64,000 nucleotides of DNA from Brevundimonas variabilis (GTDB lineage Bacteria; Pseudomonadota; Alphaproteobacteria; Caulobacterales; Caulobacteraceae): the NCBI RefSeq assembly GCF_014199945.1, contig NZ_JACHOR010000002.1:310001-374000 (forward strand). Reading direction: 5' to 3'. The position numbers and the translations under genes were made by a program. Position 1 is the first letter of the stretch. Each line of letters begins with the position of its first letter. The notes beneath the pieces are model-generated. The model was not told where the DNA came from. It saw nothing but the letters and a program-made list of their open reading frames with translations, and searched no databases. Shown piece by piece: positions 1 through 64,000 of the stretch.

Positions 1-2
1 GC

Positions 3-2537
<2,535 letters not shown>

Positions 2538-2587
2538 CCCGGTCCCGCTCATTCCGTCCTGCAGACCCAACCCCTGGAAAGGTGCCC

Positions 2588-3319
2588 ATGACAGTGGCTT
2601 ACCGTCCCGACCCCTGGTCGTGGCTCAAATCTCCCGCGACGGCGCTGTTCGCCGTTCTCCTGTTCTTCCTGATCGACGGCGTCACGGCACAGGCCTTGGC
2701 CCACGGTGTCGCGGACGGCGACAAGGGCTATATCCAGGAGACGTCCGGCATCGTGTTCTGGCCGTTCGTCTATCTGGGGGCCAAGCATATGGTCACCGGC
2801 TACGACCATCTGCTGTTCCTGTTCGGGGTGATCTTCTTCCTCTACCGGATGAAGGACATCTCGATCTATGTGACGATGTTCGCCATCGGCCATTCGACCA
2901 CGCTGCTGCTGGGCGTGCTGATGGACATCAGCGTCTCCAGCTATTTGGTGGACGCCATCATCGGCCTGTCAGTGGTCTACAAGGCCTTGGACAATCTCGG
3001 AGCCTTCCAGCGATGGTTCGGGGTCCAGCCGAACACCAAGGTCGCGACCCTGGTGTTCGGCCTGTTCCACGGCTTCGGCCTGGCCACCAAGCTGCAGGAT
3101 TTCAACATGGCCCCCGACGGCCTGTTCGTGAACCTGGTGGCCTTCAACATCGGTGTCGAGATGGGCCAGCTCCTGGCGCTCGGGGCCATCCTGATCGCCA
3201 TGGGGTTCTGGCGGAAGACCGGCAGCTTCTGGAAGCATGCCTACGTCGCCAACGTCGTCCTGATGACCCTCGGTTTCGTTCTGACGGGCTATCAGCTCGT
3301 CGGCTATTTCGTTCTCTGA
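2588..3319 (+). CDS. HupE/UreJ-type membrane metal permease
   Basis: Polytopic membrane protein of 243 residues resembling the HupE/UreJ_2 family, linked to nickel/cobalt handling. Visible family motifs are TGYDHLLFLFG in an early helix, FGLFHGFGLA in the middle and FNIGVEMGQL later; the Asp/His residues sit within helices and are likely metal contacts. An ATG at 2534 overlaps the upstream stop, but the ATG at 2588 has GGAAAGG 5 bases before it, so I chose it. It lies between the CzcA gene and a membrane-anchor gene, probably in the same transcript. I infer metal uptake or partition beside the efflux pump; direction and substrate are not determined. Confidence 0.8.
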   Translation: MTVAYRPDPWSWLKSPATALFAVLLFFLIDGVTAQALAHGVADGDKGYIQETSGIVFWPFVYLGAKHMVTGYDHLLFLFGVIFFLYRMKDISIYVTMFAIGHSTTLLLGVLMDISVSSYLVDAIIGLSVVYKALDNLGAFQRWFGVQPNTKVATLVFGLFHGFGLATKLQDFNMAPDGLFVNLVAFNIGVEMGQLLALGAILIAMGFWRKTGSFWKHAYVANVVLMTLGFVLTGYQLVGYFVL

Positions 3320-3333
3320 TCGGAGACTGACCC

Positions 3334-4011
3334 ATGTACAACGCCAACAAGCCCACCGCCTCCGACCTGCCCTCGACGGGCAAGCTCCTGAAGTCCACCG
3401 GCATCGCCGCCGCGATCGCCGCCGGCCTCCTGGTCACGATCGTCCTGCCCGCCGAATACGGAATCGATCCGACCCGCGTGGGATCGGTGTTCGGCCTGAC
3501 CGAGATGGGCCGGATCAAGGTTCAGCTCGCTGCCGAGGCGGAGGCGGAGGACGCGGCGGAAGCGGGTGCGGCAACCTCGGCTGCCGGCCCGACGCCCGCG
3601 CTGGAGTCGACCCCGATCACCCTACCGACGAGCGCCACCGCCCCGGCTGTGGCCGCCCCCGGCTCGGCTCCTGCTGTTCCCGCGGCCCAGGCCGGAATGC
3701 GGTCCGACCGGACGGTCCTGACCCTGGAGCCCGATCAGGGTGCCGAGATCAAGCTGGTGATGAAGGAGGGGGCCACGGTCCGCTACAGCTGGTCCAGCAG
3801 CGGCGGCCGGGTCAACTACGACACCCATGCCGACCGGCCGGGAACGTCCTACCACGGCTATGCCAAGGGCTCGGAGCAGCGGGTCGAGGACACGTTGACG
3901 GCGGTCTTCACCGGCAGTCACGGCTGGTTCTGGCGCAACCGCACGGGCGCCCCGGTGACCATCACCCTGATCACCGAAGGGGCCTACAGCGAGGTCAAGC
4001 GGGTCGTCTGA
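3334..4011 (+). CDS. Membrane-anchored periplasmic protein of unknown function
   Basis: Protein of 225 residues. An N-terminal cytoplasmic segment is followed by one hydrophobic helix (about residues 24-42), then a low-complexity Ala/Glu/Pro region (about 65-120), then a folded C-terminal domain of about 100 residues rich in beta-type sequence, with WSSSGGRVNYDTH and the stretch GSHGWFWRNR. I recall such proteins as transmembrane anchor proteins next to HupE and CzcA genes in alphaproteobacteria; their biochemical role is unknown. It starts 14 bases after the HupE-like gene with a GGAGA Shine-Dalgarno, so it belongs to the same operon, and a strong hairpin follows it. Confidence 0.75.
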   Translation: MYNANKPTASDLPSTGKLLKSTGIAAAIAAGLLVTIVLPAEYGIDPTRVGSVFGLTEMGRIKVQLAAEAEAEDAAEAGAATSAAGPTPALESTPITLPTSATAPAVAAPGSAPAVPAAQAGMRSDRTVLTLEPDQGAEIKLVMKEGATVRYSWSSSGGRVNYDTHADRPGTSYHGYAKGSEQRVEDTLTAVFTGSHGWFWRNRTGAPVTITLITEGAYSEVKRVV

Positions 4012-4017
4012 CCGATC

Positions 4018-4060
4018 CCTGTCCCGTCGTCGGTCCGATCGGAACCGACGACGGGGCAGG
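4018..4060 (+). terminator. Long hairpin after the czcA-hupE operon
   Basis: Bases 4023-4034 (CCCGTCGTCGGT) pair perfectly with 4044-4055. The stem is extended by one G-U pair and by CCTG/CAGG outside, and CCGATCGG folds in the loop. There is no T-run, so termination may be Rho-assisted, or the hairpin may stabilise the upstream RNA. Confidence 0.6.
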
Positions 4061-4095
4061 TTCGGCCGACGCGGCGACCCTCAGGAGAGATGCAG

Positions 4096-5424
4096 ATGTT
4101 TTCGCCGCTTCGCCACGCTGGTTACCGCAATCTGTTCACGGCTCAGATCGCCGCCCTGCTCGGAACCGGCCTGGCCACGGTCGCCCTGGGTCTGCTGGCC
4201 TTCGACCTGGCCGGAGCAAACGCGGGCCAGGTGCTGGGGGCGGCGCTGGCGATCAAGATGGTGGCCTATATCGGCGTGGCCCCGTTCGCCAGCGCCCTGT
4301 CGGCGCGGCTGCCCAGGAAGACCCTTTTGGTCTCGCTGGATGTCGTGCGGGCGGGCGTCGCCGTCAGCCTGCCGTTCGTCAGCGAGCCGTGGCAGGTCTA
4401 TGGGCTGATGACCGTGCTCTATGTCGCGTCCGCCGCCTTCACCCCGGCCCTCCAGGCGATGATCCCGGACCTGCTGCCCGACGAGGCGGAATACACCAAG
4501 GCCCTGTCGCTCTCGCGGCTGGCCGCCGATCTGGAGAGCGTGGCCAGCCCGGTGTTGGCGGCGCTGCTGCTGGCCTTCATCAGCTACAACAACCTGTTCG
4601 TCGGCACGGCCCTGGGCTTTGTCGTCTCGGCCCTGTTCGTGGTCGGGGCCAGCCTGCCGGTACCGAGCAGACTCCAGCCCAAACCCTTCATCCAGCGGCT
4701 GACCGGAGGCTTGCGGCTGTTCGCGCTCACGCCGCGTCTGCGCGGTCTCCTGGCCATCAGCCTGGCCACGGCGGCGGGTGGGGCCATGGTGTTCGTCAAC
4801 ACTGTCGTCCTCGTCCAGTCGCAGTTCGGCCTGTCGCAACAGGCGACCGCCTGGGCACTTGCGGCCTTCGGCGGTGGGTCGATGACGGCGGCCGTCGTCC
4901 TGCCGCGCCTGCTCAGCCGGGTGTCGGATCGTACGGCCATGGTGCTGGGGGCTGGTGTGATGACATCGGTCCTCCTGGCGGGAGCCTGGGTCGCCGTCAG
5001 CTATCCAGTCCTGATCGGTCTGTGGGTGATCATGGGCTTTGGGTATTCATTGACCATTACCCCGGCGGGGCGGGCGCTGCGGCGGTCATCGACGGCCCAG
5101 GACCGTCCGCCCCTGTTCGCCGCCCAGTTCGCCCTGTCCCACGCCTGCTGGCTGATCGCCTATCCGGTCGCGGGGCTGGTCAGCGCCGAGGCCGATCCTG
5201 CTGCGGCCTTTCTGGTTCTGGCGGCGCTGTGCGCGACGGGCGCAGTGCTCGGTCTGTTGATCTGGCCGGCGCGGGACCCTGAGACCGTGGCGCACAGCCA
5301 TCCCGAGCTGGCCGCGGACGATCCGCATCTGGCCGACGGAGCGGCTGGGGGTGGGAAGGCCGCTCACGCTCATCCCTTCGTGATTGATGAGCGACATGAC
5401 CGCTGGCCACGAGGCCGACCCTGA
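4096..5424 (+). CDS. MFS transporter
   Basis: Twelve-helix-type major facilitator protein of 442 residues with the two-half layout typical of the family and a conserved start (SPLRHAGYRNLFTAQ) like that of MFS proteins in metal-resistance clusters. The ATG at 4096 lies 8 bases after AGGAG and is preferred; an ATG two codons upstream is too close to that site. The C-terminal tail (about residues 400-442) is unusually His/Asp/Gly-rich, with repeated AH/HP pairs, suggesting metal binding at the cytoplasmic end. It lies between the CzcA operon and the MerR-type regulator. The substrate is unknown; metal or metal-chelate efflux is inferred from context. Confidence 0.85.
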   Translation: MFSPLRHAGYRNLFTAQIAALLGTGLATVALGLLAFDLAGANAGQVLGAALAIKMVAYIGVAPFASALSARLPRKTLLVSLDVVRAGVAVSLPFVSEPWQVYGLMTVLYVASAAFTPALQAMIPDLLPDEAEYTKALSLSRLAADLESVASPVLAALLLAFISYNNLFVGTALGFVVSALFVVGASLPVPSRLQPKPFIQRLTGGLRLFALTPRLRGLLAISLATAAGGAMVFVNTVVLVQSQFGLSQQATAWALAAFGGGSMTAAVVLPRLLSRVSDRTAMVLGAGVMTSVLLAGAWVAVSYPVLIGLWVIMGFGYSLTITPAGRALRRSSTAQDRPPLFAAQFALSHACWLIAYPVAGLVSAEADPAAAFLVLAALCATGAVLGLLIWPARDPETVAHSHPELAADDPHLADGAAGGGKAAHAHPFVIDERHDRWPRGRP

Positions 5425-5458
5425 GGAAGGGGGGAGCGGCAACGCTTCAGAACCGATC

Positions 5459-5878
5459 TCAGTGCTCGGCCAGGCATTCGGCGTGATCGCCGAGCACCTC
5501 GATGACCCTGCACTCCCTGGCCGAGCCGTGCGGACACTCCGCCATCCGGGCCACCTCCGCCCGCAGGGCGGTCAGCCGGGCAATTCTGTGATCGATGGCG
5601 GCAAGGTGAGAGCGGGCGATGATGTCGGCGGTCTCACAGGGTCCGCCCGGTTCGTCAGCCAACGCCAGTAGCTCGCGGATAGGCTCGATCTCGAACCCCA
5701 ATTCGCGGGCATGACGGATGAAGCGAAGCCGCTTCAAGTCGCTTTGTTCATAAAGCCGACGATTACCGTCGGTGCGCAGCGGGGAGGGCAGCAGCGCGAT
5801 CTGTTCATAGTAGCGGATCGTCGGGACCTTGATCCCACAGGCCCTCGAGGCCGCGCCGATCGTGACGCCCTGGCTCAT
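5459..5878 (-). CDS. MerR-family metal sensor, CadR/PbrR/ZntR type
   Basis: Regulator of 139 residues. An N-terminal winged helix (residues 5-70, with the family run VPTIRYYEQIALL) is followed by a dimerisation helix and metal-binding loop. Cys81, Cys115 and Cys123 match the Cd/Pb/Zn ligand positions of CadR/PbrR-type proteins, and Cys135 is an extra thiol near the tail. Family members bind as dimers between the -35 and -10 boxes and distort the DNA when metal binds. It is transcribed away from the P1B ATPase at 5946, and the shared spacer holds the expected dyad. Very likely it controls that ATPase and itself; Cd, Zn or Pb specificity cannot be separated here. Confidence 0.93.
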   Translation of the reverse strand: MSQGVTIGAASRACGIKVPTIRYYEQIALLPSPLRTDGNRRLYEQSDLKRLRFIRHARELGFEIEPIRELLALADEPGGPCETADIIARSHLAAIDHRIARLTALRAEVARMAECPHGSARECRVIEVLGDHAECLAEH

Positions 5879-5885
5879 TTTTCTC

Positions 5886-5916
5886 TTGCTCCTCTAGTCG
5901 CTAGAGGAAGTAGCGT
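5886..5916 (+). promoter_or_regulatory. MerR-type promoter with 19-bp spacer and perfect dyad
   Basis: The -35 box TTGCTC (5886-5891) and -10 box TAGCGT (5911-5916) are separated by 19 bases, the elongated spacing characteristic of MerR-controlled promoters. Within it, CCTCTAG (5891-5897) and CTAGAGG (5901-5907) form a perfect inverted repeat around TCG. It drives the P1B ATPase gene starting at 5946. Confidence 0.9.
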
Positions 5917-5945
5917 CGGCGGGTCTTCAGGACAAGGAGCAGGCG

Positions 5946-8111
5946 ATGTCAGGAAAAACGATCGAGAGCCGGTATCGGGTCAGTGGCATGGATTGCCCGA
6001 GCTGTGGCCGAAAGATCGACACAGCCCTGCGCAGATTGGCGGGTGTCGACGACGTCACGATCGGCGTCCAGTCCGGCCTGCTGAAGGTGTGTCACAGCGG
6101 CGGCCTGAGCGATGACCTCGTCCTGAAACAGTTGCGCGACCTCGGCTACGACGGCGCGCCAGCGGTGCCCGCGAGCGTGATTCACGACACCCCGAGCAAT
6201 GAGCGTCACGCGCCATCGCATGCCGAGCCCGGCGACGACGGCCAGCCGTGGTGGTGGAAGAAGAAGGCCTGGCTGACGGCCGTGTGCGGATTGGCGCTCC
6301 TCGCCGCCTATGGCCTGGGGGCTGCCTTCCCGGCGACCGAACGCTATGGCTTTCTGATCGCCCTGGCCGTCGGTCTGATACCGATCGCGAGACGCGCGAT
6401 CTCGGCGGCGCGCTACGGCAGCCCTTTCAGCATCGAGATGCTGATGACGATCGCTGCGGTTGGCGCGGTCTTCATCGGTGCCGAACAGGAGGCCGCCGCC
6501 GTCGTTCTGTTGTTCCTGGTGGGCGAGATGCTGGAAGGCGTCGCTGCCGGTCGCGCGCGCAAGAGTATCCAGGGGCTGGCTACCCTCGTGCCCAAGACCG
6601 CTCTTCTCGAAGGGGATGGAGAGACAAGGGAGGTTCCCGCCGAAACGCTGGCCATCGCCGCGATCATCCTGGTGCGCCCCGGAGACCGGCTTCCGGCCGA
6701 CGGGGAGATCGTCGAAGGCTCGGGCGAGATCGACGAGGCCCCGGTCACCGGAGAGAGCGTGCCCAAGCGCAAGACGACGGGCGATCCGGTCTTCGCCGGC
6801 ACCATCAACGGAGACAGCGTCCTGCGGGTCCGGGTGACGGCCGCTGCCGCCGACAACACCATCGCGCGCGTCGTTCGACTGGTGGAGGAAGCCCAGGAAT
6901 CCAAATCCCCGACCGAACGCTTCATCGAGCGGTTTTCAAGGATCTACACCCCCGCCGTCCTCGGGGTCGCTGCCCTGGTCGCCGTCGTACCCCCCTTGAT
7001 GTTCGGCGGCGACTGGAGCGGCTGGATCTACAAGGGCCTGGCTGTCCTCCTGATCGGCTGTCCCTGCGCCCTGGTGATCTCCACCCCGGCTGCCATCGCC
7101 GCAGGCCTTTCGTCCGGTGCCCGGCGTGGGCTCTTGATGAAGGGCGGAGCGGTGCTTGAGACGCTTGGAAAAATCACGGCCATCGCCTTCGACAAGACCG
7201 GGACCCTGACCGCCGGCAAACCCGTCGTCACGGACATCGTCGCGGGAACGCGTGACGAGGCCGCGCTCCTGGTCCTGGCCGCCGCTCTCGAGGCCGGCTC
7301 CAGCCACCCGCTTGCTCTGGCCATCCTGTCACGCGCCCGGACCGACGGCGTTCACGCGCCGGCCGCCACGGACACCAGGGCCATCGCCGGCGAGGGCGTC
7401 GAGGGCCTTGTCTCCGGCGAGCGGATCTTTCTGGGTTCGCCCCAGGCGGCGATCGGGCGGGCGCCCCGATCAGAGGCGCAGGACGCAGCGATCGCCGTCC
7501 TGAACGACGAGGGCAAGAGCGTGTCGGTCGTCGTGGCGGGAGGCGAAACCGTGGGCTTCATCGCCATGCGGGACGAAGCCAGACCCGACGCCGTGTCAGG
7601 CCTGTCCGCCCTGAAGTCGCGCGGCATTCGGACGGTCATGCTGACGGGCGACAATCGGCGAACGGCCGAGGCGGTCGCCGCCAGTCTCGACATCGAGGCG
7701 CGCGCGGAACTCCTGCCCGAGGACAAGCTGCGCATCGTCAAGGGCCTGCAGGCCGAGGGCTTCGTCGTCGCCAAGATCGGCGACGGCATCAATGACGCGC
7801 CCGCGCTCGCCCAGGCCGATGTCGGCATCGCAATGGGCGGAGGGACGGACGTGGCGCTCGAGACCGCGGACGCCGCCGTCCTTCACGGCCGCGTTCAGGA
7901 CATTCCCGACATGATCACCCTGTCCCGGGCGGTCATGCGCAATATTCATCAGAACATAGCGATCGCTCTGGGTCTCAAGGCCGTGTTCCTGGTGACGACC
8001 ATCGCGGGCGTCACCGGCCTGTGGCCCGCCATTCTGGCGGATACCGGCGCGACCGTTCTCGTCACCGCCAATGCCATGCGCCTGCTGGGTTGGACGCCCC
8101 GAAAGGGATGA
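5946..8111 (+). CDS. P1B-type Cd/Zn/Pb-exporting ATPase
   Basis: Soft-metal ATPase of 721 residues that pumps divalent cations out across the inner membrane. Seen in order: an N-terminal HMA-like domain with MDCPSCGRK (Cys17, Cys20), paired helices, the TGE loop (APVTGES), the transmembrane CPC motif (Cys372-Pro-Cys374), the phosphorylated DKTGT (Asp416), the SSHP nucleotide-binding motif, MLTGDN and GDGINDAPAL. The CPC context and the pairing with a CadR/ZntR-type sensor indicate Zn/Cd/Pb rather than copper. An AAGGAGC Shine-Dalgarno lies just upstream. Control by the divergent MerR protein through the 5886-5916 promoter is strongly supported by the site. Confidence 0.95.
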   Translation: MSGKTIESRYRVSGMDCPSCGRKIDTALRRLAGVDDVTIGVQSGLLKVCHSGGLSDDLVLKQLRDLGYDGAPAVPASVIHDTPSNERHAPSHAEPGDDGQPWWWKKKAWLTAVCGLALLAAYGLGAAFPATERYGFLIALAVGLIPIARRAISAARYGSPFSIEMLMTIAAVGAVFIGAEQEAAAVVLLFLVGEMLEGVAAGRARKSIQGLATLVPKTALLEGDGETREVPAETLAIAAIILVRPGDRLPADGEIVEGSGEIDEAPVTGESVPKRKTTGDPVFAGTINGDSVLRVRVTAAAADNTIARVVRLVEEAQESKSPTERFIERFSRIYTPAVLGVAALVAVVPPLMFGGDWSGWIYKGLAVLLIGCPCALVISTPAAIAAGLSSGARRGLLMKGGAVLETLGKITAIAFDKTGTLTAGKPVVTDIVAGTRDEAALLVLAAALEAGSSHPLALAILSRARTDGVHAPAATDTRAIAGEGVEGLVSGERIFLGSPQAAIGRAPRSEAQDAAIAVLNDEGKSVSVVVAGGETVGFIAMRDEARPDAVSGLSALKSRGIRTVMLTGDNRRTAEAVAASLDIEARAELLPEDKLRIVKGLQAEGFVVAKIGDGINDAPALAQADVGIAMGGGTDVALETADAAVLHGRVQDIPDMITLSRAVMRNIHQNIAIALGLKAVFLVTTIAGVTGLWPAILADTGATVLVTANAMRLLGWTPRKG

Positions 8112-8293
8112 TCCATATGTCGAAACACCTCCGAGAAACTTCGTCCGCGGTTCCGCAGTCGCCGAAGCCGTCACCGTGCTCCAGGTCTGGCGATCGGCTC
8201 GACGGTGCACATATTCCGCGCATAGCCGAGGGCCGCACGAAGCCCGCGACTTTACCGCCATTGATCGTTAAGGTCAGTGTGCTACAGGGCGGC

Positions 8294-8638
8294 ATGGGTT
8301 CAAGTTTGACCAGGAATCGGATAGCGGCAGTGCTCATCGCTCTGTTTGTCGCTGTGCTCTTCTTCGTGCCAGCGGTCGATGCCTTCGCTTGTTCTGCAGA
8401 ACTTGAACCGTCGCACGCGTCAGCGGTTATGGATGGCGATACGGGCGAAGGCGAGGATATCGGATCACCGCATGGCGTCTGCAGCCATGGCCATTGCCAT
8501 CACGCCGGTACGCCCTTTGGCGGCACACCTGATTTTGACGCCTCGACGTCGCTTGCAGGGCGTTCGCGCGCAACAGTGGGCGATGATCTCCTGTCGTCCC
8601 GCGTGCCCGCAGGCCCGGAGCGCCCTCCCAGGGTCTGA
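8294..8638 (+). CDS. Small secreted His/Cys-containing protein
   Basis: Predicted 114-residue protein beginning with a Sec-type signal peptide (hydrophobic run AAVLIALFVAVLFF, cleavage near AFA). The mature part carries a cluster of His and Cys residues (HGVCSHGHCHHAG) that looks metal-binding, then a low-complexity tail. The frame is open further upstream (ATG at 8117), but starting at 8294 puts the signal peptide at the N terminus. It lies 53 bases before the czcC-like gene. Small exported proteins such as CzcI are common at this place in czc operons, but I cannot claim homology; the function is inferred from position and composition only. Confidence 0.6.
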   Translation: MGSSLTRNRIAAVLIALFVAVLFFVPAVDAFACSAELEPSHASAVMDGDTGEGEDIGSPHGVCSHGHCHHAGTPFGGTPDFDASTSLAGRSRATVGDDLLSSRVPAGPERPPRV

Positions 8639-8691
8639 CCTGACTTCGCGCGATCGCGCGTCTTCTCGTCAAACCTCATGGGATACCCACA

Positions 8692-9945
8692 ATGCCTTCC
8701 TCATTCCGTCGGCCGCCGCGATTCGCGGCTGGCTGCGCCGTTGCCGCCTTCGCGGCCGCGTTAAGCGGTCCCGCCTGGGCCGACCCGGCTCCGGCTTATG
8801 ACGCGCTGGTCGCACGTCTGGCGGAGACGCCATTGATCACCGAAGCCGGAGCCCTGCTCGACGCCGCTGAGGCGCGCGTTAGACAGGCCCGCGTCCGTCC
8901 CAATCCTCTCCTCGGACTGGAGGCAGAGAACGCGTTTGGCAGCGGCCCGTTCGACGGATATTCGAACGCTGAGACCACACTGTCGCTGTCCACCGACCTC
9001 GAACTCTGGGGACGTCGCGGGGCTCGCGTGAACGTCGCGCGCGCGGAGGCCGATACCGCCTCTCGACGGGCCGTTCTCGTCGCAGCTGATGCCGCCGGTC
9101 GTCTGGCTCTCTATTATGCCGAGGCCGAGGCGGCCGATCGGCGCTTTAGGCTGGCGTCCGAAGCCCTGACCCTGACGCTGGCCGATACTCGCGCATCCCT
9201 CGCGCTCGTTGAGGAAGGCCGCGAGCCTCTCTTGCGCGGCATCCAAGGGCAAACCGAAGCGGCGGCGGCGCGCGCGCGTCTGGATGAAGCCCAGGCAGAA
9301 CGCGATGCAGCCTTTGCTCGGCTTACTGGCTTTGCCATGCTGGTGCGGCCGGTGACCTCGATCGAGCAGAGCCTGCTCGATCGTGCCCCAGCCCTGGCCG
9401 TTTCCGACACGCGCCCCGCCCCTGCGGTCCTGGTCGCTGAGGCGGAACGCGAAGCGGCCGATCGCCGGATCACGGTGGAGCGCATTCGCGCTAGACCTGA
9501 CGTCAACGCCTCGGTGGGCGTGCGCCGGTTTGAGGCGGAGGATGCAACCGCAATCACGTTCGGTCTGAGCGTGCCCCTGCCGCTGTTCGACCGGAACCGA
9601 GGCAACGTGGAGGCGGCCCAGGCCGACTTCCGCGCGGCCGATGCACGGCTGCAGGGCGCGCGACAGGAGGCCGAGGCGGATCGCGTCGCTGCCAGGGCCC
9701 GCCTAGCATCCGCCGCCAGTCGTGTCTCGGCAACCGACAGCGGAGTGGAGTCCGCCGAGGAAGCCTATCGCCTGTCGCGCATCGGCGCGGAGGCGGGGCG
9801 TATCTCGCAACTGGAGCTGCGGAGCTCACGCGCCGCCCTGATCGCGGCCCAGAACGCCGCCCTGGATTCCCGTCTGGCCCGCGTGCGGGCTGAAATCGAT
9901 TTGGCGCGCCTCGATGGCCGCGCCCCCTTTGGAGCCGTTCAATGA
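8692..9945 (+). CDS. czcC: Outer-membrane efflux channel, CzcC/TolC family
   Basis: Outer-membrane factor of 417 residues for a heavy-metal RND pump. It has a signal peptide ending near PAWA, then two long alpha-helical repeats rich in Ala/Arg/Glu as in TolC proteins, with RVRPNPLLGLEAEN in the first and the matching helical hairpin in the second. CzcC proteins are usually 400-430 residues, so it is full length. Its stop overlaps the start of the adaptor gene by 4 bases (ATGA at 9942), so the two are translationally coupled. The order CzcC-CzcB-CzcA matches Co/Zn/Cd efflux operons. Confidence 0.93.
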   Translation: MPSSFRRPPRFAAGCAVAAFAAALSGPAWADPAPAYDALVARLAETPLITEAGALLDAAEARVRQARVRPNPLLGLEAENAFGSGPFDGYSNAETTLSLSTDLELWGRRGARVNVARAEADTASRRAVLVAADAAGRLALYYAEAEAADRRFRLASEALTLTLADTRASLALVEEGREPLLRGIQGQTEAAAARARLDEAQAERDAAFARLTGFAMLVRPVTSIEQSLLDRAPALAVSDTRPAPAVLVAEAEREAADRRITVERIRARPDVNASVGVRRFEAEDATAITFGLSVPLPLFDRNRGNVEAAQADFRAADARLQGARQEAEADRVAARARLASAASRVSATDSGVESAEEAYRLSRIGAEAGRISQLELRSSRAALIAAQNAALDSRLARVRAEIDLARLDGRAPFGAVQ

Positions 9946-11162
9946 AACGCAAGTTTGAGATCAATCAATATTGGCTGTTGGGCGGGGTCGCTGCGATCGT
10001 CCTCCTCGGCGGCACAGCCTATGTCCTTATGAACCGGCCTGTGGCCGGCGCCACAGAGGCCGCGACTGAGGAAGTTCATGCCGAGGGCGAGGCGGGTCAT
10101 GTCGAAGGCGAAGAGGAGCACGCCGAGGAGGAAGGCGGCGAAGAAGGGGAAGAAGGCGTCGTCCAGCTGACGGCGGCTCAGATCCAAGCCGTCGGCATCA
10201 CCCTGGTTTCCGCGAGCGGCGGTGGGGGCGGCGAGACGCGCCTCTCCGGTCGCGTTGAACCCATGGTGGACGCTCGCGCTGCCGTGGCTGCTTCTGTGGG
10301 TGGTCGCGTAGAACGCGTCTTGGTGGCCCCCGGTCAGTCGGTCCGCGCGGGCCAGCCCCTCGCGACCCTGGTGAGTGGTGAGGCCGCCACCTTCCGTGCT
10401 GACGCTGATTCAGCCGCCGCCTCGGCGGATGCGGCCCGTCGCGCCTATGAGCGCGATCGCAATCTCGAAGAACAGGGCGTCGTCGCCCGGCAGGATGTGG
10501 AGACGTCTCGCGCGCAATCGCTTAGTGCCGATGCCGTCGTTCGCGCGGCTCGCGCCCGGTCCGCAGCGGTAGGTTCGCCCAATGCCTCGGGTCGGCTGAG
10601 CGTTACCAGCCCGATCTCCGGCGTCGTCACGAGCGTCCAGGTTGGCCCCGGAGGCTTCGCGGCACAAGGCGGCGTCATCGCCGAGGTGACCAATCCCGCC
10701 CGCGTCGAGATGGTCTTCAATGCCGCTCCAGCCCTGGCCGCGCAGGTCCGGGCCGGCAGCACGATCCAGGTTCAAACCCCGTCCGGCGACGTCACAGGCG
10801 TTGTGACGGGCGTCGCCGCTGGCGGCGGCGGTGCCGAGGGCGGCGCAACCGTGATCCGCGCCCGCCCGACGAGTGGCACCCTCCCACCTGCAGGTTCAGC
10901 CATCACGGGAACCGTGGTCACGGGCGAGTCGGTTGGAGGCGTCACCGTGCCCTCGGAAGCGGTCCAGACCGTCGAAGGCGCGAGCGTTGTCTTCGTGCGC
11001 ACGGAAAGCGGCTTCCGTGCCATGCCGGTGCTGGTCGGTCGGCAGGCCGGGGGGCGGACGGAAATCGTGCGGGGCCTGACCGGTTCCGAGCGCATCGCGG
11101 GGGCCAATGCCTTCCTCCTTAAGGCGGAGCTCGCCAAGGGCGAAGCCGAGCACGGCCACTAG
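9942..11162 (+). CDS. czcB: RND periplasmic adaptor, CzcB family
   Basis: Membrane fusion protein of 406 residues linking the CzcA pump to the CzcC channel. After an N-terminal hydrophobic anchor comes a very acidic His/Glu-rich stretch (about residues 40-66, repeated GE, HAEE and EGEE units), likely a periplasmic metal-binding region. Barrel-sandwich and alpha-hairpin domains follow (VAPGQSVRAGQPLATLVSG and VTSPISGVVTSVQVGPG as the two lipoyl-like halves), then beta-barrel and membrane-proximal domains. It overlaps czcC by 4 bases and ends 12 bases before czcA, so all three are co-transcribed. Confidence 0.94.
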   Translation: MKRKFEINQYWLLGGVAAIVLLGGTAYVLMNRPVAGATEAATEEVHAEGEAGHVEGEEEHAEEEGGEEGEEGVVQLTAAQIQAVGITLVSASGGGGGETRLSGRVEPMVDARAAVAASVGGRVERVLVAPGQSVRAGQPLATLVSGEAATFRADADSAAASADAARRAYERDRNLEEQGVVARQDVETSRAQSLSADAVVRAARARSAAVGSPNASGRLSVTSPISGVVTSVQVGPGGFAAQGGVIAEVTNPARVEMVFNAAPALAAQVRAGSTIQVQTPSGDVTGVVTGVAAGGGGAEGGATVIRARPTSGTLPPAGSAITGTVVTGESVGGVTVPSEAVQTVEGASVVFVRTESGFRAMPVLVGRQAGGRTEIVRGLTGSERIAGANAFLLKAELAKGEAEHGH

Positions 11163-11174
11163 GAGCGATGGATC

Positions 11175-14100
11175 ATGTTTAAAGCCCTCATTGAGGCGTC
11201 CGTTCGCTTCCGCTGGTTTGTTGTCCTGGCCGTGGCGATCGTCGCCGCTTTTGGCCTGTTCGAACTGACCAAGCTGCCGATCGACGCCGTTCCTGACATC
11301 ACGAACCGACAGGTTCAGATCACCACCGTCGCGCCGGCCCTGGCGCCCGAACAGATCGAAAGGCAGGTCACATACCCGCTGGAAACGGCCATGGCCGGCA
11401 TTCCGGGACTGCAGAGCACCCGCTCTCTGTCCCGCAACGGTTTCAGCCAGATCACTGTCATCTTCACGGACCAGACGGACATCTATTTCGCCCGGCAGCA
11501 GGTCTCGGAACGGCTGGCGCAAGCGTCCGAAAACTTGCCGGAAGACGTCGAGCCCAGCCTGTCCGCGATTACGACGGGCCTGGGCGAGGTGCTGATGTGG
11601 ACGGTCGACTATCTGCCCTTCACCGCCGACACCACAGTCGCGACGGGCCAACCCGGCTTCCAGGTGGACGGGTCCTATCTGACCCCCGAGGGCGAAAGAC
11701 TGACCACCCCCGAGCAGCGCGCCACCTATCTGCGCACGGTGCAGGACTGGATCATCGCCCCGCAGATGCGCACGGCCCCCGGCCTGGCCGGCGTTGATGT
11801 CAACGGCGGCTATGTGAAGGAATACGCCGTCCGTCCTGACGCCGCCGCCCTGACGCGATATGGCTTGGGCATGGACGATCTGGTCCAGGCGCTCGACCGC
11901 GCCAACACCCAGGCCGGCGCCGGCTATGTTCAGCGCGCGGGCGAAGCCTTGGTCGTCCGGACGGATGCCTTGGCGACCACGATCGAGGACTTGGCCCAAG
12001 CCCCGGTCGTCAATCGCGGCGGTCTGGTCGTTCGCGTTGCTGATGTCGCAGTGGTCGAGATCGGTCAGGCCCCGCGTCTGGGCGGTGCCAGCCGCGACGG
12101 GCATGAGGCCGTCCTCGGCACGGCCCTGATGCTGGCGGGCGAGAACAGCCGTACTGTGGCCCAGGCTGCGGCCGAGCGACTGGAAGAGGTGGCCGCCTCC
12201 CTGCCTCCGAGCGTGGTCGCAACACCTGTTCTGAACCGAAGCGAGCTGGTCAATTCCACCATCGGCACGGTGGCGCGAAACCTGACCGAGGGCGCTCTGC
12301 TTGTCATTGTCGTGCTGTTCCTGCTGCTCGGCAATTTACGCGCGGCGAGCGTCACCGCCCTGATGATCCCCTTGTCGTTTCTGTTCGCCGTCATTGGCAT
12401 GAACCGGTTCGGCATCAGCGGTAACCTGATGAGCCTGGGCGCGCTCGACTTCGGCCTGATGGTCGATGGCGCGGTCGTCGTGATCGAGAACACCCTGCTG
12501 ATGCTCACCCAGAGGCGGGGTGAGCTTGGACGCAGGCTGACGCGCCATGAACGTCTGGGCGTGGCGATGCAGGCCGCCAGGCAGATGGTGAAACCGGCTG
12601 CCTTCGGCCAGTTGATCATCCTGCTGGTCTTCACGCCCCTGCTGATGCTGGAAGGCGTTGAGGGCAAGACGTTCGTGCCCATGGGCGCGACCGTCATGCT
12701 GGCCCTGGTCGGCGCCTTCATCTTCTCCTTCACCTTCGTGCCCGCTATGACGGCGTTGCTCGTGCGTGATCCCAAGACCGTGCACCTTGGGCCGGACGGA
12801 AAGGCCGTCGAGCACGAGACCCGCATCCTGCGGTTCGCGCGTCGCGGCATCGAGCCCGCCATCGCCTCAGCGGTCAGGCGCCCGACGACCGTGCTGATCG
12901 CTGCCGTCGTGACACTCGGCATCGGGGTGGTGTCCTTCATGTCGCTGGGGCGGGAGTTCATTCCGACCCTGGATGAGGGCGACATCGCCATGCAGGCGCT
13001 GCGCGTGCCCTCGGCCTCGCTGGAGCAGTCCCTGGCGATGCAGATGGCCCTGGAGCGCGCCATCAAGGCCCAGCCCGAGGTCGAGACCGTCTTCTCACGG
13101 ACGGGTACTGCCGAGGCGGCGGTGGACCCGATGCCACCGAACATCTCGGACGCCGTGATCATTCTGAAGGATCGCGATGAGTGGCCAAACCCGGACCTCT
13201 CGAAAGAAGACCTCATCGTCCGGATTGAGGAAGTCGCCAGCCAGCAGATCGGCAATAATTTTGAGTTCAGCCAGCCGATCGAGCTGCGCTTCAACGAGTT
13301 GATCTCGGGGGTGCGGACCGACCTGGCGGTGATGGTGTACGGCGATGATTTCGCGACCCTGGAGGCGACGGCCGAACTGGTGGCGGCCCGGCTTCGTGCG
13401 ACGCCGGGATCGGCCGACGTCCGGGTGGAGCAGGCCTCCGGCCTGCCCACGCTGACCATCAGCGTCGATCGCTTCGCAGCGGCGAATTACGGCCTGTCCG
13501 CCGCCGACGTCAGCGAAGCGGTCTCGGCCGCCGTCGGGGGTGCCGAGGCCGGTCGCATCTTCGAGGGCGACCGCCGGTTCGACGTCGTCGTGCGTCTGCC
13601 CGACGACGCGAGAAACGATCCCGCCACGTTGGCGGCGCTCCCGATCGTCTCGGCGTCCGGCGTCGTGGTGCCGCTGTCTTCGGTGGCCCGGATCGAAACA
13701 GCCGAAGGGCCGAACCAGATCAGTCGCGAGAACGGCAGTCGGCGGATGGTGGTTCAGGCCAATGTACGCGGTCGCGATCTGGGCGGCTTCGTCACCGAGG
13801 CCCAGGCGGAGGTGGCACAGATCGCCCTGCCGGTCGGCTACCGCCTAGACTGGGGCGGCCAGTTCGAGAACCTCCAACGGGCTGAGCAGCGCCTGGGCCT
13901 GGTGATCCCGGTCGTCTTCGTGCTGATCGGCATCCTGCTGTTCATGGCGTTGGGCTCGTTCGCGGAGGCGGGATTGGTGTTCGCCTGCGTCCCCCTGGCT
14001 CTTGTGGGGGGAGCATTGGCGCTCTTGCTTCGCGGCATGCCGTTCTCGGTGTCGGCGGCGGTCGGCTTCATCGCCGTCTCCGGCGTCGCGACCTTGAACG

Positions 14101-14396
14101 GATTGGTGCTCATGCAAGCCATTCGTGAACGGCTACAGGAGGGACTGGCGCCCGATGTCGCCGCGCTTGAGGGTGCCTATAGCCGGTTGCGGGCGGTGCT
14201 GACGACGGCGCTGGTGGCCATCGTCGGCTTCATCCCCATGGCGCTCGCGCACGGGGCCGGGGCTGAGGTCCAGAAGCCACTCGCCACAGTGGTCATCGGC
14301 GGACTGATCACCGCAACCATCCTCACGCTCCTGGTGCTGCCGACTTTCGCCGCGAAGGCCGTCAAGCACCGGGCGGCGGAGGGCATGGACGACTAA
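11175..14396 (+). CDS. czcA: RND heavy-metal efflux pump, CzcA family
   Basis: Complete CzcA-type pump of 1073 residues. It shows the expected N-terminal helix (FRWFVVLAVAIVAAF), the start of the porter domain (LPIDAVPDITNRQVQI), the TM4 signature [19 protein letters not shown] with its essential acidic residues, and a second RND half ending in a twelfth helix. A periplasmic insert around residues 140-180 is typical of Czc/Ncc pumps. It is the last gene of czcCBA and is followed by a strong terminator. It is paralogous to the truncated pump at the window start, sharing long runs of identical motifs. Co/Zn/Cd specificity is inferred. Confidence 0.96.
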   Translation: MFKALIEASVRFRWFVVLAVAIVAAFGLFELTKLPIDAVPDITNRQVQITTVAPALAPEQIERQVTYPLETAMAGIPGLQSTRSLSRNGFSQITVIFTDQTDIYFARQQVSERLAQASENLPEDVEPSLSAITTGLGEVLMWTVDYLPFTADTTVATGQPGFQVDGSYLTPEGERLTTPEQRATYLRTVQDWIIAPQMRTAPGLAGVDVNGGYVKEYAVRPDAAALTRYGLGMDDLVQALDRANTQAGAGYVQRAGEALVVRTDALATTIEDLAQAPVVNRGGLVVRVADVAVVEIGQAPRLGGASRDGHEAVLGTALMLAGENSRTVAQAAAERLEEVAASLPPSVVATPVLNRSELVNSTIGTVARNLTEGALLVIVVLFLLLGNLRAASVTALMIPLSFLFAVIGMNRFGISGNLMSLGALDFGLMVDGAVVVIENTLLMLTQRRGELGRRLTRHERLGVAMQAARQMVKPAAFGQLIILLVFTPLLMLEGVEGKTFVPMGATVMLALVGAFIFSFTFVPAMTALLVRDPKTVHLGPDGKAVEHETRILRFARRGIEPAIASAVRRPTTVLIAAVVTLGIGVVSFMSLGREFIPTLDEGDIAMQALRVPSASLEQSLAMQMALERAIKAQPEVETVFSRTGTAEAAVDPMPPNISDAVIILKDRDEWPNPDLSKEDLIVRIEEVASQQIGNNFEFSQPIELRFNELISGVRTDLAVMVYGDDFATLEATAELVAARLRATPGSADVRVEQASGLPTLTISVDRFAAANYGLSAADVSEAVSAAVGGAEAGRIFEGDRRFDVVVRLPDDARNDPATLAALPIVSASGVVVPLSSVARIETAEGPNQISRENGSRRMVVQANVRGRDLGGFVTEAQAEVAQIALPVGYRLDWGGQFENLQRAEQRLGLVIPVVFVLIGILLFMALGSFAEAGLVFACVPLALVGGALALLLRGMPFSVSAAVGFIAVSGVATLNGLVLMQAIRERLQEGLAPDVAALEGAYSRLRAVLTTALVAIVGFIPMALAHGAGAEVQKPLATVVIGGLITATILTLLVLPTFAAKAVKHRAAEGMDD

Positions 14397-14409
14397 CCGC
14401 AACAGAAAG

Positions 14410-14442
14410 CCCCGGAGCGGCAGAGATGCCGTTCCGGGGTTT
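14410..14442 (+). terminator. Intrinsic terminator after czcCBA
   Basis: CCCCGGA (14410-14416) pairs with TCCGGGG (14433-14439), then a G-U pair, then CGGCA with TGCCG, closing a GAGA tetraloop: a 13-bp stem followed by TTT. It separates czcCBA from the DUF190/CDF operon. Confidence 0.8.
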
Positions 14443-14486
14443 CCCAGAGACGCAGCCAGCATTGCAAGCGCCGTCAGGAGCAGACG

Positions 14487-14837
14487 ATGACCACGCCAAC
14501 CGACATCAAGCGACTCCGAATTTACGCCGACGACAGCGCCTACGAAGGGGATCACAAGGTCCATGAGGTGATCGCGACGCGCGCCCGCGCCATGGGCGTC
14601 GTCGGCGGAACTGTCATCGAGGCGATCGTCGGCTTCGGTCACACGCCTCAACGCCGACGCCGACCCGTTCTTGACGACGTTCAGTCCGTCGTCATCGAGG
14701 TTATCGACGAGGAAAAGAAGCTTCGCGCATTCGCGGAGAGCCTGTCGGACCTCGAGCATCTGGGTCCGATTACCCTTGAGACGGTCGAGGTGCTGCGTTG
14801 GCCGGCAGACGCACAACGCCCGGGCGGAGCGATCTGA
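14487..14837 (+). CDS. DUF190 (PII-like) protein
   Basis: Small cytoplasmic protein of 116 residues of the DUF190 family, which has a PII-like ferredoxin fold. The pattern RLRIYADDSAY...HKVHEVIATRARAMGVVGGTVI is the family core, with a second strand-helix unit (VQSVVIEVIDEEKKL) after it. Family members are often encoded beside ion channels or transporters, and nucleotide sensing has been proposed. A GGAGC Shine-Dalgarno precedes it. Its stop overlaps the next start by one base (TGATG), so it is translationally coupled to the CDF exporter, suggesting regulation of cation transport. Confidence 0.88.
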   Translation: MTTPTDIKRLRIYADDSAYEGDHKVHEVIATRARAMGVVGGTVIEAIVGFGHTPQRRRRPVLDDVQSVVIEVIDEEKKLRAFAESLSDLEHLGPITLETVEVLRWPADAQRPGGAI

Positions 14838-15835
14838 TGGGTCAGGGACACGACCACGGAACAGACTCCATGAACGACGGACGGCTCGCCGCGGCCGTCG
14901 CCGTCAATGTGCTTCTGACGCTCGCCCAGATCGTCGGTGGCGTCGTCTCGGGTTCGCTGTCGCTCATTGCCGACGCATTGCACAATCTCAACGATGCGGC
15001 GTCCCTGGCCCTGGCCCTGTTCGCCCGCAAGATCGGGCGACGGCCCGCCGACAAACTGATGACCTTCGGCTACGGCAGGGCCGAGGTCGTCGCCGCCCTG
15101 ATCAATCTGACCACCCTGATCATCGTTGGCCTGTATCTGATCTATGAAGCGGTGAATCGCTTCCTCGATCCTCAGCCGATCGACGGCTGGATCGTGATCT
15201 GGGTCGCCGGCATCGCGCTGGTCATCGACATCGTCACCGCCGTGCTGGTCTATGCCCAGTCAAAGAACAGCCTCAACATCAAGGCCGCCTTCCTCCACAA
15301 TGTCTCGGACGCCATGGCCTCGGTGGGCGTGATCGCGGCGGGTCTGTTGATCATCTTCTACGACCTCTACGTCGCCGACCTGATCATCACCCTGGTGATC
15401 TCGGCCTATGTGCTGTGGCAGGGGTTCTCGCTGCTGCCGAAAACCATCCGCCTCCTGATGGGAGCCATGCCTGATGACCTGGAGTTCGACCGGATCGTCG
15501 CCGCCGTTCAGGCGGTGCCGGGCGTCCACAGCCTGCATCACCTCCACGTCTGGAGCCTGGATGAACATAATCGCTCACTGGAAGCGCACATCGTCCCCGA
15601 GGGGGATTCCCTCGACTCCTTCCAGGCCGTGAAGACGGCAGTGCGCGCAGTGCTGAAGACCGACTTCTCGATCGATCACGCCACGCTGGAGCCTTGCCTG
15701 AAAATCGGCGTCGGTAGCGATCCGGGTGCGATCACCGCCCATTCGGGCCAGGGCGGCGACACCCGGCACGGCCACGCGCACGAACACGGTTCCGGCCATG
15801 GACAGGATCATCACCACACAGAGGGACATTCCTGA
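14837..15835 (+). CDS. Cation diffusion facilitator (Zn/Cd exporter), first of two
   Basis: CDF exporter of 332 residues. Six helices carry the HxxxD-type transport site pairs (LIADALHNLNDAASL in TM2 and AFLHNVSDAMASVG in TM5), followed by a cytoplasmic domain of about 90 residues (VPGVHSLHHLHVWSL) and a His-rich tail (about 300-332, HGHAHEHGSGH). The start at 14837 overlaps the DUF190 stop; an earlier in-frame start at 14798 lies inside that gene. It overlaps the next CDF gene by one base. CDF proteins exchange cytosolic Zn/Cd/Co for protons; the tandem copy suggests divided substrates or a heterodimer. Confidence 0.92.
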   Translation: MGQGHDHGTDSMNDGRLAAAVAVNVLLTLAQIVGGVVSGSLSLIADALHNLNDAASLALALFARKIGRRPADKLMTFGYGRAEVVAALINLTTLIIVGLYLIYEAVNRFLDPQPIDGWIVIWVAGIALVIDIVTAVLVYAQSKNSLNIKAAFLHNVSDAMASVGVIAAGLLIIFYDLYVADLIITLVISAYVLWQGFSLLPKTIRLLMGAMPDDLEFDRIVAAVQAVPGVHSLHHLHVWSLDEHNRSLEAHIVPEGDSLDSFQAVKTAVRAVLKTDFSIDHATLEPCLKIGVGSDPGAITAHSGQGGDTRHGHAHEHGSGHGQDHHHTEGHS

Positions 15836-16743
15836 TGAGCAAGGATCATGCTCACGGCGCGGGCGCCAGCAGCCGTCGGATGGTCTGGGCGCTCGCCCTG
15901 ACCTCGACCTTCCTGGTCGCGGAGGTCGTCGGTGCCATTGTCTTCCAGAGCCTGGCGCTGTTGTCGGACGCGGCACACATGTTGACGGACGTGGTGGCAC
16001 TGGCCATCGCCCTGGCGGCGATCAAGATCGGCCAACGCCCCGCCGATGATCTGCGCACCTTTGGCTATCGTCGCTTCGAGATCCTGGCGGCCACCTTCAA
16101 CGCCGTGCTGCTGTTCCTGGTGGCCGGCTACATCCTCTATGAAGGCGTCCTGCGGCTGTTCGACCCCGAACCCGTGGGTTCGACCGGAATGCTGATCGTG
16201 GCCTCGCTGGGCCTGGTCGTGAACCTCGTGTCGATGCGGTTGCTGGCGTCCGGAGCGGACGCGAGCCTGAATGTCAAAGGGGCCTATCTGGAGGTCTGGG
16301 CCGACATGCTCGGTTCCGTCGGCGTGATCGGAGGCGCGCTGCTGATCATGCTGACCGGTTGGACATGGATCGACCCGGTGGTCGCCATCGGCATCGGTTT
16401 GTGGGTTCTGCCCCGAACCTGGCTGCTGCTGAAGAACACAACCCACATCCTGCTTGAGGGTGTGCCGATGGGATTGTCCCTCCAGGCCGTGCGGGCGACG
16501 ATCGCGTCGGTTCCCGGGGTGGCGGAGGTGCACGACCTTCATCTGTGGGGCGTCAGCAGCGACGATGTGAACGCGTCCGTCCATATCGTGATTGTCGAGG
16601 GTCAGACGTCCGAGACGGTCAGGCTGGCCGTCCTGGCGGCGTTGGCGACCGACCATGCCATCCAGCACGCGACCGTCCAGCTGGAACCCGGCGCGCCCGA
16701 CGGTCGGACCAATGCGGGCCATGGTCCAGGTATCCATGCCTAG
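15835..16743 (+). CDS. Cation diffusion facilitator, CzcD/ZitB-like, second of two
   Basis: CDF exporter of 302 residues related to CzcD/ZitB. An N-terminal HAHGAG segment precedes six helices; site motifs are LLSDAAHMLTDVVAL in TM2 and AYLEVWADMLGSVG in TM5, the second with Glu/Trp where the neighbouring paralogue has HNVSD, followed by VPGVAEVHDLHLWGV in the cytoplasmic domain. It overlaps the preceding CDF gene by one base (TGATG), so DUF190-CDF-CDF form one coupled operon. The differing TM5 site suggests the two exporters prefer different metals; this is inferred from sequence only. Confidence 0.92.
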   Translation: MSKDHAHGAGASSRRMVWALALTSTFLVAEVVGAIVFQSLALLSDAAHMLTDVVALAIALAAIKIGQRPADDLRTFGYRRFEILAATFNAVLLFLVAGYILYEGVLRLFDPEPVGSTGMLIVASLGLVVNLVSMRLLASGADASLNVKGAYLEVWADMLGSVGVIGGALLIMLTGWTWIDPVVAIGIGLWVLPRTWLLLKNTTHILLEGVPMGLSLQAVRATIASVPGVAEVHDLHLWGVSSDDVNASVHIVIVEGQTSETVRLAVLAALATDHAIQHATVQLEPGAPDGRTNAGHGPGIHA

Positions 16744-16822
16744 CCGCGGCGACATCGCCGTCCATTCAAGACCCCGACCGCTCGATCGGACGCCGATCGG
16801 CGTCGACAGACCTCAGGACGAC

Positions 16823-18160
16823 ATGACCCTATTCGATCCTCGCATACGCCCGACCCGGTTCGCGCCTGTCATGCTGATGACGGCGGCGGCCGCGATGTCG
16901 GCCGCGTTCGTGACCGGCCGCGTTCCTGCGACGCCGACGGCGGATGACCCGCCGACGCTGACGTCGGCTCAGGTGGCCGTCCTCGAGACGCGGGCCTTCG
17001 CCGCCGCTGCGGCACCCATGGGCTTGACGGCACCCACGGCGGTGCCGGTCGAACTCCGACGCGGCGAGACCTTCGAACAGGCCGTTCAGCGGACCGGGGT
17101 GGGAGCCGCCGAAGCTCGAACCCTGGCCGCGACCGTCGGTCGCGCCTTTCGACTGAGCGACCTTCGCCCAGGCGAGCGGTTCGAAGCCGCGATCTCGGCG
17201 CATCGGGTCCCGCGTGGAGACGCCCACGTCATCGGCCTCACCCTTCGGACGGGGCCGACGACCCAGTTGACCGTGACCCGGGACTTCGCCGGTGCCCTGC
17301 GTCTGCGCGCGCTCGAGGAGACGCTGGTGCGAGAGACACGGGTGGCCACCGGCGAAATCGAGGCGTCGCTGCCCACCTCGTTGAGCGTCGCCGGGGTCGA
17401 CAAGCCGATCGTGCGGGCGATGTCAGCCCTGACGCAGGCCTCCTTCGGAGCCGATCGCGACCCCGAGACGGGCGACGATTTCGTGGTGGCGTTCGACCGC
17501 ACAGTGACCGAGGCCGGGCGAACGATCGAAACGGGCGACCTGCTTTATGCCTCCGTGAAAGGCCGGGTCGTCTACGGATTCAAACCCGCGTCCGCGCGTG
17601 CGATCGAATACTTCGACGCCGCGGGCCGGCCTTTGGGCACCGGGGGGTTCGAGAGCCCTCTCGTCCGTGCCCGCACCACGTCGCCGTTCGGCCCTCGACG
17701 CCATCCGATCTCCGGGCAGGCGAAGATGCACCAGGGGACGGACTTCGCAGCGGGGATGGGCACGCCCGTCAAGGCACCCGCCGACGGCGTCGTCGTCGAG
17801 GCCCGGACATGGGGCGGATACGGCAACTGGGTGCGAATCCGCCACGCGGACGGCCTTGAGTCGGGCTACGCCCATCTCTCGCGGTTCGCGTCCGGGCTGC
17901 GCGCCGGCCAACGCGTACGCCAGGGCCAGGTCGTCGCCTATGTCGGCTCGACGGGGGCATCGACCGGACCCCATCTTCACTACGAGATCTGGAACCGGGG
18001 CCGCCGCGTCGATCCGTCCGAAGCGCGCGTCGTGCCCCCGCCCGGCCTGAAGGAAATCGATCTGTCGGCCTTTCGCGCCGAGAAGGCGCGGATCGACCGG
18101 ATCGTCGCGGCGGGCGGCAGTCGAAGCCTGCTGCAAGACGCCCGCAGGGGTCGCATATGA
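16823..18160 (+). CDS. M23-family zinc metallopeptidase (cell wall)
   Basis: Predicted murein endopeptidase of 445 residues. After an N-terminal membrane or signal segment (about 12-30) comes a long region resembling OapA/LysM-type parts of M23 proteins, then the catalytic domain (about 295-410). Its zinc ligands are visible as HQGTD (H-x3-D) and HLHYE (H-x-H), with TSPFGPRRHPISG before them, the canonical M23 layout. The start at 16823 follows CAGGACGAC; the frame is open upstream into the CDF gene, but an M23 protein would not need that N terminus. It begins a cell-envelope block within the metal island; a metal link is not evident. Confidence 0.88.
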   Translation: MTLFDPRIRPTRFAPVMLMTAAAAMSAAFVTGRVPATPTADDPPTLTSAQVAVLETRAFAAAAAPMGLTAPTAVPVELRRGETFEQAVQRTGVGAAEARTLAATVGRAFRLSDLRPGERFEAAISAHRVPRGDAHVIGLTLRTGPTTQLTVTRDFAGALRLRALEETLVRETRVATGEIEASLPTSLSVAGVDKPIVRAMSALTQASFGADRDPETGDDFVVAFDRTVTEAGRTIETGDLLYASVKGRVVYGFKPASARAIEYFDAAGRPLGTGGFESPLVRARTTSPFGPRRHPISGQAKMHQGTDFAAGMGTPVKAPADGVVVEARTWGGYGNWVRIRHADGLESGYAHLSRFASGLRAGQRVRQGQVVAYVGSTGASTGPHLHYEIWNRGRRVDPSEARVVPPPGLKEIDLSAFRAEKARIDRIVAAGGSRSLLQDARRGRI

Positions 18161-18233
18161 GGGCGATCGCCGCCTCATGCCAGCCCGCCGCGGGATCGCG
18201 CGACCCTGATCTCAACCCCGATAGGAGACCTCG

Positions 18234-18872
18234 ATGACCGTCCAGACCCATGGTCCGTCCACCCTGAACCGTCGCCTGGCGCTCGGCCTGTCGGCCGCCG
18301 CCGTCCTGGTCTCGCTGTCGGCGTGTGGCGGGGCGCCAAAGGCAACCAGCGCGACGGGCGACATGGCGCTCGGCGCGGCCGAGGGCGCTGCGGTCACGGT
18401 GGTGGAATATGCGTCGGTGACCTGCGGCCACTGCGCCGAATGGCAGGAAACCGTGTGGCCGGCGTTCAAGGCCAAATATGTGGACACCGATCAAGTTCGC
18501 TACGTCCTGCGCGAGTTCCCGACCGCGCCCCAGGATATCGCGGTCGCGGGGTTCCTGATCGCGCGATGCGCGGGCGACGACAAGTATTTCGAGGTCGTCG
18601 ATCAGGTCATGCGCAGCCAGGCGGAGTGGGCGACGGGCACGCCGCCGCGCGACAGCCTCGTCAGGATCGCCGCAGACGCGGGTCTGAGCGATGCCCAGTT
18701 CCAAGCCTGTGTCAGCGATCCTCAGGCGATCTCGGCGATGGAACAGCGCATCCGTGAAGCCGTGGACGCCGGCGTCACCGGAACGCCCACCTTCATCATC
18801 AACGGCAAAAAGGTGGAGGACACGTCCCTGGCCGGACTGTCCGCCGTCATCGATCCCCAGTTGAGGGGCTGA
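18234..18872 (+). CDS. DsbA-like thioredoxin-fold lipoprotein (CGHC)
   Basis: Protein of 212 residues with a lipoprotein signal (AAVLVSLSACGG, lipobox LSAC), then a DsbA/thioredoxin_4 domain with redox motif CGHC in VEYASVTCGHCAEWQ and cis-proline loop VTGTPTFIINGKK. Such proteins make, break or isomerise periplasmic disulfides. AGGAGA lies 6 bases before the ATG. It is 4 bases from a second DsbA-like gene and probably co-transcribed with it. The two sequences are paralogous but differ in the active-site dipeptide (GH versus PH), which sets redox potential. The role in this island is likely folding of periplasmic metal proteins, by inference. Confidence 0.9.
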   Translation: MTVQTHGPSTLNRRLALGLSAAAVLVSLSACGGAPKATSATGDMALGAAEGAAVTVVEYASVTCGHCAEWQETVWPAFKAKYVDTDQVRYVLREFPTAPQDIAVAGFLIARCAGDDKYFEVVDQVMRSQAEWATGTPPRDSLVRIAADAGLSDAQFQACVSDPQAISAMEQRIREAVDAGVTGTPTFIINGKKVEDTSLAGLSAVIDPQLRG

Positions 18873-18876
18873 GTCC

Positions 18877-19539
18877 ATGATCGTTCGCCAGATCGGGGTC
18901 GTTTTCGCGCTGATGTCAATGCTCGGGACCACCGCCTCGGCCCAGTCCCCGATCGAAGCGCCTCGCGCTGCGCTGAGCGTCGTGACGGAAGCCGACCGCG
19001 TGCTTGGACGTGCCGATGCGCCGGTCACGGTGATCGAATACGCCTCGTTCGTCTGCCCCCATTGCGCGGCCTGGCACCAGATCGTGCTGCCGGCGTTCAC
19101 GACCCGGTTCATCGACACGGGTCAGGCCAGGCTGGTGTTCCGCGATCTGCCGACATCGCCCCAGACCCTTTCTCTGCCGGCCGCCGCCCTGGCGCGTTGC
19201 GCCGCGCCTGTGAACTCTTTCTTGGTGGCCAAGACCCTTATGGAAGGGCAGGCCGCCTTGCACGCGGAAGGCGATCCGAACACCTGGATGCAAGCGGCTG
19301 CGGGCAAGGCCGGGCGTCCGACATCGGACCTTCTGGCTTGCATGAACGACCGGGCGACGCAGGACGCGCTGAGCACCGGCGTCGAGGCAGCGATCGTCGG
19401 CGGCATCAGGGGCACGCCCATGTTCCTGGTGAATGGAAAGCTGATCGAGGACAGCGCGCTGGACACCTTGTCCACGGCGATCGACACGGCGCTCGTCTCG
19501 ACGACGACGAGCCGGACGCCTGCGGTTGGGGATGAATAG
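18877..19539 (+). CDS. DsbA-like periplasmic oxidoreductase (CPHC)
   Basis: Protein of 220 residues with a cleavable signal peptide (cleavage near ASA-QS) and a DsbA-like domain. The active site is CPHC in IEYASFVCPHCAAWH, identical to the classic DsbA dipeptide; the cis-proline loop is IRGTPMFLVNGKL. Two additional Cys pairs in the helical insert are at similar positions in the upstream paralogue. It starts 4 bases after that gene, indicating an operon. CPHC suggests a strongly oxidising enzyme; a reductant partner (DsbB or DsbD) is not seen in the window. Confidence 0.9.
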   Translation: MIVRQIGVVFALMSMLGTTASAQSPIEAPRAALSVVTEADRVLGRADAPVTVIEYASFVCPHCAAWHQIVLPAFTTRFIDTGQARLVFRDLPTSPQTLSLPAAALARCAAPVNSFLVAKTLMEGQAALHAEGDPNTWMQAAAGKAGRPTSDLLACMNDRATQDALSTGVEAAIVGGIRGTPMFLVNGKLIEDSALDTLSTAIDTALVSTTTSRTPAVGDE

Positions 19540-19640
19540 GGGATGAACGTCGGGGGTTCGTCCCGTTCAGGCCAGAGAGCGCCCTTTGCTCTTAGACCTG
19601 GGCATTTCGCCCGGAGAATTGAACCAAGGAGACCAGGATC

Positions 19641-20060
19641 ATGAGGATCTTGAAATCACTCGTCCTGAGCGGCCTGGCGATGACGATGTTGGCCGCGACG
19701 CCTGTCGCCGCCCAGAGCGCCCACTACGGTCGCGACCGTCACGACAACGGCAGCAACGTCGTGATCGGGGCAGCGGTCGGCGCTCTCGCCGGCGCGGCGA
19801 TCGCATCGAGTTCGAACCGCAACCACTCCTATGGCGGCCAACCCAGATATTATGGCAACCAGGGCGGATACTATTCCAACAATGGGTCCTACGGGAACGG
19901 CGGCTATTACGACCGCTCGAGAGGCTATGGCTACGGCAACAGCGGTGGCTATTACGATCGGGGTGATTACCGTCAGGACAGGCGGGCGCACCGGCGGGAC
20001 GAACGCCAGCATCGCCGCGAAGACCGTCGGCACGAGCGTCGCCATGATCGCCGATGGTAG
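19641..20060 (+). CDS. Secreted Gly/Tyr-rich protein with basic repeat tail
   Basis: Protein of 139 residues of no assignable enzyme family. It has a signal peptide (cleavage near VAAQS), a short glycine-zipper-like segment (IGAAVGALAGAAIA), a low-complexity Gly/Tyr/Asn region with recurring GGYY and YGN units (about 65-110), and a strongly basic tail of repeated HRRDERQ-like units (about 112-139). Similar composition is seen in RcnB-like and other envelope proteins of alphaproteobacteria; surface or cell-wall association is an inference. An AAGGAG-type site precedes the start and an intrinsic terminator follows. Confidence 0.7.
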   Translation: MRILKSLVLSGLAMTMLAATPVAAQSAHYGRDRHDNGSNVVIGAAVGALAGAAIASSSNRNHSYGGQPRYYGNQGGYYSNNGSYGNGGYYDRSRGYGYGNSGGYYDRGDYRQDRRAHRRDERQHRREDRRHERRHDRRW

Positions 20061-20074
20061 TGAGCACCGCGCAG

Positions 20075-20097
20075 GAGGGCGTGACGAGCCCTCTTTT
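20075..20097 (+). terminator. Intrinsic terminator
   Basis: GAGGGC (20075-20080) pairs with GCCCTC (20088-20093) across a 7-base loop, followed by TTTT (20094-20097). It terminates the Gly/Tyr-rich protein gene. Confidence 0.65.
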
Positions 20098-20280
20098 CGC
20101 TGTGACCGGGCGAAGGCGCTGTCTTGAAGGCTGATCGCTTGTCGAGAACCCGCTTTGCGGGTCTGCCGATGGCGTGAATCAGCCTCTGCGTCGGAGTTCT
20201 GGAACGTTACCGTGTCCGGAACTCGCTTGCGCCCATTGAGACCAGGCTGCCGGATTCATGATGCGGCGATCGACAACGGG

Positions 20281-20835
20281 TCACCTGCGTCGTGGCGGTC
20301 CCCCGTGCCGTGGTTTCTTCACCAAGGCGACTGGCTTTTTCCGCGCCGGAGCGGTCTGGCATCGGCGTTTCAGCGCGTCGAGCGTTTCGTCCATCGGGGC
20401 CTGCAACAGGCGCGGAAAATGCCGGACGAACAGAAGCGGAATGAACCCCCGAATTTCGGTCGTGAAGCAAACGCGCGACCCCGCTCCCGTCGGAGAGATT
20501 GCGAACCGACTGTAGAGGCTGAGAAACCCCGGAACACCAACCCGCCAGGACAGTTCTTCGGGCGCGCGGCGTGTCTTGATGCGACCGAGGAGTTGCCACC
20601 GCTGTTCCCGGCCGCTGCGTGTCACCGCCGTGAGACCGTAAAGCACGGCCGCCGGATCCTTGGCGTCCATCGTCAGCCGGGTGGATCGGTTCCATTGCGG
20701 GTAGGATGGGATATCGTCCAGGACACGCCAGATCGTTTCAACCGGAGCGTCGATCTCGATGGCGCTGATTACGCTTCGCAAGCTGGCTGCCTTCTCAAGG
20801 GTTCGCGCGCCCGTCGAGGACGCAACACCTTGCAT
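20281..20835 (-). CDS. SRPBCC-fold protein (first of two paralogues)
   Basis: Protein of 184 residues of the START/SRPBCC (polyketide cyclase-like) fold, recognised by IEIDAPVETIWRVLDDIPSYPQWN followed by alternating strands and a long C-terminal helix. The family binds lipids or other hydrophobic ligands; the ligand here is unknown. The ATG at 20835 is preferred over a TTG 12 codons upstream. The basic C-terminal tail (KKPRHGGPPRRR) is nearly repeated in the paralogue encoded upstream on the same strand (21026-21532), so the pair arose by tandem duplication. Each protein has its own upstream gap, and it is unclear whether they share a transcript. Confidence 0.8.
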   Translation of the reverse strand: MQGVASSTGARTLEKAASLRSVISAIEIDAPVETIWRVLDDIPSYPQWNRSTRLTMDAKDPAAVLYGLTAVTRSGREQRWQLLGRIKTRRAPEELSWRVGVPGFLSLYSRFAISPTGAGSRVCFTTEIRGFIPLLFVRHFPRLLQAPMDETLDALKRRCQTAPARKKPVALVKKPRHGGPPRRR

Positions 20836-21025
20836 CCTAGCATCATCCCGGCTTGTCACACCAAAAGCCAAGCAAGGAACGCTGTCGATTCACTCCTTTT
20901 GCCTGAAGGCTATCGGCAGGCGCTGCGTCAGGCCACTGATCCCCGAGCATGGCTGATCGTCGCCACCTTCGCCACCGACGGACCGGCGCGCCGCGCGCCC
21001 GCCACGACACGTCCGCGGTCATCAC

Positions 21026-21532
21026 TCATCGCCGATGCGGCGGGGGGCCGCCGTGACGGGGCCGTTTGCGTGACGGGGTCGGGGGTGGGACCTGGCGCTT
21101 TTCTCCTTCGGCACGGCGCTTCAGGTCGCGCATCGTTCCGAACATCGGGTCGGGCAGGAGGTTGGGGAAATGGTTCGGAAAGATCTTCGGGACCAGACCG
21201 CTGACCTCGGCCGAGAACAGGACATGGGTCCGGGTCCCGCGCGGCGTCAGGGCATAGGACATGTTCAGGAAAACGAACCCTCGCAGGCCCAGCCGCCAGG
21301 TGATCCGGTCCGGCTTGCGGCGCTCGAGCAGCCGACCGGTGAGGCGCCACGACAGTTCCTGGCCGTTGGGCCGCACGGCCGTCAGACCATAGGTGATCTC
21401 GTCCGGCTTCTTGCGGTCCGGTTCGATCCGGGTGGCCCGGTTCCATTCGGGATAGGCCGGAATGTCGGCCAGGATGTCCCAGACCTTTTCCGGCGGCGCA
21501 TCGATGACGATGTCGCTCGTGAACAGCTTCAT
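21026..21532 (-). CDS. SRPBCC-fold protein (second paralogue)
   Basis: Protein of 168 residues. It starts MKLFTSDIVIDAPPEKVWDI, with the SRPBCC N-terminal strand and helix directly at the start, then IPAYPEWNRATRI, and ends with the basic tail RKRPRHGGPPPHRR. It aligns over its length with the protein encoded at 20281-20835, including the motif YGLTAV and the HFP-L segment near the last helix. The frame is open for 27 codons upstream, but the ATG at 21532 gives a normal domain border. Function unknown; ligand binding or lipid handling is inferred from fold only. Confidence 0.8.
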   Translation of the reverse strand: MKLFTSDIVIDAPPEKVWDILADIPAYPEWNRATRIEPDRKKPDEITYGLTAVRPNGQELSWRLTGRLLERRKPDRITWRLGLRGFVFLNMSYALTPRGTRTHVLFSAEVSGLVPKIFPNHFPNLLPDPMFGTMRDLKRRAEGEKRQVPPPTPSRKRPRHGGPPPHRR

Positions 21533-21795
21533 GATGGCTCTGGCCTCGGAGATGATCCAGCCTGACGCAGCGAGCGGCAGGCATGCGGGACTGTCGAACG
21601 GGACGGACAGCAAGGGGCACCATCCGGGTCGTGAAGATCAGGTTGGAATTCCGGTCTTCCCGCGTCCACCCCGACGGCAGGGCCGTCGCTGACGCGCGAT
21701 GCCAGGATGGGCGACGGACACGAGGGGATGACGGCCCGGAACCTCGCGGGGGACGACCGGTTCATCCCGCATCGTCATATCGGAAGGACAGGACG

Positions 21796-22209
21796 ATGCC
21801 CATCGCTGCGATGATCGGAGGCCATCCCCATGTTCAGGGGAACACCAACGACCTGCTTATCCGGGCGATCGAGGAAGCCTGAGGCTGTGCGGCCACCTGT
21901 CGAACCTGCGCCGACGCCTGTCTGGGCGAGGCCAGGGTCGACGACCTCACCCCGTGCATCCGGCTCAATCTGGATTGCGCCGATGTCTGCGCGGCCACTG
22001 CTGCGGTCGCAGGGCGAAGGACCGGCAGCAACGAGGCGGTAATCAAATGGATGCTGAAGGTGTGCTCCGAGGCCTGCGCAGCCTGCGCCGCCGAGTGCGA
22101 AACGCACGCCGGAATGCACGAGCACTGCCGGATCTGCGCGGAGCACTGCCGCCGGTGTGAGCAGGCCTGCCGCGAGGCGGCCGAGACGATCACGCCGTCG
22201 CGGCCATGA
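21796..22209 (+). pseudogene. Four-helix-bundle copper-binding protein (Csp-like) with in-frame TGA
   Basis: One continuous reading frame of 138 codons broken only by a TGA at 21880-21882 (codon 29). The downstream part is a clear Csp/four-helix copper-storage protein: AATCRTCADACLGE, CIRLNLDCADVCAATA, CSEACAACAAECETH and HCRICAEHCRRCEQAC, with Cys spaced every 3-4 residues to line the bundle core. The upstream part (MIGGHPHVQGNTNDLLIRA) matches the usual N terminus. The TGA falls two residues before the first conserved Cys, so the first helix is cut. No good start codon lies between the TGA and the core. A nonsense mutation, readthrough or a sequencing error are all possible; context fits copper storage. 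Confidence 0.75.
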
Positions 22210-22288
22210 TCGGATCTGCGGCGAGCCGGGGCTGACATCGCCGCGTGGTTACGGCTAGGCTCGCTCCGCACCGAACTGGAGTCCTGCC

Positions 22289-22780
22289 ATGTCCCGTCCT
22301 CTCCTGGCTGTCGCAGCCGTCGCGCTCCTGTGGTCGTTGGTGCCGGTCGGCGCGTTCGGTCAGGCCGCGCCTGATCCATTGGTCAGTATAATGCCGGAGG
22401 CCCAGGCGGCTGCGGGTGTTGTCGACGCCTTCCATGCTGCGCTGGACGCGGGCGACACCGACGCCGCCCTGGCGTTGATGGCGGAGGATGTGATGGTGTT
22501 GGAGGAGGGCGCGGCCGAGCGGTCGCGCGACGAATATGCCTCGCACCATCTGGGGGCCGACGCGGCCTATGCCGCGGCTTCGGTGTCGACCGTGACGCGC
22601 CGGTCCGGTTCAGCCGCCGGGAACACCGCCTGGATCCTGACCGAGGGAACCACCACGGGCCAAGCAGGAAACAGCGCGACCAGCCGCCTGACGGTGGAGA
22701 CCATGGTCCTCGCGCGGGGATCGGACGGCTGGCGAATCAAACATATTCATTGGTCTTCGCGCGCCGCGCCGGCCGCCTGA
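22289..22780 (+). CDS. NTF2/SnoaL-like secreted protein
   Basis: Protein of 163 residues with a signal peptide (hydrophobic AVAAVALLWSLVPVG, cleavage near AFGQA) and one NTF2-like domain: a helix with VVDAFHAALDAGDTDAALAL, EDVMVLEEG, and a C-terminal strand DGWRIKHIHWSSR. Related proteins occur in metal-resistance loci as small periplasmic proteins, and the fold can bind small ligands or metals. No catalytic residues can be assigned. It starts 79 bases after the Csp-like gene; co-transcription is possible. Downstream there is a 469-base stretch with no gene. Confidence 0.78.
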   Translation: MSRPLLAVAAVALLWSLVPVGAFGQAAPDPLVSIMPEAQAAAGVVDAFHAALDAGDTDAALALMAEDVMVLEEGAAERSRDEYASHHLGADAAYAAASVSTVTRRSGSAAGNTAWILTEGTTTGQAGNSATSRLTVETMVLARGSDGWRIKHIHWSSRAAPAA

Positions 22781-23249
22781 CCAGCGGTACCCGTTTTGGC
22801 CCTGTCGATGAACCAGCGATCCGATCGCTGGCTGAGACGCCTGAACCTGTATCTGGGGCTGCTGATCCGTCCATTCGTGCCGACCAATGCGCTCGGCACC
22901 ATCGCCCCCAACCATGCGGTGATGCCTTGGGGCGGCGAACGCGTTCTGGCCAGGCTCCGCGCGAGGTCTTCCTCGCCTTCTGGACGGACGATCGGGGTCC
23001 GATTTCCGGGACACTCCATCTGCGGTGCGCTGCTGTGTGCATGATCTGTGTCTGGAAGCCGGGATCGGTCTTTCCAATCCCGACCTCAGGGTGGTTCGGT
23101 GGCTGTCCGGGCCTGAGCGCGCGTGACGATAGACGCCAGGCAACGTCGGCCCTTGGGGCCATGCCTCTGTCGCCGTCTTCAGGGGGTAGATGCACTCTGG
23201 CGGATGACGCTGCTGGTCCGCCTCAATCTGACCGACACCCTGGCGTGCC
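22781..23249 (+). other. Gene-free stretch
   Basis: This 469-base interval lies between convergent genes. Open frames cross it on both strands, but none has a plausible start, family resemblance or normal composition. No T-tailed hairpin was found; the best dyad is CGGGAT/ATCCCG near 23060-23085. It may be decayed coding sequence. Confidence 0.5.
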
Positions 23250-24377
23250 TCAATCCGGGGTGGTGAGAAGGCTTGGGGGGCGGCGATCAAACCGTTTTCG
23301 GATCGCGATCCGGCCGGGCCGCTCGATGAACAGGTGCAGAGCGACCGAGACAAGAATCGTCACGACGAAAAGACCGGCAAGCTCTGCCGGTGTCATGGTG
23401 AAGCCGCTGTCGACTCCGCGCATCTCGGCGGCGACACCCTTGTAGGCGACCAGAATGGGCATGTGCGCCAGATAGAGCGCGAAGGAGACTTCGCCGGCGA
23501 AGACAAGGGGCGATGAGGCCAGGAGGCCCTCGCTCTCGGTCTTGGCCAGCATGGACCAGCAGAACACGACCGGCGCGGTCAGGGCGACGATGATCCTGTC
23601 GTCGAGCGACAGCTGCATGCCCGCCAGCAGCAGGACCGTCGAGGCGACACAGGCGGCGATCGCGACGGACGGACGCCATGCGGTCCCGCGACCGAGGCCA
23701 TTCAGGGCCATGCCGATCAGAAAGGCCGGGGCGATCCGGAGAACGCCCATATTGTCTTCCGCCCGGGGCAGGACCTGTCCGGCCATTACGCCGTAGACGG
23801 CGTCGATCGCGACATAACCGATCACGCCGAGGGCGATGAGGAGCCCAGGCCTCGCGCGCATCTTCATCGCCAGCAGCGCATAGGCGGGGAAGAGCAGATA
23901 GGCGAACCACTCCGCAGACAGGGACCAGGACGGGCCGCTCCAGTTGTAGCCGACGTCGGTCGGGAACCAGGCCTGGACGAGGAATAAGGTCTTGATGAAC
24001 CCTTCGATCGTATAGGTCGAAGGGTCATAGCGGACTCCGGCTGCTGCGGCACAAAGAACCATTATGGTAACCCCGCCCAGAACCGCGAGATGAAGCGGAT
24101 AGAGGCGCGCGAGGCGCGCGACGATGAATCGTCTGTAGCTGAAGGTACCAGCCGCGAAGGCGGGGCCGTACACATGGGCGAGAATGAAGCCGGAGAGGAG
24201 GAAGAAGGCGTCGACCGCCAAGCGGCTGCGCTCGATGATCGGGCTGAAACCGAACGCCGGATCCCACTGCAGCTGGTAGTGAAACAGGACGACACCGAGT
24301 GCCAGGAAGGCGCGCAGACTGGTCAGGGCTCTCAGGTCCGAGGGATAGTCCTCGCTCACCGACGATATCGACGTCAT
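23250..24377 (-). CDS. Acyltransferase-3 family membrane protein
   Basis: Integral membrane O-acyltransferase of 375 residues with about ten helices. Family features are LRAFLALGVVLFHYQ (the catalytic-type His in helix 1), FFLLSGFILAHVYG, the RRFIVARLARLYPLH arginine motif and a later WSLSAEWFAYLLFP segment. These enzymes acetylate or succinylate sugars, lipids or peptides at the inner membrane. I chose the ATG at 24377 over a TTG four codons earlier. It lies downstream of the csoR-DUF305 pair on the same strand with an 86-base gap. No metal role is evident; it is the outlier of the copper region. Confidence 0.88.
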   Translation of the reverse strand: MTSISSVSEDYPSDLRALTSLRAFLALGVVLFHYQLQWDPAFGFSPIIERSRLAVDAFFLLSGFILAHVYGPAFAAGTFSYRRFIVARLARLYPLHLAVLGGVTIMVLCAAAAGVRYDPSTYTIEGFIKTLFLVQAWFPTDVGYNWSGPSWSLSAEWFAYLLFPAYALLAMKMRARPGLLIALGVIGYVAIDAVYGVMAGQVLPRAEDNMGVLRIAPAFLIGMALNGLGRGTAWRPSVAIAACVASTVLLLAGMQLSLDDRIIVALTAPVVFCWSMLAKTESEGLLASSPLVFAGEVSFALYLAHMPILVAYKGVAAEMRGVDSGFTMTPAELAGLFVVTILVSVALHLFIERPGRIAIRKRFDRRPPSLLTTPD

Positions 24378-24463
24378 GCGCTGTCCCAACCGAGGAGGCG
24401 GCTATTGTCCTCCCCAATGTGGTTTACGCGGCGGGCGCGGTTATCCCTCGTCGGGTCGGCGGA

Positions 24464-24892
24464 TCAGCCGGGGTTCGCGGCCAGCCAGGCGTCGATCACG
24501 CCGATCTCGCGTTCCTGGGCGGTGATGATCTCCTGCGCCAGGGCCTTGGCCTCGGCGTTCTGGCCCTGAGCGATTTCGACCCGCGCCATGGCGATCGCTG
24601 CCTGGTGGTGGCCGCGCATCTGCCTCATGAAATCGACGTCGGCGTTGCCGCTGTAGGCCGGCATGTCCTGCATCATGGTCATCATCGAGGCCTTGTAGCC
24701 GCGCGTGGCTTCGCTATCGCCCTCGGCGGGGGCCATCATACCCATCTTGTCCATATGGCCCATCTTGCCATCCGCCATCATCCCGTCGCCCGCGGGCATG
24801 GCGTTCGCGGCCTCATCGGCGGCGGGTTCGGCCTGGGGCGAGCAAGCGGCCGCGATGAGGCAGGCGGCGACGATGAGGGTCAGGCGCTTCAT
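24464..24892 (-). CDS. DUF305 lipoprotein, Met/His-rich
   Basis: Predicted lipoprotein of 142 residues (lipobox IAAACSP). A Met-rich segment (residues 35-53, with [18 protein letters not shown]) precedes the DUF305 four-helix domain with [19 protein letters not shown] and [18 protein letters not shown]. The HH pair and the Met clusters suit Cu(I) or Ag(I). DUF305 proteins are common in copper loci and are thought to be periplasmic metal binders. It is encoded 63 bases after csoR on the same strand, so CsoR probably controls it as well as the divergent ATPase. Confidence 0.9.
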
Positions 24893-24955
24893 AATCTGGA
24901 TCCTTGGAAATCTGACCCCTTAGCGACCGGGATCGGCCTTTGTTCCCTGGCGCAG

Positions 24956-25231
24956 CTATCGGGTGGCGCGACCCAACAGTTCGATCAGCTCGCTCGCCTT
25001 GGCCTTCCGGTCCGCCATGTCGTCGCCGGTCATGGCCCCCATGACGCAGTGGTCGAGGTGGTCCTTGAGCACCTCGCTCTCCACCCGGTTCAGCGCGGCA
25101 CGCACCGCCTGGAGCTGGGTGAGGACGTCGACGCAGTAGCGGTCATCCTCGACCATGCGGACGATGCCGCGCACCTGGCCCTCGATGCGGTTCAGGCGAT
25201 TGATGACCTTGGGCTTTGTTTCGACTTGCAT
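24956..25231 (-). CDS. csoR: CsoR-type copper-sensing repressor
   Basis: All-helical repressor of 91 residues of the CsoR/RcnR family. Cys33, His58 and Cys62 reproduce the spacing (25 and 4) of the Cys36/His61/Cys65 copper site of characterised CsoR, while the N-terminal residue needed by RcnR-type Ni/Co sensors is not arranged in that way. [12 protein letters not shown] is the DNA-binding helix signature. CsoR binds DNA without metal and releases it on Cu(I) binding. It is divergent from the copper ATPase, and the shared intergenic region holds two operator-like repeats (25256-25299). Confidence 0.94.
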
Positions 25232-25255
25232 GGATCGCCTCCCGTTCGGAGCGGT

Positions 25256-25299
25256 TATACCCCATGACGGTATCTTGCGCTATACCCCAATGGGGTATA
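25256..25299. promoter_or_regulatory. Tandem CsoR operator
   Basis: Bases 25281-25299 read TATACCCCAATGGGGTATA, two 8-base arms around AAT, the classic CsoR box. A second, imperfect copy (TATACCCC then ACGGTATC) occupies 25256-25274, offset by exactly 25 bases. Both lie between the csoR start (25231) and the ATPase start (25333), where they can control both directions. Confidence 0.85.
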
Positions 25300-25332
25300 T
25301 GCGACAGGCATCCCGATCCAGGAGACGCGGCC

Positions 25333-27699
25333 ATGTCCGATCCTCACGCCCCCCATCCCCCAACTCATGGAAAGCACGCCGGCTGTTCTCACGTTCCCCA
25401 TGACAAGCCGGGTGCCAAGGCGATCGATCCGGTCTGCGGCATGACCGTCGACCCGTCCACCACGGCCCACAAGGCCACGCACGAGAACATCGAGCATTTC
25501 TTCTGCTCGGCTGGGTGCCGAACGAAGTTCGTCGCCGAGCCGGACAAATATCTTGGCGAAAGGCCCGAACCCGCGCCCGTGATCCCTGGCGCCATTTACA
25601 CCTGCCCGATGCACCCCGAAGTGCGCCAGGAGGGGCCGGGGTCGTGCCCGATCTGCGGCATGGCTCTCGAACCTGAAACCGTGACGGCTGAGGCTCCCGT
25701 CAATCATGAGCTGATCGACTTCACCCGTCGCTTCTGGGTCGGTCTGGCGCTGACCCTGCCGGTGTTCGCGCTCGAGATGGGCGGGCATTTGACGGGCCTG
25801 ATGATGCGGATCCCGGGCCAGACGTCTAACTGGATCCAGTTCGCTCTGGCGACTCCCGTGGTGCTGTGGGCCGGGGCGCCCTTCTTCCAGCGAGGCTGGA
25901 CGTCCTTGCGGACCCGCAAGCTCAACATGTTCACCCTGATCGCCATGGGCGTCGGCGTGGCCTGGGCCTACAGCATCGTAGCGGTGCTGGCACCCAGCCT
26001 GTTTCCGCCGGCCTTCCTGCGCATGGACGGCAGCGCGCCGGTCTATTTCGAGGCGGCAGCGGTCATCACCGGTCTGGTGCTGCTCGGGCAGATCCTGGAG
26101 TTGCGGGCACGCGAACAGACCTCCGGCGCCATCCGTGCTCTGCTGGACCTGACTCCCAAGACCGCCCGCCGCGTGCGGGATGACGGGACCGATGAGGACG
26201 TCACGCTCGACCTCGTCGTCGCTGGGGACCGACTGCGCGTTCGGCCGGGCGAACAGGTGCCGGTGGACGGCGAGATCCTGGACGGCCGCGTATCGATCGA
26301 CGAGTCCATGGTGACCGGCGAATCCATGCCCGTGACCAAACAAGCCGGTAGCGCAGTGGTCGGCGGTTCGCTGAACCGGACCGGCTCCTTCGTCATGCGG
26401 GCCGACAAGGTCGGAGCCGACACCCTGCTGTCCCGGATCGTCCAGATGGTGGCCCAGGCACAGCGCAGCCGCGCGCCGATCCAGCGCCTGGCCGACACCG
26501 TGTCGGGCTGGTTCGTGCCGGCGGTGATCGCCATCGCTGTGGTGGCGGCGCTGGTCTGGGGGCTGGTCGGCCCGGAGCCGCGCCTGTCCTATGCCCTGGT
26601 CGCGGCGGTGTCGGTGCTGATCATCGCCTGTCCCTGCGCGCTTGGTTTGGCGACGCCGATCTCCATCATGGTCGGGGTCGGTCGCGGGGCCCAGGCCGGC
26701 GTCCTGATCCGCAATGCCGAGGCGCTGGAACGGTTCGAGAGGGTCGACACCCTGGTACTGGACAAGACGGGGACCCTGACCGAAGGACGGCCCTCGGTCA
26801 CGGCCATCCGAACCGCCCCCGGATACGACGAGGCCGAGCTGCTGCGTCTGGCCGCCAGCCTGGAGCGGGGCAGCGAACATCCTCTAGCGGACGCTATTGT
26901 GTCGGGCGCCAACGACCGAAAGTTGAGCCTGTCTGAAGCCACCGAGTTCGACAGTCCGGTCGGTCGCGGTGTTTCAGGCGTAGTCGATGGCAAGCAGGTC
27001 GCCCTGGGCAATACGCGTTTCCTGACTGAGCTCGGTGTGGATGTCTCGGTGCTTGAAGCCGAAGCAGAGGCGCTCAGGGGCGACGGGGCCACCGCGATCT
27101 TCGCTGCCGTGGACGGGCAGGCCGCAGGCGTCCTCGGCATCGCCGATCCCATCAAGGCGACCACGGCCGATGCGATCACGGCCTTGAAGGCGGCCGGTTT
27201 GCGTCTGGTGATGATGACTGGCGACAACCGGACCACCGCCGAGGCCGTCGCCCGTAGGCTGGGGATCGACGAGGTCCAGGCCGAGGTCCTGCCCCAGGAC
27301 AAGGCCTCCGTGGTCGAACGGCTGCGCGCCGAGGGCCGTGTCGTCGCCATGGCGGGGGACGGGGTCAATGACGCGCCCGCGCTCGCCGCCGCCGACGTGG
27401 GCGTGGCGATGGGCGCGGGCTCGGACGTAGCGATCGAGAGCGCGGGCGTCACCCTGCTGGGCGGCGACCTGCAGGGGATCGTGCGCGCGCGCCACCTGTC
27501 GAAGGCGGTGATGCGCAACATCCGCCAGAATCTGCTGTTCGCCTTCGGCTACAACGCGCTAGGCATCCCCGTCGCGGCGGGGCTGCTCTATCCAGTGTTC
27601 GGCTGGTTGCTGTCGCCGGCGCTGGCGGCTCTGGCGATGGCGCTGTCCTCGGTCAGCGTGATCGCCAATGCGCTGCGGCTCAGGGCGATCAAGTTGTGA
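25333..27699 (+). CDS. copA: Copper-exporting P1B-1 ATPase with YHS and metal-binding N-terminal domains
   Basis: Copper ATPase of 788 residues. The N terminus has a His-rich start, a YHS-type domain (DPVCGMTVD at 32-40, then FFCSAGC), and a heavy-metal-binding motif (TCPMHPEV and CPICGM, 90-110). The ATPase core has TGES, CPC (Cys433-Pro-Cys435), DKTGT (Asp477), SEHP, MMTGDN and [17 protein letters not shown] and the late [13 protein letters not shown] segment are the copper-specific residues of TM7 and TM8. The ATG at 25333 follows AGGAGA; an earlier frame start would cross the operator. Regulated by CsoR through 25256-25299. It exports Cu(I) or Ag(I) to the periplasm. Confidence 0.95.
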
Positions 27700-27779
27700 C
27701 AGGCGGTCGCAGCGCTCCGAAAGAGGGGCTTCGGCTCATGCTGCGTATACCAAGAATAGACCCAACTGAAAAAAGATCT

Positions 27780-29366
27780 ATGCCGAGCATTTCGATACCC
27801 ACGACCCTGCATCAACCTAGCCGCTCATTACCTTGGCTGCGGCCTAGCCTCGCGCTGGCCCTGCTGGCGACAGTGTCTGGGTGCGCGACCGTCGATCCGA
27901 CCCAGGACACGATCGAGATTAACCGGCTGCTGGCCGATCGCGGGGCCCCGAAGCTGGGCTGGGAAGCGAACGCCGCACCCGAGGACGAGGCGACGGTCCA
28001 GCGATGGCTGGGCCAGCCGATGAGCGCCGATCTCGCCGTGCGGATGGCCATGGTTCGCAGTCCGCAGCTCCAGGAACAATACGCAGAGCTGGGGCTGGCC
28101 CGTGCCGATGTCCTGGAGGCAATCCAGATCGCCAATCCGCGCATCGGCGCCTCGCGCCTGTCGCTCGAGGATGGAGGCGGCGAACAGCTGACCTATGGCC
28201 TGTCAGCGCCCCTGATCGATCTGCTCGTCCTTCCATCGCGGGTTCGGCTGGCGCGCCTCGAGAACCAGAGGGCCCGCTATCAGATCGCCGCCGCTGTGCT
28301 GGACGTCAGTCTTGATGTCGAAGCCGCCTGGTACACCTATGTCGGAGCCCAGCAGGTGGCTGACATGCGGGCAGCGGTGGCCGAGGCGCTCGGCGTTTCG
28401 GCGGATCTGTCGCAACGCTATTTTGACGCTGGCAACATCACGGAGCTCCAGCTCAATCGCGAGTTGGCCGCCGCCAGCTCAGCGCGGATCGACGCGGCCC
28501 GGGCGGCCGTAGAGGCGCGGATGGCGCGACTGGACCTCAACACCCTGATCGGGCTGAGGGGTACGGACACCGACTGGAGCGCGGGCACGGTCCTGCCTCT
28601 CCCCGTGGCCGCAGAAGACGACCCGACCGAACTGCGCCGCATGGCTGAAACCTCCAGTCTCGAACTTCTAGCCGCGCGCCAGGAGGCTGAGATCACCGCC
28701 AGCGCGGCCGGCGTGACGCGCAACTTCCGCCTGCTCGGCGATACGTCCATCGGCTTCGAGCGCGAGGAGGAGATCGATGGGTCGAGGATCAGCGGGCCGA
28801 CGCTGGACCTGGAGCTACCCATCTTCAATCAGGGGCAGGCGCGGGTGGCGCGAGCCGACGCCCAGCTACGACTGGCGCGCGCGCGTCTGGCGAGGATCGA
28901 GCTTCTGTCGGGAAACGGCATCGACCTCGCAGCCGAACGTGTCCGGGTCCTGAGCGATATTGTCCGGATCCATCGCGACGCCCTTGTGCCCCAGCGCGAG
29001 ATCGTGACGGTGCGCAGCCAGGAAGAGCAGAACTTCATGCTCATCGGTGTCTTCGACGTCATCCAGGCCAAGACCCAGGAATACGACGCCTACCAAAGCT
29101 ATCTGGAATCCGTGCGGGACTATTGGCTGGCGCGCATCGCGCTGATGCGGCTGGTCGGTGCGCGGTTGCCCAGTGAACGGGAGGTCTCGGAGCAGACCGA
29201 CAGCGTGTCCGACATTCTGGCAACCCCCACCTCCTCTGCAACGCCGATCGGCGCGTCGACGGTGGATCATTCCCAGCATGGTGGACAGGGCGGCATAGCT
29301 CCGGCGACCGCACCGGCCTCGACGCCGACCGTCGATCACAGCCAGCACAATGGAGGCCGGGCATGA
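27780..29366 (+). CDS. TolC-family outer-membrane lipoprotein
   Basis: Outer-membrane efflux-type protein of 528 residues with a lipoprotein signal (LALALLATVSGCATVDP). Two helical repeats of the TolC fold are visible, with NPRIGASRLSLEDGGG and LPSRVRLARLENQRARY in the first. After the second repeat a His-rich tail appears (about 490-528), with two VDHSQH units separated by a Pro/Ala linker, likely a periplasmic copper-binding extension. Starts at 27696 and 27738 are possible, but 27780 gives a proper signal. The stop overlaps the multicopper oxidase start by 4 bases. Copper tolerance clusters in alphaproteobacteria often pair such a protein with the oxidase. Confidence 0.87.
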   Translation: MPSISIPTTLHQPSRSLPWLRPSLALALLATVSGCATVDPTQDTIEINRLLADRGAPKLGWEANAAPEDEATVQRWLGQPMSADLAVRMAMVRSPQLQEQYAELGLARADVLEAIQIANPRIGASRLSLEDGGGEQLTYGLSAPLIDLLVLPSRVRLARLENQRARYQIAAAVLDVSLDVEAAWYTYVGAQQVADMRAAVAEALGVSADLSQRYFDAGNITELQLNRELAAASSARIDAARAAVEARMARLDLNTLIGLRGTDTDWSAGTVLPLPVAAEDDPTELRRMAETSSLELLAARQEAEITASAAGVTRNFRLLGDTSIGFEREEEIDGSRISGPTLDLELPIFNQGQARVARADAQLRLARARLARIELLSGNGIDLAAERVRVLSDIVRIHRDALVPQREIVTVRSQEEQNFMLIGVFDVIQAKTQEYDAYQSYLESVRDYWLARIALMRLVGARLPSEREVSEQTDSVSDILATPTSSATPIGASTVDHSQHGGQGGIAPATAPASTPTVDHSQHNGGRA

Positions 29367-30724
29367 GCCTCAGCCGCAGAGACATCATGCTGGCAACGGG
29401 CGTGGCGACCGTCGCCTCGGTCGCCGGTCCGGTCAGCCGCGCCGCGGCGCAGGATCATGACATGAGCACGATGGGCCAAACGGCCCCTCCGCCCCGCGGT
29501 GCCCCCGGCCGCCCGATCGCGACCGGACCCGCTCCCGCCGTGCCGCGTGATCCCCGCTACACGCCCGTCCGGACGCTCAACGGCTGGACCCTACCGTGGC
29601 GGATGAACGACGGCGTCAAGGAGTTCCATCTGGTGGCCGAGGAGGTTCAGCACGAGTTCGGACCCGGCACGGTCGCCACCTGCTGGGGCTACAATGGTTC
29701 GACGCCGGGACCGACCATCGAGGCGGTCGAGGGCGATCGCGTCCGCATCTTCGTGACGAACCGGCTGGGCGAGCACACGTCCGTCCACTGGCACGGCCTG
29801 ATCCTGCCCAACGGCATGGATGGTGTCGGGGGGCTGACACAGCCAACGATCCAACCGGGCGAGACCTATGTCTATGAGTTCACCCTGCGCCAGCACGGCA
29901 CCCATATGTATCATCCGCACGCCGACGAGATGACCCAGATGGCCTATGGCATGATGGGGCTGTTCATCATCCATCCGCGCCAGAAGGAATCCATCGACCG
30001 CGACTTCGCCTTCCTCCTGCATAACTGGGCGCTGCATCCGGGGACCTGGCGGCCCGACCCGGCGGTGATGGTAAATTTCGATCTCTGGACCTTCAACTCC
30101 AAGGTCTTTCCGGCGATCGAGCCGCTGGTGACACGCACCGGAGACCGGGTCCGTATTCGTGTCGGCAATCTGTCGATGTGGAACCACCCAGTGCATCTGC
30201 ATGGGGTCGAGTTCCTGGTCACCGGCTCGGACGGCGGGCGCTGGCCGCAGAGCCAGTGGCGCCGCGAGGTGACCGAGACCGTCAGCGTCGGCCAGATGCG
30301 CGACATCGAGTTCGATGCCGTGCCCGGCGACTGGGCCCTGCACTGCCACATGGCCCACCACACCATGAACGCCATGGGCCATGAGGTACCCAATCCCACC
30401 GGCGTCGATCAGGACGGCGTCGGAGCGCGGGTCCGACAGATGCTTCCGGGCTATCTGCCGATGGGTCGTCAAGGGATGGCCGAACATCAGGAACACACCG
30501 ATGCGGGTCACCAGGGACCGGCCAACACCATGGCCATGATGACCGGCAAGGGTCCGTTCGGGAACATCGAGATGGGCGGCATGTTCACCGTGGTCAAAAC
30601 CCGCGACGACGTTGGCCCGGGCGATTACGCCGATCCGGGCTGGTACGCTCATCCGCCGGGCACCGTGGCCCGCCAGGTGAGCAGCGATCCAGACTTCGGC
30701 TCGCCACCCCGACGGGGCACCTGA
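29363..30724 (+). CDS. Multicopper oxidase (periplasmic, Tat-exported)
   Basis: Copper oxidase of 453 residues, probably oxidising Cu(I) to Cu(II) in the periplasm. It has a Tat signal (SRRDIMLATG). All four copper motifs are visible: HWHG (142-145), HMYHPH (181-186), HPVHLHG (275-281) and HCHMAHH (327-333), which supply type 1, 2 and 3 copper ligands. A Met/His-rich stretch near residues 380-410 (MGRQGMAEHQEHTD and NTMAMMTGKG) resembles the copper-binding insertions of CueO/CopA-type enzymes. It overlaps the TolC-like gene by 4 bases. The domain layout is shorter than that of CueO, closer to two-domain or compact copper oxidases. Confidence 0.94.
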   Translation: MSLSRRDIMLATGVATVASVAGPVSRAAAQDHDMSTMGQTAPPPRGAPGRPIATGPAPAVPRDPRYTPVRTLNGWTLPWRMNDGVKEFHLVAEEVQHEFGPGTVATCWGYNGSTPGPTIEAVEGDRVRIFVTNRLGEHTSVHWHGLILPNGMDGVGGLTQPTIQPGETYVYEFTLRQHGTHMYHPHADEMTQMAYGMMGLFIIHPRQKESIDRDFAFLLHNWALHPGTWRPDPAVMVNFDLWTFNSKVFPAIEPLVTRTGDRVRIRVGNLSMWNHPVHLHGVEFLVTGSDGGRWPQSQWRREVTETVSVGQMRDIEFDAVPGDWALHCHMAHHTMNAMGHEVPNPTGVDQDGVGARVRQMLPGYLPMGRQGMAEHQEHTDAGHQGPANTMAMMTGKGPFGNIEMGGMFTVVKTRDDVGPGDYADPGWYAHPPGTVARQVSSDPDFGSPPRRGT

Positions 30725-30774
30725 CCCCTCGCACCTATCCGGATGTCCGGGACAGACTTCTCAAGGAGACGACA

Positions 30775-31335
30775 ATGATCAAGATCACCACCTTCGCTGC
30801 CGCGGGCCTGTTCGCTGCTCTCGCCGCCGGGGCCGCAAACGCCCAGACCGCCCCTGCCGCCGATGCCCATGCCGGCCACGTCATGCCCGCTGCAGCACCG
30901 CAGAGCGCGCCAGCTGTGGATCCGCACGCGGGTCACACCATGCCGGCTGCAGCACCGCAGGCCGCGCCCGCCGCCGATCCCCATGCCGGACACGAGATGT
31001 CGGCAATGTCCCAGGCGGAGGGGTCCGGTTCGATGTCCGTGGCTGCCCCGACCGGAACCGCGCTGCGGGCCTCCACGCCTTCCGCCGGCGCGATGCTGAA
31101 CGCCTCGCCGACCGAGATTTCCATGACGCTGCCGCACGCCATGATCGTTCAGTCGGTCAGTCTGACCAATGCGGCAGGCCAGCGCATTCCGCTGTCGGCG
31201 ACGCTGTCCGACACCGCTGTCGAAAGCGTGACATCGCCGGTACCGACCCTTCCCGCCGGGACCTATACGGTGGCCTGGACGGCGGCTGGAACTGACCACA
31301 CCATGACAGGCACGTTCGGCTTCATGGTCCACTGA
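30775..31335 (+). CDS. CopC-like periplasmic copper protein with repeated DPHAGH units
   Basis: Secreted protein of 186 residues. After a signal peptide (cleavage near ANAQT), three near-identical repeats of about 21 residues follow, each built on DAHAGH/DPHAGH, a Met, PAAAPQ and APA (about residues 31-80), ending with HEMSAMSQ. The C-terminal domain (about 100-186) has the CopC beta-sandwich pattern: TPSAGAMLNASPTEISMTL and LPAGTYTVAWTAAGTDHTMTGTFGF. The His/Met repeats suit Cu(I)/Cu(II) binding. AAGGAGA precedes the start; it follows the multicopper oxidase by 50 bases and a strong hairpin follows it. Confidence 0.86.
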   Translation: MIKITTFAAAGLFAALAAGAANAQTAPAADAHAGHVMPAAAPQSAPAVDPHAGHTMPAAAPQAAPAADPHAGHEMSAMSQAEGSGSMSVAAPTGTALRASTPSAGAMLNASPTEISMTLPHAMIVQSVSLTNAAGQRIPLSATLSDTAVESVTSPVPTLPAGTYTVAWTAAGTDHTMTGTFGFMVH

Positions 31336-31353
31336 TCGGCGCGGTCTGGATCA

Positions 31354-31389
31354 ACGCCTCGACTTCAAACGGGATTGAAGTCGAGGCGT
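31354..31389. terminator. Bidirectional hairpin between convergent operons
   Basis: ACGCCTCGACTTCAA (31354-31368) pairs perfectly over 15 bases with 31375-31389 around a 6-base loop. It lies between the plus-strand copper operon and the minus-strand cnrYXH-like genes. There is no T-run on either side, so Rho or stem stability is implied. Confidence 0.7.
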
Positions 31390-31504
31390 CCGCTGGGATT
31401 GTCGGCCCGGTGATGCAGGACTCAATGGCCTAGGCGCCCTTTGGAGGGTGCCTACAGCTATGTGAGCCAAATGATGCCGAACATCGCCTTCACGGGCTTC
31501 TCGA

Positions 31505-32068
31505 TCACCCATCGTCAGAAGCGACCCTCAATCGAAGCGCCAGCGTTTTACGGCCCCGGGCGATCCGCGTCTCCACAGCCTTGACGGAGATCTTCAAGAT
31601 AGCCGCAGCCTCGGACTGGCTACGTCCCTCGATCGCGGTCAGGAGCAGCGGTTCCTTGAGATGCGGGGGCAGACGGCTGAGTTCGAAGTTCAGACGCGCC
31701 AGGCTCTGCGCGGCATCGATCTGCTCGTCGGGGGCCATCGCCGCGTCGGGAACCGCCAGGGCCTGCGGCGACGACAGGTCCGTCGCGCCACGGATGATCC
31801 GCCGCACGAACCGGCGCCGGGACCAGTCGCGGCACTTGTTCAGCGCGACGGTCCGGAGCCACGCCTCGAACGGCCGTGCGGGATCATATCCCCGGATGGC
31901 GAGCCAGGCCGCGGCATAGGTCTCCTGCAAGAGATCGAGTGCGTCCTGTTCGTCGCGCACATAGCGCCGGACGAACCGGAACAGCGCGGAACGGGTCTCG
32001 CGCATCAGGTCACTGAACGCCGCGCGGTCGCCGGCCGCGGCTCGAGCCGGCAGGTCCCCGCTGTCCAT
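31505..32068 (-). CDS. cnrH: ECF sigma factor, CnrH-like
   Basis: Sigma factor of 187 residues with regions 2 (LQETYAAAWLAIRGYDPARP, core binding and -10 recognition) and 4 (SRLPPHLKEPLLLTAIEGRSQSEAAAIL, a helix-turn-helix for the -35 box). It is the last gene of a three-gene minus-strand operon in the order anti-sigma (32795-32514), metal sensor (32517-32077), sigma (32068-31505), the same as cnrYXH of Cupriavidus metallidurans, where the sigma factor drives Co/Ni resistance genes. Eight bases separate it from the sensor gene. Its target promoter in this window is not identified. Confidence 0.85.
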   Translation of the reverse strand: MDSGDLPARAAAGDRAAFSDLMRETRSALFRFVRRYVRDEQDALDLLQETYAAAWLAIRGYDPARPFEAWLRTVALNKCRDWSRRRFVRRIIRGATDLSSPQALAVPDAAMAPDEQIDAAQSLARLNFELSRLPPHLKEPLLLTAIEGRSQSEAAAILKISVKAVETRIARGRKTLALRLRVASDDG

Positions 32069-32076
32069 GCGGCCCC

Positions 32077-32517
32077 TCAGGGCTCGGTCGGCGAGAGCGC
32101 TTCGACGATCCGGTCGTTGAAGACGGCGGCCTGGGCGGGTGTCAGCACCGATCGCATCTCGAACACATGGGCAATCGTCTGCTTTTGCAGCGCGCCCATG
32201 GCGACATGGAAATGATCGACGGCGGCCTGCACCTGAGGTCCATCGCCGTCGCTCTGCTCGATGGCCCGCGCCAGCTCCTGGTTGGCGGCGCGCACCTCGG
32301 CTTCCAGCCCCGGCCGGATAGCGGCGAACCGGGCCTCGATGACCTCGATCCGGGCGTGCTGTTCTGCCGAGAGCTCCAGTTCGTCATGCACGATGTCGTG
32401 CAAGGACGCAGGCTCGCTGCGGCTCATGACCCAGCTGGCCCCGATCCAGGTGCCCGCCGCGCTGGCGACCGCCGCCAGAACCGCGGTCAGCACGATCGCG
32501 CGCCAGCCGTTCCTCAC
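32077..32517 (-). CDS. cnrX: Periplasmic metal sensor, CnrX-like
   Basis: Membrane-anchored sensor of 146 residues with one N-terminal helix (about 7-30) and a periplasmic four-helix hooked hairpin. It carries the metal site of CnrX: His40 and His44 (LHDIVHDEL), Glu61, and His117-x3-Met121 (HVFEMRSVL), each two residues before the CnrX positions 42/46/63/119/123. EVRAANQELARAI and the HVFEMR segment are close to the known protein. CnrX senses Co(II)/Ni(II) and controls the anti-sigma factor CnrY. It overlaps the anti-sigma gene by 4 bases. Metal specificity is inferred from these ligands. Confidence 0.9.
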   Translation of the reverse strand: MRNGWRAIVLTAVLAAVASAAGTWIGASWVMSRSEPASLHDIVHDELELSAEQHARIEVIEARFAAIRPGLEAEVRAANQELARAIEQSDGDGPQVQAAVDHFHVAMGALQKQTIAHVFEMRSVLTPAQAAVFNDRIVEALSPTEP

Positions 32518-32795
32518 GAGCGGACATCCATCCTGAGCAACGGGGACAGGCCCGCTTCGACCGTGAAGATCGACAGTTCGGCGGGTGGCCTGTGTGCCGT
32601 CACGACGCCGACCCCGCCTGCCGTCAGTCCCATCACAAGCGCCACGGCGACGGCACCCGTCCGCAACCGGGTCATCATGCGCTCGGTCCGCAGGGCGTCG
32701 ACGCGCGCCCAGACGTCCGCATCGAGCGTGTCGAGCGACTGGTCGATTGGCAGGGCAGCCATGCGCGCCAAGAGATCATCGAGATCACGTGTCAT
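32514..32795 (-). CDS. cnrY: Short anti-sigma factor, CnrY-like
   Basis: Protein of 93 residues with an N-terminal cytoplasmic segment of about 40 residues (LDDLLARMAALPIDQSLDTL), one membrane helix (about 47-66) and a short periplasmic tail. That layout, and its place directly before the CnrX-like gene with a 4-base overlap, identify it as a CnrY-type anti-sigma factor, which clamps the sigma factor until the sensor binds metal. Sequence conservation in CnrY proteins is low, so the call rests mainly on context, topology and length. Confidence 0.72.
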   Translation of the reverse strand: MTRDLDDLLARMAALPIDQSLDTLDADVWARVDALRTERMMTRLRTGAVAVALVMGLTAGGVGVVTAHRPPAELSIFTVEAGLSPLLRMDVRS

Positions 32796-32874
32796 TCATC
32801 ACTCTCCACACAGCCCATATATCCACTACGCAGCGCGCGGCCCGGTCCCTCGGGCGCGGGCCGCAAGATCCAAC

Positions 32875-33810
32875 CTACAGTCCCATGTCCATCGCCGAGA
32901 CCGGCGCAAGGGTACCCATCACGGCCACGACCGCCAACAAGGCCAGGGCGACGACCGTCTCGACTGCGAGACTGTGCTTGAGCCGGGAGACGGCGACGCG
33001 CAGGTCCTCCGGATCCTCGAGGGCAACAGCCATGTCGGGCGTGAGATAAAAGCGGTTCGAGGCCGCGAGCGCCAGCATCATGCCGAAGAGGCCCAGCTTG
33101 GCGATCAGCAGCCATCCATAGGGCGTCGTCACGAGCCCGCCGATCTGGTCGATTCCGACCATGAACCAGCTGTTCACAAGGCCGCTGAGGATGAGGACCG
33201 CCACGGCGAGTGTGCCGACGCCGGAAAATCCGTGCAGGGCTTTGTGCAGAACCCGATCGGACAGGGGATCGCCCGGCGGGTGGCGCGCGGCCATGGTCAG
33301 AAGTGCAGCGAGGGCTCCAAGCCAGAGTGCGGCGGCCCAGCTGTGCAGGATCGCGCCCATGAGATGAGGATAGTGGCCGGGACCTTCTGTCGCCGCGCCA
33401 TGGCCCGTCCACGCGAAGCTGGCGCTCACCACGAGACCGGCCACGACAAGAACCATCCATTGACGTCGGGACGGCCGTGCCATCAGCACGACGGCCAGCG
33501 CCGCCAGCGCGACCCCGGCCCGCAGAAGAAAGGCCGGCCCCAGGGTCGTGCCCGTGATCATGAAGCCCAGCGACGCCGGTTTCAGGCCTTCAGCGAGCGA
33601 GCCTGCCATGACCGCTGTCTGGGCGACCAGACCAGCGGCGGACGCCAGCGCCGTGACCGCACAGGCAGCCACTAGCAAGCGCCTTGGCCAGGTCTGCGCC
33701 AAGGCATCTGGGGCGCGCAGGCCGTAAAGCAGGAAAAGCGGCGTCCCCAGCAAGATCACGGCTCCGCAGTACTGGGCGAGCCGCAGCCCGATGACCAGAA
33801 GATCGAGCAC
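32875..33810 (-). CDS. copD: Copper-resistance membrane protein CopD
   Basis: Polytopic inner-membrane protein of 311 residues with about eight helices. Family features are the ARPSRRQW loop, the WTGHGAATEGPGHYPHLMGA segment with conserved His residues and AALWLGALAALL after it. CopD works with CopC in copper import or handling across the inner membrane. The gene is encoded 6 bases after copC on the same strand, and the cnrYXH-like operon follows 79 bases later, so read-through from copC is possible. Confidence 0.92.
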   Translation of the reverse strand: MLDLLVIGLRLAQYCGAVILLGTPLFLLYGLRAPDALAQTWPRRLLVAACAVTALASAAGLVAQTAVMAGSLAEGLKPASLGFMITGTTLGPAFLLRAGVALAALAVVLMARPSRRQWMVLVVAGLVVSASFAWTGHGAATEGPGHYPHLMGAILHSWAAALWLGALAALLTMAARHPPGDPLSDRVLHKALHGFSGVGTLAVAVLILSGLVNSWFMVGIDQIGGLVTTPYGWLLIAKLGLFGMMLALAASNRFYLTPDMAVALEDPEDLRVAVSRLKHSLAVETVVALALLAVVAVMGTLAPVSAMDMGL

Positions 33811-33816
33811 GGGATA

Positions 33817-34179
33817 TCAGCGGACGGTGAAGGTGAAATTCCCGGTCATGCGGTGGCCGTCGGTCGATGCCGCGCGCCAGTTCACCGTATAGGCACCGGC
33901 CGCCAGGGCGCGCGCGGTGCGCCCAGCGATGGTCTTGCCGTCGTCCGACACGGTTGATGTCACGGCGACCATCGTCCCGGCGGCATTGACGACGTCCAGG
34001 CCGGAAAAGGCAGGGGCGACCCGGTCGCTGAAGGTCACGGTGATCGCTCGGGTGGAGGCGACGGTGGCGCTGGCCGCCGGGGTTGAGGCGACGACACGGG
34101 CGTGCGCGTCGGCCTGGGTCGCGACCATCAGGAGGGCGCCGGCCGCACCGATCAGGGACAGGAACTTGCGGGAAGACAT
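33817..34179 (-). CDS. copC: Periplasmic copper-binding protein CopC
   Basis: Protein of 120 residues with a signal peptide cleaved before HARVVASTPAA, leaving the N-terminal His that ligates Cu(II) in CopC proteins. The beta-sandwich shows VTFSDRVAPAFSGLDVV and ends in DGHRMTGNFTFTVR, the usual CopC terminus. It is encoded directly upstream of copD (6-base gap) and downstream of a small Cys-rich gene on the same strand. It probably shuttles copper to CopD; the second CopC-like protein, at 30775, differs by carrying His/Met repeats. Confidence 0.94.
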   Translation of the reverse strand: MSSRKFLSLIGAAGALLMVATQADAHARVVASTPAASATVASTRAITVTFSDRVAPAFSGLDVVNAAGTMVAVTSTVSDDGKTIAGRTARALAAGAYTVNWRAASTDGHRMTGNFTFTVR

Positions 34180-34393
34180 GATGGAAACTCCGAATAACCA
34201 GAAGGGCTCATAGGGTTATACGGACCTCAGCGCCCGATCCCTCATGACCAATCGACTTCTGTGTTCTCTGGATTTCCGCGGGTGCGCGCTTAACGCCGCA
34301 GACCCCGCTATCGTGCGCCGATCATTCGATTTCGCCGATCCTTAGAAAGGACCGCGGCATCACGCGCGATCCCCCCGCTTCAAGGGACGGCAA

Positions 34394-34419
34394 GGTGCCC
34401 GACCTTACGGTCGGGCACC
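34394..34419 (-). terminator. Hairpin after the 49-residue Cys-rich gene
   Basis: GGTGCCCGACC (34394-34404) pairs perfectly with GGTCGGGCACC (34409-34419) around TTAC, an 11-bp stem placed 10 bases after the stop of the minus-strand gene at 34430-34579. The following minus-strand bases are only weakly T-rich. Confidence 0.7.
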
Positions 34420-34429
34420 CCGGTCGGCC

Positions 34430-34579
34430 TTAGCAGCAGGCGGCGAGCATCTCGCAGCAGGCGGCGATCATGCCGCAGCAGGATGAGGCGGCCTGGGCAA
34501 TGGTATCGGGCGCCGCCGCCAGGGCGGCTGAGCCGGAGGCGAGCAGGACCAGACCTGCGAATGTAAGAGTGCGTTTCAT
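34430..34579 (-). CDS. 49-residue secreted peptide with three Cys-Cys pairs
   Basis: Very small gene starting at 34579 and ending TAA at 34430. The first 22 residues form a clear signal peptide (KRT, then LTFAGLVLLASGSAALAAA). The mature part of about 27 residues holds three vicinal Cys pairs spaced by exactly five residues: SCCGMIAACCEMLAACC, closing with the last pair. The Met residues inside each spacer are also soft-metal ligands. It lies between copC and another Cys-rich secreted protein gene, all on the minus strand, and has its own terminator. The vicinal thiols suggest binding of Cu(I), Hg or As(III), or a metallothionein-like periplasmic chaperone; no family is recognised. Confidence 0.7.
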   Translation of the reverse strand: MKRTLTFAGLVLLASGSAALAAAPDTIAQAASSCCGMIAACCEMLAACC

Positions 34580-34626
34580 ATCGGTTGTTCCTTGAGTTTG
34601 AAGAGATTTCAGCTTGTGATCCGGGC

Positions 34627-34959
34627 TCAGCCTCGGGGGGGCGGATCTTCGGCGTCGTGGCGGAAGCTTTCGCGCTCAGTGGCGATCGTCCAGTAACGAA
34701 ACGGGATGAACGACGTCGGTCGGGACGGCTCAGGCGGGGCGGCGACCAGACCGTGACAGAAGACCCGACAGCCCTTCTGACAGTCGACGTCCGGCGCGTC
34801 AGGGCATGTGCCTGGATCGCTCGACATGTCCATGGCGGCGGGAGAGTTGAGCGACGGTCGGCCGTCGCAGGCCATCACCGCAGTCGACAGGAACATCACG
34901 CCGAGAACCGCGATAAGAGCAGCGGACAGACCGGACAGGGCGCGACGGAGCGGTGTCAT
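34627..34959 (-). CDS. Small secreted Cys-containing protein
   Basis: Protein of 110 residues of unrecognised family. The N terminus carries a signal or anchor segment (LSAALIAVLGVMFLSTAVMA), followed by a region with six Cys (ACDG, TCPD, VDCQKGCRVFCHG) and a Met-rich patch (AAMDMSSD). The tail is Pro/Arg-rich. It is encoded 47 bases before the 49-residue CC-peptide gene on the same strand, so the two may be co-transcribed. Metal binding is inferred from Cys/Met content and position next to copC; nothing else can be assigned. Confidence 0.6.
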   Translation of the reverse strand: MTPLRRALSGLSAALIAVLGVMFLSTAVMACDGRPSLNSPAAMDMSSDPGTCPDAPDVDCQKGCRVFCHGLVAAPPEPSRPTSFIPFRYWTIATERESFRHDAEDPPPRG

Positions 34960-35050
34960 GCCTTCACTACGTCACACGTCGTCGTCGGTTACAAATCACG
35001 TTGGCGATGCCCGGCGGCGAGCAGTGCCGCCTGCATGAAAAGGAGCGAAA

Positions 35051-35073
35051 AGGAAGGGCGATCGGGGCAGCCG
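35051..35073 (+). promoter_or_regulatory. GA-rich conserved leader motif, copy 1
   Basis: Sequence AGGAAGGGCGATCGGGGC followed by AGCCG, 31 bases before the radC start at 35105. It matches motifs before the genes at 39010, 43392 and 44362. A regulatory function is inferred from recurrence. Confidence 0.5.
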
Positions 35074-35104
35074 TTCCGCTGGGGAGCGGGCCCCGGAGAC
35101 CGCC

Positions 35105-35803
35105 ATGCGACCGCTCACCGACATTTCGTCCTGTCCGTCCTCCAGTCCCACGCGTCCGCGCACGGTGGAGCCGACGCTGTCGGGTCTGGAGTCGCTCGCA
35201 GATCTGGAACTGCTGTGCCTTGTGCTGGACCGCGTGCCCGGCGTCATCCCCGTGCGAACGCTTGCATCGGACCTGATGGATCGGTTCGGGAGCCTGGGCG
35301 CCATCGCTGCGGCGGATGTGCCGGAACCGGCGCGCGTCCAGGGGGCGGGGCCTGCCGTCATCATGGAACTCAAGCTTCTGCGGCAACTCGCGACCCGCCT
35401 GGCGCGGCACGCGGCCAGCGGTCGGCCGGTCCTGTCCTCGTGGGAGGCTCTGCGGGCCTATGCGGTGACGGCCCTGGCGCATCTGCCGAGAGAACAGTTC
35501 CGCGCCCTCTATCTGGATCGGCGCAACCGTCTGGTCCGCGACGAGCTGGTCGCGGACGGCTCAGTCGACCATGCGCCTGTTTATCCACGCGAAGTCGTCC
35601 GGCGGGCGCTTGAGCTGTCCGCCTCTGCGATCATCCTGATCCACAACCACCCCTCCGGCGACCCGTCACCGTCGCGCGCCGACATCGAGATGACGAAGAA
35701 GGTCGTGGCGGCGGCGCGGGTCTTCGATCTCCCGGTGCATGATCATCTGATCGTCGGCCGGGCCGGCACGGCCAGTCTGCGATCGCTCGGGCTGATGTCA
35801 TGA
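35105..35803 (+). CDS. radC: RadC/JAB-domain protein
   Basis: Protein of 232 residues with the RadC layout: an N-terminal helical part (about 20-95) and a C-terminal JAB metallopeptidase-like domain (about 110-232). The motif ILIHNHPSGDPSPSRADIEMT gives H-x-H-P-x6-S-x2-D, the zinc site of JAMM proteins. RadC proteins are frequent on mobile elements; a DNA-repair role is not firmly established. GGAG lies shortly before the ATG. Its stop overlaps the start of the next gene by 4 bases, so it is the first gene of a plasmid-maintenance-like operon. Confidence 0.92.
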   Translation: MRPLTDISSCPSSSPTRPRTVEPTLSGLESLADLELLCLVLDRVPGVIPVRTLASDLMDRFGSLGAIAAADVPEPARVQGAGPAVIMELKLLRQLATRLARHAASGRPVLSSWEALRAYAVTALAHLPREQFRALYLDRRNRLVRDELVADGSVDHAPVYPREVVRRALELSASAIILIHNHPSGDPSPSRADIEMTKKVVAAARVFDLPVHDHLIVGRAGTASLRSLGLMS

Positions 35804-36720
35804 CCCTGCACCGGATCGTCAAGGCGCTGGGTGGCGACCTCTATGCTGGCGGGTATCGCGCCAATGTCCCCGCGCCGGGCCACAGCGCCGCCGACCGGTC
35901 GATTTCCCTGCTTCTGACAGACGGTCGGGTGATCGTTCACGGCTTCGGCGGCGCCGACTGGCGCTGTGCCAGGGACGTCCTGACTGCGGCGGGTTTCATC
36001 GATTCGGCCGGGTGCCTGACAGGCGGCGGCCAGGGCGAAGGGCAGGGTGGGGCCGGAGTGACGAGGCCGGACCGGCGGATGCGGCTGGAGACCGCCAGGC
36101 AGCTCTGGGATGGCGGATGTTCGCTGGAGGCCTGTGGGATCGCCCGCCGCCACCTGGTGTCGCGTGCGATCCCGACCTCCGCCGACGCCTCGAACCTGCG
36201 CCAACATCCCCGTGCCCCCGTCTCCGTCTACCGGCCCGGTCGGCACGTCCGCCCGGCCCTGATGGCCCGGATCAGCGACGCTGAGGACCGGCTGACGGGT
36301 GTGGAACTCACCTATCTGGATCCGAACGGCCGCCGTGCGGCGGGTCTTCACCTGTCGCGCAAGACCGTCGGCTGCGTTCCGGTTGGAGCCGCCGTCCGGC
36401 TTGCCGCGAGCGCGCCGGACATGCTTGTGGCCGAAGGCGTGGTGACGACCCTGGCTGCGATGGTTCGGTTCGGCCTGCCGGGCTGGGCCCTGCGTTCGGC
36501 CGCCAACTTGGCCAGGTGGACACCCCCCGAGAATGTAAGATCTGTCCTGATCGCGGCGGATAACGGTGCGGTCGGGTCCCAGGCCGCGCTGTGCCTGCGG
36601 GACAGGCTGATCACAAGTGGCCTCCTTGCTCGGATCGAGCAGCCCGGCGGTCAGGTCTCGGACTGGGCGGAGGCGGGCGAGGCGGCGGCACGGGTCCGGA
36701 GGGAGGAGGCAGGGCGCTGA
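35800..36720 (+). CDS. Toprim-domain (DUF7146-like) primase-related protein
   Basis: Protein of 306 residues. The N-terminal half (about 1-110) resembles the zinc-ribbon-like region of phage and plasmid primases but with few Cys; the C-terminal half (about 160-300) has a Toprim pattern with VAEGVVTTLAAM and RSVLIAADNGAVGSQAA, where Glu and Asp residues would bind metal. Such proteins accompany ParB-like and helicase genes on alphaproteobacterial plasmids and integrative elements. It overlaps radC by 4 bases and ends 49 bases before the ParB-like gene. Primase or helicase-loading activity is inferred only. Confidence 0.82.
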   Translation: MTLHRIVKALGGDLYAGGYRANVPAPGHSAADRSISLLLTDGRVIVHGFGGADWRCARDVLTAAGFIDSAGCLTGGGQGEGQGGAGVTRPDRRMRLETARQLWDGGCSLEACGIARRHLVSRAIPTSADASNLRQHPRAPVSVYRPGRHVRPALMARISDAEDRLTGVELTYLDPNGRRAAGLHLSRKTVGCVPVGAAVRLAASAPDMLVAEGVVTTLAAMVRFGLPGWALRSAANLARWTPPENVRSVLIAADNGAVGSQAALCLRDRLITSGLLARIEQPGGQVSDWAEAGEAAARVRREEAGR

Positions 36721-36769
36721 GGGTGCCTGGGTGCCGGGATTGGCCCGAACGCCCGGCGGGAGATCTTCC

Positions 36770-38845
36770 ATGACCGACCTCGTTCCCGTCACCACCCCTG
36801 CGGTCGTCGTCACGCGCGACGAACGCACCGTGGCCCTGCGCGACCTTGGGATCGCGCGCGAGAACCTGCGCTTCAACGCACCGCCGGACGATGACATCCC
36901 GCTGCTGGCCGAGACGCTGCGCGCCGCTGGCCAGCTGGAGCGGTTGACGGTCCGACCGGGACGCGGCCGAAAGGAACAGGCCTTCATGGCACTGAACGGT
37001 CGTCGCCGTCTCCTGGCCCTCGGTCTGTTGCTTGAGGCCGGCGACATCGACGGCGATCATCCGGTCCAGGTCTATGTCGAGACCGATCCGGCGCGTCAGG
37101 TCGCTTCCGTCCTGCTGACCAACACCGCTGTTCCCGTCCATGTCGCCGACATCATCATCGCCATCGGCCGGATGCTGAAAGCCAGGCTGACCATCGAGAC
37201 GATCGCTCGCGCGCTCGGCTATGCGGAAATTGAGATCCGCCGTCTGGCTGCCCTGTCCGGACTGCCCCCGGTCGCGATGGAGGCCCTCAAGACGGGGCGG
37301 CTGACCCTCAAACAGGCACGGTCCCTGACGCGGCTCACGAATCGCAAGGAACAGATCGAACTCGCCGAGGCCGCCCTGGCCGGATACGGCTTCCAGGAGT
37401 GGCGGATCACCGAGCGTCTCGGCGCGGGCACGGTCACGATCCGCGACCGGCGGTGCGCCCTGGTGTCTCCCGACCAGTATGCGGCCGCGGGCGGTCGCAT
37501 CGAGACCGACCTGTTCGATGAACTGCCGGCGGTGCTGCTGGATCCTGACACCCTGTCGGCGCTCTGGCTTGCGCGCGTCCGCGCCATCGCGATGACGTTC
37601 GAGGCGGAGGGGATCGATGTCCACGTCACCGCCGGGGCCGAGCCGGAGATGCCCGTGGACCTGGAGCCGCTTGGTTATCGCAGCGACGGGCTCGATGAGA
37701 AGGAACTGGCCGCCTGGCGCGAGGCCCGGGACCGCTATCTGGAAGCCGTCGATGCGGCGCGTGACACCGACATCACCACTGACCAGACGGACGACCTTCT
37801 GGTCGGCCTGATCCGGGCCAAGATCGCCCTCGACCAGGCCGGTGTCGGAGGACGCGCGGTGACGGCGGTGATCGTCTGGCCGGCCGCATCCTGCGGCATC
37901 GATCTGCGGTGCTACGCGCCGGCGGAACCGGAGCCGGCAGTCGATCCGGACGCGGACGCCTTCGAGGGGGACGCGGTGACCCCGACGGTCCGATCGTCCC
38001 ATTATGAGGCTCCGCGCGTCGAGGCGCCGGTGCCCGAGACCGATGGCGTCACCCACGCCCTGCATGCCGTCCGGACCGATGTCGCCACGCGCGGTCTGAT
38101 CCGGGCCCTGGCGGACGATCCCGGGGCGGCGCTCGCCGTTCTGATCGCGCGCCTGTTTTCGGTGCTGGTGGCGGGGGTGAATGCCGCCCGATCCGACTCG
38201 ATTTCGACCGTCACGGCCACGGCGTTCGGATCGCGGACCGACCCTGCGATCGAGACGCTCGACGGGGTCGTGCGCGAGCGGCTCGATGCGCGCCGCGCCG
38301 CCTGGCAGGCCTCCGGCCAGACCGTCCTCGCCTGGGTGTGCCTGTTGCCGCACGGCGACAAGATGGCCTTCCTGGCCGAACTGACCGCGATCAGTTTGGA
38401 TGGGCGGGAGGCGCGAACGGACCTGATCCGCAAGCGCGCCAGGGCCGAGGCCGCGGAGGTCGCCGATCTCGTGGGGGCTGACATCGCCCACTACTGGACC
38501 CCCGACGTCCGCTTCCTGCGCCCTCATTCCAAGCCTCTGCTCCTGGGTATGCTGGTCGAGATGCAGGTCGAGGACGACCGGGCCGGCTCGCTGAAGAAGG
38601 ACGAACTGGTCGATTGGGTCGCCGAACAGGCCGCCTCGCATGCCTGGGCGCCCTCCTGCCTGTCGTGGGCGCTTGGAACCGACGAGCCTGGTCTGGATCC
38701 GAGCGCTGAGGACGAGACCGTCGCGACCGGCACCGGCGGGTCTGGCCTCCCGGTCGACGGTCGGGACGACGACCTGGGCGACGGGTCCGGAGCCTTCGTC
38801 GTCACGCCTGCGGGGGAGGCGGTGCTGGAGACCGCCGCCGCCTGA
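36770..38845 (+). CDS. ParB/RepB-like nuclease-fold protein
   Basis: Large ParB-like protein of 691 residues. The N-terminal ParB/Srx domain (about 1-120) shows GQLERLTVRPG and ALNGRRRLLALGLL, the CTP-binding-type GRRR box. A helix-turn-helix region (about 125-200, IETIARALGYAEIEIRRLAAL) follows, then a long helical C-terminal part with no clear family. Size and lack of a partner ParA argue against classic partition; similar proteins are common in mobile elements alongside strawberry-notch-type helicases. The ATG at 36770 has GGGAG 7 bases upstream. A strong hairpin follows at 38870. Confidence 0.88.
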   Translation: MTDLVPVTTPAVVVTRDERTVALRDLGIARENLRFNAPPDDDIPLLAETLRAAGQLERLTVRPGRGRKEQAFMALNGRRRLLALGLLLEAGDIDGDHPVQVYVETDPARQVASVLLTNTAVPVHVADIIIAIGRMLKARLTIETIARALGYAEIEIRRLAALSGLPPVAMEALKTGRLTLKQARSLTRLTNRKEQIELAEAALAGYGFQEWRITERLGAGTVTIRDRRCALVSPDQYAAAGGRIETDLFDELPAVLLDPDTLSALWLARVRAIAMTFEAEGIDVHVTAGAEPEMPVDLEPLGYRSDGLDEKELAAWREARDRYLEAVDAARDTDITTDQTDDLLVGLIRAKIALDQAGVGGRAVTAVIVWPAASCGIDLRCYAPAEPEPAVDPDADAFEGDAVTPTVRSSHYEAPRVEAPVPETDGVTHALHAVRTDVATRGLIRALADDPGAALAVLIARLFSVLVAGVNAARSDSISTVTATAFGSRTDPAIETLDGVVRERLDARRAAWQASGQTVLAWVCLLPHGDKMAFLAELTAISLDGREARTDLIRKRARAEAAEVADLVGADIAHYWTPDVRFLRPHSKPLLLGMLVEMQVEDDRAGSLKKDELVDWVAEQAASHAWAPSCLSWALGTDEPGLDPSAEDETVATGTGGSGLPVDGRDDDLGDGSGAFVVTPAGEAVLETAAA

Positions 38846-38869
38846 TCGATCTTCGATCGCGTTGCGTGT

Positions 38870-38903
38870 GAACGCCGCCTCGGCTGTCGCCGGGGCGGCG
38901 TTC
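38870..38903 (+). terminator. Hairpin after the ParB-like gene
   Basis: GAACGCCGCC followed by TCGGC (38870-38884) pairs with 38889-38903 around TGTC, 15 bp with one G-U pair. No T-run follows. Confidence 0.6.
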
Positions 38904-38931
38904 TGTCGTGGCACGGCCACCCCTGGGAGGC

Positions 38932-38957
38932 GGAGGAAGGGCGAACGAGGGCGAGCC
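38932..38957 (+). promoter_or_regulatory. GA-rich conserved leader motif, copy 2
   Basis: GGAGGAAGGGCGAACGAGGG followed by CGAGCC, 52 bases before the start at 39010. It shares the GGAGG-AAGGGCG and GGGCGAGCC blocks with the copies near 35.05 and 44.3 kb. Confidence 0.5.
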
Positions 38958-39009
38958 TGAAGGACCGTGAGGGAGGTGCCCTCCGCTGCAGGCGGCCGGA
39001 GCCCTCGCC

Positions 39010-42000
39010 ATGACCTCGATCCGCAGCCTGTCCCTATTCGCCGAACCCGTGGCGTCGGACGCGCCCGCCAACCGCCTCGCGGCCGCCCGCGCCCTGGCGA
39101 TTCCGTTGGCGCGCTCGCGGCCGCTGGACCGCCGTCTGGTCGCGGAGGTGATGATAACGGCCTTCGGCGCGTCGGATGTCGACGGGGCCTGGTCCTGGCG
39201 CGACGCCTATGATGCCATCGAGGCGGCAACCGTGCTGCAGATTCGCCGGCTGTCGGCCCAGGTCGGAAGACTGGAGGATGCGCCGGCCGAGATCGCGGCG
39301 CTGCTGGCCGGGGTCTCCGCGCTCGGCCTGACCCACAGCCGGCGCAGCGAGGAACAGGTGGCGCTGGACCAGTTCTCGACGCCGCCGGAACTGGCCGCGC
39401 TCGCGGTCCTCGCCGCCCAGGTGCGGCCCGGCGACATCGTCCTGGAGCCCTCGGCCGGGACCGGGCTGATGGCGGTGGTCGCTGAGGCATGCGGGGCGCT
39501 TCTGACCCTGAACGAGATCGCGCCGGGCCGGGCGACCCTGCTTGACGTCCTGTTCCCAACCGCGACCCGGACGCGTCATGATGGGCGGCACCTCGCGGAT
39601 GTGCTGGCCGAAGCGGGCCGGTTCGACGTCGTGGTCTGCAATCCTCCCTTTTCAGACTTACGGACCCATCTGATCGCCGGTCTGAAGGCGCTGGCCGACG
39701 GCGGGCGGATGGCGGCGGTGGTGCCCCTGACGGCGCTGACCGATACCGGGCTGAGAACAGCCCTCGAGGCGCAGGGCGCGATCGTTGCCGCGATGGCCTT
39801 TCCGTCTCGGGCCTTCGCCCGGCACGGCACGTCGGTGGAGACCGGACTCCTGGTGGTGGACCGGGGACGGGCAAAGGCCTGGGATGGAAGCATCCAACAG
39901 CCGGACGATCTGGCGGCGGCGGCCCTGATCCTTTCGGGCATCGCGCCAAGGCCGACGGCGCGACCGCGCGTTCGGCTGGCGCTGGAGGCCGGGGCCTGGC
40001 TCGCGCCCCGCGCGCGCGGCCTCGCCCTGCCGTCTGGCCGACTGGCTTTCCTCGCCGGGGCGACGGCACTGGATTACGGGACCCGCGCCTGGACCGGGGA
40101 GGGCCGAGACGTCGGTCTATATCAGGCCCACGCCCTGGCGCGGATCGATCTGGCAGAGCCACGCCCCCATCCGTCGCCCCTGGTGGAGTCCGGACCCATG
40201 GCGTCCGTCCCGCCGCCGGCACCGACCTACCGTCCGGTCCTGCCCGCGCCCCTTCGCGCTGAAGGACGGATCTCCGATGCCCAGACCGAGACGGTCATCT
40301 ACGCCGGGGAGGCGCACGGCGCGCTTCTACCGGGAGCCTGGTTGCCGGATCAGGCTCCACACCAGCTGGTCCTCGTGCCCGAGGATCGGGCGGAGGCCGT
40401 GCGGCTGCGTCGGGGGTTCTTCCTTGGCGACGGCACGGGCTGCGGCAAGGGTCGCCAGATCGCGGCCATCATCGCCGACAACATGGCCCAGGGCCGAGTG
40501 CGGGCCGTCTGGCTGTCGCGCAACGACGCGCTCTTGGAAGACGCGCGACGCGACTGGGCGGCGATCGGCGGTGGTGCCCACGACATCGTGCCCCTGAGCC
40601 GCTGGAAGCAGGCCGACGCCATCCGCCTCGACCGGGGCATTCTGTTCACGACCTACGCCACCCTGCGCCAACCCGCGCGGGGAGGGCGGCCGTCCCGGCT
40701 CGACCAGATCGTCGCATGGCTGGGGGAGGACTTCGACGGCGTGATCGCCTTCGACGAGGCCCATGCAATGGCCAATGCGGCGGGCGGCGGCAAGGGCGCG
40801 CGCGGCACGAAGAAGGCGTCGCTCCAGGGCATGGCGGGACTGGCGCTCCAGAACCGGCTGCCGAACGCGCGAGTGCTCTATGTCTCCGCGACCGGGGCGA
40901 CGACGGCGGAGAACCTCGCCTACGCATCCCGGCTGGGGCTCTGGGGTGGACCGGACGCGCCCTTCATGTCCCGCGCCGACTTCCTCGACGCCATGGACAA
41001 GGGGGGCGTCGCGGCCATGGAGCTGGTCGCGCGCGAGCTCAAGGCGCTCGGTCTCTATGTGGCCCGCAGCCTGTCGTTCGAGGGCGTGGAGTACGAGCCG
41101 CTGGTCCACCCGCTCGCGGAAGACGACATCGGAATCTGGGACGCCTGGGCCGATGCGTTCCAGCTGATCCACGGCAATCTCGCCGAGGCGCTCAAGGCGG
41201 TCGGGATCAGCGACGACGCGGGCAAGCCAAGGAGCCCGCAGGCGGCGGGGGCCGTGCAGTCCGCCTTCGAGGGGGCCAAGCTGCGGTTCTTCGGTCATTT
41301 GCTGGCGGGCCTGAAGGCCCCCAGCCTGATCGCCGCGATCCGGGACGATCTTGCCCATGAGCGATCCTCGGTGGTCCAGATCGTCTCGACCAATGAGGCG
41401 GTGATGGAGCGGCGTCTGGCCTCCATCCCGCCGGAGGAGTGGAACAATCTGTCGATCGACCTGACCCCGCGCGAATATGTCCTCGACTATCTGCGCGAGG
41501 CGTTTCCCGTCCATCTCATGGAGGCGATCGAGGGCGAGGACGGGGAGGTGACGATGGTGCCGGTCATGGACGACGGCCGGCCCGTGGTCAGCCAGGACGC
41601 CTTGGTCCGTCGCGAAGCCCTGATCGAGCGGATGGCCTGTCTTCCGGCCGTCCCGGGCGTGCTCGACGCCCTGCTGGACGCCTTTGGGACCGATGCCGTG
41701 GCCGAGATCACGGGCCGGTCGCGCCGTGTGGTGGCGCGGGACGGACGCCGCGTGGTCGAGCGGCGCGGCGCGTCCGCCGCCCGCGCCGAGACCGACGCCT
41801 TCATGGCAGGACGCAAGCGGATCCTTATCTTCTCGGATGCGGGCGGGACGGGCCGGAGCTATCATGCCGACCTGTCCGCGGTGAACAGGCAACGCCGGGT
41901 CCACTACCTCGTGGAGCCGGGGTGGCGGGCTGATGCGGCCATTCAGGGTCTGGGACGAAGCCACCGCACACATCAAGCCTCCGCACCGCTGTTCCGTCCC

Positions 42001-43272
42001 CTGACCACCGACATCCAGGGCGAGAAGCGGTTCACCTCGACCATCGCGCGTCGGCTGGATTCGCTGGGCGCGCTGACGCGCGGCGAGCGCCGCACGGCCG
42101 GGGCCGGCCTGTTCCGGGCCGAGGACAATCTGGAAAGTCCCTGGGCGCGCCGGGCCCTGCTGGTCTTTTACGGAGCGCTGATGTTCGGCGAGCTGGCGTC
42201 CATGACCCTTGAGACCTTCATGGCCAGGACCGGCCTGAAGCTGCTCGATGCCGACGGCGGGATGAAACCGTCCGACGACCTCCCGCCGATCCATACCTTC
42301 CTGAACCGTCTGCTGGCGCTGCGGATCGCCGATCAGAACGCGCTGTTCGAGGACTTCGACCGCATCCTGTCGGGCATCCTCGAACGGGCCGCCGCGTCCG
42401 GGGACCTGGACCGGGGCCTGGAGGACATCGAGGCCGAAGAGCTGGAGGTGCTGGACCAGGAGACGATCCGGACCGATGTCTCGACCGGTGCCGAAACGGC
42501 GCTGGTGACCTTCAGGCTCAAGGTCCGTCGCGAGCTCCTGACCTCGGATGATGCCCTGGCCTGGAGTCAGACTGTCGCGCATTCCCTGGTCGTCAACGAG
42601 AAGTCCGGTCGCGCCGCCATCGCCGAACTGGGCCTGACCACGGCGACGGACGAAGACCGGCTCGTCGCCGCCGTGCGGCTCGTCCGGCCCGACGCGCGAC
42701 AGACGATGCCCGAGAAGGCCTTCGTCGAATCCGCCTGGAAGCCGGCCGAGCCGGCCGACTGGCGCGCGGTCTGGGATGCGGAGGTCGCCGAGACCGACCC
42801 GTGGCGTGCGCGCGACCTGTCGCTCGCGACCGGGCTGCTGCTGCCGATCTGGGGCAAGCTGCCCGCGCGCGGCTGTTCGGTTCGGCGGGTGCGCGCGCCG
42901 GATGGTCGCCGCTGGCTCGGACGCGTACTGGACGAGACCCAGGTCCGGACGCTGAAGACGGCCCTCGGCCTGACCGACATCGGTGCGGGCTGGGGGGACG
43001 GGGCCAAGACCGTCGCCACCCTGCTGGACCGGAATGTCCAGCTCTCGCTGGACGGCGGCCTGTGGCTGAAGCGGGCGCGGGTCATGGACCGCTGGCGGAT
43101 CGAGGTGGTCGGCGGACGGACTGACCGCGACGCCCTGGTCGCGCTCGGCTGCTTCGTCGAGATCATCGCCTGGGCGCCGCGTGTGTTCGTGCCGGTCGAT
43201 CGCCCGGAGATCATGGAGGCCGTGCTCCGTCGCCATCCCGTCCAGACCGTCCTCGACGGCGCGGCGGCCTGA
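39010..43272 (+). CDS. Strawberry-notch-type DNA methylase/helicase fusion
   Basis: Giant protein of 1420 residues. The N-terminal region (about 120-300) is an adenine-type methyltransferase: LEPSAGTGLMAVVAEACG (SAM-binding) and VVCNPPFSD (Asn211-Pro-Pro-Phe214). Residues about 430-1180 form a superfamily-2 helicase of the strawberry-notch type: Walker A GDGTGCGKG (about 474-482), DEAH box (582-585), YVSATGATT, and the late QGLGRSHRTHQ arginine motif. The C-terminal ~240 residues are unassigned. Such fusions are frequent on conjugative plasmids of alphaproteobacteria, where host anti-restriction or plasmid maintenance roles are suspected but not shown. GGAG lies 8 bases before the ATG. Confidence 0.9.
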   Translation: MTSIRSLSLFAEPVASDAPANRLAAARALAIPLARSRPLDRRLVAEVMITAFGASDVDGAWSWRDAYDAIEAATVLQIRRLSAQVGRLEDAPAEIAALLAGVSALGLTHSRRSEEQVALDQFSTPPELAALAVLAAQVRPGDIVLEPSAGTGLMAVVAEACGALLTLNEIAPGRATLLDVLFPTATRTRHDGRHLADVLAEAGRFDVVVCNPPFSDLRTHLIAGLKALADGGRMAAVVPLTALTDTGLRTALEAQGAIVAAMAFPSRAFARHGTSVETGLLVVDRGRAKAWDGSIQQPDDLAAAALILSGIAPRPTARPRVRLALEAGAWLAPRARGLALPSGRLAFLAGATALDYGTRAWTGEGRDVGLYQAHALARIDLAEPRPHPSPLVESGPMASVPPPAPTYRPVLPAPLRAEGRISDAQTETVIYAGEAHGALLPGAWLPDQAPHQLVLVPEDRAEAVRLRRGFFLGDGTGCGKGRQIAAIIADNMAQGRVRAVWLSRNDALLEDARRDWAAIGGGAHDIVPLSRWKQADAIRLDRGILFTTYATLRQPARGGRPSRLDQIVAWLGEDFDGVIAFDEAHAMANAAGGGKGARGTKKASLQGMAGLALQNRLPNARVLYVSATGATTAENLAYASRLGLWGGPDAPFMSRADFLDAMDKGGVAAMELVARELKALGLYVARSLSFEGVEYEPLVHPLAEDDIGIWDAWADAFQLIHGNLAEALKAVGISDDAGKPRSPQAAGAVQSAFEGAKLRFFGHLLAGLKAPSLIAAIRDDLAHERSSVVQIVSTNEAVMERRLASIPPEEWNNLSIDLTPREYVLDYLREAFPVHLMEAIEGEDGEVTMVPVMDDGRPVVSQDALVRREALIERMACLPAVPGVLDALLDAFGTDAVAEITGRSRRVVARDGRRVVERRGASAARAETDAFMAGRKRILIFSDAGGTGRSYHADLSAVNRQRRVHYLVEPGWRADAAIQGLGRSHRTHQASAPLFRPLTTDIQGEKRFTSTIARRLDSLGALTRGERRTAGAGLFRAEDNLESPWARRALLVFYGALMFGELASMTLETFMARTGLKLLDADGGMKPSDDLPPIHTFLNRLLALRIADQNALFEDFDRILSGILERAAASGDLDRGLEDIEAEELEVLDQETIRTDVSTGAETALVTFRLKVRRELLTSDDALAWSQTVAHSLVVNEKSGRAAIAELGLTTATDEDRLVAAVRLVRPDARQTMPEKAFVESAWKPAEPADWRAVWDAEVAETDPWRARDLSLATGLLLPIWGKLPARGCSVRRVRAPDGRRWLGRVLDETQVRTLKTALGLTDIGAGWGDGAKTVATLLDRNVQLSLDGGLWLKRARVMDRWRIEVVGGRTDRDALVALGCFVEIIAWAPRVFVPVDRPEIMEAVLRRHPVQTVLDGAAA

Positions 43273-43277
43273 ACGGG

Positions 43278-43303
43278 CCGGGCGGGGCTAAATCCCCGTC
43301 CGG
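43278..43303 (+). terminator. Hairpin after the methylase/helicase gene
   Basis: CCGGGCGGGG (43278-43287) pairs with CCCCGTCCGG (43294-43303), one G-U pair, around CTAAAT. It starts 6 bases after the stop. Confidence 0.6.
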
Positions 43304-43316
43304 TCGAAGGAGGTCG

Positions 43317-43343
43317 GGAGGAAGGGAGGTTCCGGGTGAAGCG
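43317..43343 (+). promoter_or_regulatory. GA-rich conserved leader motif, copy 3 (divergent)
   Basis: GGGAGGAAGGGAGGTTCCGG followed by GTGAAGC, 48 bases before the start at 43392. It keeps GGAGGAAGGG and a G-rich second block but is the weakest of the four copies. Confidence 0.4.
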
Positions 43344-43391
43344 GAACGGGGAGATCGGCTCTCCGGCGCTTCGGATCCACAGGAGACGGAC

Positions 43392-43757
43392 ATGCAGACC
43401 ATGGTGTTCACCGGCCGGCTGGCGGCCGACCCCCAGATCAGCGAGGACTTCGCCAAGGCGGTGTTCCGGCTGATCGAGAAACGCGGCGTGGATGGAACCG
43501 GCAAGGACCGGCTCGTCGGCGTCAACTGCGTGAGCTGGTCCAAGGGCCTCAACGAGAAGGTCGTCGCGCGCGGGCTGGCCCAGGGCTGCGAGGCCGTGGT
43601 CGTCGGGGCCTTCATCGACACCGCCTATACCGCCCGCGACGGCACCGAACGGACCGCCAAGGAGCTGGTGATCAACCGGCTGACCGTCCTGGATTGGGCC
43701 GAAGATCGCGACGCGGTGACCCCGACCCAGGACGCGTCCGACCGCGCCGCAGCCTGA
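43392..43757 (+). CDS. SSB-like OB-fold protein
   Basis: Protein of 121 residues resembling a single-stranded-DNA-binding protein: starting MQTMVFTGRLAADPQ, then a VNCVSWSKGLNEKVVARGLA segment and a DG-type loop before the last strand. It lacks the acidic C-terminal tail of housekeeping SSB. It is paralogous in layout to the next gene (43794), both starting MQT(M/L)V. AGGAG lies 6 bases before the ATG. Role: coating plasmid single-stranded DNA during transfer or replication, by inference. Confidence 0.78.
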   Translation: MQTMVFTGRLAADPQISEDFAKAVFRLIEKRGVDGTGKDRLVGVNCVSWSKGLNEKVVARGLAQGCEAVVVGAFIDTAYTARDGTERTAKELVINRLTVLDWAEDRDAVTPTQDASDRAAA

Positions 43758-43793
43758 CCTCTTCAACCTCATCTCATCACAAGGAGACCGACC

Positions 43794-44222
43794 ATGCAGA
43801 CCCTCGTCCTGGAAGGCTATCTGGCCGCCGACCCCTCCATCCTGTCCGCGCAGGCCACGGGCAAGAAGCGCGCGAGCTTTCGCGTTCTGGAGACCACCCG
43901 CTTCCGCCGCGCCGACGGCACCCCCGGCGAGCGCACCACCGGCTTCAACTGCATCTGCTTCAGCGAGGCCACGACCGAGAAATACATCGAGGCCTTCGCC
44001 CGGAAAGGTGGTCGCGTCGTGATTCAGGGCCATGTCGAGAATGACAGCTGGACCGGCAAGAACGGGGTCGAGCACTACGACCTGCGGGTCGTGGTGGCCG
44101 ACATCCGGCTGAAGAACCGCCGCGAACGGACGACCGAAGACGAAGCCGGTGATGGGCCTGTGGACCGGCAGGTCCGGGAGCCCGCCAGCGGCTACGATCT
44201 GAACGACGACATCCCGTTCTGA
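43794..44222 (+). CDS. ssb: Single-stranded DNA-binding protein
   Basis: SSB-family protein of 142 residues: an OB-fold with LEGYLAADPSILSAQATGKKRASFRVLE (start and second strand), FNCICFSEATTEKYIE, GGRVVIQGHVENDSW and a linker with charged residues. It ends YDLNDDIPF, the acidic DDIPF tip that recruits partner proteins in bacterial SSB. AAGGAG lies just upstream. It sits between an SSB-like paralogue and a GcrA-like gene, in the plasmid-type cluster, and is followed by a very stable 17-bp hairpin. Confidence 0.93.
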   Translation: MQTLVLEGYLAADPSILSAQATGKKRASFRVLETTRFRRADGTPGERTTGFNCICFSEATTEKYIEAFARKGGRVVIQGHVENDSWTGKNGVEHYDLRVVVADIRLKNRRERTTEDEAGDGPVDRQVREPASGYDLNDDIPF

Positions 44223-44245
44223 TCATCGAGATCGGCCAGGCAGGC

Positions 44246-44283
44246 CAGACACGGCCCGGCGCTTGCGCGCCGGGCCGTGTCTG
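44246..44283 (+). terminator. 17-bp perfect hairpin after ssb
   Basis: CAGACACGGCCCGGCGC (44246-44262) pairs perfectly with 44267-44283 around TTGC. It is the longest perfect stem seen in the window. No T-run follows. Confidence 0.7.
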
Positions 44284-44304
44284 CGTGTGGTCCGGGCGCG
44301 AAGG

Positions 44305-44332
44305 CGGAGGGAGGGCGGATCGGGGCGAGCCG
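44305..44332 (+). promoter_or_regulatory. GA-rich conserved leader motif, copy 4
   Basis: CGGAGGGAGGGCGGATCGGG followed by GCGAGCCG, 29 bases before the start at 44362. It is the fullest copy and nearly matches copy 1 (AAGGGCGATCGGGGC) and copy 2. Confidence 0.5.
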
Positions 44333-44361
44333 ACCAGGCTCGATCAGCCGGAGACAGACCT

Positions 44362-44838
44362 ATGACCGCCTCACCCTGGACAGACGACAGGATCGACCGA
44401 TTGAAAACCCTGTGGCGCGAGGGCCGGACGGCTGAGGCCATCTCTCTGGACCTTGGCTCGGGGATCAGCCGAAACGCGGTGCTCGGGAAGGTCCATCGCC
44501 TCGGCCTGTCGGCCGGTGGACATGGTGCCACGCCGGTCATCAAGACCCCGGTCTCAAAGAGATCGACGCGATCCGCCCCGAAGCCGACGGCGGAACCGCC
44601 ATGTCCCGCACCCGTCGAACACCCTGGGTTCGACGTTCCCGCTGAGGGGCTCACCACGATCCTGTCGGTTCGACGCCTGGAGTGCCGTTGGCCCTATGGC
44701 GAGCCGGAGGATCACGACTTCAGGCTCTGCGGACGCCGGGTTGAGCGAGGCGCCTTCTGCGGCGCCCATGCTGGAATCGGATACCGACCGCCGCCGGGTG
44801 GACCGCAGGCACTGATGGCGCTCGCGGGGCTGGCGTGA
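44362..44838 (+). CDS. GcrA-family regulator
   Basis: Protein of 158 residues. The N terminus SPWTDDRIDRLKTLWREGR is the GcrA DNA-binding helix, followed by GISRNAVLGKVHRLGL, a helix-turn-helix. The linker is Pro-rich, and the C-terminal domain has Cys-Pro motifs (RLECRWPYGEPED and FCGAHA), as in GcrA, which binds sigma-70. GcrA is a cell-cycle regulator of Caulobacter and relatives that recognises methylated GANTC sites; a plasmid-type copy could read host cell-cycle state. The chosen ATG follows CCGGAGACAG. The stop overlaps the next start by one base. Confidence 0.85.
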   Translation: MTASPWTDDRIDRLKTLWREGRTAEAISLDLGSGISRNAVLGKVHRLGLSAGGHGATPVIKTPVSKRSTRSAPKPTAEPPCPAPVEHPGFDVPAEGLTTILSVRRLECRWPYGEPEDHDFRLCGRRVERGAFCGAHAGIGYRPPPGGPQALMALAGLA

Positions 44839-45050
44839 TGACAGATCCCCGCACGAACCAGGGCCTCAGGGCCCTGACAGCGATCTATGCTCAGGGTCGG
44901 GCGGCCCATCACGTCGGTCTCGCCTTCGAGACCTGCCCGCCTCGCTTTGAGGACCATGATCGAGCGGACTGGCAGCGCGGTTGGCAGGGTGGTGCCGCGG
45001 AATGGGCACCGGCTTATCGGCACAGCTGGCCGGACGACCTTGGACTTTGA
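44838..45050 (+). CDS. RMF/CrpP-like small protein
   Basis: Small protein of 70 residues, starting at the ATG that overlaps the GcrA-like stop. The core (YAQGRAAHHVGLAFETCPP and RADWQRGWQGGAA) resembles ribosome modulation factor and the related CrpP family: a repeated GR motif, a CP dipeptide, then a W-x2-GW turn. RMF dimerises ribosomes in slow growth; CrpP-like proteins are found on plasmids. The similarity is short and the activity is unproven. It ends 55 bases before a strong intrinsic terminator. Confidence 0.68.
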   Translation: MTDPRTNQGLRALTAIYAQGRAAHHVGLAFETCPPRFEDHDRADWQRGWQGGAAEWAPAYRHSWPDDLGL

Positions 45051-45105
45051 TCGAATCTCGGAAGCGGACGCCCGTCGATGGGCTGCCTGAGAAATGCGCG
45101 AACCA

Positions 45106-45138
45106 CGGCGATCCAGATTGGATCGCCGTTTTTCTTTT
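45106..45138 (+). terminator. Strong intrinsic terminator
   Basis: CGGCGATCCA (45106-45115) pairs perfectly with TGGATCGCCG (45119-45128) around GAT, followed by TTTTTCTTTT. This is the best intrinsic terminator in the window and ends the gcrA-like transcript. Confidence 0.9.
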
Positions 45139-45574
45139 GTGGCGCTGCGCGCGTGTCGGGAGGCTCTTCATCAGAGCAGGAGAACGGAGGCTGATCAGCC
45201 GACCGAAATGCGGTGGTGCCTCGGCCAGGTACGCAGGGCGATCGGTCAGCTTGAAGACGAAGTCTGGCCGTTCAGGCGCCGGTGTGGCGTCGGCGGCGCG
45301 GCCGCCGACGGTCGAACCGAAAATCGATGCCCCGCTGTTGGTCTCGGCGCGACGGCGCCGAACGGTGTCCTCGCTCCGAAGGGGAGCGAGGACTTGCCCC
45401 CACACAACGCCCTCCGATTTTGTCACGGCACCCCGGACGTCAACGGCTGCGCCGTTCCCCTCCACGTCGGGCAAGCGGCCCTCCGCTCCGGTGACTTCCG
45501 GGGACCCCGCCGTGGCCAAAACCGGGGTCGTTGCGCATGGGGCGCTTCGACGTTTCAGAACATGGAATGACCCG
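45139..45574 (+). other. Gene-free stretch with two perfect hairpins
   Basis: No credible gene is visible in these 436 bases. Two perfect inverted repeats lie within it: CGTCGGCGGC (45288-45297) with 45301-45310, and GTCCTCGCTCC (45367-45377) with 45383-45393. They lie upstream of the DUF2493-like gene and could be leader RNA structures or protein-binding sites. A minus-strand open frame crosses the interval but has no family pattern. Confidence 0.55.
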
Positions 45575-46510
45575 ATGCAAACCTTCTCATCCCCCTTCTC
45601 CGCCAAATCCGACTCCGCCTTCGACGACCTGGCCGCGTCGCTCGGCGACCCGCGTCCGCACCCGACCGAGGACGCCCTGATTCAGCTGGGGCGCGCCCTC
45701 ATGACCGAGCTGCTGGACGTGATCGCGGACACCGCCCTGGAGGATTACCAGACCATCCTGGGGGAGGGGCTGATCGGTGCCTTCCACTCGATCGCAACCC
45801 GGATCGAACGGGATGCGGACCGGGCGAGGGATACGATGCGCTCGCTCGACCGGGACTTCGATGGGTCGGAGGCAGCGGACACCGAGCTTCAGGAGGCCAC
45901 GGCCAGGGCCCGGTCCGGAGACGTGGCGACCCAGGCGACCGAGCTCATCCGGGACGCGGCAGCGCAAACCTGGACGGTCGCGACCGGCGAGGTCTGGACC
46001 GCTTGGCGGGGATCGCGGCGCGGCACGCATCTGACCGCCGCACAGCTGGAAGCGAAACAAGCGATCCGGGCGATCCGGAAACAGCGGGACGGAGAAGCCG
46101 ATCCGAACGGTCCGATCGTCGCCTTCCGGGGGGCTCCGACAGCGGACACGCAAGGCGATGCAGGACGTATCTTCGACGCCCTGAATTGGGCCCTGGAGCA
46201 GTGGCCGGACATGGCGCTTGCGACGACCGGGGCGAAGGGCTCCGAGAAGCTGGCGATCAAATGGGCCGGGCAGAAGGGGGTGAAGCTGATCCTCGCCCGG
46301 GCGGACTTCGACACTCACGGCAAGGCCGCTCCTTTCAGGGCGAACGACGAGCTGATCGCGCTCGAGCCCGCCTGCTGCCTGACCCTGGTGCATTCGGTGG
46401 ACCGGGCGAGGTCGGAGGATCAGCGACCGTTCGGACCCGCCGCCAGCTTCGGTCAGAAGGCGATCGAATCCGGACTGCGGCATGTGCCCATCAGGGCGAA
46501 GGCCGCCTGA
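45575..46510 (+). CDS. DUF2493/SLOG-like nucleotide-binding protein
   Basis: Protein of 311 residues. The N-terminal ~170 residues are helical with many Asp/Glu/Arg and no recognised family. The C-terminal part (about 195-270) resembles DUF2493 (YpsA-type SLOG fold): DMALATTGAKGSEKLAIKWA, followed by VKLILARADFDTHGKAAPFRANDE. SLOG proteins bind nucleotides or ADP-ribose-like ligands, and several act in conflict systems. The frame is open upstream, but the ATG at 45575 begins the folded part. A UUCG-loop terminator follows at 46532. Confidence 0.72.
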   Translation: MQTFSSPFSAKSDSAFDDLAASLGDPRPHPTEDALIQLGRALMTELLDVIADTALEDYQTILGEGLIGAFHSIATRIERDADRARDTMRSLDRDFDGSEAADTELQEATARARSGDVATQATELIRDAAAQTWTVATGEVWTAWRGSRRGTHLTAAQLEAKQAIRAIRKQRDGEADPNGPIVAFRGAPTADTQGDAGRIFDALNWALEQWPDMALATTGAKGSEKLAIKWAGQKGVKLILARADFDTHGKAAPFRANDELIALEPACCLTLVHSVDRARSEDQRPFGPAASFGQKAIESGLRHVPIRAKAA

Positions 46511-46531
46511 ACATTGAGACTGACATCGACG

Positions 46532-46566
46532 ACCCGCTCGGCTTCGGCCGGGCGGGTTTTTGTTTG
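46532..46566 (+). terminator. Intrinsic terminator with UUCG tetraloop
   Basis: ACCCGCTCGGC (46532-46542) pairs with 46547-46557 (one G-U) around TTCG, followed by TTTTGTTTGTT. The remaining gene-free bases up to 46824 show no further feature I can identify. Confidence 0.88.
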
Positions 46567-46824
46567 TTGGCCGGAGGCACCAGCCGTTTCGGTCCACTGG
46601 GATCGGGGGCGGCTGGCTCGATCGGGCCCGTGTTGATGACCATTGATCGGATGCGCGCGGGTTTGGCGGGCATGTCTGGAAATCCACGAAAAGGGCTGGA
46701 GGGCAAGATAAAAGAGGGTTTCTGGCGTCTCCGGTTCCCGTATCCTGTCAGTGGGTTAGCGGCCGGTCGGGAGCGAGGCGACGACTTGGATTGAGTTGTC
46801 GAGGCGATCCTGGCGGCGAGAGCG

Positions 46825-48081
46825 ATGAAGGCGTCAGACATGCTGCTTCGAGAGGCGATCCAGTCCCGGGTTTCGGCCGAGACCAGCCAGAATCCATCCA
46901 CGATCTCTGTGAGGCTTCCCTTGTCGCTCAAGACCGACAAGGTCGCTGTTCGGACGTGCATGTTCCAGCGCCTGGCGAGCTCGCGGCTGTTCGCGCTCGG
47001 CGACCGTTCAGGCGTGCTCAGGGCGGCTCAGCGCCGTTCGGGACGACCCTTCCGTCTGGACGTTCGGCAGCGGGTGATCGTCAAGGCACTGGTGTCGCGC
47101 CACATGGGCAAGGGCCTCGAACGGGCGGCGACTCTGGCCAAACATGTGGCCTATCTCGGGCGGGCCGGTGCGGGCGTGGAAGGGGCGCGGCCCGAGTTTT
47201 TCGATCGTGAGGTCGACGGGGTTGCGGCGGCGATCGAGACGGACGGCTGGGGTGAGGACCGGCATCATTTCCGGTTCATCATCTCGCCGGAGCACGGCGA
47301 CCGGATCGCGGATCTGAAGGGGTATGTTCGCGACGTCATGGGACGGGTCTCAGCCGACCTCGGAGAGCCGGATCTGAAATGGATTGGGACCTGCCACTAT
47401 GACACCGACCAGCCGCACGCCCATGTGCTGGTGCGGGGCCGGCGGGGGGACGGGAGGGACCTGGTCATCCCGCGCGACTACATCGGCTACGGGTTTCGCG
47501 GGCGGGCCCAGGAGGTGGCGCAGGAGCGGCTGGGCGACCTGTCGCGGGTCGAAGCCGAGCGCCGGATATGGAAGGAGACGGAGGCGGATCGGTTCACCGG
47601 GTTCGACAGGCGGCTGCTGGGCGCGGCGGACGGGGAGGGGATGGTCGACGACGGGGTGGGATCGACCGATGCCTGGGCGGCCCTGACGCGCGGTCGGCTG
47701 CGTCATCTGGAGCGGCTGGGTCTCGCGACACGAACGGGGCATCGGTATCGGCTCGATGGAGAGATGGAGACCAGGCTTCGGACCCTTCAGGCGAGGCGCC
47801 ATATCATCCGGGCTCTGAACCAGCGTCGGCTGGAGGGGGCGAAGGAGGTTCGGGTGTTCGCCAAGGATGTCGTGCGGGGAGTGGTCGTGAAGACGGGGTT
47901 TCACGATGAGGCGGCTGCGGTGCCGTTTGTGGTCGTCCGGGATGCCGAAGGGGTCGAGCATTATGCCAGGACGCGAGTGGGTACGAACGGACTAGCGGTG
48001 GGAAAGACGCTGAGCCTGGTGCCATTAGGGGGTGGCTTGGCAGCGATCGACACAGCACGAGGAAGCGAACTGTCCAGGTAG
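46825..48081 (+). CDS. VirD2-type relaxase (DUF3363-related), apparently short
   Basis: Mobilisation relaxase of 418 residues. The catalytic region shows HFRFIISPEHGDRIADLKGY, the metal motif HYDTDQPHAHVLVRG (His191, His198, His200) and LVIPRDYIGYGFRGRAQEV, all typical of relaxase/DUF3363 proteins of alpha- and gammaproteobacterial plasmids. Related proteins are often around 580-650 residues, so the C-terminal domain seems reduced. The first ~75 residues look atypical; an alternative start is the ATG at 46960. It marks the region as conjugative or mobilisable, nicking oriT; an oriT was not recognised. Confidence 0.85.
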   Translation: MKASDMLLREAIQSRVSAETSQNPSTISVRLPLSLKTDKVAVRTCMFQRLASSRLFALGDRSGVLRAAQRRSGRPFRLDVRQRVIVKALVSRHMGKGLERAATLAKHVAYLGRAGAGVEGARPEFFDREVDGVAAAIETDGWGEDRHHFRFIISPEHGDRIADLKGYVRDVMGRVSADLGEPDLKWIGTCHYDTDQPHAHVLVRGRRGDGRDLVIPRDYIGYGFRGRAQEVAQERLGDLSRVEAERRIWKETEADRFTGFDRRLLGAADGEGMVDDGVGSTDAWAALTRGRLRHLERLGLATRTGHRYRLDGEMETRLRTLQARRHIIRALNQRRLEGAKEVRVFAKDVVRGVVVKTGFHDEAAAVPFVVVRDAEGVEHYARTRVGTNGLAVGKTLSLVPLGGGLAAIDTARGSELSR

Positions 48082-48296
48082 GTTTGCGCGTTGGAGAACG
48101 GGTATTGGACGTCTCAAAGAGACTCTTCTCTGACCTTGGGAAGGTCCGCTTTGGTGCAGGTGAGTTCCGGGCCCGATTTCTCGCACCTGCTAGCTCGGGA
48201 GGTACGACGCCCTTTCCTTCTGCAGCCGCGCCGCAACCTCTGTTGCGCAACCTTTAGTTTGTCCGGGGAGATGATACTGTCTCGCTTCTGGAGGGA

Positions 48297-49097
48297 GTGA
48301 TTCTGATCCGACCGCTTACACGCACGACGGCGGGAAAGCCGTACTATCGCCCCCAGGAGGTCGAGACCGAAATCTTGGGGCTGCTTTCGCTCGGTATCGA
48401 AGAGCGAATGGAAAAGCTCGCGCCGACGTCGCCATCCGGTTTGACCGTTCGCCCAGAGACACTTGTCTACTTCCTTCGCGAAGAAGCTCGTTCCAACCAC
48501 GACGGGCGGTTTCGCATTCTCTACGACCTCGTCATGAGACGATACTTGGCGTTCTTCAGGCCGGCTGATCGCCAGGTCGGGGGAGTGACGCACACAGATG
48601 GCGCTCTTGATGGTGTTCGCCAGCACGCCTCTGAGCGTTTTGTGGAGAAAGTTCTGACGGACCGGACCCATGGTGATGATCGGCTCGACATCTATGAGGT
48701 AAAGTTTGGACTGGCTGCGGCCAAGGACAGGCTCTCCGCGCGCAAGGCTGTATTTCGTCACTTGGATCGCGAGGAGGTGCTGAACCCGCTTGAGAACGGC
48801 CCGATGGCCTCGCCGGAGGTCGAAGCCGCGGCGGCGCGACTGGCGGACGCGGGAGATACGACCAAAACTGACGTATCAGATTACCGGAAAAGCGTTCTGG
48901 CGGTGATTGACACTCTGCCTGACAAATATCGCAGAGTAGCAACCATGACGATGAACAACATTCCGATCGAGGCGAGCGATGCTGATGCGGCGTCGATCAG
49001 TAGGCTTGTCGGCTGCACGCCGAAAACCGCGCGGACCCGGAGAGACCGAGCCATTCAGATGATCCAGGATAAACTGGGCCTCGGGGCGTTGACATGA
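48297..49097 (+). CDS. Sigma-factor-like protein, start of putative defence operon
   Basis: Protein of 266 residues. The middle has no clear match. The C-terminal part (about 198-262) looks like sigma region 4 or a related helix-turn-helix: LPDKYRRVATMTMNN, then ISRLVGCTPKTARTRRDRAI. The GTG at 48297 is chosen, though GGAGG lies only about 3 bases upstream; a later ATG (48408) is possible. Its stop overlaps the next start by 4 bases. Position at the head of eight co-directional genes and the DNA-binding-like C terminus suggest a dedicated regulator; whether it is a true sigma factor is unproven. Confidence 0.65.
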   Translation: MILIRPLTRTTAGKPYYRPQEVETEILGLLSLGIEERMEKLAPTSPSGLTVRPETLVYFLREEARSNHDGRFRILYDLVMRRYLAFFRPADRQVGGVTHTDGALDGVRQHASERFVEKVLTDRTHGDDRLDIYEVKFGLAAAKDRLSARKAVFRHLDREEVLNPLENGPMASPEVEAAAARLADAGDTTKTDVSDYRKSVLAVIDTLPDKYRRVATMTMNNIPIEASDADAASISRLVGCTPKTARTRRDRAIQMIQDKLGLGALT

Positions 49098-49666
49098 CTC
49101 GCTCCGATTTAACGGAGGAGGAAGTCATCGACGCCTTCCTGCTCGAAGTCTCGACCGACAGTCGGACGCTGGCCGTTTATCTGGAACGCCACCCAAAGCA
49201 CGCAGAAGCTTTGCTCGACCTCGCGCACGAGATCGCCTTCAGCGAGGTCAGCCAAAGTGCTCCGCCAGCGCCGGATGAAGATGAGCTCATCGCCAAGGGG
49301 TGGGCTACCATTCAGGCGTCCGCCAAGAAGGCCGTGACGATCGCGGACTGGACCGCCGCTGTGCTTGGCAAGATGCAGAGCAAAGTTGGCGCGCCCATGC
49401 CGATCTTTATGAATCTGCGCGATCGCCGCTTTGAACTGGAAACCTTACCGTCGAAGCTGCTGAACACAATTGCGACCTGCTTGGAGACGACCCGGGGAGC
49501 GATCGAGGACTACCTCCAGCAACCGGGCGGCTTGGCGAAGGGGGCCGCATACAAGTCGATCAAAGCGCCCCAGGTTGCTGACGAAAAGCTCGACTACGCC
49601 GCCTTCCTTCGTGACCTCGGCCTCTCCGAGGACGAGCAGCGCCGCCTGCTCGACGGGTCCGACTAG
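49094..49666 (+). CDS. Unknown helical protein coupled to sigma-like gene
   Basis: Protein of 190 residues, mainly predicted helical, acidic, with one Cys. No family is recognised. Features: an N-terminal EEEVIDAFLLEVSTDSRTL helix, YLERHPKHAEALLDLAHEIA, a central basic KGWATIQASAKKAVT stretch, and a C-terminal LRDLGLSEDEQRRLLDGSD. It overlaps the sigma-like gene by 4 bases and its stop abuts the ATG of the ImmA-UvrD gene directly. That tight coupling suggests it binds the sigma-like protein, as an anti-sigma or antitoxin-like partner, and could be the substrate of the ImmA-type protease encoded next. This is inference. Confidence 0.6.
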   Translation: MTRSDLTEEEVIDAFLLEVSTDSRTLAVYLERHPKHAEALLDLAHEIAFSEVSQSAPPAPDEDELIAKGWATIQASAKKAVTIADWTAAVLGKMQSKVGAPMPIFMNLRDRRFELETLPSKLLNTIATCLETTRGAIEDYLQQPGGLAKGAAYKSIKAPQVADEKLDYAAFLRDLGLSEDEQRRLLDGSD

Positions 49667-52600
49667 ATGGACGCCATAGAGCTCGCCCGGCAGAAAGCGG
49701 CGAGTGTTCACGAGGATGGCGTCAAGCGCGGCGATGATTGCTGGACGCCCTACGCGTTCGTCGTGGCCCAGGCCGGCGCCCATGGTTTCACGGTCTATCC
49801 GGTGCCCGACTCCATGCTGGACGGCGCCTTGGCGCGACTCGATCCGGACGCCCGATGCATCGTCCACACCCAGGTCGGGTCCGCCTTCGAGAAGGCGGTT
49901 TATGTCGCCCACGAACTCGGCCACGCGCTTCTCGGCGACGGAGAACCTGTCAGCGCCTGTGAGATCGACCCACTCAGACCCGCCGAACAAGCGCCGGTCG
50001 GTGAAGAACGCGTCGTCGACTATAGCCGCCGGCAGCGTCGCGAAATCCAGATGGACCTGTTTGCGCGGGAACTCATTCTCCCCCGGCCGGTCGCGCGCAG
50101 ACTGCACGTCGACGAGGGCTGGACGGCCACCAGGATCGCAGAAAAGCTCGGGACGCCGTTCGCGCTGGTGGCCCAGCAACTTCTGGATGCCCTGCTTCTT
50201 CCGCCGATCTGCCCGGAGCCGGATGTCCTCAAGCGGCCGCCAGTCCAGCCAGACCCGTCTCAGACCGCCGCCGCCGGACACAGGGGCGGACCCGCGCTCG
50301 TCGAGGCCGGTCCCGGAACCGGCAAGACACAGACTTTAGTCAAGCGGATCGCGGACCTTCTGGACGAAGGCGTGGATCCGCGGAGCTTTCTAGTCCTGAC
50401 CTTTTCGAACAAGGCCGCTGGCGAGCTGTCCGACCGGATCGCGGCGCGAAACCCCGCCGCGGCAGCGGCCATGTGGATCGGCACTTTCCACGCCTTTGGG
50501 CGAGATCTCGTCCAAAGGCACTTCGAGACCCTGGGTTTCGACAGAGAGCCCCGACTGATGGATCGCGTCGAGGCTATTGAGCTGCTGGAGCCTGAATCGA
50601 CCCGGCTAGACCTTCGGCACTACAAGGATATCCGGAACCCGGCATCCAAATTGTCCGACATCCTGGCCGCCATTTCCCGGGCTCAGGACGAACTCGTCGA
50701 TCCGGCTGAGTATCTGGCTTTGGCTGAGGCGATGGGAGCTTCCGCCGGAGACGATGCGGAACGGCGGACGGCTTCGGAGAAGGCCGCTGAGGTCGCCCGA
50801 GTGTACGAGCGTTATCAGCAAATCAAACGCGATAGGCGTGCGATCGATTTCGGCGACCTGATCACTCAGCCCGTCGATCTGTTGCGCGAGAATCCCGCGA
50901 TCGAGGCGGAACTTCGGACCCGGTACCGCCACATCCTTGTCGATGAGTATCAGGACGTGAACCACGCCAGCGTGGAGTTGCTGAAGCGGCTTAGCCCAAC
51001 GGGTCAGAACCTATGGGTGGTGGGCGACGTACGACAATCGATCTACCGCTTCCGCGGTGCCTCGCCGTTCAACGTCGATCGCTTCGGGACTGAAGACTTT
51101 GGAGGGGGAACACGCCTTCCCCTCGACGTGAACTACCGGTCGAGCGAGGAAATCGTCGAGGCTTTCTCGGCATTTGCGACCGATATGTCCGCCGGCGCCA
51201 ACCGTCCGACCCAGCTACGCGCCAACCGCGGTCCATCAGGCCATGCCGTCGAGCATCGTCGATTTCTGGACAACGACGGCGAGGCGGCGGCCCTCGCCGA
51301 CGCCATTCGCGAGCACATAGAAGCGGGCTTTGCCTTTCGGGATCAATCCATCCTGTGCTCCGGAAACGACCGTCTGGCCCGGTTGGGTTCGGAACTGGAG
51401 CGCCGAGGCATCCCGGTGCTCTATCTCGGCAGCCTCTTCGAGCGTCCCGAGGTCCAGGACCTGCTCTCCTGGCTCAGCCTCCTGACGGATCCGCGGGCGA
51501 TGGGCTTGGTCCGCGCGACGCCCTTGTCGGAAGGGCTCTCGCTGTCGGACGTCCAGTTGGTCACGAGGGCGCTACGGACCATGAACCGGGCCCCGATGGA
51601 TTGGGGGCCCGCGACTGCCGGGGTCTCTGCGGACGGCCACGTAGCCTTGGATCGTCTCCGTGCGGCGCTCGCGGGCTTCACCGCTGGGGATCACCCGTGG
51701 ACGATCCTGGCGACCATCCTGCTCGACCGATCCCGCCTTGTCGCCCACATCGCGACCTCGGGAGAACCGGGGATTGAGGCCCGGGGCGTCGCCATCTGGC
51801 AGTTTATGAACTTCGTCCGCGTCCAACCCGGCGGCGGGCCGAACGGTCCCGTGCGCCGACTGTTTGATCGCATCCGGCGCCTGGTTTCTCTCGCGGACGA
51901 TCGCGACCTGCGCCAGTTGCCGGCCGCGGCTCAAGGCATCGACGCGGTCCGGCTGATGACTATGCATGGAAGCAAAGGGCTGGAGTTCCCCGTCGTTCAT
52001 CTGCCGGGCCTGAACCACAACGCCTTGCCTCGCACCTTCATCCCAAAGCTCTGCTCGCCTCCGGATGGTCTGATCGGGCGCGTGAACGCGCCGGTCAGGG
52101 CTCTGCTTGAGACCGCGCACGACGATGAGCAGGAGTGTCTATTCTACGTGGCGCTCTCCCGAGCGCGGGACCGACTGCTCATCTATTCGGCGCGCAAGAC
52201 CAAAGCGTCGGCGAGCCGGAAGGCTTCCGATCGCGGCGTGTCGGCCTTCGTCGGCCGGGCCACCCGAACGCCCGAGCAGATTCTTCCAGAGGCGGTCCTA
52301 CCGGACCAGCGTCCCGAGGATCAGCCGGTCACCGTCAATACCGTCGAACGGCCCACGTTCGCCCTGCACGAGCTCGGTCTTTACGAGAAATGCCCACGAC
52401 GGTTTCTCTATAGCGTCCTGCTGGCGATCGGCGGAAGCAGCGGAGCGAGACCGTCCTTCGTTACTATGCACGACATCGTGCGGGACGTGCTTGCCGGGCT
52501 CATCCGAGACGATGGCCCGGGCCAAGCCGAGGCGCTTCTCGAGGCCGCCTGGCGGGACAGCAGCCTGTCCGAAGACGAGTACGGCGCCGACTATCGCCAA

Positions 52601-53056
52601 GTCGCCGCAGGCTTGGTCGGCGCGTTCATCGAGAGTCGAAAGGGGCGGCCAGGTGACCCGGGCGACCGCCTCGTGGCGGCGCTCGACCGCGCTGACGTCT
52701 ACATTCGGCCAGACGAGGTCCTCGAAAGTACGGACGGCCCGATCTATCGCCGGGTCCGGACGGGCCACTTCTCCAAAACGAGTGCGGCTGCGAAGACAGA
52801 AGCCGTCTTCCCGCTGGTGATCGACGCCGTTTCGCCCGGGGCGGCGATGGAGGTCGTTTATCTTGGGGACGGCCGGATCGAACAGGTCGCGCCCTTGGCC
52901 CCCAAAGACGCTGGGAAGCGCCGGGACGCGATCAACGGTTTTGTGGCCGAGATCCTGGACGGACGGTTCCCCACCAAGGAGTCGGCGTTCACCTGTCCGA
53001 ATTGCCCTGCCTTCTTTGTCTGCGGACCGATTCCGCCGGGGTCGCTAAAAATCTGA
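49667..53056 (+). CDS. ImmA/IrrE peptidase-UvrD helicase-FeS nuclease-like fusion
   Basis: Protein of 1129 residues joining three modules. Residues about 1-175: a zinc peptidase of the ImmA/IrrE (COG2856) type with HELGH (82-86) and EIQMDLFARELILPR, the usual third ligand region. Residues about 200-890: a UvrD/Rep superfamily-1 helicase with Walker A AGPGTGKT (214-221), DEYQDV, VGDVRQSIYRFRGA and VALSRARDRLLI. The C terminus (about 905-1129) has the Cas4/AddB-type cysteine set (Cys909, then Cys1110, Cys1113, Cys1119), which holds an iron-sulfur cluster; nuclease acidic residues are not clear. It abuts the preceding gene. Likely a DNA-processing effector with a built-in regulatory protease. 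Confidence 0.88.
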   Translation: MDAIELARQKAASVHEDGVKRGDDCWTPYAFVVAQAGAHGFTVYPVPDSMLDGALARLDPDARCIVHTQVGSAFEKAVYVAHELGHALLGDGEPVSACEIDPLRPAEQAPVGEERVVDYSRRQRREIQMDLFARELILPRPVARRLHVDEGWTATRIAEKLGTPFALVAQQLLDALLLPPICPEPDVLKRPPVQPDPSQTAAAGHRGGPALVEAGPGTGKTQTLVKRIADLLDEGVDPRSFLVLTFSNKAAGELSDRIAARNPAAAAAMWIGTFHAFGRDLVQRHFETLGFDREPRLMDRVEAIELLEPESTRLDLRHYKDIRNPASKLSDILAAISRAQDELVDPAEYLALAEAMGASAGDDAERRTASEKAAEVARVYERYQQIKRDRRAIDFGDLITQPVDLLRENPAIEAELRTRYRHILVDEYQDVNHASVELLKRLSPTGQNLWVVGDVRQSIYRFRGASPFNVDRFGTEDFGGGTRLPLDVNYRSSEEIVEAFSAFATDMSAGANRPTQLRANRGPSGHAVEHRRFLDNDGEAAALADAIREHIEAGFAFRDQSILCSGNDRLARLGSELERRGIPVLYLGSLFERPEVQDLLSWLSLLTDPRAMGLVRATPLSEGLSLSDVQLVTRALRTMNRAPMDWGPATAGVSADGHVALDRLRAALAGFTAGDHPWTILATILLDRSRLVAHIATSGEPGIEARGVAIWQFMNFVRVQPGGGPNGPVRRLFDRIRRLVSLADDRDLRQLPAAAQGIDAVRLMTMHGSKGLEFPVVHLPGLNHNALPRTFIPKLCSPPDGLIGRVNAPVRALLETAHDDEQECLFYVALSRARDRLLIYSARKTKASASRKASDRGVSAFVGRATRTPEQILPEAVLPDQRPEDQPVTVNTVERPTFALHELGLYEKCPRRFLYSVLLAIGGSSGARPSFVTMHDIVRDVLAGLIRDDGPGQAEALLEAAWRDSSLSEDEYGADYRQVAAGLVGAFIESRKGRPGDPGDRLVAALDRADVYIRPDEVLESTDGPIYRRVRTGHFSKTSAAAKTEAVFPLVIDAVSPGAAMEVVYLGDGRIEQVAPLAPKDAGKRRDAINGFVAEILDGRFPTKESAFTCPNCPAFFVCGPIPPGSLKI

Positions 53057-53141
53057 CGGCGGAATTACCGGTTCCCCAAAATAGCGGCGGTTTGAACTCC
53101 AGAGCCCGGCACTTCGCCTTCGGCCATGGAGTTTGAGACCA

Positions 53142-53858
53142 GTGACCTCCCCGAACGAGAGCCGGCCCGCCGGCGCCCATATCATCCAGTTCGCCGACGG
53201 CGACCTGAACTTCCGCCCCCTCACCCTGTCGGATCCGGTTCCCACCGGCCGCCAGATCCTCAACACCGGCGTCGGGCGCACGGCTGAGGCCTACAGCCTC
53301 TTCGTGATCCTGTCGGATGGCGAGTTCGAAGACATCCGCCTGGATGAGACGATCGACATTCGCCCGCGCGGCGAGGAGCGCTTCATCGGCTTCCAGACCG
53401 ACCGGGACTACAAGCTGGCGATCGAGTCCAGCGACATGCGCTGGGGCAAGCCGGTCATCAGCGGCCGCATCCTTTACGGGTTGGCTGAGGCAGACCCCGA
53501 GGAGACCGACCTCTTCCTGCAGGCCCGCGGCGCCGAGAACCGCCGCATCCGCCCGGGCGATGTCGTCAACCTCGACGAGCCGGGAATCGAGCGCTTCTTC
53601 TTGGCTCCCCGTGTCAAGCCGGGCTTCGGGATTGTGGTCTTGTACAACGGTGCTCCGTCGCCGCAGCGGGTCCGCCCGGAGGAGTCGCTGCAGACGGTCT
53701 TGGACCGGGCCTTGGCTGCCTTCGGCAATCCGACCGGCGGTCCGGTCCTGTTCAACGAGGGCGGTGCCGAGCTCTCGCTGGGCCAGACGGTCGCCCAAGC
53801 GGGTCTCTCCGAAGGCTCGCGCCTGATCCTGCGCCCCCGCGTCGTTCAGGGGGGCTGA
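53142..53858 (+). CDS. Multiubiquitin protein ending in Gly-Gly
   Basis: Protein of 238 residues with three consecutive ubiquitin-like (beta-grasp) units. Units 1 and 2 match the Multiubiquitin family (about 14-84 and 90-156): DGEFEDIRLDETIDIRPRG and ERFIGF in the first, ENRRIRPGDVVNLDEPGIER and RFFLAP in the second. The third (about 161-238) starts GFGIVVLYNGAPS and ends RLILRPRVVQGG, a free C-terminal diglycine as needed for adenylation by an E1. GTG at 53142 follows GGAG by 10 bases. A JAMM peptidase and an E1-like gene follow with 1-base spacing or overlap. It is probably the conjugated modifier. Confidence 0.88.
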   Translation: MTSPNESRPAGAHIIQFADGDLNFRPLTLSDPVPTGRQILNTGVGRTAEAYSLFVILSDGEFEDIRLDETIDIRPRGEERFIGFQTDRDYKLAIESSDMRWGKPVISGRILYGLAEADPEETDLFLQARGAENRRIRPGDVVNLDEPGIERFFLAPRVKPGFGIVVLYNGAPSPQRVRPEESLQTVLDRALAAFGNPTGGPVLFNEGGAELSLGQTVAQAGLSEGSRLILRPRVVQGG

Positions 53859-53859
53859 G

Positions 53860-54300
53860 ATGAAGCTCCAGGTTCCCTCGGCGGTCATTGGGCAAACGTT
53901 CGATCACCTCCGGTCCTGCGGAGGCGGACGCCGGGAATGCCAGTCCTTGTGGGTGGGCCCTTGGGCCCACCCCTCGGACGTCAGCGAGGTCCGGCATCCC
54001 AAGCACACCGCCAGCGCTGTCGGCTTCCAGGTCGACCATGATTGGCTGACCGCTTTCTGGCTGAACCTGGCCGACACGGGTTGCGGAGTCAGGGTCCAAG
54101 TCCACACCCACCCGGGCGCCGCCTACCACTCGACGACGGACGACGCCTTCCCCCTGATCCATACACCGGGCTTCCTCAGCCTGGTCATCCCCCGCTTCGC
54201 CATGGGGCCAGCGGATTTCACCGATGCCTTCCTTGCCCGGATCGAGCCAGATGGCCGTTTCCATGAGGTTCGGATCGCCGATGTCCTGGAGATTGTCTGA
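53860..54300 (+). CDS. JAMM/Mov34-type deubiquitinase-like peptidase
   Basis: Protein of 146 residues with the JAB/MPN zinc site: Glu26 in the GGGRRECQSLWVG segment (general base), and HTHP followed by x6-T-x2-D (His82, His84, Asp95). This matches the E...H-x-H-P-x6-S/T-x2-D pattern of prokaryotic JAMM peptidases found in ubiquitin-like operons, which trim or remove the modifier. It starts one base after the multiubiquitin stop and overlaps the E1-like start by one base. Expected activity: processing the modifier or reversing conjugation. Confidence 0.85.
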   Translation: MKLQVPSAVIGQTFDHLRSCGGGRRECQSLWVGPWAHPSDVSEVRHPKHTASAVGFQVDHDWLTAFWLNLADTGCGVRVQVHTHPGAAYHSTTDDAFPLIHTPGFLSLVIPRFAMGPADFTDAFLARIEPDGRFHEVRIADVLEIV

Positions 54301-55652
54301 TGCTGGCCGAAGCACTCAACCGCACCACTCTGCTGATACGCACCGAACTTCGGGAGGATGTCGCGGAACCGATGCTGGTCGATGCGCTGGCCGGGCTGAC
54401 CGTGGTCATCTCAGCGGATTCCAGCGTCGTCGAGACCGCCTCGGGACGGACAGCGGTCATCACTGCCGCCCTGCTGATGGCCCGTTCCGGCCACCGGGTC
54501 TGGATCGATTGCCCGGACGCATCGATGACGGAGCCTCAGCCACCGCTGGCGCAGACCCGCCTTCACGACGCCCTGCGCCGCGCCGGCGCCGATCTTCTTC
54601 CCGATCGAACGATCGAGATCGGCTCTCCGGCGGAGCCCGTGCATTTCGCCGTGGTCTTCGGCAAGGGTCAGGCCTCGGCGGGGACCGATGTCCTCTACAT
54701 CGGTGCGTCGGACTGGTCCGCCAGCCTTTCGGCGGACTCGCCCCGGGACTGGACCGCCGCCGCCCAACCGTTCGGAGCCATGGCGGCCGGCGCCTTGGCT
54801 GCGAGCGAGGCGTTCAAGGTCGTTATGCGCGGTCTGGCACCGTTCGCGCGGAGCCGCCAGGCCTATGATCGCATGTTCGCCGCGGCGACGGAGGCCGTGA
54901 TCGATCTGACGCCTGCCGCCGCGCGCCCGGCGCCCGATGTCGGCGTCTTTGATCTGATCAGTGGCGGTGCCATAGCCAACGCGGCCCTGTTCGCCCTCCT
55001 CCGGACGCCCGGCATTCTCGGTCGCTGTCGGGTCATCGATAATGACGAGTCCGCTCTCAGCAATCTCAACCGCAACGCTCTACTGCTTCGCTCCGGTGTC
55101 GGCCGGGCGAAGGTCGAAGACTTGGCGCGATATGGCCACAGCCTTGAAATCCAACCGGTGGTCGAGCGCTACCGCGAGAGTCAGTTCCTAGGCGCCGTCG
55201 TGCTGCTGGGTGTGGACGACATCCCCTCGCGCTGGGCGGCCCAGCGCCAGCGACCTGACTGGCTAGGGGTCGGTGCTACGGCCGGATTCGCTGTCCAGAT
55301 CTCGTCGCACGACGCGACGACGCCTTGCGTGGGCTGTCTTCATCCGGTGGCGGGCGACACGGACGGCCCGATCCCGACAGTGGCCTTCGTATCGTTTTGG
55401 GCAGGCCTGCTCCTCGCCGTGCGGCTCTTGTTCCGGCAGGAAGACCGTATTCTGGTCGGCGACCAGACATGGTTCAGCCCGTTGCGGCCCGAGGGCTGGA
55501 GTTATGCCAATATGGGGTTATCGGCGCACGCCGATTGCCCTGTTGGCTGCGACGTTCTGAATTGCGGAGTGCCAACCGAACCTCTCACGGCCTTGTCTTC
55601 AGGTCCTGGTCTGAAGTCGACGACGCACGGCAGTGTTGGCCGTCATGGGTGA
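54300..55652 (+). CDS. E1-like (ThiF) ubiquitin-activating protein with two lobes
   Basis: Protein of 450 residues. The C-terminal half (about 213-420) is a ThiF/E1 adenylation domain: FDLISGGAIANAAL (219-228, nucleotide loop), RVIDNDESALSNLNRN (Asp247, Asp249, Asn255-Arg258), GRAKVEDLA (Lys271), GVDDIP, then PCVGC (Cys343, Cys346) and CPVGC (Cys413, Cys417), a likely zinc pair. The N-terminal half (about 25-200) has the outline of a second Rossmann fold (LAGLTVVISADSSVV, PFGAMAAGALAASEAFKVVM) but lacks ATP residues, as an inactive E1 half would. The catalytic Cys is uncertain. It overlaps the JAMM gene by one base. No E2 gene is adjacent. Confidence 0.82.
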   Translation: MLAEALNRTTLLIRTELREDVAEPMLVDALAGLTVVISADSSVVETASGRTAVITAALLMARSGHRVWIDCPDASMTEPQPPLAQTRLHDALRRAGADLLPDRTIEIGSPAEPVHFAVVFGKGQASAGTDVLYIGASDWSASLSADSPRDWTAAAQPFGAMAAGALAASEAFKVVMRGLAPFARSRQAYDRMFAAATEAVIDLTPAAARPAPDVGVFDLISGGAIANAALFALLRTPGILGRCRVIDNDESALSNLNRNALLLRSGVGRAKVEDLARYGHSLEIQPVVERYRESQFLGAVVLLGVDDIPSRWAAQRQRPDWLGVGATAGFAVQISSHDATTPCVGCLHPVAGDTDGPIPTVAFVSFWAGLLLAVRLLFRQEDRILVGDQTWFSPLRPEGWSYANMGLSAHADCPVGCDVLNCGVPTEPLTALSSGPGLKSTTHGSVGRHG

Positions 55653-55738
55653 AATGACCGGCACGTCCCATGGGGATACACGCACCGGTGGCGATTTCAC
55701 ATTGAACGCAGTAGGTTCGCGAGAACGGGGAGCGACAA

Positions 55739-58405
55739 ATGAAACTGGTCTTCGGGCTTGGCGCTGACGGTCGTACCTGGCCGGAAACAGCAGCGATCAC
55801 AGGGGATCTCGACGACGGAGTCGTCGGACCGCACGGTCTTGTCGGCCTGATCGAGGCTCAGCTGGGCCTTGGAGGTCCGACGGTTTCCCGCCCCGTCCGT
55901 GTCGCCTCCTGGCTGACCAAGTTGCGCGTCGCCGGTCCCGGAAAGTTCTGGGACCGATCGTTCGAGAAGGACGCCTGGTCCACGGCGGGAACCCTGCTGG
56001 ACTGGCGCGACGCTCTGGTGGCCGGCGGTTGGTCCGGACAGCGGATCGGTACGCCCCGGGTGGATGATCTGGCCGACGCCGACCAAGCGGGATTGCCCTT
56101 GCCTCCGGGCCTGTCCGATCGGGCCGCGCTCGCCGCCCGCAATCTCGCCACCCGGCCCGGTCTCCGCATCGTATCGATCACCCTGGTCGAACCACGCCTC
56201 TTGCTGCCTCCGATCCTCGCGCGACTAGTAAACGCACTCGAAGCGGTTGGCGTGGAGATCGGCGCCTGCCCCCTCCCTACGCTTGCCGCGGCCGGTTCAG
56301 ATCTTCGCCGTGTACAGAATGCCTTGGGCGGTGGCCCGCGGGAGCCTCTGGCCGGCGACGGCTCGCTCGTCGTGATTGAGTCCGATACCGCGCTCATGGC
56401 TGCCGAGACCGTGGCGGACTGGCTGGCGGCGGGGCCAGCGGACGCTGTGATCCTCGCGCCCGACGGCGACACCGCTTTGCTGGACCGAGCCCTCAAGGCC
56501 CGCGGCCTCCCGGCGCTCGGCCTCTCCGCCGCCTCGCCCTGGCGGGGCGCCCTGCAGGTCCTGCCTCTGGCTTTTGCGTCAGCTTGGCGGCCGTTCAACG
56601 CTCGCGCCCTGCTCGACCTGATGATGCTGCCGCGTCCGCCGATCGCCCGATGGGCCGCCCGCCGTCTCGCCAGGACTCTCGCCGAGCAGCCTGGCATCGG
56701 CGGCGCCGTTTGGCTCGAGACCTGGACGGGCCTGGAGGCCAGGCTACTCGAGTTGAACGAGGGCCACGAAGATCCCCGGGGCAAGACAGACCGGACGCTG
56801 GTCCAGTGGCGGTCTTGGACGGAGGTCGGGCTTCACGACCGGACTGTCGGCATGCCGATCGAGGCCGTCCGCGAGGTCGCGGGCCGCGTCGCCGCCTGGG
56901 CCATCCGGACCGATGCGGGCGGGCAGGACCCGCTACTGCTGGGCGTCGCCTCGGCTGCGGGAGCCGTGGTCGACGCCGCCACCCGACTTGAACTTGAGGA
57001 AATCCCAGCCCTTCTGCTGGAACGCATGATCGGGCAGATCCTGACCGACGGCGTCTCCAACCCCGCGCACGTCGCCGAGTCCGGCGCGCTGCGTGCGGTT
57101 CGTACCCCCGGAGCCCTCTGGGGTTCGGCGACACGGGTGATCTGGTGGGGCTTTGCCGGCCCCGGCGATAAGGTCGCGCCCGAGCGATGGGACCGGGCGG
57201 AACGCGAGACGCTCGCTGCGGCTGGTGTGACGCTGGAAAGCCCGGCCGACGTGTCGGCGCGGATCGGAGCCGGCTATGTGGGCGTGTTGATGAACGCCGC
57301 CGAGCAGATGCTGTTTGTGCGGCCGGCGCTGGCCGGAGGCGAGCAGACGACCGCCCATCCGCTTGCGCACCAGCTTCGCCCGATTCTCCACGGCGCAGCG
57401 GACGGCGTGCTATTTCAGGGCGAGCGGCTGCTAGCCGAGCCTGTGATTGATTTGGCGCGACGGCGCCTTTCCCGCGCACCCGTCGATACGCTCGAGCCCC
57501 CACAGGGCGTGCCCCAGTGGACGGTTGCCGCCGACCTGTCGCCAACCCTCGACAGTCGCGTGGAGAGCGCCACCTCCCTGGATCGGCTGTTGAACTGTCA
57601 GATGGGCTGGTTTGCCCAAGACGTTCTCGGTCTGCGGCGAGGACGCCATGCCGAACTGCCAGATGCCAGCCAGTTGTTCGGCACTCTCGCCCACGAGATC
57701 GCACGTCGGCTTCTGCCGCCCGGTCCGCCCCCGCCCCTCAGCGGCGTGCGCGTATCTGCTTCGACGCTGTTCGACGAACTCTTGCCCGCTATGGCCGCCC
57801 CGCTGGCCCAGCCCGAACACGCAGGCGAACTTGCGGCCGCCCGCGAGCAGGTGCCCGCTGCGATGGAGGCGCTCGTCCGCCTGCTTCATGAGCGCGGACT
57901 CGAAGTCGTCGGCGCGGAGCTTTCGCGTGAGGGGTGCTTCGGCAACTTACCGCTCACCGGTCGCATCGACTTGATGGTCCGCAGCGGCGCCGAGGTCGCG
58001 GTGCTCGACCTGAAGTGGACCCGGTCCGAGCGCCGCTACGTGTCCTTGGTCGCCGACGGCGCGGCGGTGCAACTCGCAGTCTATCACGCCTTGGCCCGGG
58101 CCGACGGCGCCGTTGCGCCTGGCGGCTATTTTCTGCTGCGCCAAAGGCGCGTGGTCGCCGGAACAGGTTCCTTCCTGACCGGGGATCCGGTCGATGCGGC
58201 GCGCTCGGACGGCGATACTCTGCGGGTCGTCGTCCAGGACTGGGCGGCCTGGACGGCGCTCGCCAGCGAAGGCGTCCTCGTCGCCGCCGGTCTGCCGGAC
58301 TCCGCAGTGGGTCGGCCGACCGACCTCGGCTTCAAGGTCCCGGAAGCCCCCTGTCGCTATTGCGACCTCACCGGCCTGTGCCGCATCAACGTCGAGGCCC
58401 ATTGA
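55739..58405 (+). CDS. AddB-like inactivated helicase/PD-(D/E)XK nuclease
   Basis: Protein of 888 residues of AddB type. The first two thirds carry no intact helicase ATP site, as in AddB. The C terminus (about 615-888) is a PD-(D/E)XK nuclease: GRIDLM (Asp744), VLDLKWT (Asp757, Lys759), and the iron-sulfur cysteines Cys620 with Cys872, Cys875 and Cys881, the same C-x2-C-x5-C spacing as in the ImmA-UvrD fusion. GGGGAG precedes the ATG by 7 bases. Its stop overlaps the next start by one base (TGATG), so it pairs with the UvrD/AddA-like protein. The gap to the E1-like gene is 86 bases. Confidence 0.8.
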   Translation: MKLVFGLGADGRTWPETAAITGDLDDGVVGPHGLVGLIEAQLGLGGPTVSRPVRVASWLTKLRVAGPGKFWDRSFEKDAWSTAGTLLDWRDALVAGGWSGQRIGTPRVDDLADADQAGLPLPPGLSDRAALAARNLATRPGLRIVSITLVEPRLLLPPILARLVNALEAVGVEIGACPLPTLAAAGSDLRRVQNALGGGPREPLAGDGSLVVIESDTALMAAETVADWLAAGPADAVILAPDGDTALLDRALKARGLPALGLSAASPWRGALQVLPLAFASAWRPFNARALLDLMMLPRPPIARWAARRLARTLAEQPGIGGAVWLETWTGLEARLLELNEGHEDPRGKTDRTLVQWRSWTEVGLHDRTVGMPIEAVREVAGRVAAWAIRTDAGGQDPLLLGVASAAGAVVDAATRLELEEIPALLLERMIGQILTDGVSNPAHVAESGALRAVRTPGALWGSATRVIWWGFAGPGDKVAPERWDRAERETLAAAGVTLESPADVSARIGAGYVGVLMNAAEQMLFVRPALAGGEQTTAHPLAHQLRPILHGAADGVLFQGERLLAEPVIDLARRRLSRAPVDTLEPPQGVPQWTVAADLSPTLDSRVESATSLDRLLNCQMGWFAQDVLGLRRGRHAELPDASQLFGTLAHEIARRLLPPGPPPPLSGVRVSASTLFDELLPAMAAPLAQPEHAGELAAAREQVPAAMEALVRLLHERGLEVVGAELSREGCFGNLPLTGRIDLMVRSGAEVAVLDLKWTRSERRYVSLVADGAAVQLAVYHALARADGAVAPGGYFLLRQRRVVAGTGSFLTGDPVDAARSDGDTLRVVVQDWAAWTALASEGVLVAAGLPDSAVGRPTDLGFKVPEAPCRYCDLTGLCRINVEAH

Positions 58406-61400
58406 TGACCAAGCTGACAGCCGTGACCGCCTCCGCCGGCGCGGGGAAGACCACCCGGATCGTCGGCGACATCGCCGCCGAGGTCGCCACGCGGCCGCCC
58501 GAGGAAATCGTCGCCACCACCTTCACAATCAAGGCCGCCGACGAACTGGTCGAGCGCGCCCGGGCGCGGCTCTTCGGAGACGGCCAGACCGAGGCCGCCG
58601 CCCGCCTGCTGGGAGCCCGCTTCGGGACGGTCAACGCCGTCTGCGGCCAGATCGTCTCGGAGTTCGCCTTGGATCTCGGGCGGTCACCGTCCACCGCCGT
58701 AATCGGCGCGGAGAACGAATCTCTCATTTTCTCGATGGCTGCGGACCGTGCCATCGCCGCCCATGCGCCTGTCTTGAACGAGCTGGCGGAACGTTTCGGT
58801 TACAACGATCCGCGTCCGCCCACGGGCGGAGAGGGGCCGGACTGGCGTCGGACCGTGCGCCGGATCGTAGATCTCGCTCGTTCCAACGGCCTGGACGCCG
58901 ACGGTGTGCGATCCTCCGCCAACCGGTCGATAGAGGCCTACCGGTCGCTACAGCCTTTGGCCGCACCGGACGGCGCGGCTCTCGACGCGGTCTTAAAGGA
59001 TGCTCTCGCCGCGACGATGGCCGCGCGGCCCGCCGAACTCAGCGTGAAGGCCAAAAAGCCCATGGACGTCATCCGGGCAGCCCACCAGCGCGCAAGCCGT
59101 GGAGAGACCCTGTCCTGGCCGGCCTGGGCCAGACTGTCCAAGGCGGAGTGCGCCCCGACGAAGGACGGACCCGCCTTCGCGGCGGCCATAACCGCCCTGA
59201 GCGCTGCGGCAGGACGGCACGCCGAGCACCCGCGCCTGCGCGAGGAGACGAAGGCCTTCATCCACTCCACTTTTGAATGCGCGGCCGAAGCGCTGGCAGC
59301 CTACCAAGAGTGGAAGGCTCAGCGCGGCCTGCTGGACTTCACCGATCAGGAGGCGCTCGCACTCGAGGTTTTGCGCGACCCGACGATGGCTGGGCGACTG
59401 AGGGAGCGGATCAGCCGGGTATATGTCGACGAGTTTCAAGACTCCAGCCCCCTCCAGTTGGCCGTGTTTACGGCGCTGGCGGGTCTGGTCGAGGAGAGCA
59501 CCTGGGTCGGTGATCCCAAGCAAGCCATCTATGGTTTCCGAGGCGCCGATACAGACCTGACGCAGGCCGCCTTCGCTGGTGCAGCGGCCGGAGGAGATTC
59601 GACCGACGTGCTGGCGACATCCTGGCGCAGCCGTACGGGCATCGTGGAGCTTTCGAACGCCCTGTTTACCCCATCGTTCGAGCGCATGGGGCTGCCTGCC
59701 GCCAGCCACGCGTTCGCCGGCACGAACCGGTCCGAAACCGGCTTCGATCGGACCGCGCTGGGCTGGTGGACCTTGACTGGCAAGGTGGACGAGCAGGCCA
59801 AGGCGCTCGCGGCGCAGATCGTCGCAAGCTTGGAGAACGGCGCCGAGTGGTTGGTCGAGGACCGATCAGGCGAACACCGTCCTCTCGCGATTGGCGACAT
59901 CGCGATCCTCTGCCGCACCAACACCGACGTGGCGCGCTACGCTCGAGCCCTGAGCCAAGCCGGCCTGCCGGTGGCGGTGGAGCGCAGCGGACTGGCCCGG
60001 ACCCCACATGTCGAGTTGGTCCTGGCAGGCTGCCGGTGGATTGCGGACGCCTCGGATCGCCTTGCCTTAGCCGAGCTAGCCCGGTTTTTCTCGGATGACC
60101 CTGCGTCAGACGCTTGGTTGGCGGCTGCCGCGGATGCAGACCCCGAGGGAGCTTTGTCCGCGCTCGTGCCTGTGGCTGCGGCTCTAGCCGCCGTCAGGAC
60201 GGAAACGCTTAGCTTGACACCCGCCGAGCTGGTAGACGCCGTCGTGGCCCAGCCTGAGGTGATGGCTCGCATCGAGCGCTGGGGCGACACTGCGATCCGC
60301 TTTGACGACTTGGAAGCGCTGCGCGGGTTCGCCCGGACCTATGAAGCGGAGTGCGCCTCGTCGGGCGCCCCGGCCACGCTTCCCGGCCTCATTCTGGCTC
60401 TCGACGGCGCAGATCCGAAGCGCCCGCCGAGCTTGGCCGCGGACGCCATCCAGGTGATGACTTATCATGGCGCTAAGGGCCTGGAGTGGCCGATGACGTT
60501 GCTTGTCGGCCTCGGTTGGGAGCCGAAGGCCCGCCTGTTCGAACCTTCAGCTGAGGTCGATGGCGAGATGGACTGGCGAGACCCGCTGGCTAACCGCTGG
60601 ATCCGCTTCTGGCCCTGGCCCTACGACCTGGCCGGCGGCGGCAGCGCGCTCGAGGTCGCGGCTGCCAACTCGGCGTTTGGGCAGGCGGCTTGGCGCAGGG
60701 CCGTGCAGGAGGACACCCGCCTGCTCTACGTCGGCGTCACTCGGGCGCGAGATTATCTGATTTTTGCCGCGCCGCCAAAAAGTCCATCCTGGTTTAAAGT
60801 CCTGGACGAGGTTGACGCGAGTCCCCATCTCACGCCGCCCGCCGTTGACGACAACCTCATCGGGGTGGGCGACGAGACCTTCGTTGCCGACGTTCGCGTT
60901 CTTGCGGCCGACGACGGTTCGAGCGCCCGCTACCCGCAGGCGCCTCATGTCACGGTGCGGGCGGCTGCCGGCCCGCCGGCCTCAGCCCTCTTTGTGAAGC
61001 CAAGCGGCGCGACCGGTGAAGGCTGGCGGGTGACCGAGCGGATCGTCCTTGGGCCGAGGCTCGGGATCGACGGAGTGACCGACATGGCCGCCTTGGGCGA
61101 GGCCCTGCACGCCATCCTCGCCTACGACGATCCGGTCAGGGACCGTGACAAACGCCTCGCCGATGCGGATGCCATTCTCGGTCGTTGGAACGTTCCGGCT
61201 CTTTCCGCCGCAGACGCGATCGAGGCCTCGACCCGTCTCCAGACGTGGCTTGCCAACCGATGGCCCGGCGGCGAGATACTGCGCGAAAGCCCGGTTCGGG
61301 CGCGAGTCGGGGACCAGATCGTCCAGGGGCGGATCGACCTTCTGGTCCGACACGCCATTGGCGCCTCCATTCTCGACCACAAGAGTTTCCCTGGTGCCTT

Positions 61401-61548
61401 CAACACCTGGGACGATCGCGCTCTCGGTTATGCGCCACAGGTCGGTCTCTACGGTGAAGCCATCGCGACCGCCACTGGCGCGGCATGTGACGATCTGTGG
61501 ATTCACATGCCCGTCGTAGGGGCCCTGCTGCGCGTTGAGCGAGGCTGA
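58405..61548 (+). CDS. AddA-like UvrD helicase-nuclease
   Basis: Superfamily-1 helicase of 1047 residues. Motifs: ASAGAGKTTRI (Walker A, from residue 8), YVDEFQDSSPLQ (Walker B), VGDPKQAIYGFRGAD, MTYHGAKGLEWP (motif V), GVTRARDYLIF (motif VI). The C terminus is a PD-(D/E)XK nuclease: VQGRIDLLVR (Asp978), LDHKS (Asp991, Lys993), then QVGLYGEAI. AddA/RecB-like layout; with the AddB-like protein it would form a complete helicase-nuclease complex. The ATG overlaps the AddB stop by one base. It is not the housekeeping repair enzyme by context, since it ends a gene cluster with ubiquitin-like and ImmA elements. Confidence 0.87.
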   Translation: MTKLTAVTASAGAGKTTRIVGDIAAEVATRPPEEIVATTFTIKAADELVERARARLFGDGQTEAAARLLGARFGTVNAVCGQIVSEFALDLGRSPSTAVIGAENESLIFSMAADRAIAAHAPVLNELAERFGYNDPRPPTGGEGPDWRRTVRRIVDLARSNGLDADGVRSSANRSIEAYRSLQPLAAPDGAALDAVLKDALAATMAARPAELSVKAKKPMDVIRAAHQRASRGETLSWPAWARLSKAECAPTKDGPAFAAAITALSAAAGRHAEHPRLREETKAFIHSTFECAAEALAAYQEWKAQRGLLDFTDQEALALEVLRDPTMAGRLRERISRVYVDEFQDSSPLQLAVFTALAGLVEESTWVGDPKQAIYGFRGADTDLTQAAFAGAAAGGDSTDVLATSWRSRTGIVELSNALFTPSFERMGLPAASHAFAGTNRSETGFDRTALGWWTLTGKVDEQAKALAAQIVASLENGAEWLVEDRSGEHRPLAIGDIAILCRTNTDVARYARALSQAGLPVAVERSGLARTPHVELVLAGCRWIADASDRLALAELARFFSDDPASDAWLAAAADADPEGALSALVPVAAALAAVRTETLSLTPAELVDAVVAQPEVMARIERWGDTAIRFDDLEALRGFARTYEAECASSGAPATLPGLILALDGADPKRPPSLAADAIQVMTYHGAKGLEWPMTLLVGLGWEPKARLFEPSAEVDGEMDWRDPLANRWIRFWPWPYDLAGGGSALEVAAANSAFGQAAWRRAVQEDTRLLYVGVTRARDYLIFAAPPKSPSWFKVLDEVDASPHLTPPAVDDNLIGVGDETFVADVRVLAADDGSSARYPQAPHVTVRAAAGPPASALFVKPSGATGEGWRVTERIVLGPRLGIDGVTDMAALGEALHAILAYDDPVRDRDKRLADADAILGRWNVPALSAADAIEASTRLQTWLANRWPGGEILRESPVRARVGDQIVQGRIDLLVRHAIGASILDHKSFPGAFNTWDDRALGYAPQVGLYGEAIATATGAACDDLWIHMPVVGALLRVERG

Positions 61549-61799
61549 TCTCGGACGGATCGTTGGTCGGCGCTCTTCAGCACCTGCCCCAGACAGACTA
61601 TGAAATGTCGGCGAGGCCGGATCGACGTCAGTGGTCCCGAACGACCTGGATGAGCTAATTGGTTGATGTAGGTCGGGAGGGCCGCCGTTGAAGCTGGCCA
61701 CACTTTTTCCGGGGTGTGCGGCAGAATACTTGCTGTGGAAGTCCACTTCCCAACGCCGAGCCAATGTCCGCTCCTAGCGCAAAAAGCAGCCGTATGAGA

Positions 61800-62789
61800 T
61801 TAGACCCGACCCGTCGCGAGGATAATCTTGAGTGACGGATCGGTTTCGGTCGTCTCGACGATCCGATTGTAGATCTCGAGCAACTGACCGATCTCGTAAG
61901 CGCGGGCCTGCGGACTGTCGCCGCCGTGGTCGAGCGCGCTGGCGGCGAGCCACTGGTGGGAGTCGAACACGTCTATGCGATCGGCGATGCCGGCATTCTC
62001 GGCCAGGCCGGTCGCCAAGGTGACGCCCCGCCCCAGTGTGAGGATGACAGGTCGCTGCCCGCCGGACAGGTTGGTTTGGCATTTGCGGATTAGGGCTTCG
62101 CCTGGGGCGGTCGAGACGTGGATCGCCAGATCCCCGATTGAGAAATCGCCAGGACGTGACTGACCCTCATCCTTGGTGGAGACCGAGTGATGCTCCACCT
62201 GCCCGTAGGCCCCTTCGAGTTTCGCGCCGACCAGATGTTGGAGCACTGTGCCGACGACCATGGTGCCGGGCGTTTCGCGCTGACGGACTCCGGCCTGCTC
62301 GAACAGATTGCGGAAGGCGGTGCGCAAGCTGGCTTGCGGATCGAGTCGCATGACCAGCGGTTTGCCCGCGAAGAAGAGCTGGACCCTGGAAATCCAGAAC
62401 GCCTCGACCTGGTCCAGGTCGAGCGCGCTGTCGCCTTCGGCATAAAGCTCATTGAGCAGGGCGACGTAGGCGGTCATCTTGCCCATGGAGCCGCGGCTGG
62501 TTCGGCCGCCTTCTTCGGCGAGCACCCGGTCGATGCCGTGGCGGGCGAGCACCTGCTGGACCTTGCCTTTGCCGAGCCCGAGAACCTGTCCCTCCTTCTC
62601 CGTGCGGAGGCGTGCCGGATCCAGGGGAAGGCCCATGGTCCGCGCGTGGTCGGTCACAACCAAGGGCAGGCCCAGGGCGCCCTTGGAGCGGATGGCGTGC
62701 TCATCAGCGAAGGCCGCGAGGCGGCCCGTGAGACCGTCCTGAGACTGCGGGGCGTCTGTCGGACTTGCCCCGGGCTCTTCGGACGCCAT
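61800..62789 (-). CDS. DUF4928 protein, probable type II restriction endonuclease
   Basis: Protein of 329 residues matching the DUF4928 pattern: KGALGLPLVVTDHARTMGLP, LGLGKGKVQQVLARHGID, AEEGGRTSRGSMGKM and a late VGTVLQHLVGAKLEGAYG. DUF4928 genes recur beside C5 cytosine methyltransferases and are likely restriction enzymes; the acidic residues of a nuclease fold are not assigned here. The ATG at 62789 is 4 bases after the methyltransferase stop on the same strand; the longer frame to 62888 lies within that gene. Expected role: cutting DNA lacking the protective methyl mark. Confidence 0.8.
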   Translation of the reverse strand: MASEEPGASPTDAPQSQDGLTGRLAAFADEHAIRSKGALGLPLVVTDHARTMGLPLDPARLRTEKEGQVLGLGKGKVQQVLARHGIDRVLAEEGGRTSRGSMGKMTAYVALLNELYAEGDSALDLDQVEAFWISRVQLFFAGKPLVMRLDPQASLRTAFRNLFEQAGVRQRETPGTMVVGTVLQHLVGAKLEGAYGQVEHHSVSTKDEGQSRPGDFSIGDLAIHVSTAPGEALIRKCQTNLSGGQRPVILTLGRGVTLATGLAENAGIADRIDVFDSHQWLAASALDHGGDSPQARAYEIGQLLEIYNRIVETTETDPSLKIILATGRV

Positions 62790-62793
62790 GCCG

Positions 62794-63939
62794 TCAGGCG
62801 GCCTGTTCGTAGGGAACCGGTCCCGCCAGCACCGGCTCGAAAATCTCGCGCCGCAGATGAGCAACGACCGGGGCCGCGACGCCGTCACCGGTCAGGTGGT
62901 AGGCGTCGTTGTAGCGATGCGGCAGGACGTAATCGTCCTTCAGCCCCATGAGCCGCGCCGTCTCCCGTGCGGAGATCAGACGCGACCGAACCTTTGGGCC
63001 ATCGATCACCAGAATGGTCTGGCGGCTGGAGCCGCCGGCCGGGGTGCGCAAGCACCCCGCGACGTCATCGAACCGCACCTCGGCGCGCTGCACCTTCACG
63101 CCCTTTTCGTCGAAGCGGGTGCGGCGGTAGACGCCGCCGACGATCCGGCGACCGGCCTTCTTGGCCTCATCGACCTTGGCCTTGTTGACCTTGGACATCA
63201 TGGCGAGAAGTTTGTTGGTCTCCGCGGGGGTGTGCCAATCCACACTGTCGGGGGTCTCTTCGATCAGATCCGCGAACACGTCCTTGCGGGCTTCCGGGGC
63301 CGCCAGATTCCACCACACCATGTTTGCCCGGACTTTGGGCGGCAGGCTATCGACCGCGCGCAGCAGAGCCTTGGTGTGGAACGGTTCGGAGGGCCGAGGC
63401 GACGTCAGCCCGCAAGGCAGCTCCATATCGTTCCGAACGCCGATGACGAAGAGGCGAGGGCGCGACTGCGGAACGAACAGATCCGCGTTGATCACGAGAG
63501 CGCCGTATCGGTACCCGGCCTCGGAGAAGGTCTTGCAGATCGCCTTGAAGTCTTCGCCGCCATGGGAGGTCAAAGAGCCGCAGACGTTCTCCACCGCGAC
63601 GAGCTTTGGGGAGCGGCTGTCGGCGGCGAGTCCGCGGACGACATCCCAGAACGGATAGAAGGCGCCAGAGCGTTCGCCCGCCAGGCCCGCGCCCACGCCG
63701 GCCAGCGAAAGATCCTGGCAGGGAAAGCTGCCCCAGACGAGGTCGGGCGATCCCGGAAGGTGCGCGGCGTTCAGCTTGCGAATGTCCTCGACCTGCAACT
63801 CGCCGGCGTCGCCCCAGTTGGCGCGATAGGCGTCGCCCTTCTTAGGGTCGAAATCGTTGGCGAACAGACAGGTCCAGTCCTCGCCCAGTCCGGCCCGGGC
63901 CATGCCCCCGCCGGCGAAGAACTCGTAGAAGCTACCCAT
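62794..63939 (-). CDS. DNA (cytosine-5) methyltransferase, type II RM
   Basis: C5 methyltransferase of 381 residues, a full-length Dcm/HaeIII-type enzyme. Motif I YEFFAGGGMARAGLG, motif IV GSFPCQDLSLAG (catalytic Pro73-Cys74-Gln75), motif VI VAVENVC (Glu117-Asn118-Val119), motif VIII region QSRPRLFVIGV, and motif X YHLTGDGVAAPVVAHL are visible, with a target recognition domain of about 100 residues in between. ATG at 63939 follows GGAG with a 7-base gap; a TGA lies in frame 9 codons upstream. It is 4 bases from the DUF4928 gene, forming a two-gene type II restriction-modification operon. Confidence 0.94.
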   Translation of the reverse strand: MGSFYEFFAGGGMARAGLGEDWTCLFANDFDPKKGDAYRANWGDAGELQVEDIRKLNAAHLPGSPDLVWGSFPCQDLSLAGVGAGLAGERSGAFYPFWDVVRGLAADSRSPKLVAVENVCGSLTSHGGEDFKAICKTFSEAGYRYGALVINADLFVPQSRPRLFVIGVRNDMELPCGLTSPRPSEPFHTKALLRAVDSLPPKVRANMVWWNLAAPEARKDVFADLIEETPDSVDWHTPAETNKLLAMMSKVNKAKVDEAKKAGRRIVGGVYRRTRFDEKGVKVQRAEVRFDDVAGCLRTPAGGSSRQTILVIDGPKVRSRLISARETARLMGLKDDYVLPHRYNDAYHLTGDGVAAPVVAHLRREIFEPVLAGPVPYEQAA

Positions 63940-63978
63940 GTCGACGCTCCACGGCCTCGCTCACGGTCCAACCATCGC

Positions 63979-63997
63979 GTGCAAGTTTTTCTTGCAC
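63979..63997. promoter_or_regulatory. Perfect inverted repeat upstream of the methyltransferase gene
   Basis: GTGCAAG (63979-63985) and CTTGCAC (63991-63997) flank TTTTT, about 40 bases upstream of the methyltransferase start. It is an operator-type dyad; controller proteins of RM systems bind such repeats. Equally, it could end a gene beyond the window. Confidence 0.5.
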
Positions 63998-64000
63998 CGC

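What the first reader, a model, noticed from the sequence alone, without database searches (positions are those of the whole stretch)
53142..55652. Multiubiquitin-JAMM-E1 cassette without a visible E2
The three genes are adjacent with 1-base spacing or overlap: a modifier ending in Gly-Gly, a JAMM peptidase with all zinc ligands, and an E1. Established families: CBASS and Bil operons use E1, E2 and JAMM proteins, and multiubiquitin operons usually carry an E2 too. Here neither an E2 gene nor an E2-type catalytic Cys motif is visible in any neighbour. Transfer may be by E1 alone, by an unrecognised E2 fold, or by a host enzyme. The cassette is embedded in an operon with helicase-nucleases, a combination I do not recognise.
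Basis: partly seen in the sequence, partly recalled or inferred. Interest (0 to 1): 0.92.

Follow-up and report, generated by a model that had tools for sequence, protein, structure and literature searches.

The report
Ubiquitin-like cassette without E2 or E1 cysteine
A bacterial ubiquitin-like tagging cassette, related to a known anti-phage system, has neither the middle enzyme (E2) nor the part of its first enzyme (E1) that normally carries the tag on a cysteine, so if it still tags proteins it must do so by a shorter route than the standard one.

Summary
Window 53142-55652 encodes a modifier ending in Gly-Gly, a JAMM peptidase and an E1, with no E2 found. It is not an ordinary multiubiquitin operon: peptidase and E1 are relatives of BilC and BilD of the anti-phage Bil system (best PDB hits 8tyx, 8tyz), and the order is Bil order minus BilB, the E2. 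The E1 region that Pfam calls "Prok-E2_C" matches the inactive adenylation domain of BilD, not an E2. The 190-residue protein is predicted all-helical. Eleven loci of this branch were found (Brevundimonas, Caulobacter, Sphingomonas, Novosphingobium, Rhizobium). None shows an E2, and all eleven E1s also lack the ~80-residue domain with the catalytic Cys417 of BilD, while adenylation residues are invariant and dN/dS is about 0.15. One joint loss is the simplest reading. The E1 most likely only adenylates the modifier; transfer is then direct or uses a new nucleophile. Ten of ten loci with upstream sequence carry an M78 (ImmA/IrrE) peptidase, here fused to a UvrD helicase; its relatives CapP and PprI are activated by single-stranded DNA. 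Mechanism and anti-phage function are inferred, untested.

The parts
53142..53858 (+). Ubiquitin-like modifier, 238 aa (241 from a TTG at 53133): two Multi_ubiq domains and a C-terminal BilA-like (DUF2604) domain ending in Gly-Gly
   Evidence: Pfam PF14452 E 2.2e-32, DUF2604 E 4.4e-4; the single-domain relative L025 hits DUF2604 at 1.3e-7, above cut-off; aligned with plasmid BilAs
53860..54300 (+). JAMM/JAB peptidase, BilC relative, 146 aa; all ligands present; branch-specific invariant Cys20 and Cys27
   Evidence: PADLOC BilC 2e-12; profile best PDB hit BilC 8tyx E 2.3e-21; columns
53917..53919 (+). JAMM Cys20 codon, invariant in 11 of 11 E2-less JABs, Val in 3 of 3 plasmid BilCs with sequence there
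53938..53940 (+). JAMM Cys27 codon, next to catalytic Glu26; invariant in 11 of 11 E2-less JABs; Gly in 3 of 3 BilCs and Ala/Ser/Gly in 7 of 7 more distant Bil-like JABs
54300..55652 (+). E1, BilD relative, 450 aa: inactive plus active adenylation domains; cysteine domain absent
   Evidence: profile best PDB hit BilD 8tyz E 2.8e-26; model best match BilD, Z 41.7 over residues 1-408; tree group support 99/99
55371..55385 (+). Junction in the E1 (residues 358-362, IPTVA) where BilD carries the ~80-residue domain with Cys417
49667..53056 (+). M78 (ImmA/IrrE) peptidase - UvrD helicase - degenerate PD-(D/E)XK domain with four cysteines spaced like a [4Fe-4S] site (spacing recalled), 1129 aa
   Evidence: Pfam; HELGH at 82, Walker A and B, and Cys 909/1110/1113/1119 in 8 of 8
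49094..49666 (+). 190-aa helical protein, candidate HTH partner/substrate of the M78 peptidase; not E2-like
   Evidence: model all-alpha, pLDDT 74, pTM 0.49; only weak, non-significant HTH matches
48297..49097 (+). Sigma-factor-like regulator
   Evidence: weak Sigma70_r4_2 E 0.044, below cut-off; NCBIfam sigma factor E 0.0024, far below cut-off; relatives at 7 more loci, the one in L003 annotated sigma-70 family
55739..58405 (+). AddB-like PD-(D/E)XK nuclease with four invariant cysteines
   Evidence: Pfam PDDEXK_1 3.5e-21; catalytic motif and Cys 620/872/875/881 in 7 of 7; no NCBIfam match
58402..61548 (+). AddA-like helicase-nuclease
   Evidence: Pfam UvrD; NCBIfam addA_alphas E 7.9e-42, 144 bits against a cut-off of 861; nuclease motif in 7 of 7

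Best explanation
This is a branch of the Bil (bacterial ISG15-like) system that works without E2 and without the E1 thioester. SHOWN by sequence: BilA-like modifier, BilC-like JAMM and BilD-like E1; no E2 found; E1 keeps its adenylation residues but lacks the cysteine domain; one group in the tree, conserved at 11 loci, under purifying selection. INFERRED: the E1 adenylates the Gly-Gly end of the modifier, and the acyl-adenylate is attacked directly by an amine of a target protein bound to the E1, or of the modifier itself. The nearest chemical precedents are MccB and PaaA (E1-like enzymes that act without an E2; recalled) and E2-free sampylation in archaea. The JAMM trims precursors and reverses conjugates. 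INFERRED: the operon is switched on by DNA damage or phage-made single-stranded DNA. The M78 domain fused to the UvrD helicase would sense ssDNA as CapP and PprI do and cut the 190-aa protein, freeing the sigma-like regulator. The targets are unknown; the co-encoded helicase-nucleases or invading DNA-binding proteins are likely. Step estimates: identity as an E2-less Bil branch 0.93; no canonical E1-E2 cysteine relay 0.85; direct transfer from the adenylate 0.5; DNA-damage or defence role 0.6. The stated confidence is for identity plus absence of the canonical relay plus protein conjugation as output.
For: BilC/BilD identity. The segment missing from 11 of 11 E2-less E1s holds the cysteine at residue 417 in 4 of 5 plasmid BilDs and 414 in the fifth; a review gives Cys417 in an ~80-residue Cys domain of BilD as the residue that takes BilA (PMC11354881, passages). 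At that column 12 of 13 E1s from other Bil-like operons have Cys and 0 of 11 of this branch. Within the branch only C343, C346, C413 and C417 are invariant cysteines (two close pairs, which look like a Zn site of ThiF-type enzymes, recalled), while R258, K271 and D306 are invariant in all rows compared. One group in the tree, support 99/99, against 13 other E1s. E2 not found at the 11 loci nor in the 5 host genomes tested, by a profile that hits 4 of 4 control genomes at E 1.3e-58 to 8.6e-55; the controls' own E2s are in that profile. E1 dN/dS 0.157 and 0.142 in two pairs. M78 in 10 of 10 loci with sequence upstream; ssDNA activation of CapP and PprI (PMC13373217 and PMC10904395, passages).
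Against: No activity has been measured for any member. Absence of a cysteine does not exclude an ester through Ser/Thr (T360 of the E1 is invariant in this branch) or through the new JAMM cysteines. An E2 too diverged for profiles could exist: a BilB-only profile missed the four more distant E2s, and the ten-row profile gave only E 0.67 on the 308-aa protein that stands in the E2 place in L057; PF14455 missed 3 of 4 control genomes. One E2-bearing operon, L058, has no Cys at the Cys417 column of its E1 in the alignment, though it has cysteines near, so E2 and this Cys are not perfectly coupled outside the branch. The tree is unrooted, so loss rather than gain is an inference. The 190-aa protein as an HTH partner rests on non-significant matches. 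There is no phage-defence evidence for this branch. The PD-(D/E)XK residues of the M78-UvrD protein look degenerate.
Confidence: 0.6

Rival explanations
1. A noncanonical acyl carrier replaces the E1 cysteine: either Thr360 of the E1 (oxyester) or Cys27/Cys20 of the JAMM takes the modifier from the adenylate and hands it on, so the JAMM would act as an E2-like carrier as well as a peptidase.
For: Both JAMM cysteines are invariant in 11 of 11 E2-less JABs; the 3 plasmid BilCs with sequence there have Val and Gly, as has BilC 8tyx, and 7 of 7 JABs of more distant Bil-like operons have Ala, Ser or Gly after the catalytic Glu. T360 is invariant in all 11 E2-less E1s (two alignments of ten) at the very point of the missing segment; BilD has Met before the same AFxS helix.
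Against: Glu(i+1) of a JAMM need not face the active site; the cysteines may form a disulfide or a structural pair. Conservation alone does not show catalysis.
Confidence: 0.17
2. Sulfur-carrier pathway: the E1 adenylates the modifier so that a sulfur donor converts it to a thiocarboxylate, and the JAMM releases products (as in CysO/Mec+ or ThiS/MoaD pathways, recalled).
For: The modifier-JAMM-E1 set without E2 is also the make-up of sulfur-transfer operons (Iyer et al. 2006, rows 4b-4e, passages). ThiF and MoeB are structural relatives.
Against: No rhodanese, cysteine synthase or sulfur gene was recognised in the 10 proteins scanned; the E1 is a BilD with two adenylation domains; the operon genes are helicases, nucleases and an M78 peptidase.
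Confidence: 0.1
3. A diverged or host-encoded E2 (or an E1 of another pathway) works in trans.
For: Profiles can miss diverged E2s (L057 and the BilB-only profile; PF14455).
Against: 0 of 5 host genomes tested match PF14461, PF14462, PF14457, PF14455 or the E2 profile A5. The E1 domain from which BilD passes the modifier on is missing, so an E2 would have no thioester donor.
Confidence: 0.1
4. No protein conjugation: the E1 makes an AMP-modifier, or links modifiers head to tail, as a signal or filament that controls the helicase-nucleases.
For: 9 of 11 modifiers align over the full three-domain length, and the E1 looks like a Cys-less adenylyltransferase.
Against: The JAMM with full ligand set is kept at all 11 loci, which suggests an isopeptide to cut.
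Confidence: 0.08

Closest known systems
Bil (BilABCD; Iyer 2006 row 6c; Chambers 2024 and Hor 2024, both recalled)
   Same: BilA-like C-terminal domain, BilC-like JAMM, BilD-like E1 with inactive plus active adenylation domain, gene order A-C-D, alphaproteobacteria
   Different: No BilB (E2); E1 lacks the Cys domain; modifier carries two extra Multi_ubiq domains in most loci; JAMM has two extra invariant cysteines; linked to M78-UvrD, sigma-like gene and AddAB-like pair
Multiubiquitin operons (PF14452; Iyer 2006 row 6e)
   Same: Multi_ubiq domains; no catalytically competent E2 described
   Different: JAMM is a separate BilC-like protein, not fused to the E1; E1 is BilD-like; no E2-like domain found
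Sampylation (SAMP/UbaA/HvJAMM1) of archaea
   Same: Modifier, E1 and JAMM without E2
   Different: The E1 here has no cysteine at the ThiF-type crossover position, has an extra inactive adenylation domain, and is of separate descent
MccB and PaaA
   Same: E1-like adenylyltransferases that act without E2 (recalled); both are structural matches of the E1 model
   Different: They act on peptides in antibiotic synthesis (recalled); here a ubiquitin-like protein with a JAMM
CapH+CapP and DdrO-PprI
   Same: M78 peptidase beside a small regulator in front of an immune-type operon
   Different: M78 is fused to a UvrD helicase; partner would be a 190-aa helical protein plus a sigma-like factor
AddAB
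   Same: Helicase-nuclease pair with intact nuclease motifs and four conserved cysteines in the AddB-like protein
   Different: Accessory copy, well below the AddA equivalog cut-off and without an NCBIfam match for the AddB-like partner; found at 7 of the 11 loci

Membership tests
Bil (BilABCD) | BilA ubiquitin-like modifier (DUF2604) | tested here: inconclusive
   Window C-terminal domain E 4.4e-4, below cut-off; relative L025 E 1.3e-7, above cut-off
Bil (BilABCD) | BilB E2 (Metal_CEHH, PF14455) | tested here: not met
   No match at 11 loci or in the 5 host genomes tested; PF14455 found control G256 but not the three controls with more distant E2s, which profile A5 found
Bil (BilABCD) | BilC-type JAMM | tested here: met
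Bil (BilABCD) | BilD E1 with inactive and active adenylation domains | tested here: met
   adenylation residues invariant
Bil (BilABCD) | BilD Cys domain with catalytic Cys417 | tested here: not met
   absent from 11 of 11 branch members
Bil (BilABCD) | Anti-phage activity by conjugation to virion proteins (recalled) | not testable with these tools
   needs infection assays
Multiubiquitin operon (row 6e) | Tandem Multi_ubiq domains | tested here: met
   two stretches
Multiubiquitin operon (row 6e) | E1 in most cases fused to a JAB domain | tested here: not met
   separate genes at all 11 loci (the E1 of L028/L026 is split by a contig end)
CBASS type II | CD-NTase and E2-E1 fusion (Cap2) | tested here: not met
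   no such domain in the 10 neighbouring proteins scanned; E1 N-terminus is the BilD inactive adenylation domain
Bub (bacterial ubiquitination-like) | Bub E1/E2/Ubl gene set | not tested
   the defining papers are not held; Bub seen only in passages of PMC13373217
SAMP/TtuB-type E1-only conjugation | E1 with crossover-loop cysteine (recalled) | tested here: not met
   position of ThiF C184 (residue number recalled) is Ile358, invariant in the branch (alignment)
CapH+CapP | M78 peptidase with HExxH | tested here: met
   Pfam E 4.2e-11; HELGH in 8 of 8
CapH+CapP | Partner HTH repressor | tested here: inconclusive
   all-helical model, non-significant HTH matches
CapH+CapP | Activation by single-stranded DNA | not testable with these tools
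   biochemistry needed
AddAB | UvrD helicase-nuclease plus nuclease partner with conserved cysteines | tested here: met
   orthology to cellular AddAB not supported: AddA far below the equivalog cut-off, AddB no NCBIfam match

The most novel reading that the evidence does not exclude
A ubiquitin-like protein conjugation pathway with no thioester relay at all: one adenylating E1 attaches a multi-domain modifier straight from the acyl-adenylate to its targets, or through a new carrier (E1 Thr360 or the JAMM cysteines), with expression gated by an M78 sensor fused to a DNA helicase. It would have arisen from a full Bil system by joint loss of the E2 and the E1 cysteine domain.
Probability: 0.45. 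Interest if true: 0.88.

Novelty: new variant of a known kind. Interest (0 to 1): 0.74.

Why it matters
E1-E2 cysteine relays are taken as the core of ubiquitin-like conjugation. A conserved branch that has neither cysteine enzyme step but keeps modifier, adenylating enzyme and JAMM makes a long-standing question testable: how little is needed to attach a ubiquitin-like protein, and what sets target choice without an E2. It also ties a Bil-type cassette to helicase-nucleases and to an M78 peptidase, the class of sensor that answers to single-stranded DNA, which suggests DNA-triggered protein tagging in bacteria. And it shows that the Pfam label Prok-E2_C on such E1s does not mean an E2.

Tried and rejected
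(1) E2 hidden in the E1 N-terminus. Pfam matches residues 115-175 to Prok-E2_C (E 0.002). Rejected: two plasmid BilDs hit the same family at 1.9e-77 (residues 38-166) and 1.3e-37, and that region is the inactive adenylation domain (model to BilD Z 41.7 over residues 1-408, to UBA1/UBA6 about Z 26; review). No E2 fold appeared among the rows shown, but that absence alone proves nothing.

(2) E2 in the 190-aa protein. Rejected: all-alpha model, no strand of three residues, and not found beside the L025 and L027 cassettes. The model is only moderately confident (pLDDT 74, pTM 0.49).

(3) E2 in trans. No match in the 5 host genomes tested, of 11 loci, for four Pfam families and one profile. For PF14461, PF14462 and PF14457 none of the nine genomes matched, so these three searches had no positive control in the set; PF14455 found 1 of 4 controls.

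(4) Decayed locus. Rejected by dN/dS.

(5) Phage or viral relatives: of 21 pattern-matching stretches in viral contigs none encodes a relative. Plasmids: 1 record, R. beringeri (records near the window's own genome may be left out by that tool). A phylum-wide profile search found 26 of 398 genomes at E<=1e-10; apart from the window the two best are BilD-like frames of 520 aa and the rest match only from residue 199 on, the ThiF-like part. Only one of them (G784, L090) was inspected and is a normal BilABCD operon with E2.

(6) L060 (G536) holds only a C-terminal E1 fragment and was left out of all counts of loci, alignments and the tree; its ORFs are in the count. L029, a Bil-type operon with E2, has an E1 that reads in two frames; it was not used in E1 alignments. 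Of the loci, L045/L055 and L049/L059 showed no ubiquitin-like cassette by eye and were dropped; the two G371 loci are in the tree.

(7) Literature: ten paper searches. No paper on an E2-less Bil branch was seen in those listings. The main Bil, Bub and CapP papers are not held, so the claim of novelty is limited to what these searches cover.

Full report
WHAT IS THERE. They sit in a run of same-strand genes: a sigma-like protein 48297-49097, a 190-aa protein 49094-49666, an M78-UvrD-nuclease fusion 49667-53056, the cassette, then an AddB-like 55739-58405 and an AddA-like protein 58402-61548. A cytosine methylase and a DUF4928 restriction-type gene follow on the other strand.

WHICH FAMILY. A five-row E1 profile has BilD (8tyz) as its best PDB hit at E 2.8e-26. 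A six-row JAMM profile has BilC (8tyx) at 2.3e-21. PADLOC names the same two families, BilC 2e-12 and BilD 2e-11. The last domain of the modifier is BilA-like: DUF2604 E 4.4e-4 in the window and 1.3e-7, above cut-off, in the relative L025. Plasmid Bil operons in Rhizobium, Sinorhizobium and Mesorhizobium are annotated DUF2604, "putative metal-binding protein" (BilB, the E2; "hypothetical protein" in one), Mov34 (likewise) and "E2 ligase fold family C protein" (BilD), in that order, in the five records looked at. The window has this order without the second gene. It also has two Multi_ubiq domains in front of the BilA-like domain, which is why it looked like a multiubiquitin operon.

THE FALSE E2. 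Pfam places a weak Prok-E2_C match in the E1 at residues 115-175. Iyer et al. 2006 took the N-terminal region of such E1s for an E2 (PMC1779556, section 14, and table passages). A plasmid BilD carries Prok-E2_C at 1.9e-77, and a review describes the N-terminal part of BilD as an inactive adenylation domain (PMC11354881, passages). The predicted E1 model (pLDDT 76.7, pTM 0.83) matches BilD over residues 1-408 at Z 41.7, and UBA1/UBA6 with both adenylation domains at about Z 26. So the N-terminus is not an E2.

THE BRANCH. Eleven loci belong to it: the window; L003 (Rhizobium beringeri plasmid); L024 (Brevundimonas nasdae); L025 (B. aveniformis); L027 (Caulobacter ginsengisoli); L028/L026 (Caulobacter sp. 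AP07, split on two contigs); L031 (Novosphingobium); L032, L034, L035 and L036 (Sphingomonas). It is rare: full E1 matches in 5 of 299 genomes of the family, one of them split on two contigs, and the window plus one fragment in 385 of the class. The genome-contig scan gave 9 loci, four of which repeat genomes already found; viral contigs none; plasmids one record. All 11 carry modifier, JAMM and E1 in that order. In a tree with 13 E1s from other Bil-like operons the 11 form one side of a branch with support 99/99. Their nearest neighbours appear to be the BilABCD proteins, but that join is weak (73/26), long branches meet there, and the tree is unrooted.

THE DOUBLE ABSENCE. In the alignment of ten E2-less E1s with five plasmid BilDs, one segment is missing from all ten, next to residue 360 of the window protein; the eleventh, L026, is partial at its N-terminus but reads straight through this site. 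In BilD the segment holds a cysteine at residue 417 in 4 of 5 and 414 in the fifth. Published work, as told in the review, assigns Cys417 in an ~80-residue Cys domain as the residue that accepts BilA from the adenylate. At that column 12 of the 13 other E1s have Cys; L058, an operon with an E2, has a gap there in the alignment though it has cysteines near. In two of the 12 (L056, L057) no E2 was recognised by the profile: L057 scored 0.67 and L056 was not searched. Within the branch the only invariant cysteines are C343, C346, C413 and C417, which look like a zinc site. The position of the ThiF cysteine is Ile358 (alignment). Arg258, Lys271 and Asp306, which I match to catalytic residues named for MoeB and UBA1 (PMC12355090, passages), are invariant in all 15 rows. 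dN/dS of the E1 is 0.157 (window against B. nasdae) and 0.142 (two Sphingomonas). The plain reading is that an enzyme that cannot hand a thioester to an E2 is still kept by selection, and that E2 and Cys domain were lost together.

NO E2 ELSEWHERE. Ten E2s of Bil-like operons gave a profile that matched 0 of 1336 ORFs in 13 stretches (the 11 loci, one of them in two pieces, and the L060 fragment contig) at E<1. An E2 not used for the profile (L052) was found at 3.9e-45. Limits: a BilB-only profile did not find the four more distant E2s, and the L057 protein in the E2 position scored only 0.67. Genome-wide, the five hosts tested gave no match at E<=1, against 4 of 4 control genomes at E 1.3e-58 to 8.6e-55; the controls' own E2s are in the profile. 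PF14455 (BilB) found the control G256 and none of the five hosts, but missed the other three controls. PF14461, PF14462 and PF14457 found nothing in any of the nine genomes. The hosts of the other six loci were not searched.

WHAT REPLACES THE RELAY. Nothing in the sequence proves a replacement. Three options stay open. First, direct attack on the acyl-adenylate by a target amine. MccB and PaaA are structural matches of the E1 model and act without an E2 (recalled); in archaea, sampylation proceeds without E2 (review passage). Second, an oxyester through Thr360, invariant in this branch and placed exactly at the missing segment. I recall, unchecked, that the Bub pathway was proposed to use ester intermediates. 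Third, a thioester on the JAMM: Cys20 and Cys27 are invariant in 11 of 11 E2-less JABs, while 3 of 3 BilCs with sequence there have Val and Gly (the annotated L061 BilC starts after this region), as does BilC 8tyx, and 7 of 7 more distant JABs have Ala, Ser or Gly after the Glu. Iyer 2006 mention a conserved cysteine in a subset of JABs (figure legend); whether it is the same position was not checked. The JAMM is more likely a peptidase whose cysteines have a structural or redox role, but the coincidence with absence of the other two cysteines is worth a mutation.

REGULATION AND SETTING. An M78 (ImmA/IrrE) peptidase is present at 10 of 10 loci with upstream sequence: fused to the UvrD helicase in eight, stand-alone in L025 (Pfam E 2.9e-21), and with an HTH-like gene in L027 (by likeness to the L025 protein, E about 1e-3, and an HELAH motif). 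L031 begins near the modifier gene and cannot be judged. M78 proteins also stand beside three of seven more distant Bil-like operons (L054, L057, L058; E about 1e-9 or better) and, weakly, a fourth (L053, E 0.002). CapP and PprI, peptidases of this class, are activated by single-stranded DNA and cut an HTH repressor (PMC13373217 and PMC10904395, passages). In the window the M78 domain has HELGH and is joined to a helicase with intact Walker motifs, 8 of 8 in the fused type; the nuclease domain of that protein looks degenerate although four cysteines are conserved. The 190-aa protein is the natural partner, as it is encoded just upstream, but its HTH nature rests on non-significant matches. The AddAB-like pair is present at 7 of 11 loci (window, L003, L024, L031, L032, L034, L035; not seen in L036, L028/L026, L025, L027), in the same direction in the window and convergent in the other six. 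Both have intact nuclease motifs in 7 of 7. Relaxase-like (by eye) and plasmid-type genes in the surroundings point to mobile elements.

VERDICT. Observation confirmed. It is a new variant of Bil, not a member of it: two defining features were tested and not met. What it does to phages is untested. Paper searches found no description of this branch, but the main Bil and Bub papers are not in the library.

Noticed in passing
window 61800-63939 (-) and L029 11851-13998: A cytosine methylase with a DUF4928 restriction-type gene stands beside the cassette; the Bil-type operon in L029 also has a ~70% identical methylase next to it.
   Followed up: partly
L003 2778-5126 (Rhizobium beringeri plasmid): A second, different operon (multiubiquitin protein, DUF6791-ThiF protein, DUF6527) lies directly beside the E2-less cassette.
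   Followed up: partly
L027 8227-8895 (-): A 222-aa gene without Pfam match follows the E1 in Caulobacter ginsengisoli.
   Followed up: no
L053, L054, L057, L058: More distant Bil-like operons with M78-like proteins beside them (weak in L053); in L053 the E2 appears to lack the catalytic cysteine (by eye).
   Followed up: partly
L058 6516-7826: E1 of an E2-bearing Bil-like operon with no Cys at the BilD Cys417 column; cysteines lie nearby, so a shifted catalytic Cys is possible.
   Followed up: no
L061 8365-9723 (R. etli p42a): TIR-domain and caspase-family genes follow the Bil operon.
   Followed up: no
L029 9800-11024: The E1 of this Bil-type operon reads in two frames; pseudogene or sequencing error not decided.
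   Followed up: no
L060 (G536) 9261-9566: A lone C-terminal fragment of an E2-less type E1 without modifier or JAMM matches nearby.
   Followed up: partly
window 1-33675 and 39010-48081: Two RND efflux pumps, two metal P-type ATPases and a multicopper oxidase, then a strawberry-notch-type helicase, ssb-like genes and a relaxase-like gene (the last two by eye): a metal-resistance region and mobile-element genes left of the operon.
   Followed up: no
Pfam PF14459 (Prok-E2_C): The family named Prokaryotic E2 family C covers residues 38-166 of BilD, in its inactive adenylation domain, so the annotation 'E2 ligase fold family C protein' misleads.
   Followed up: yes
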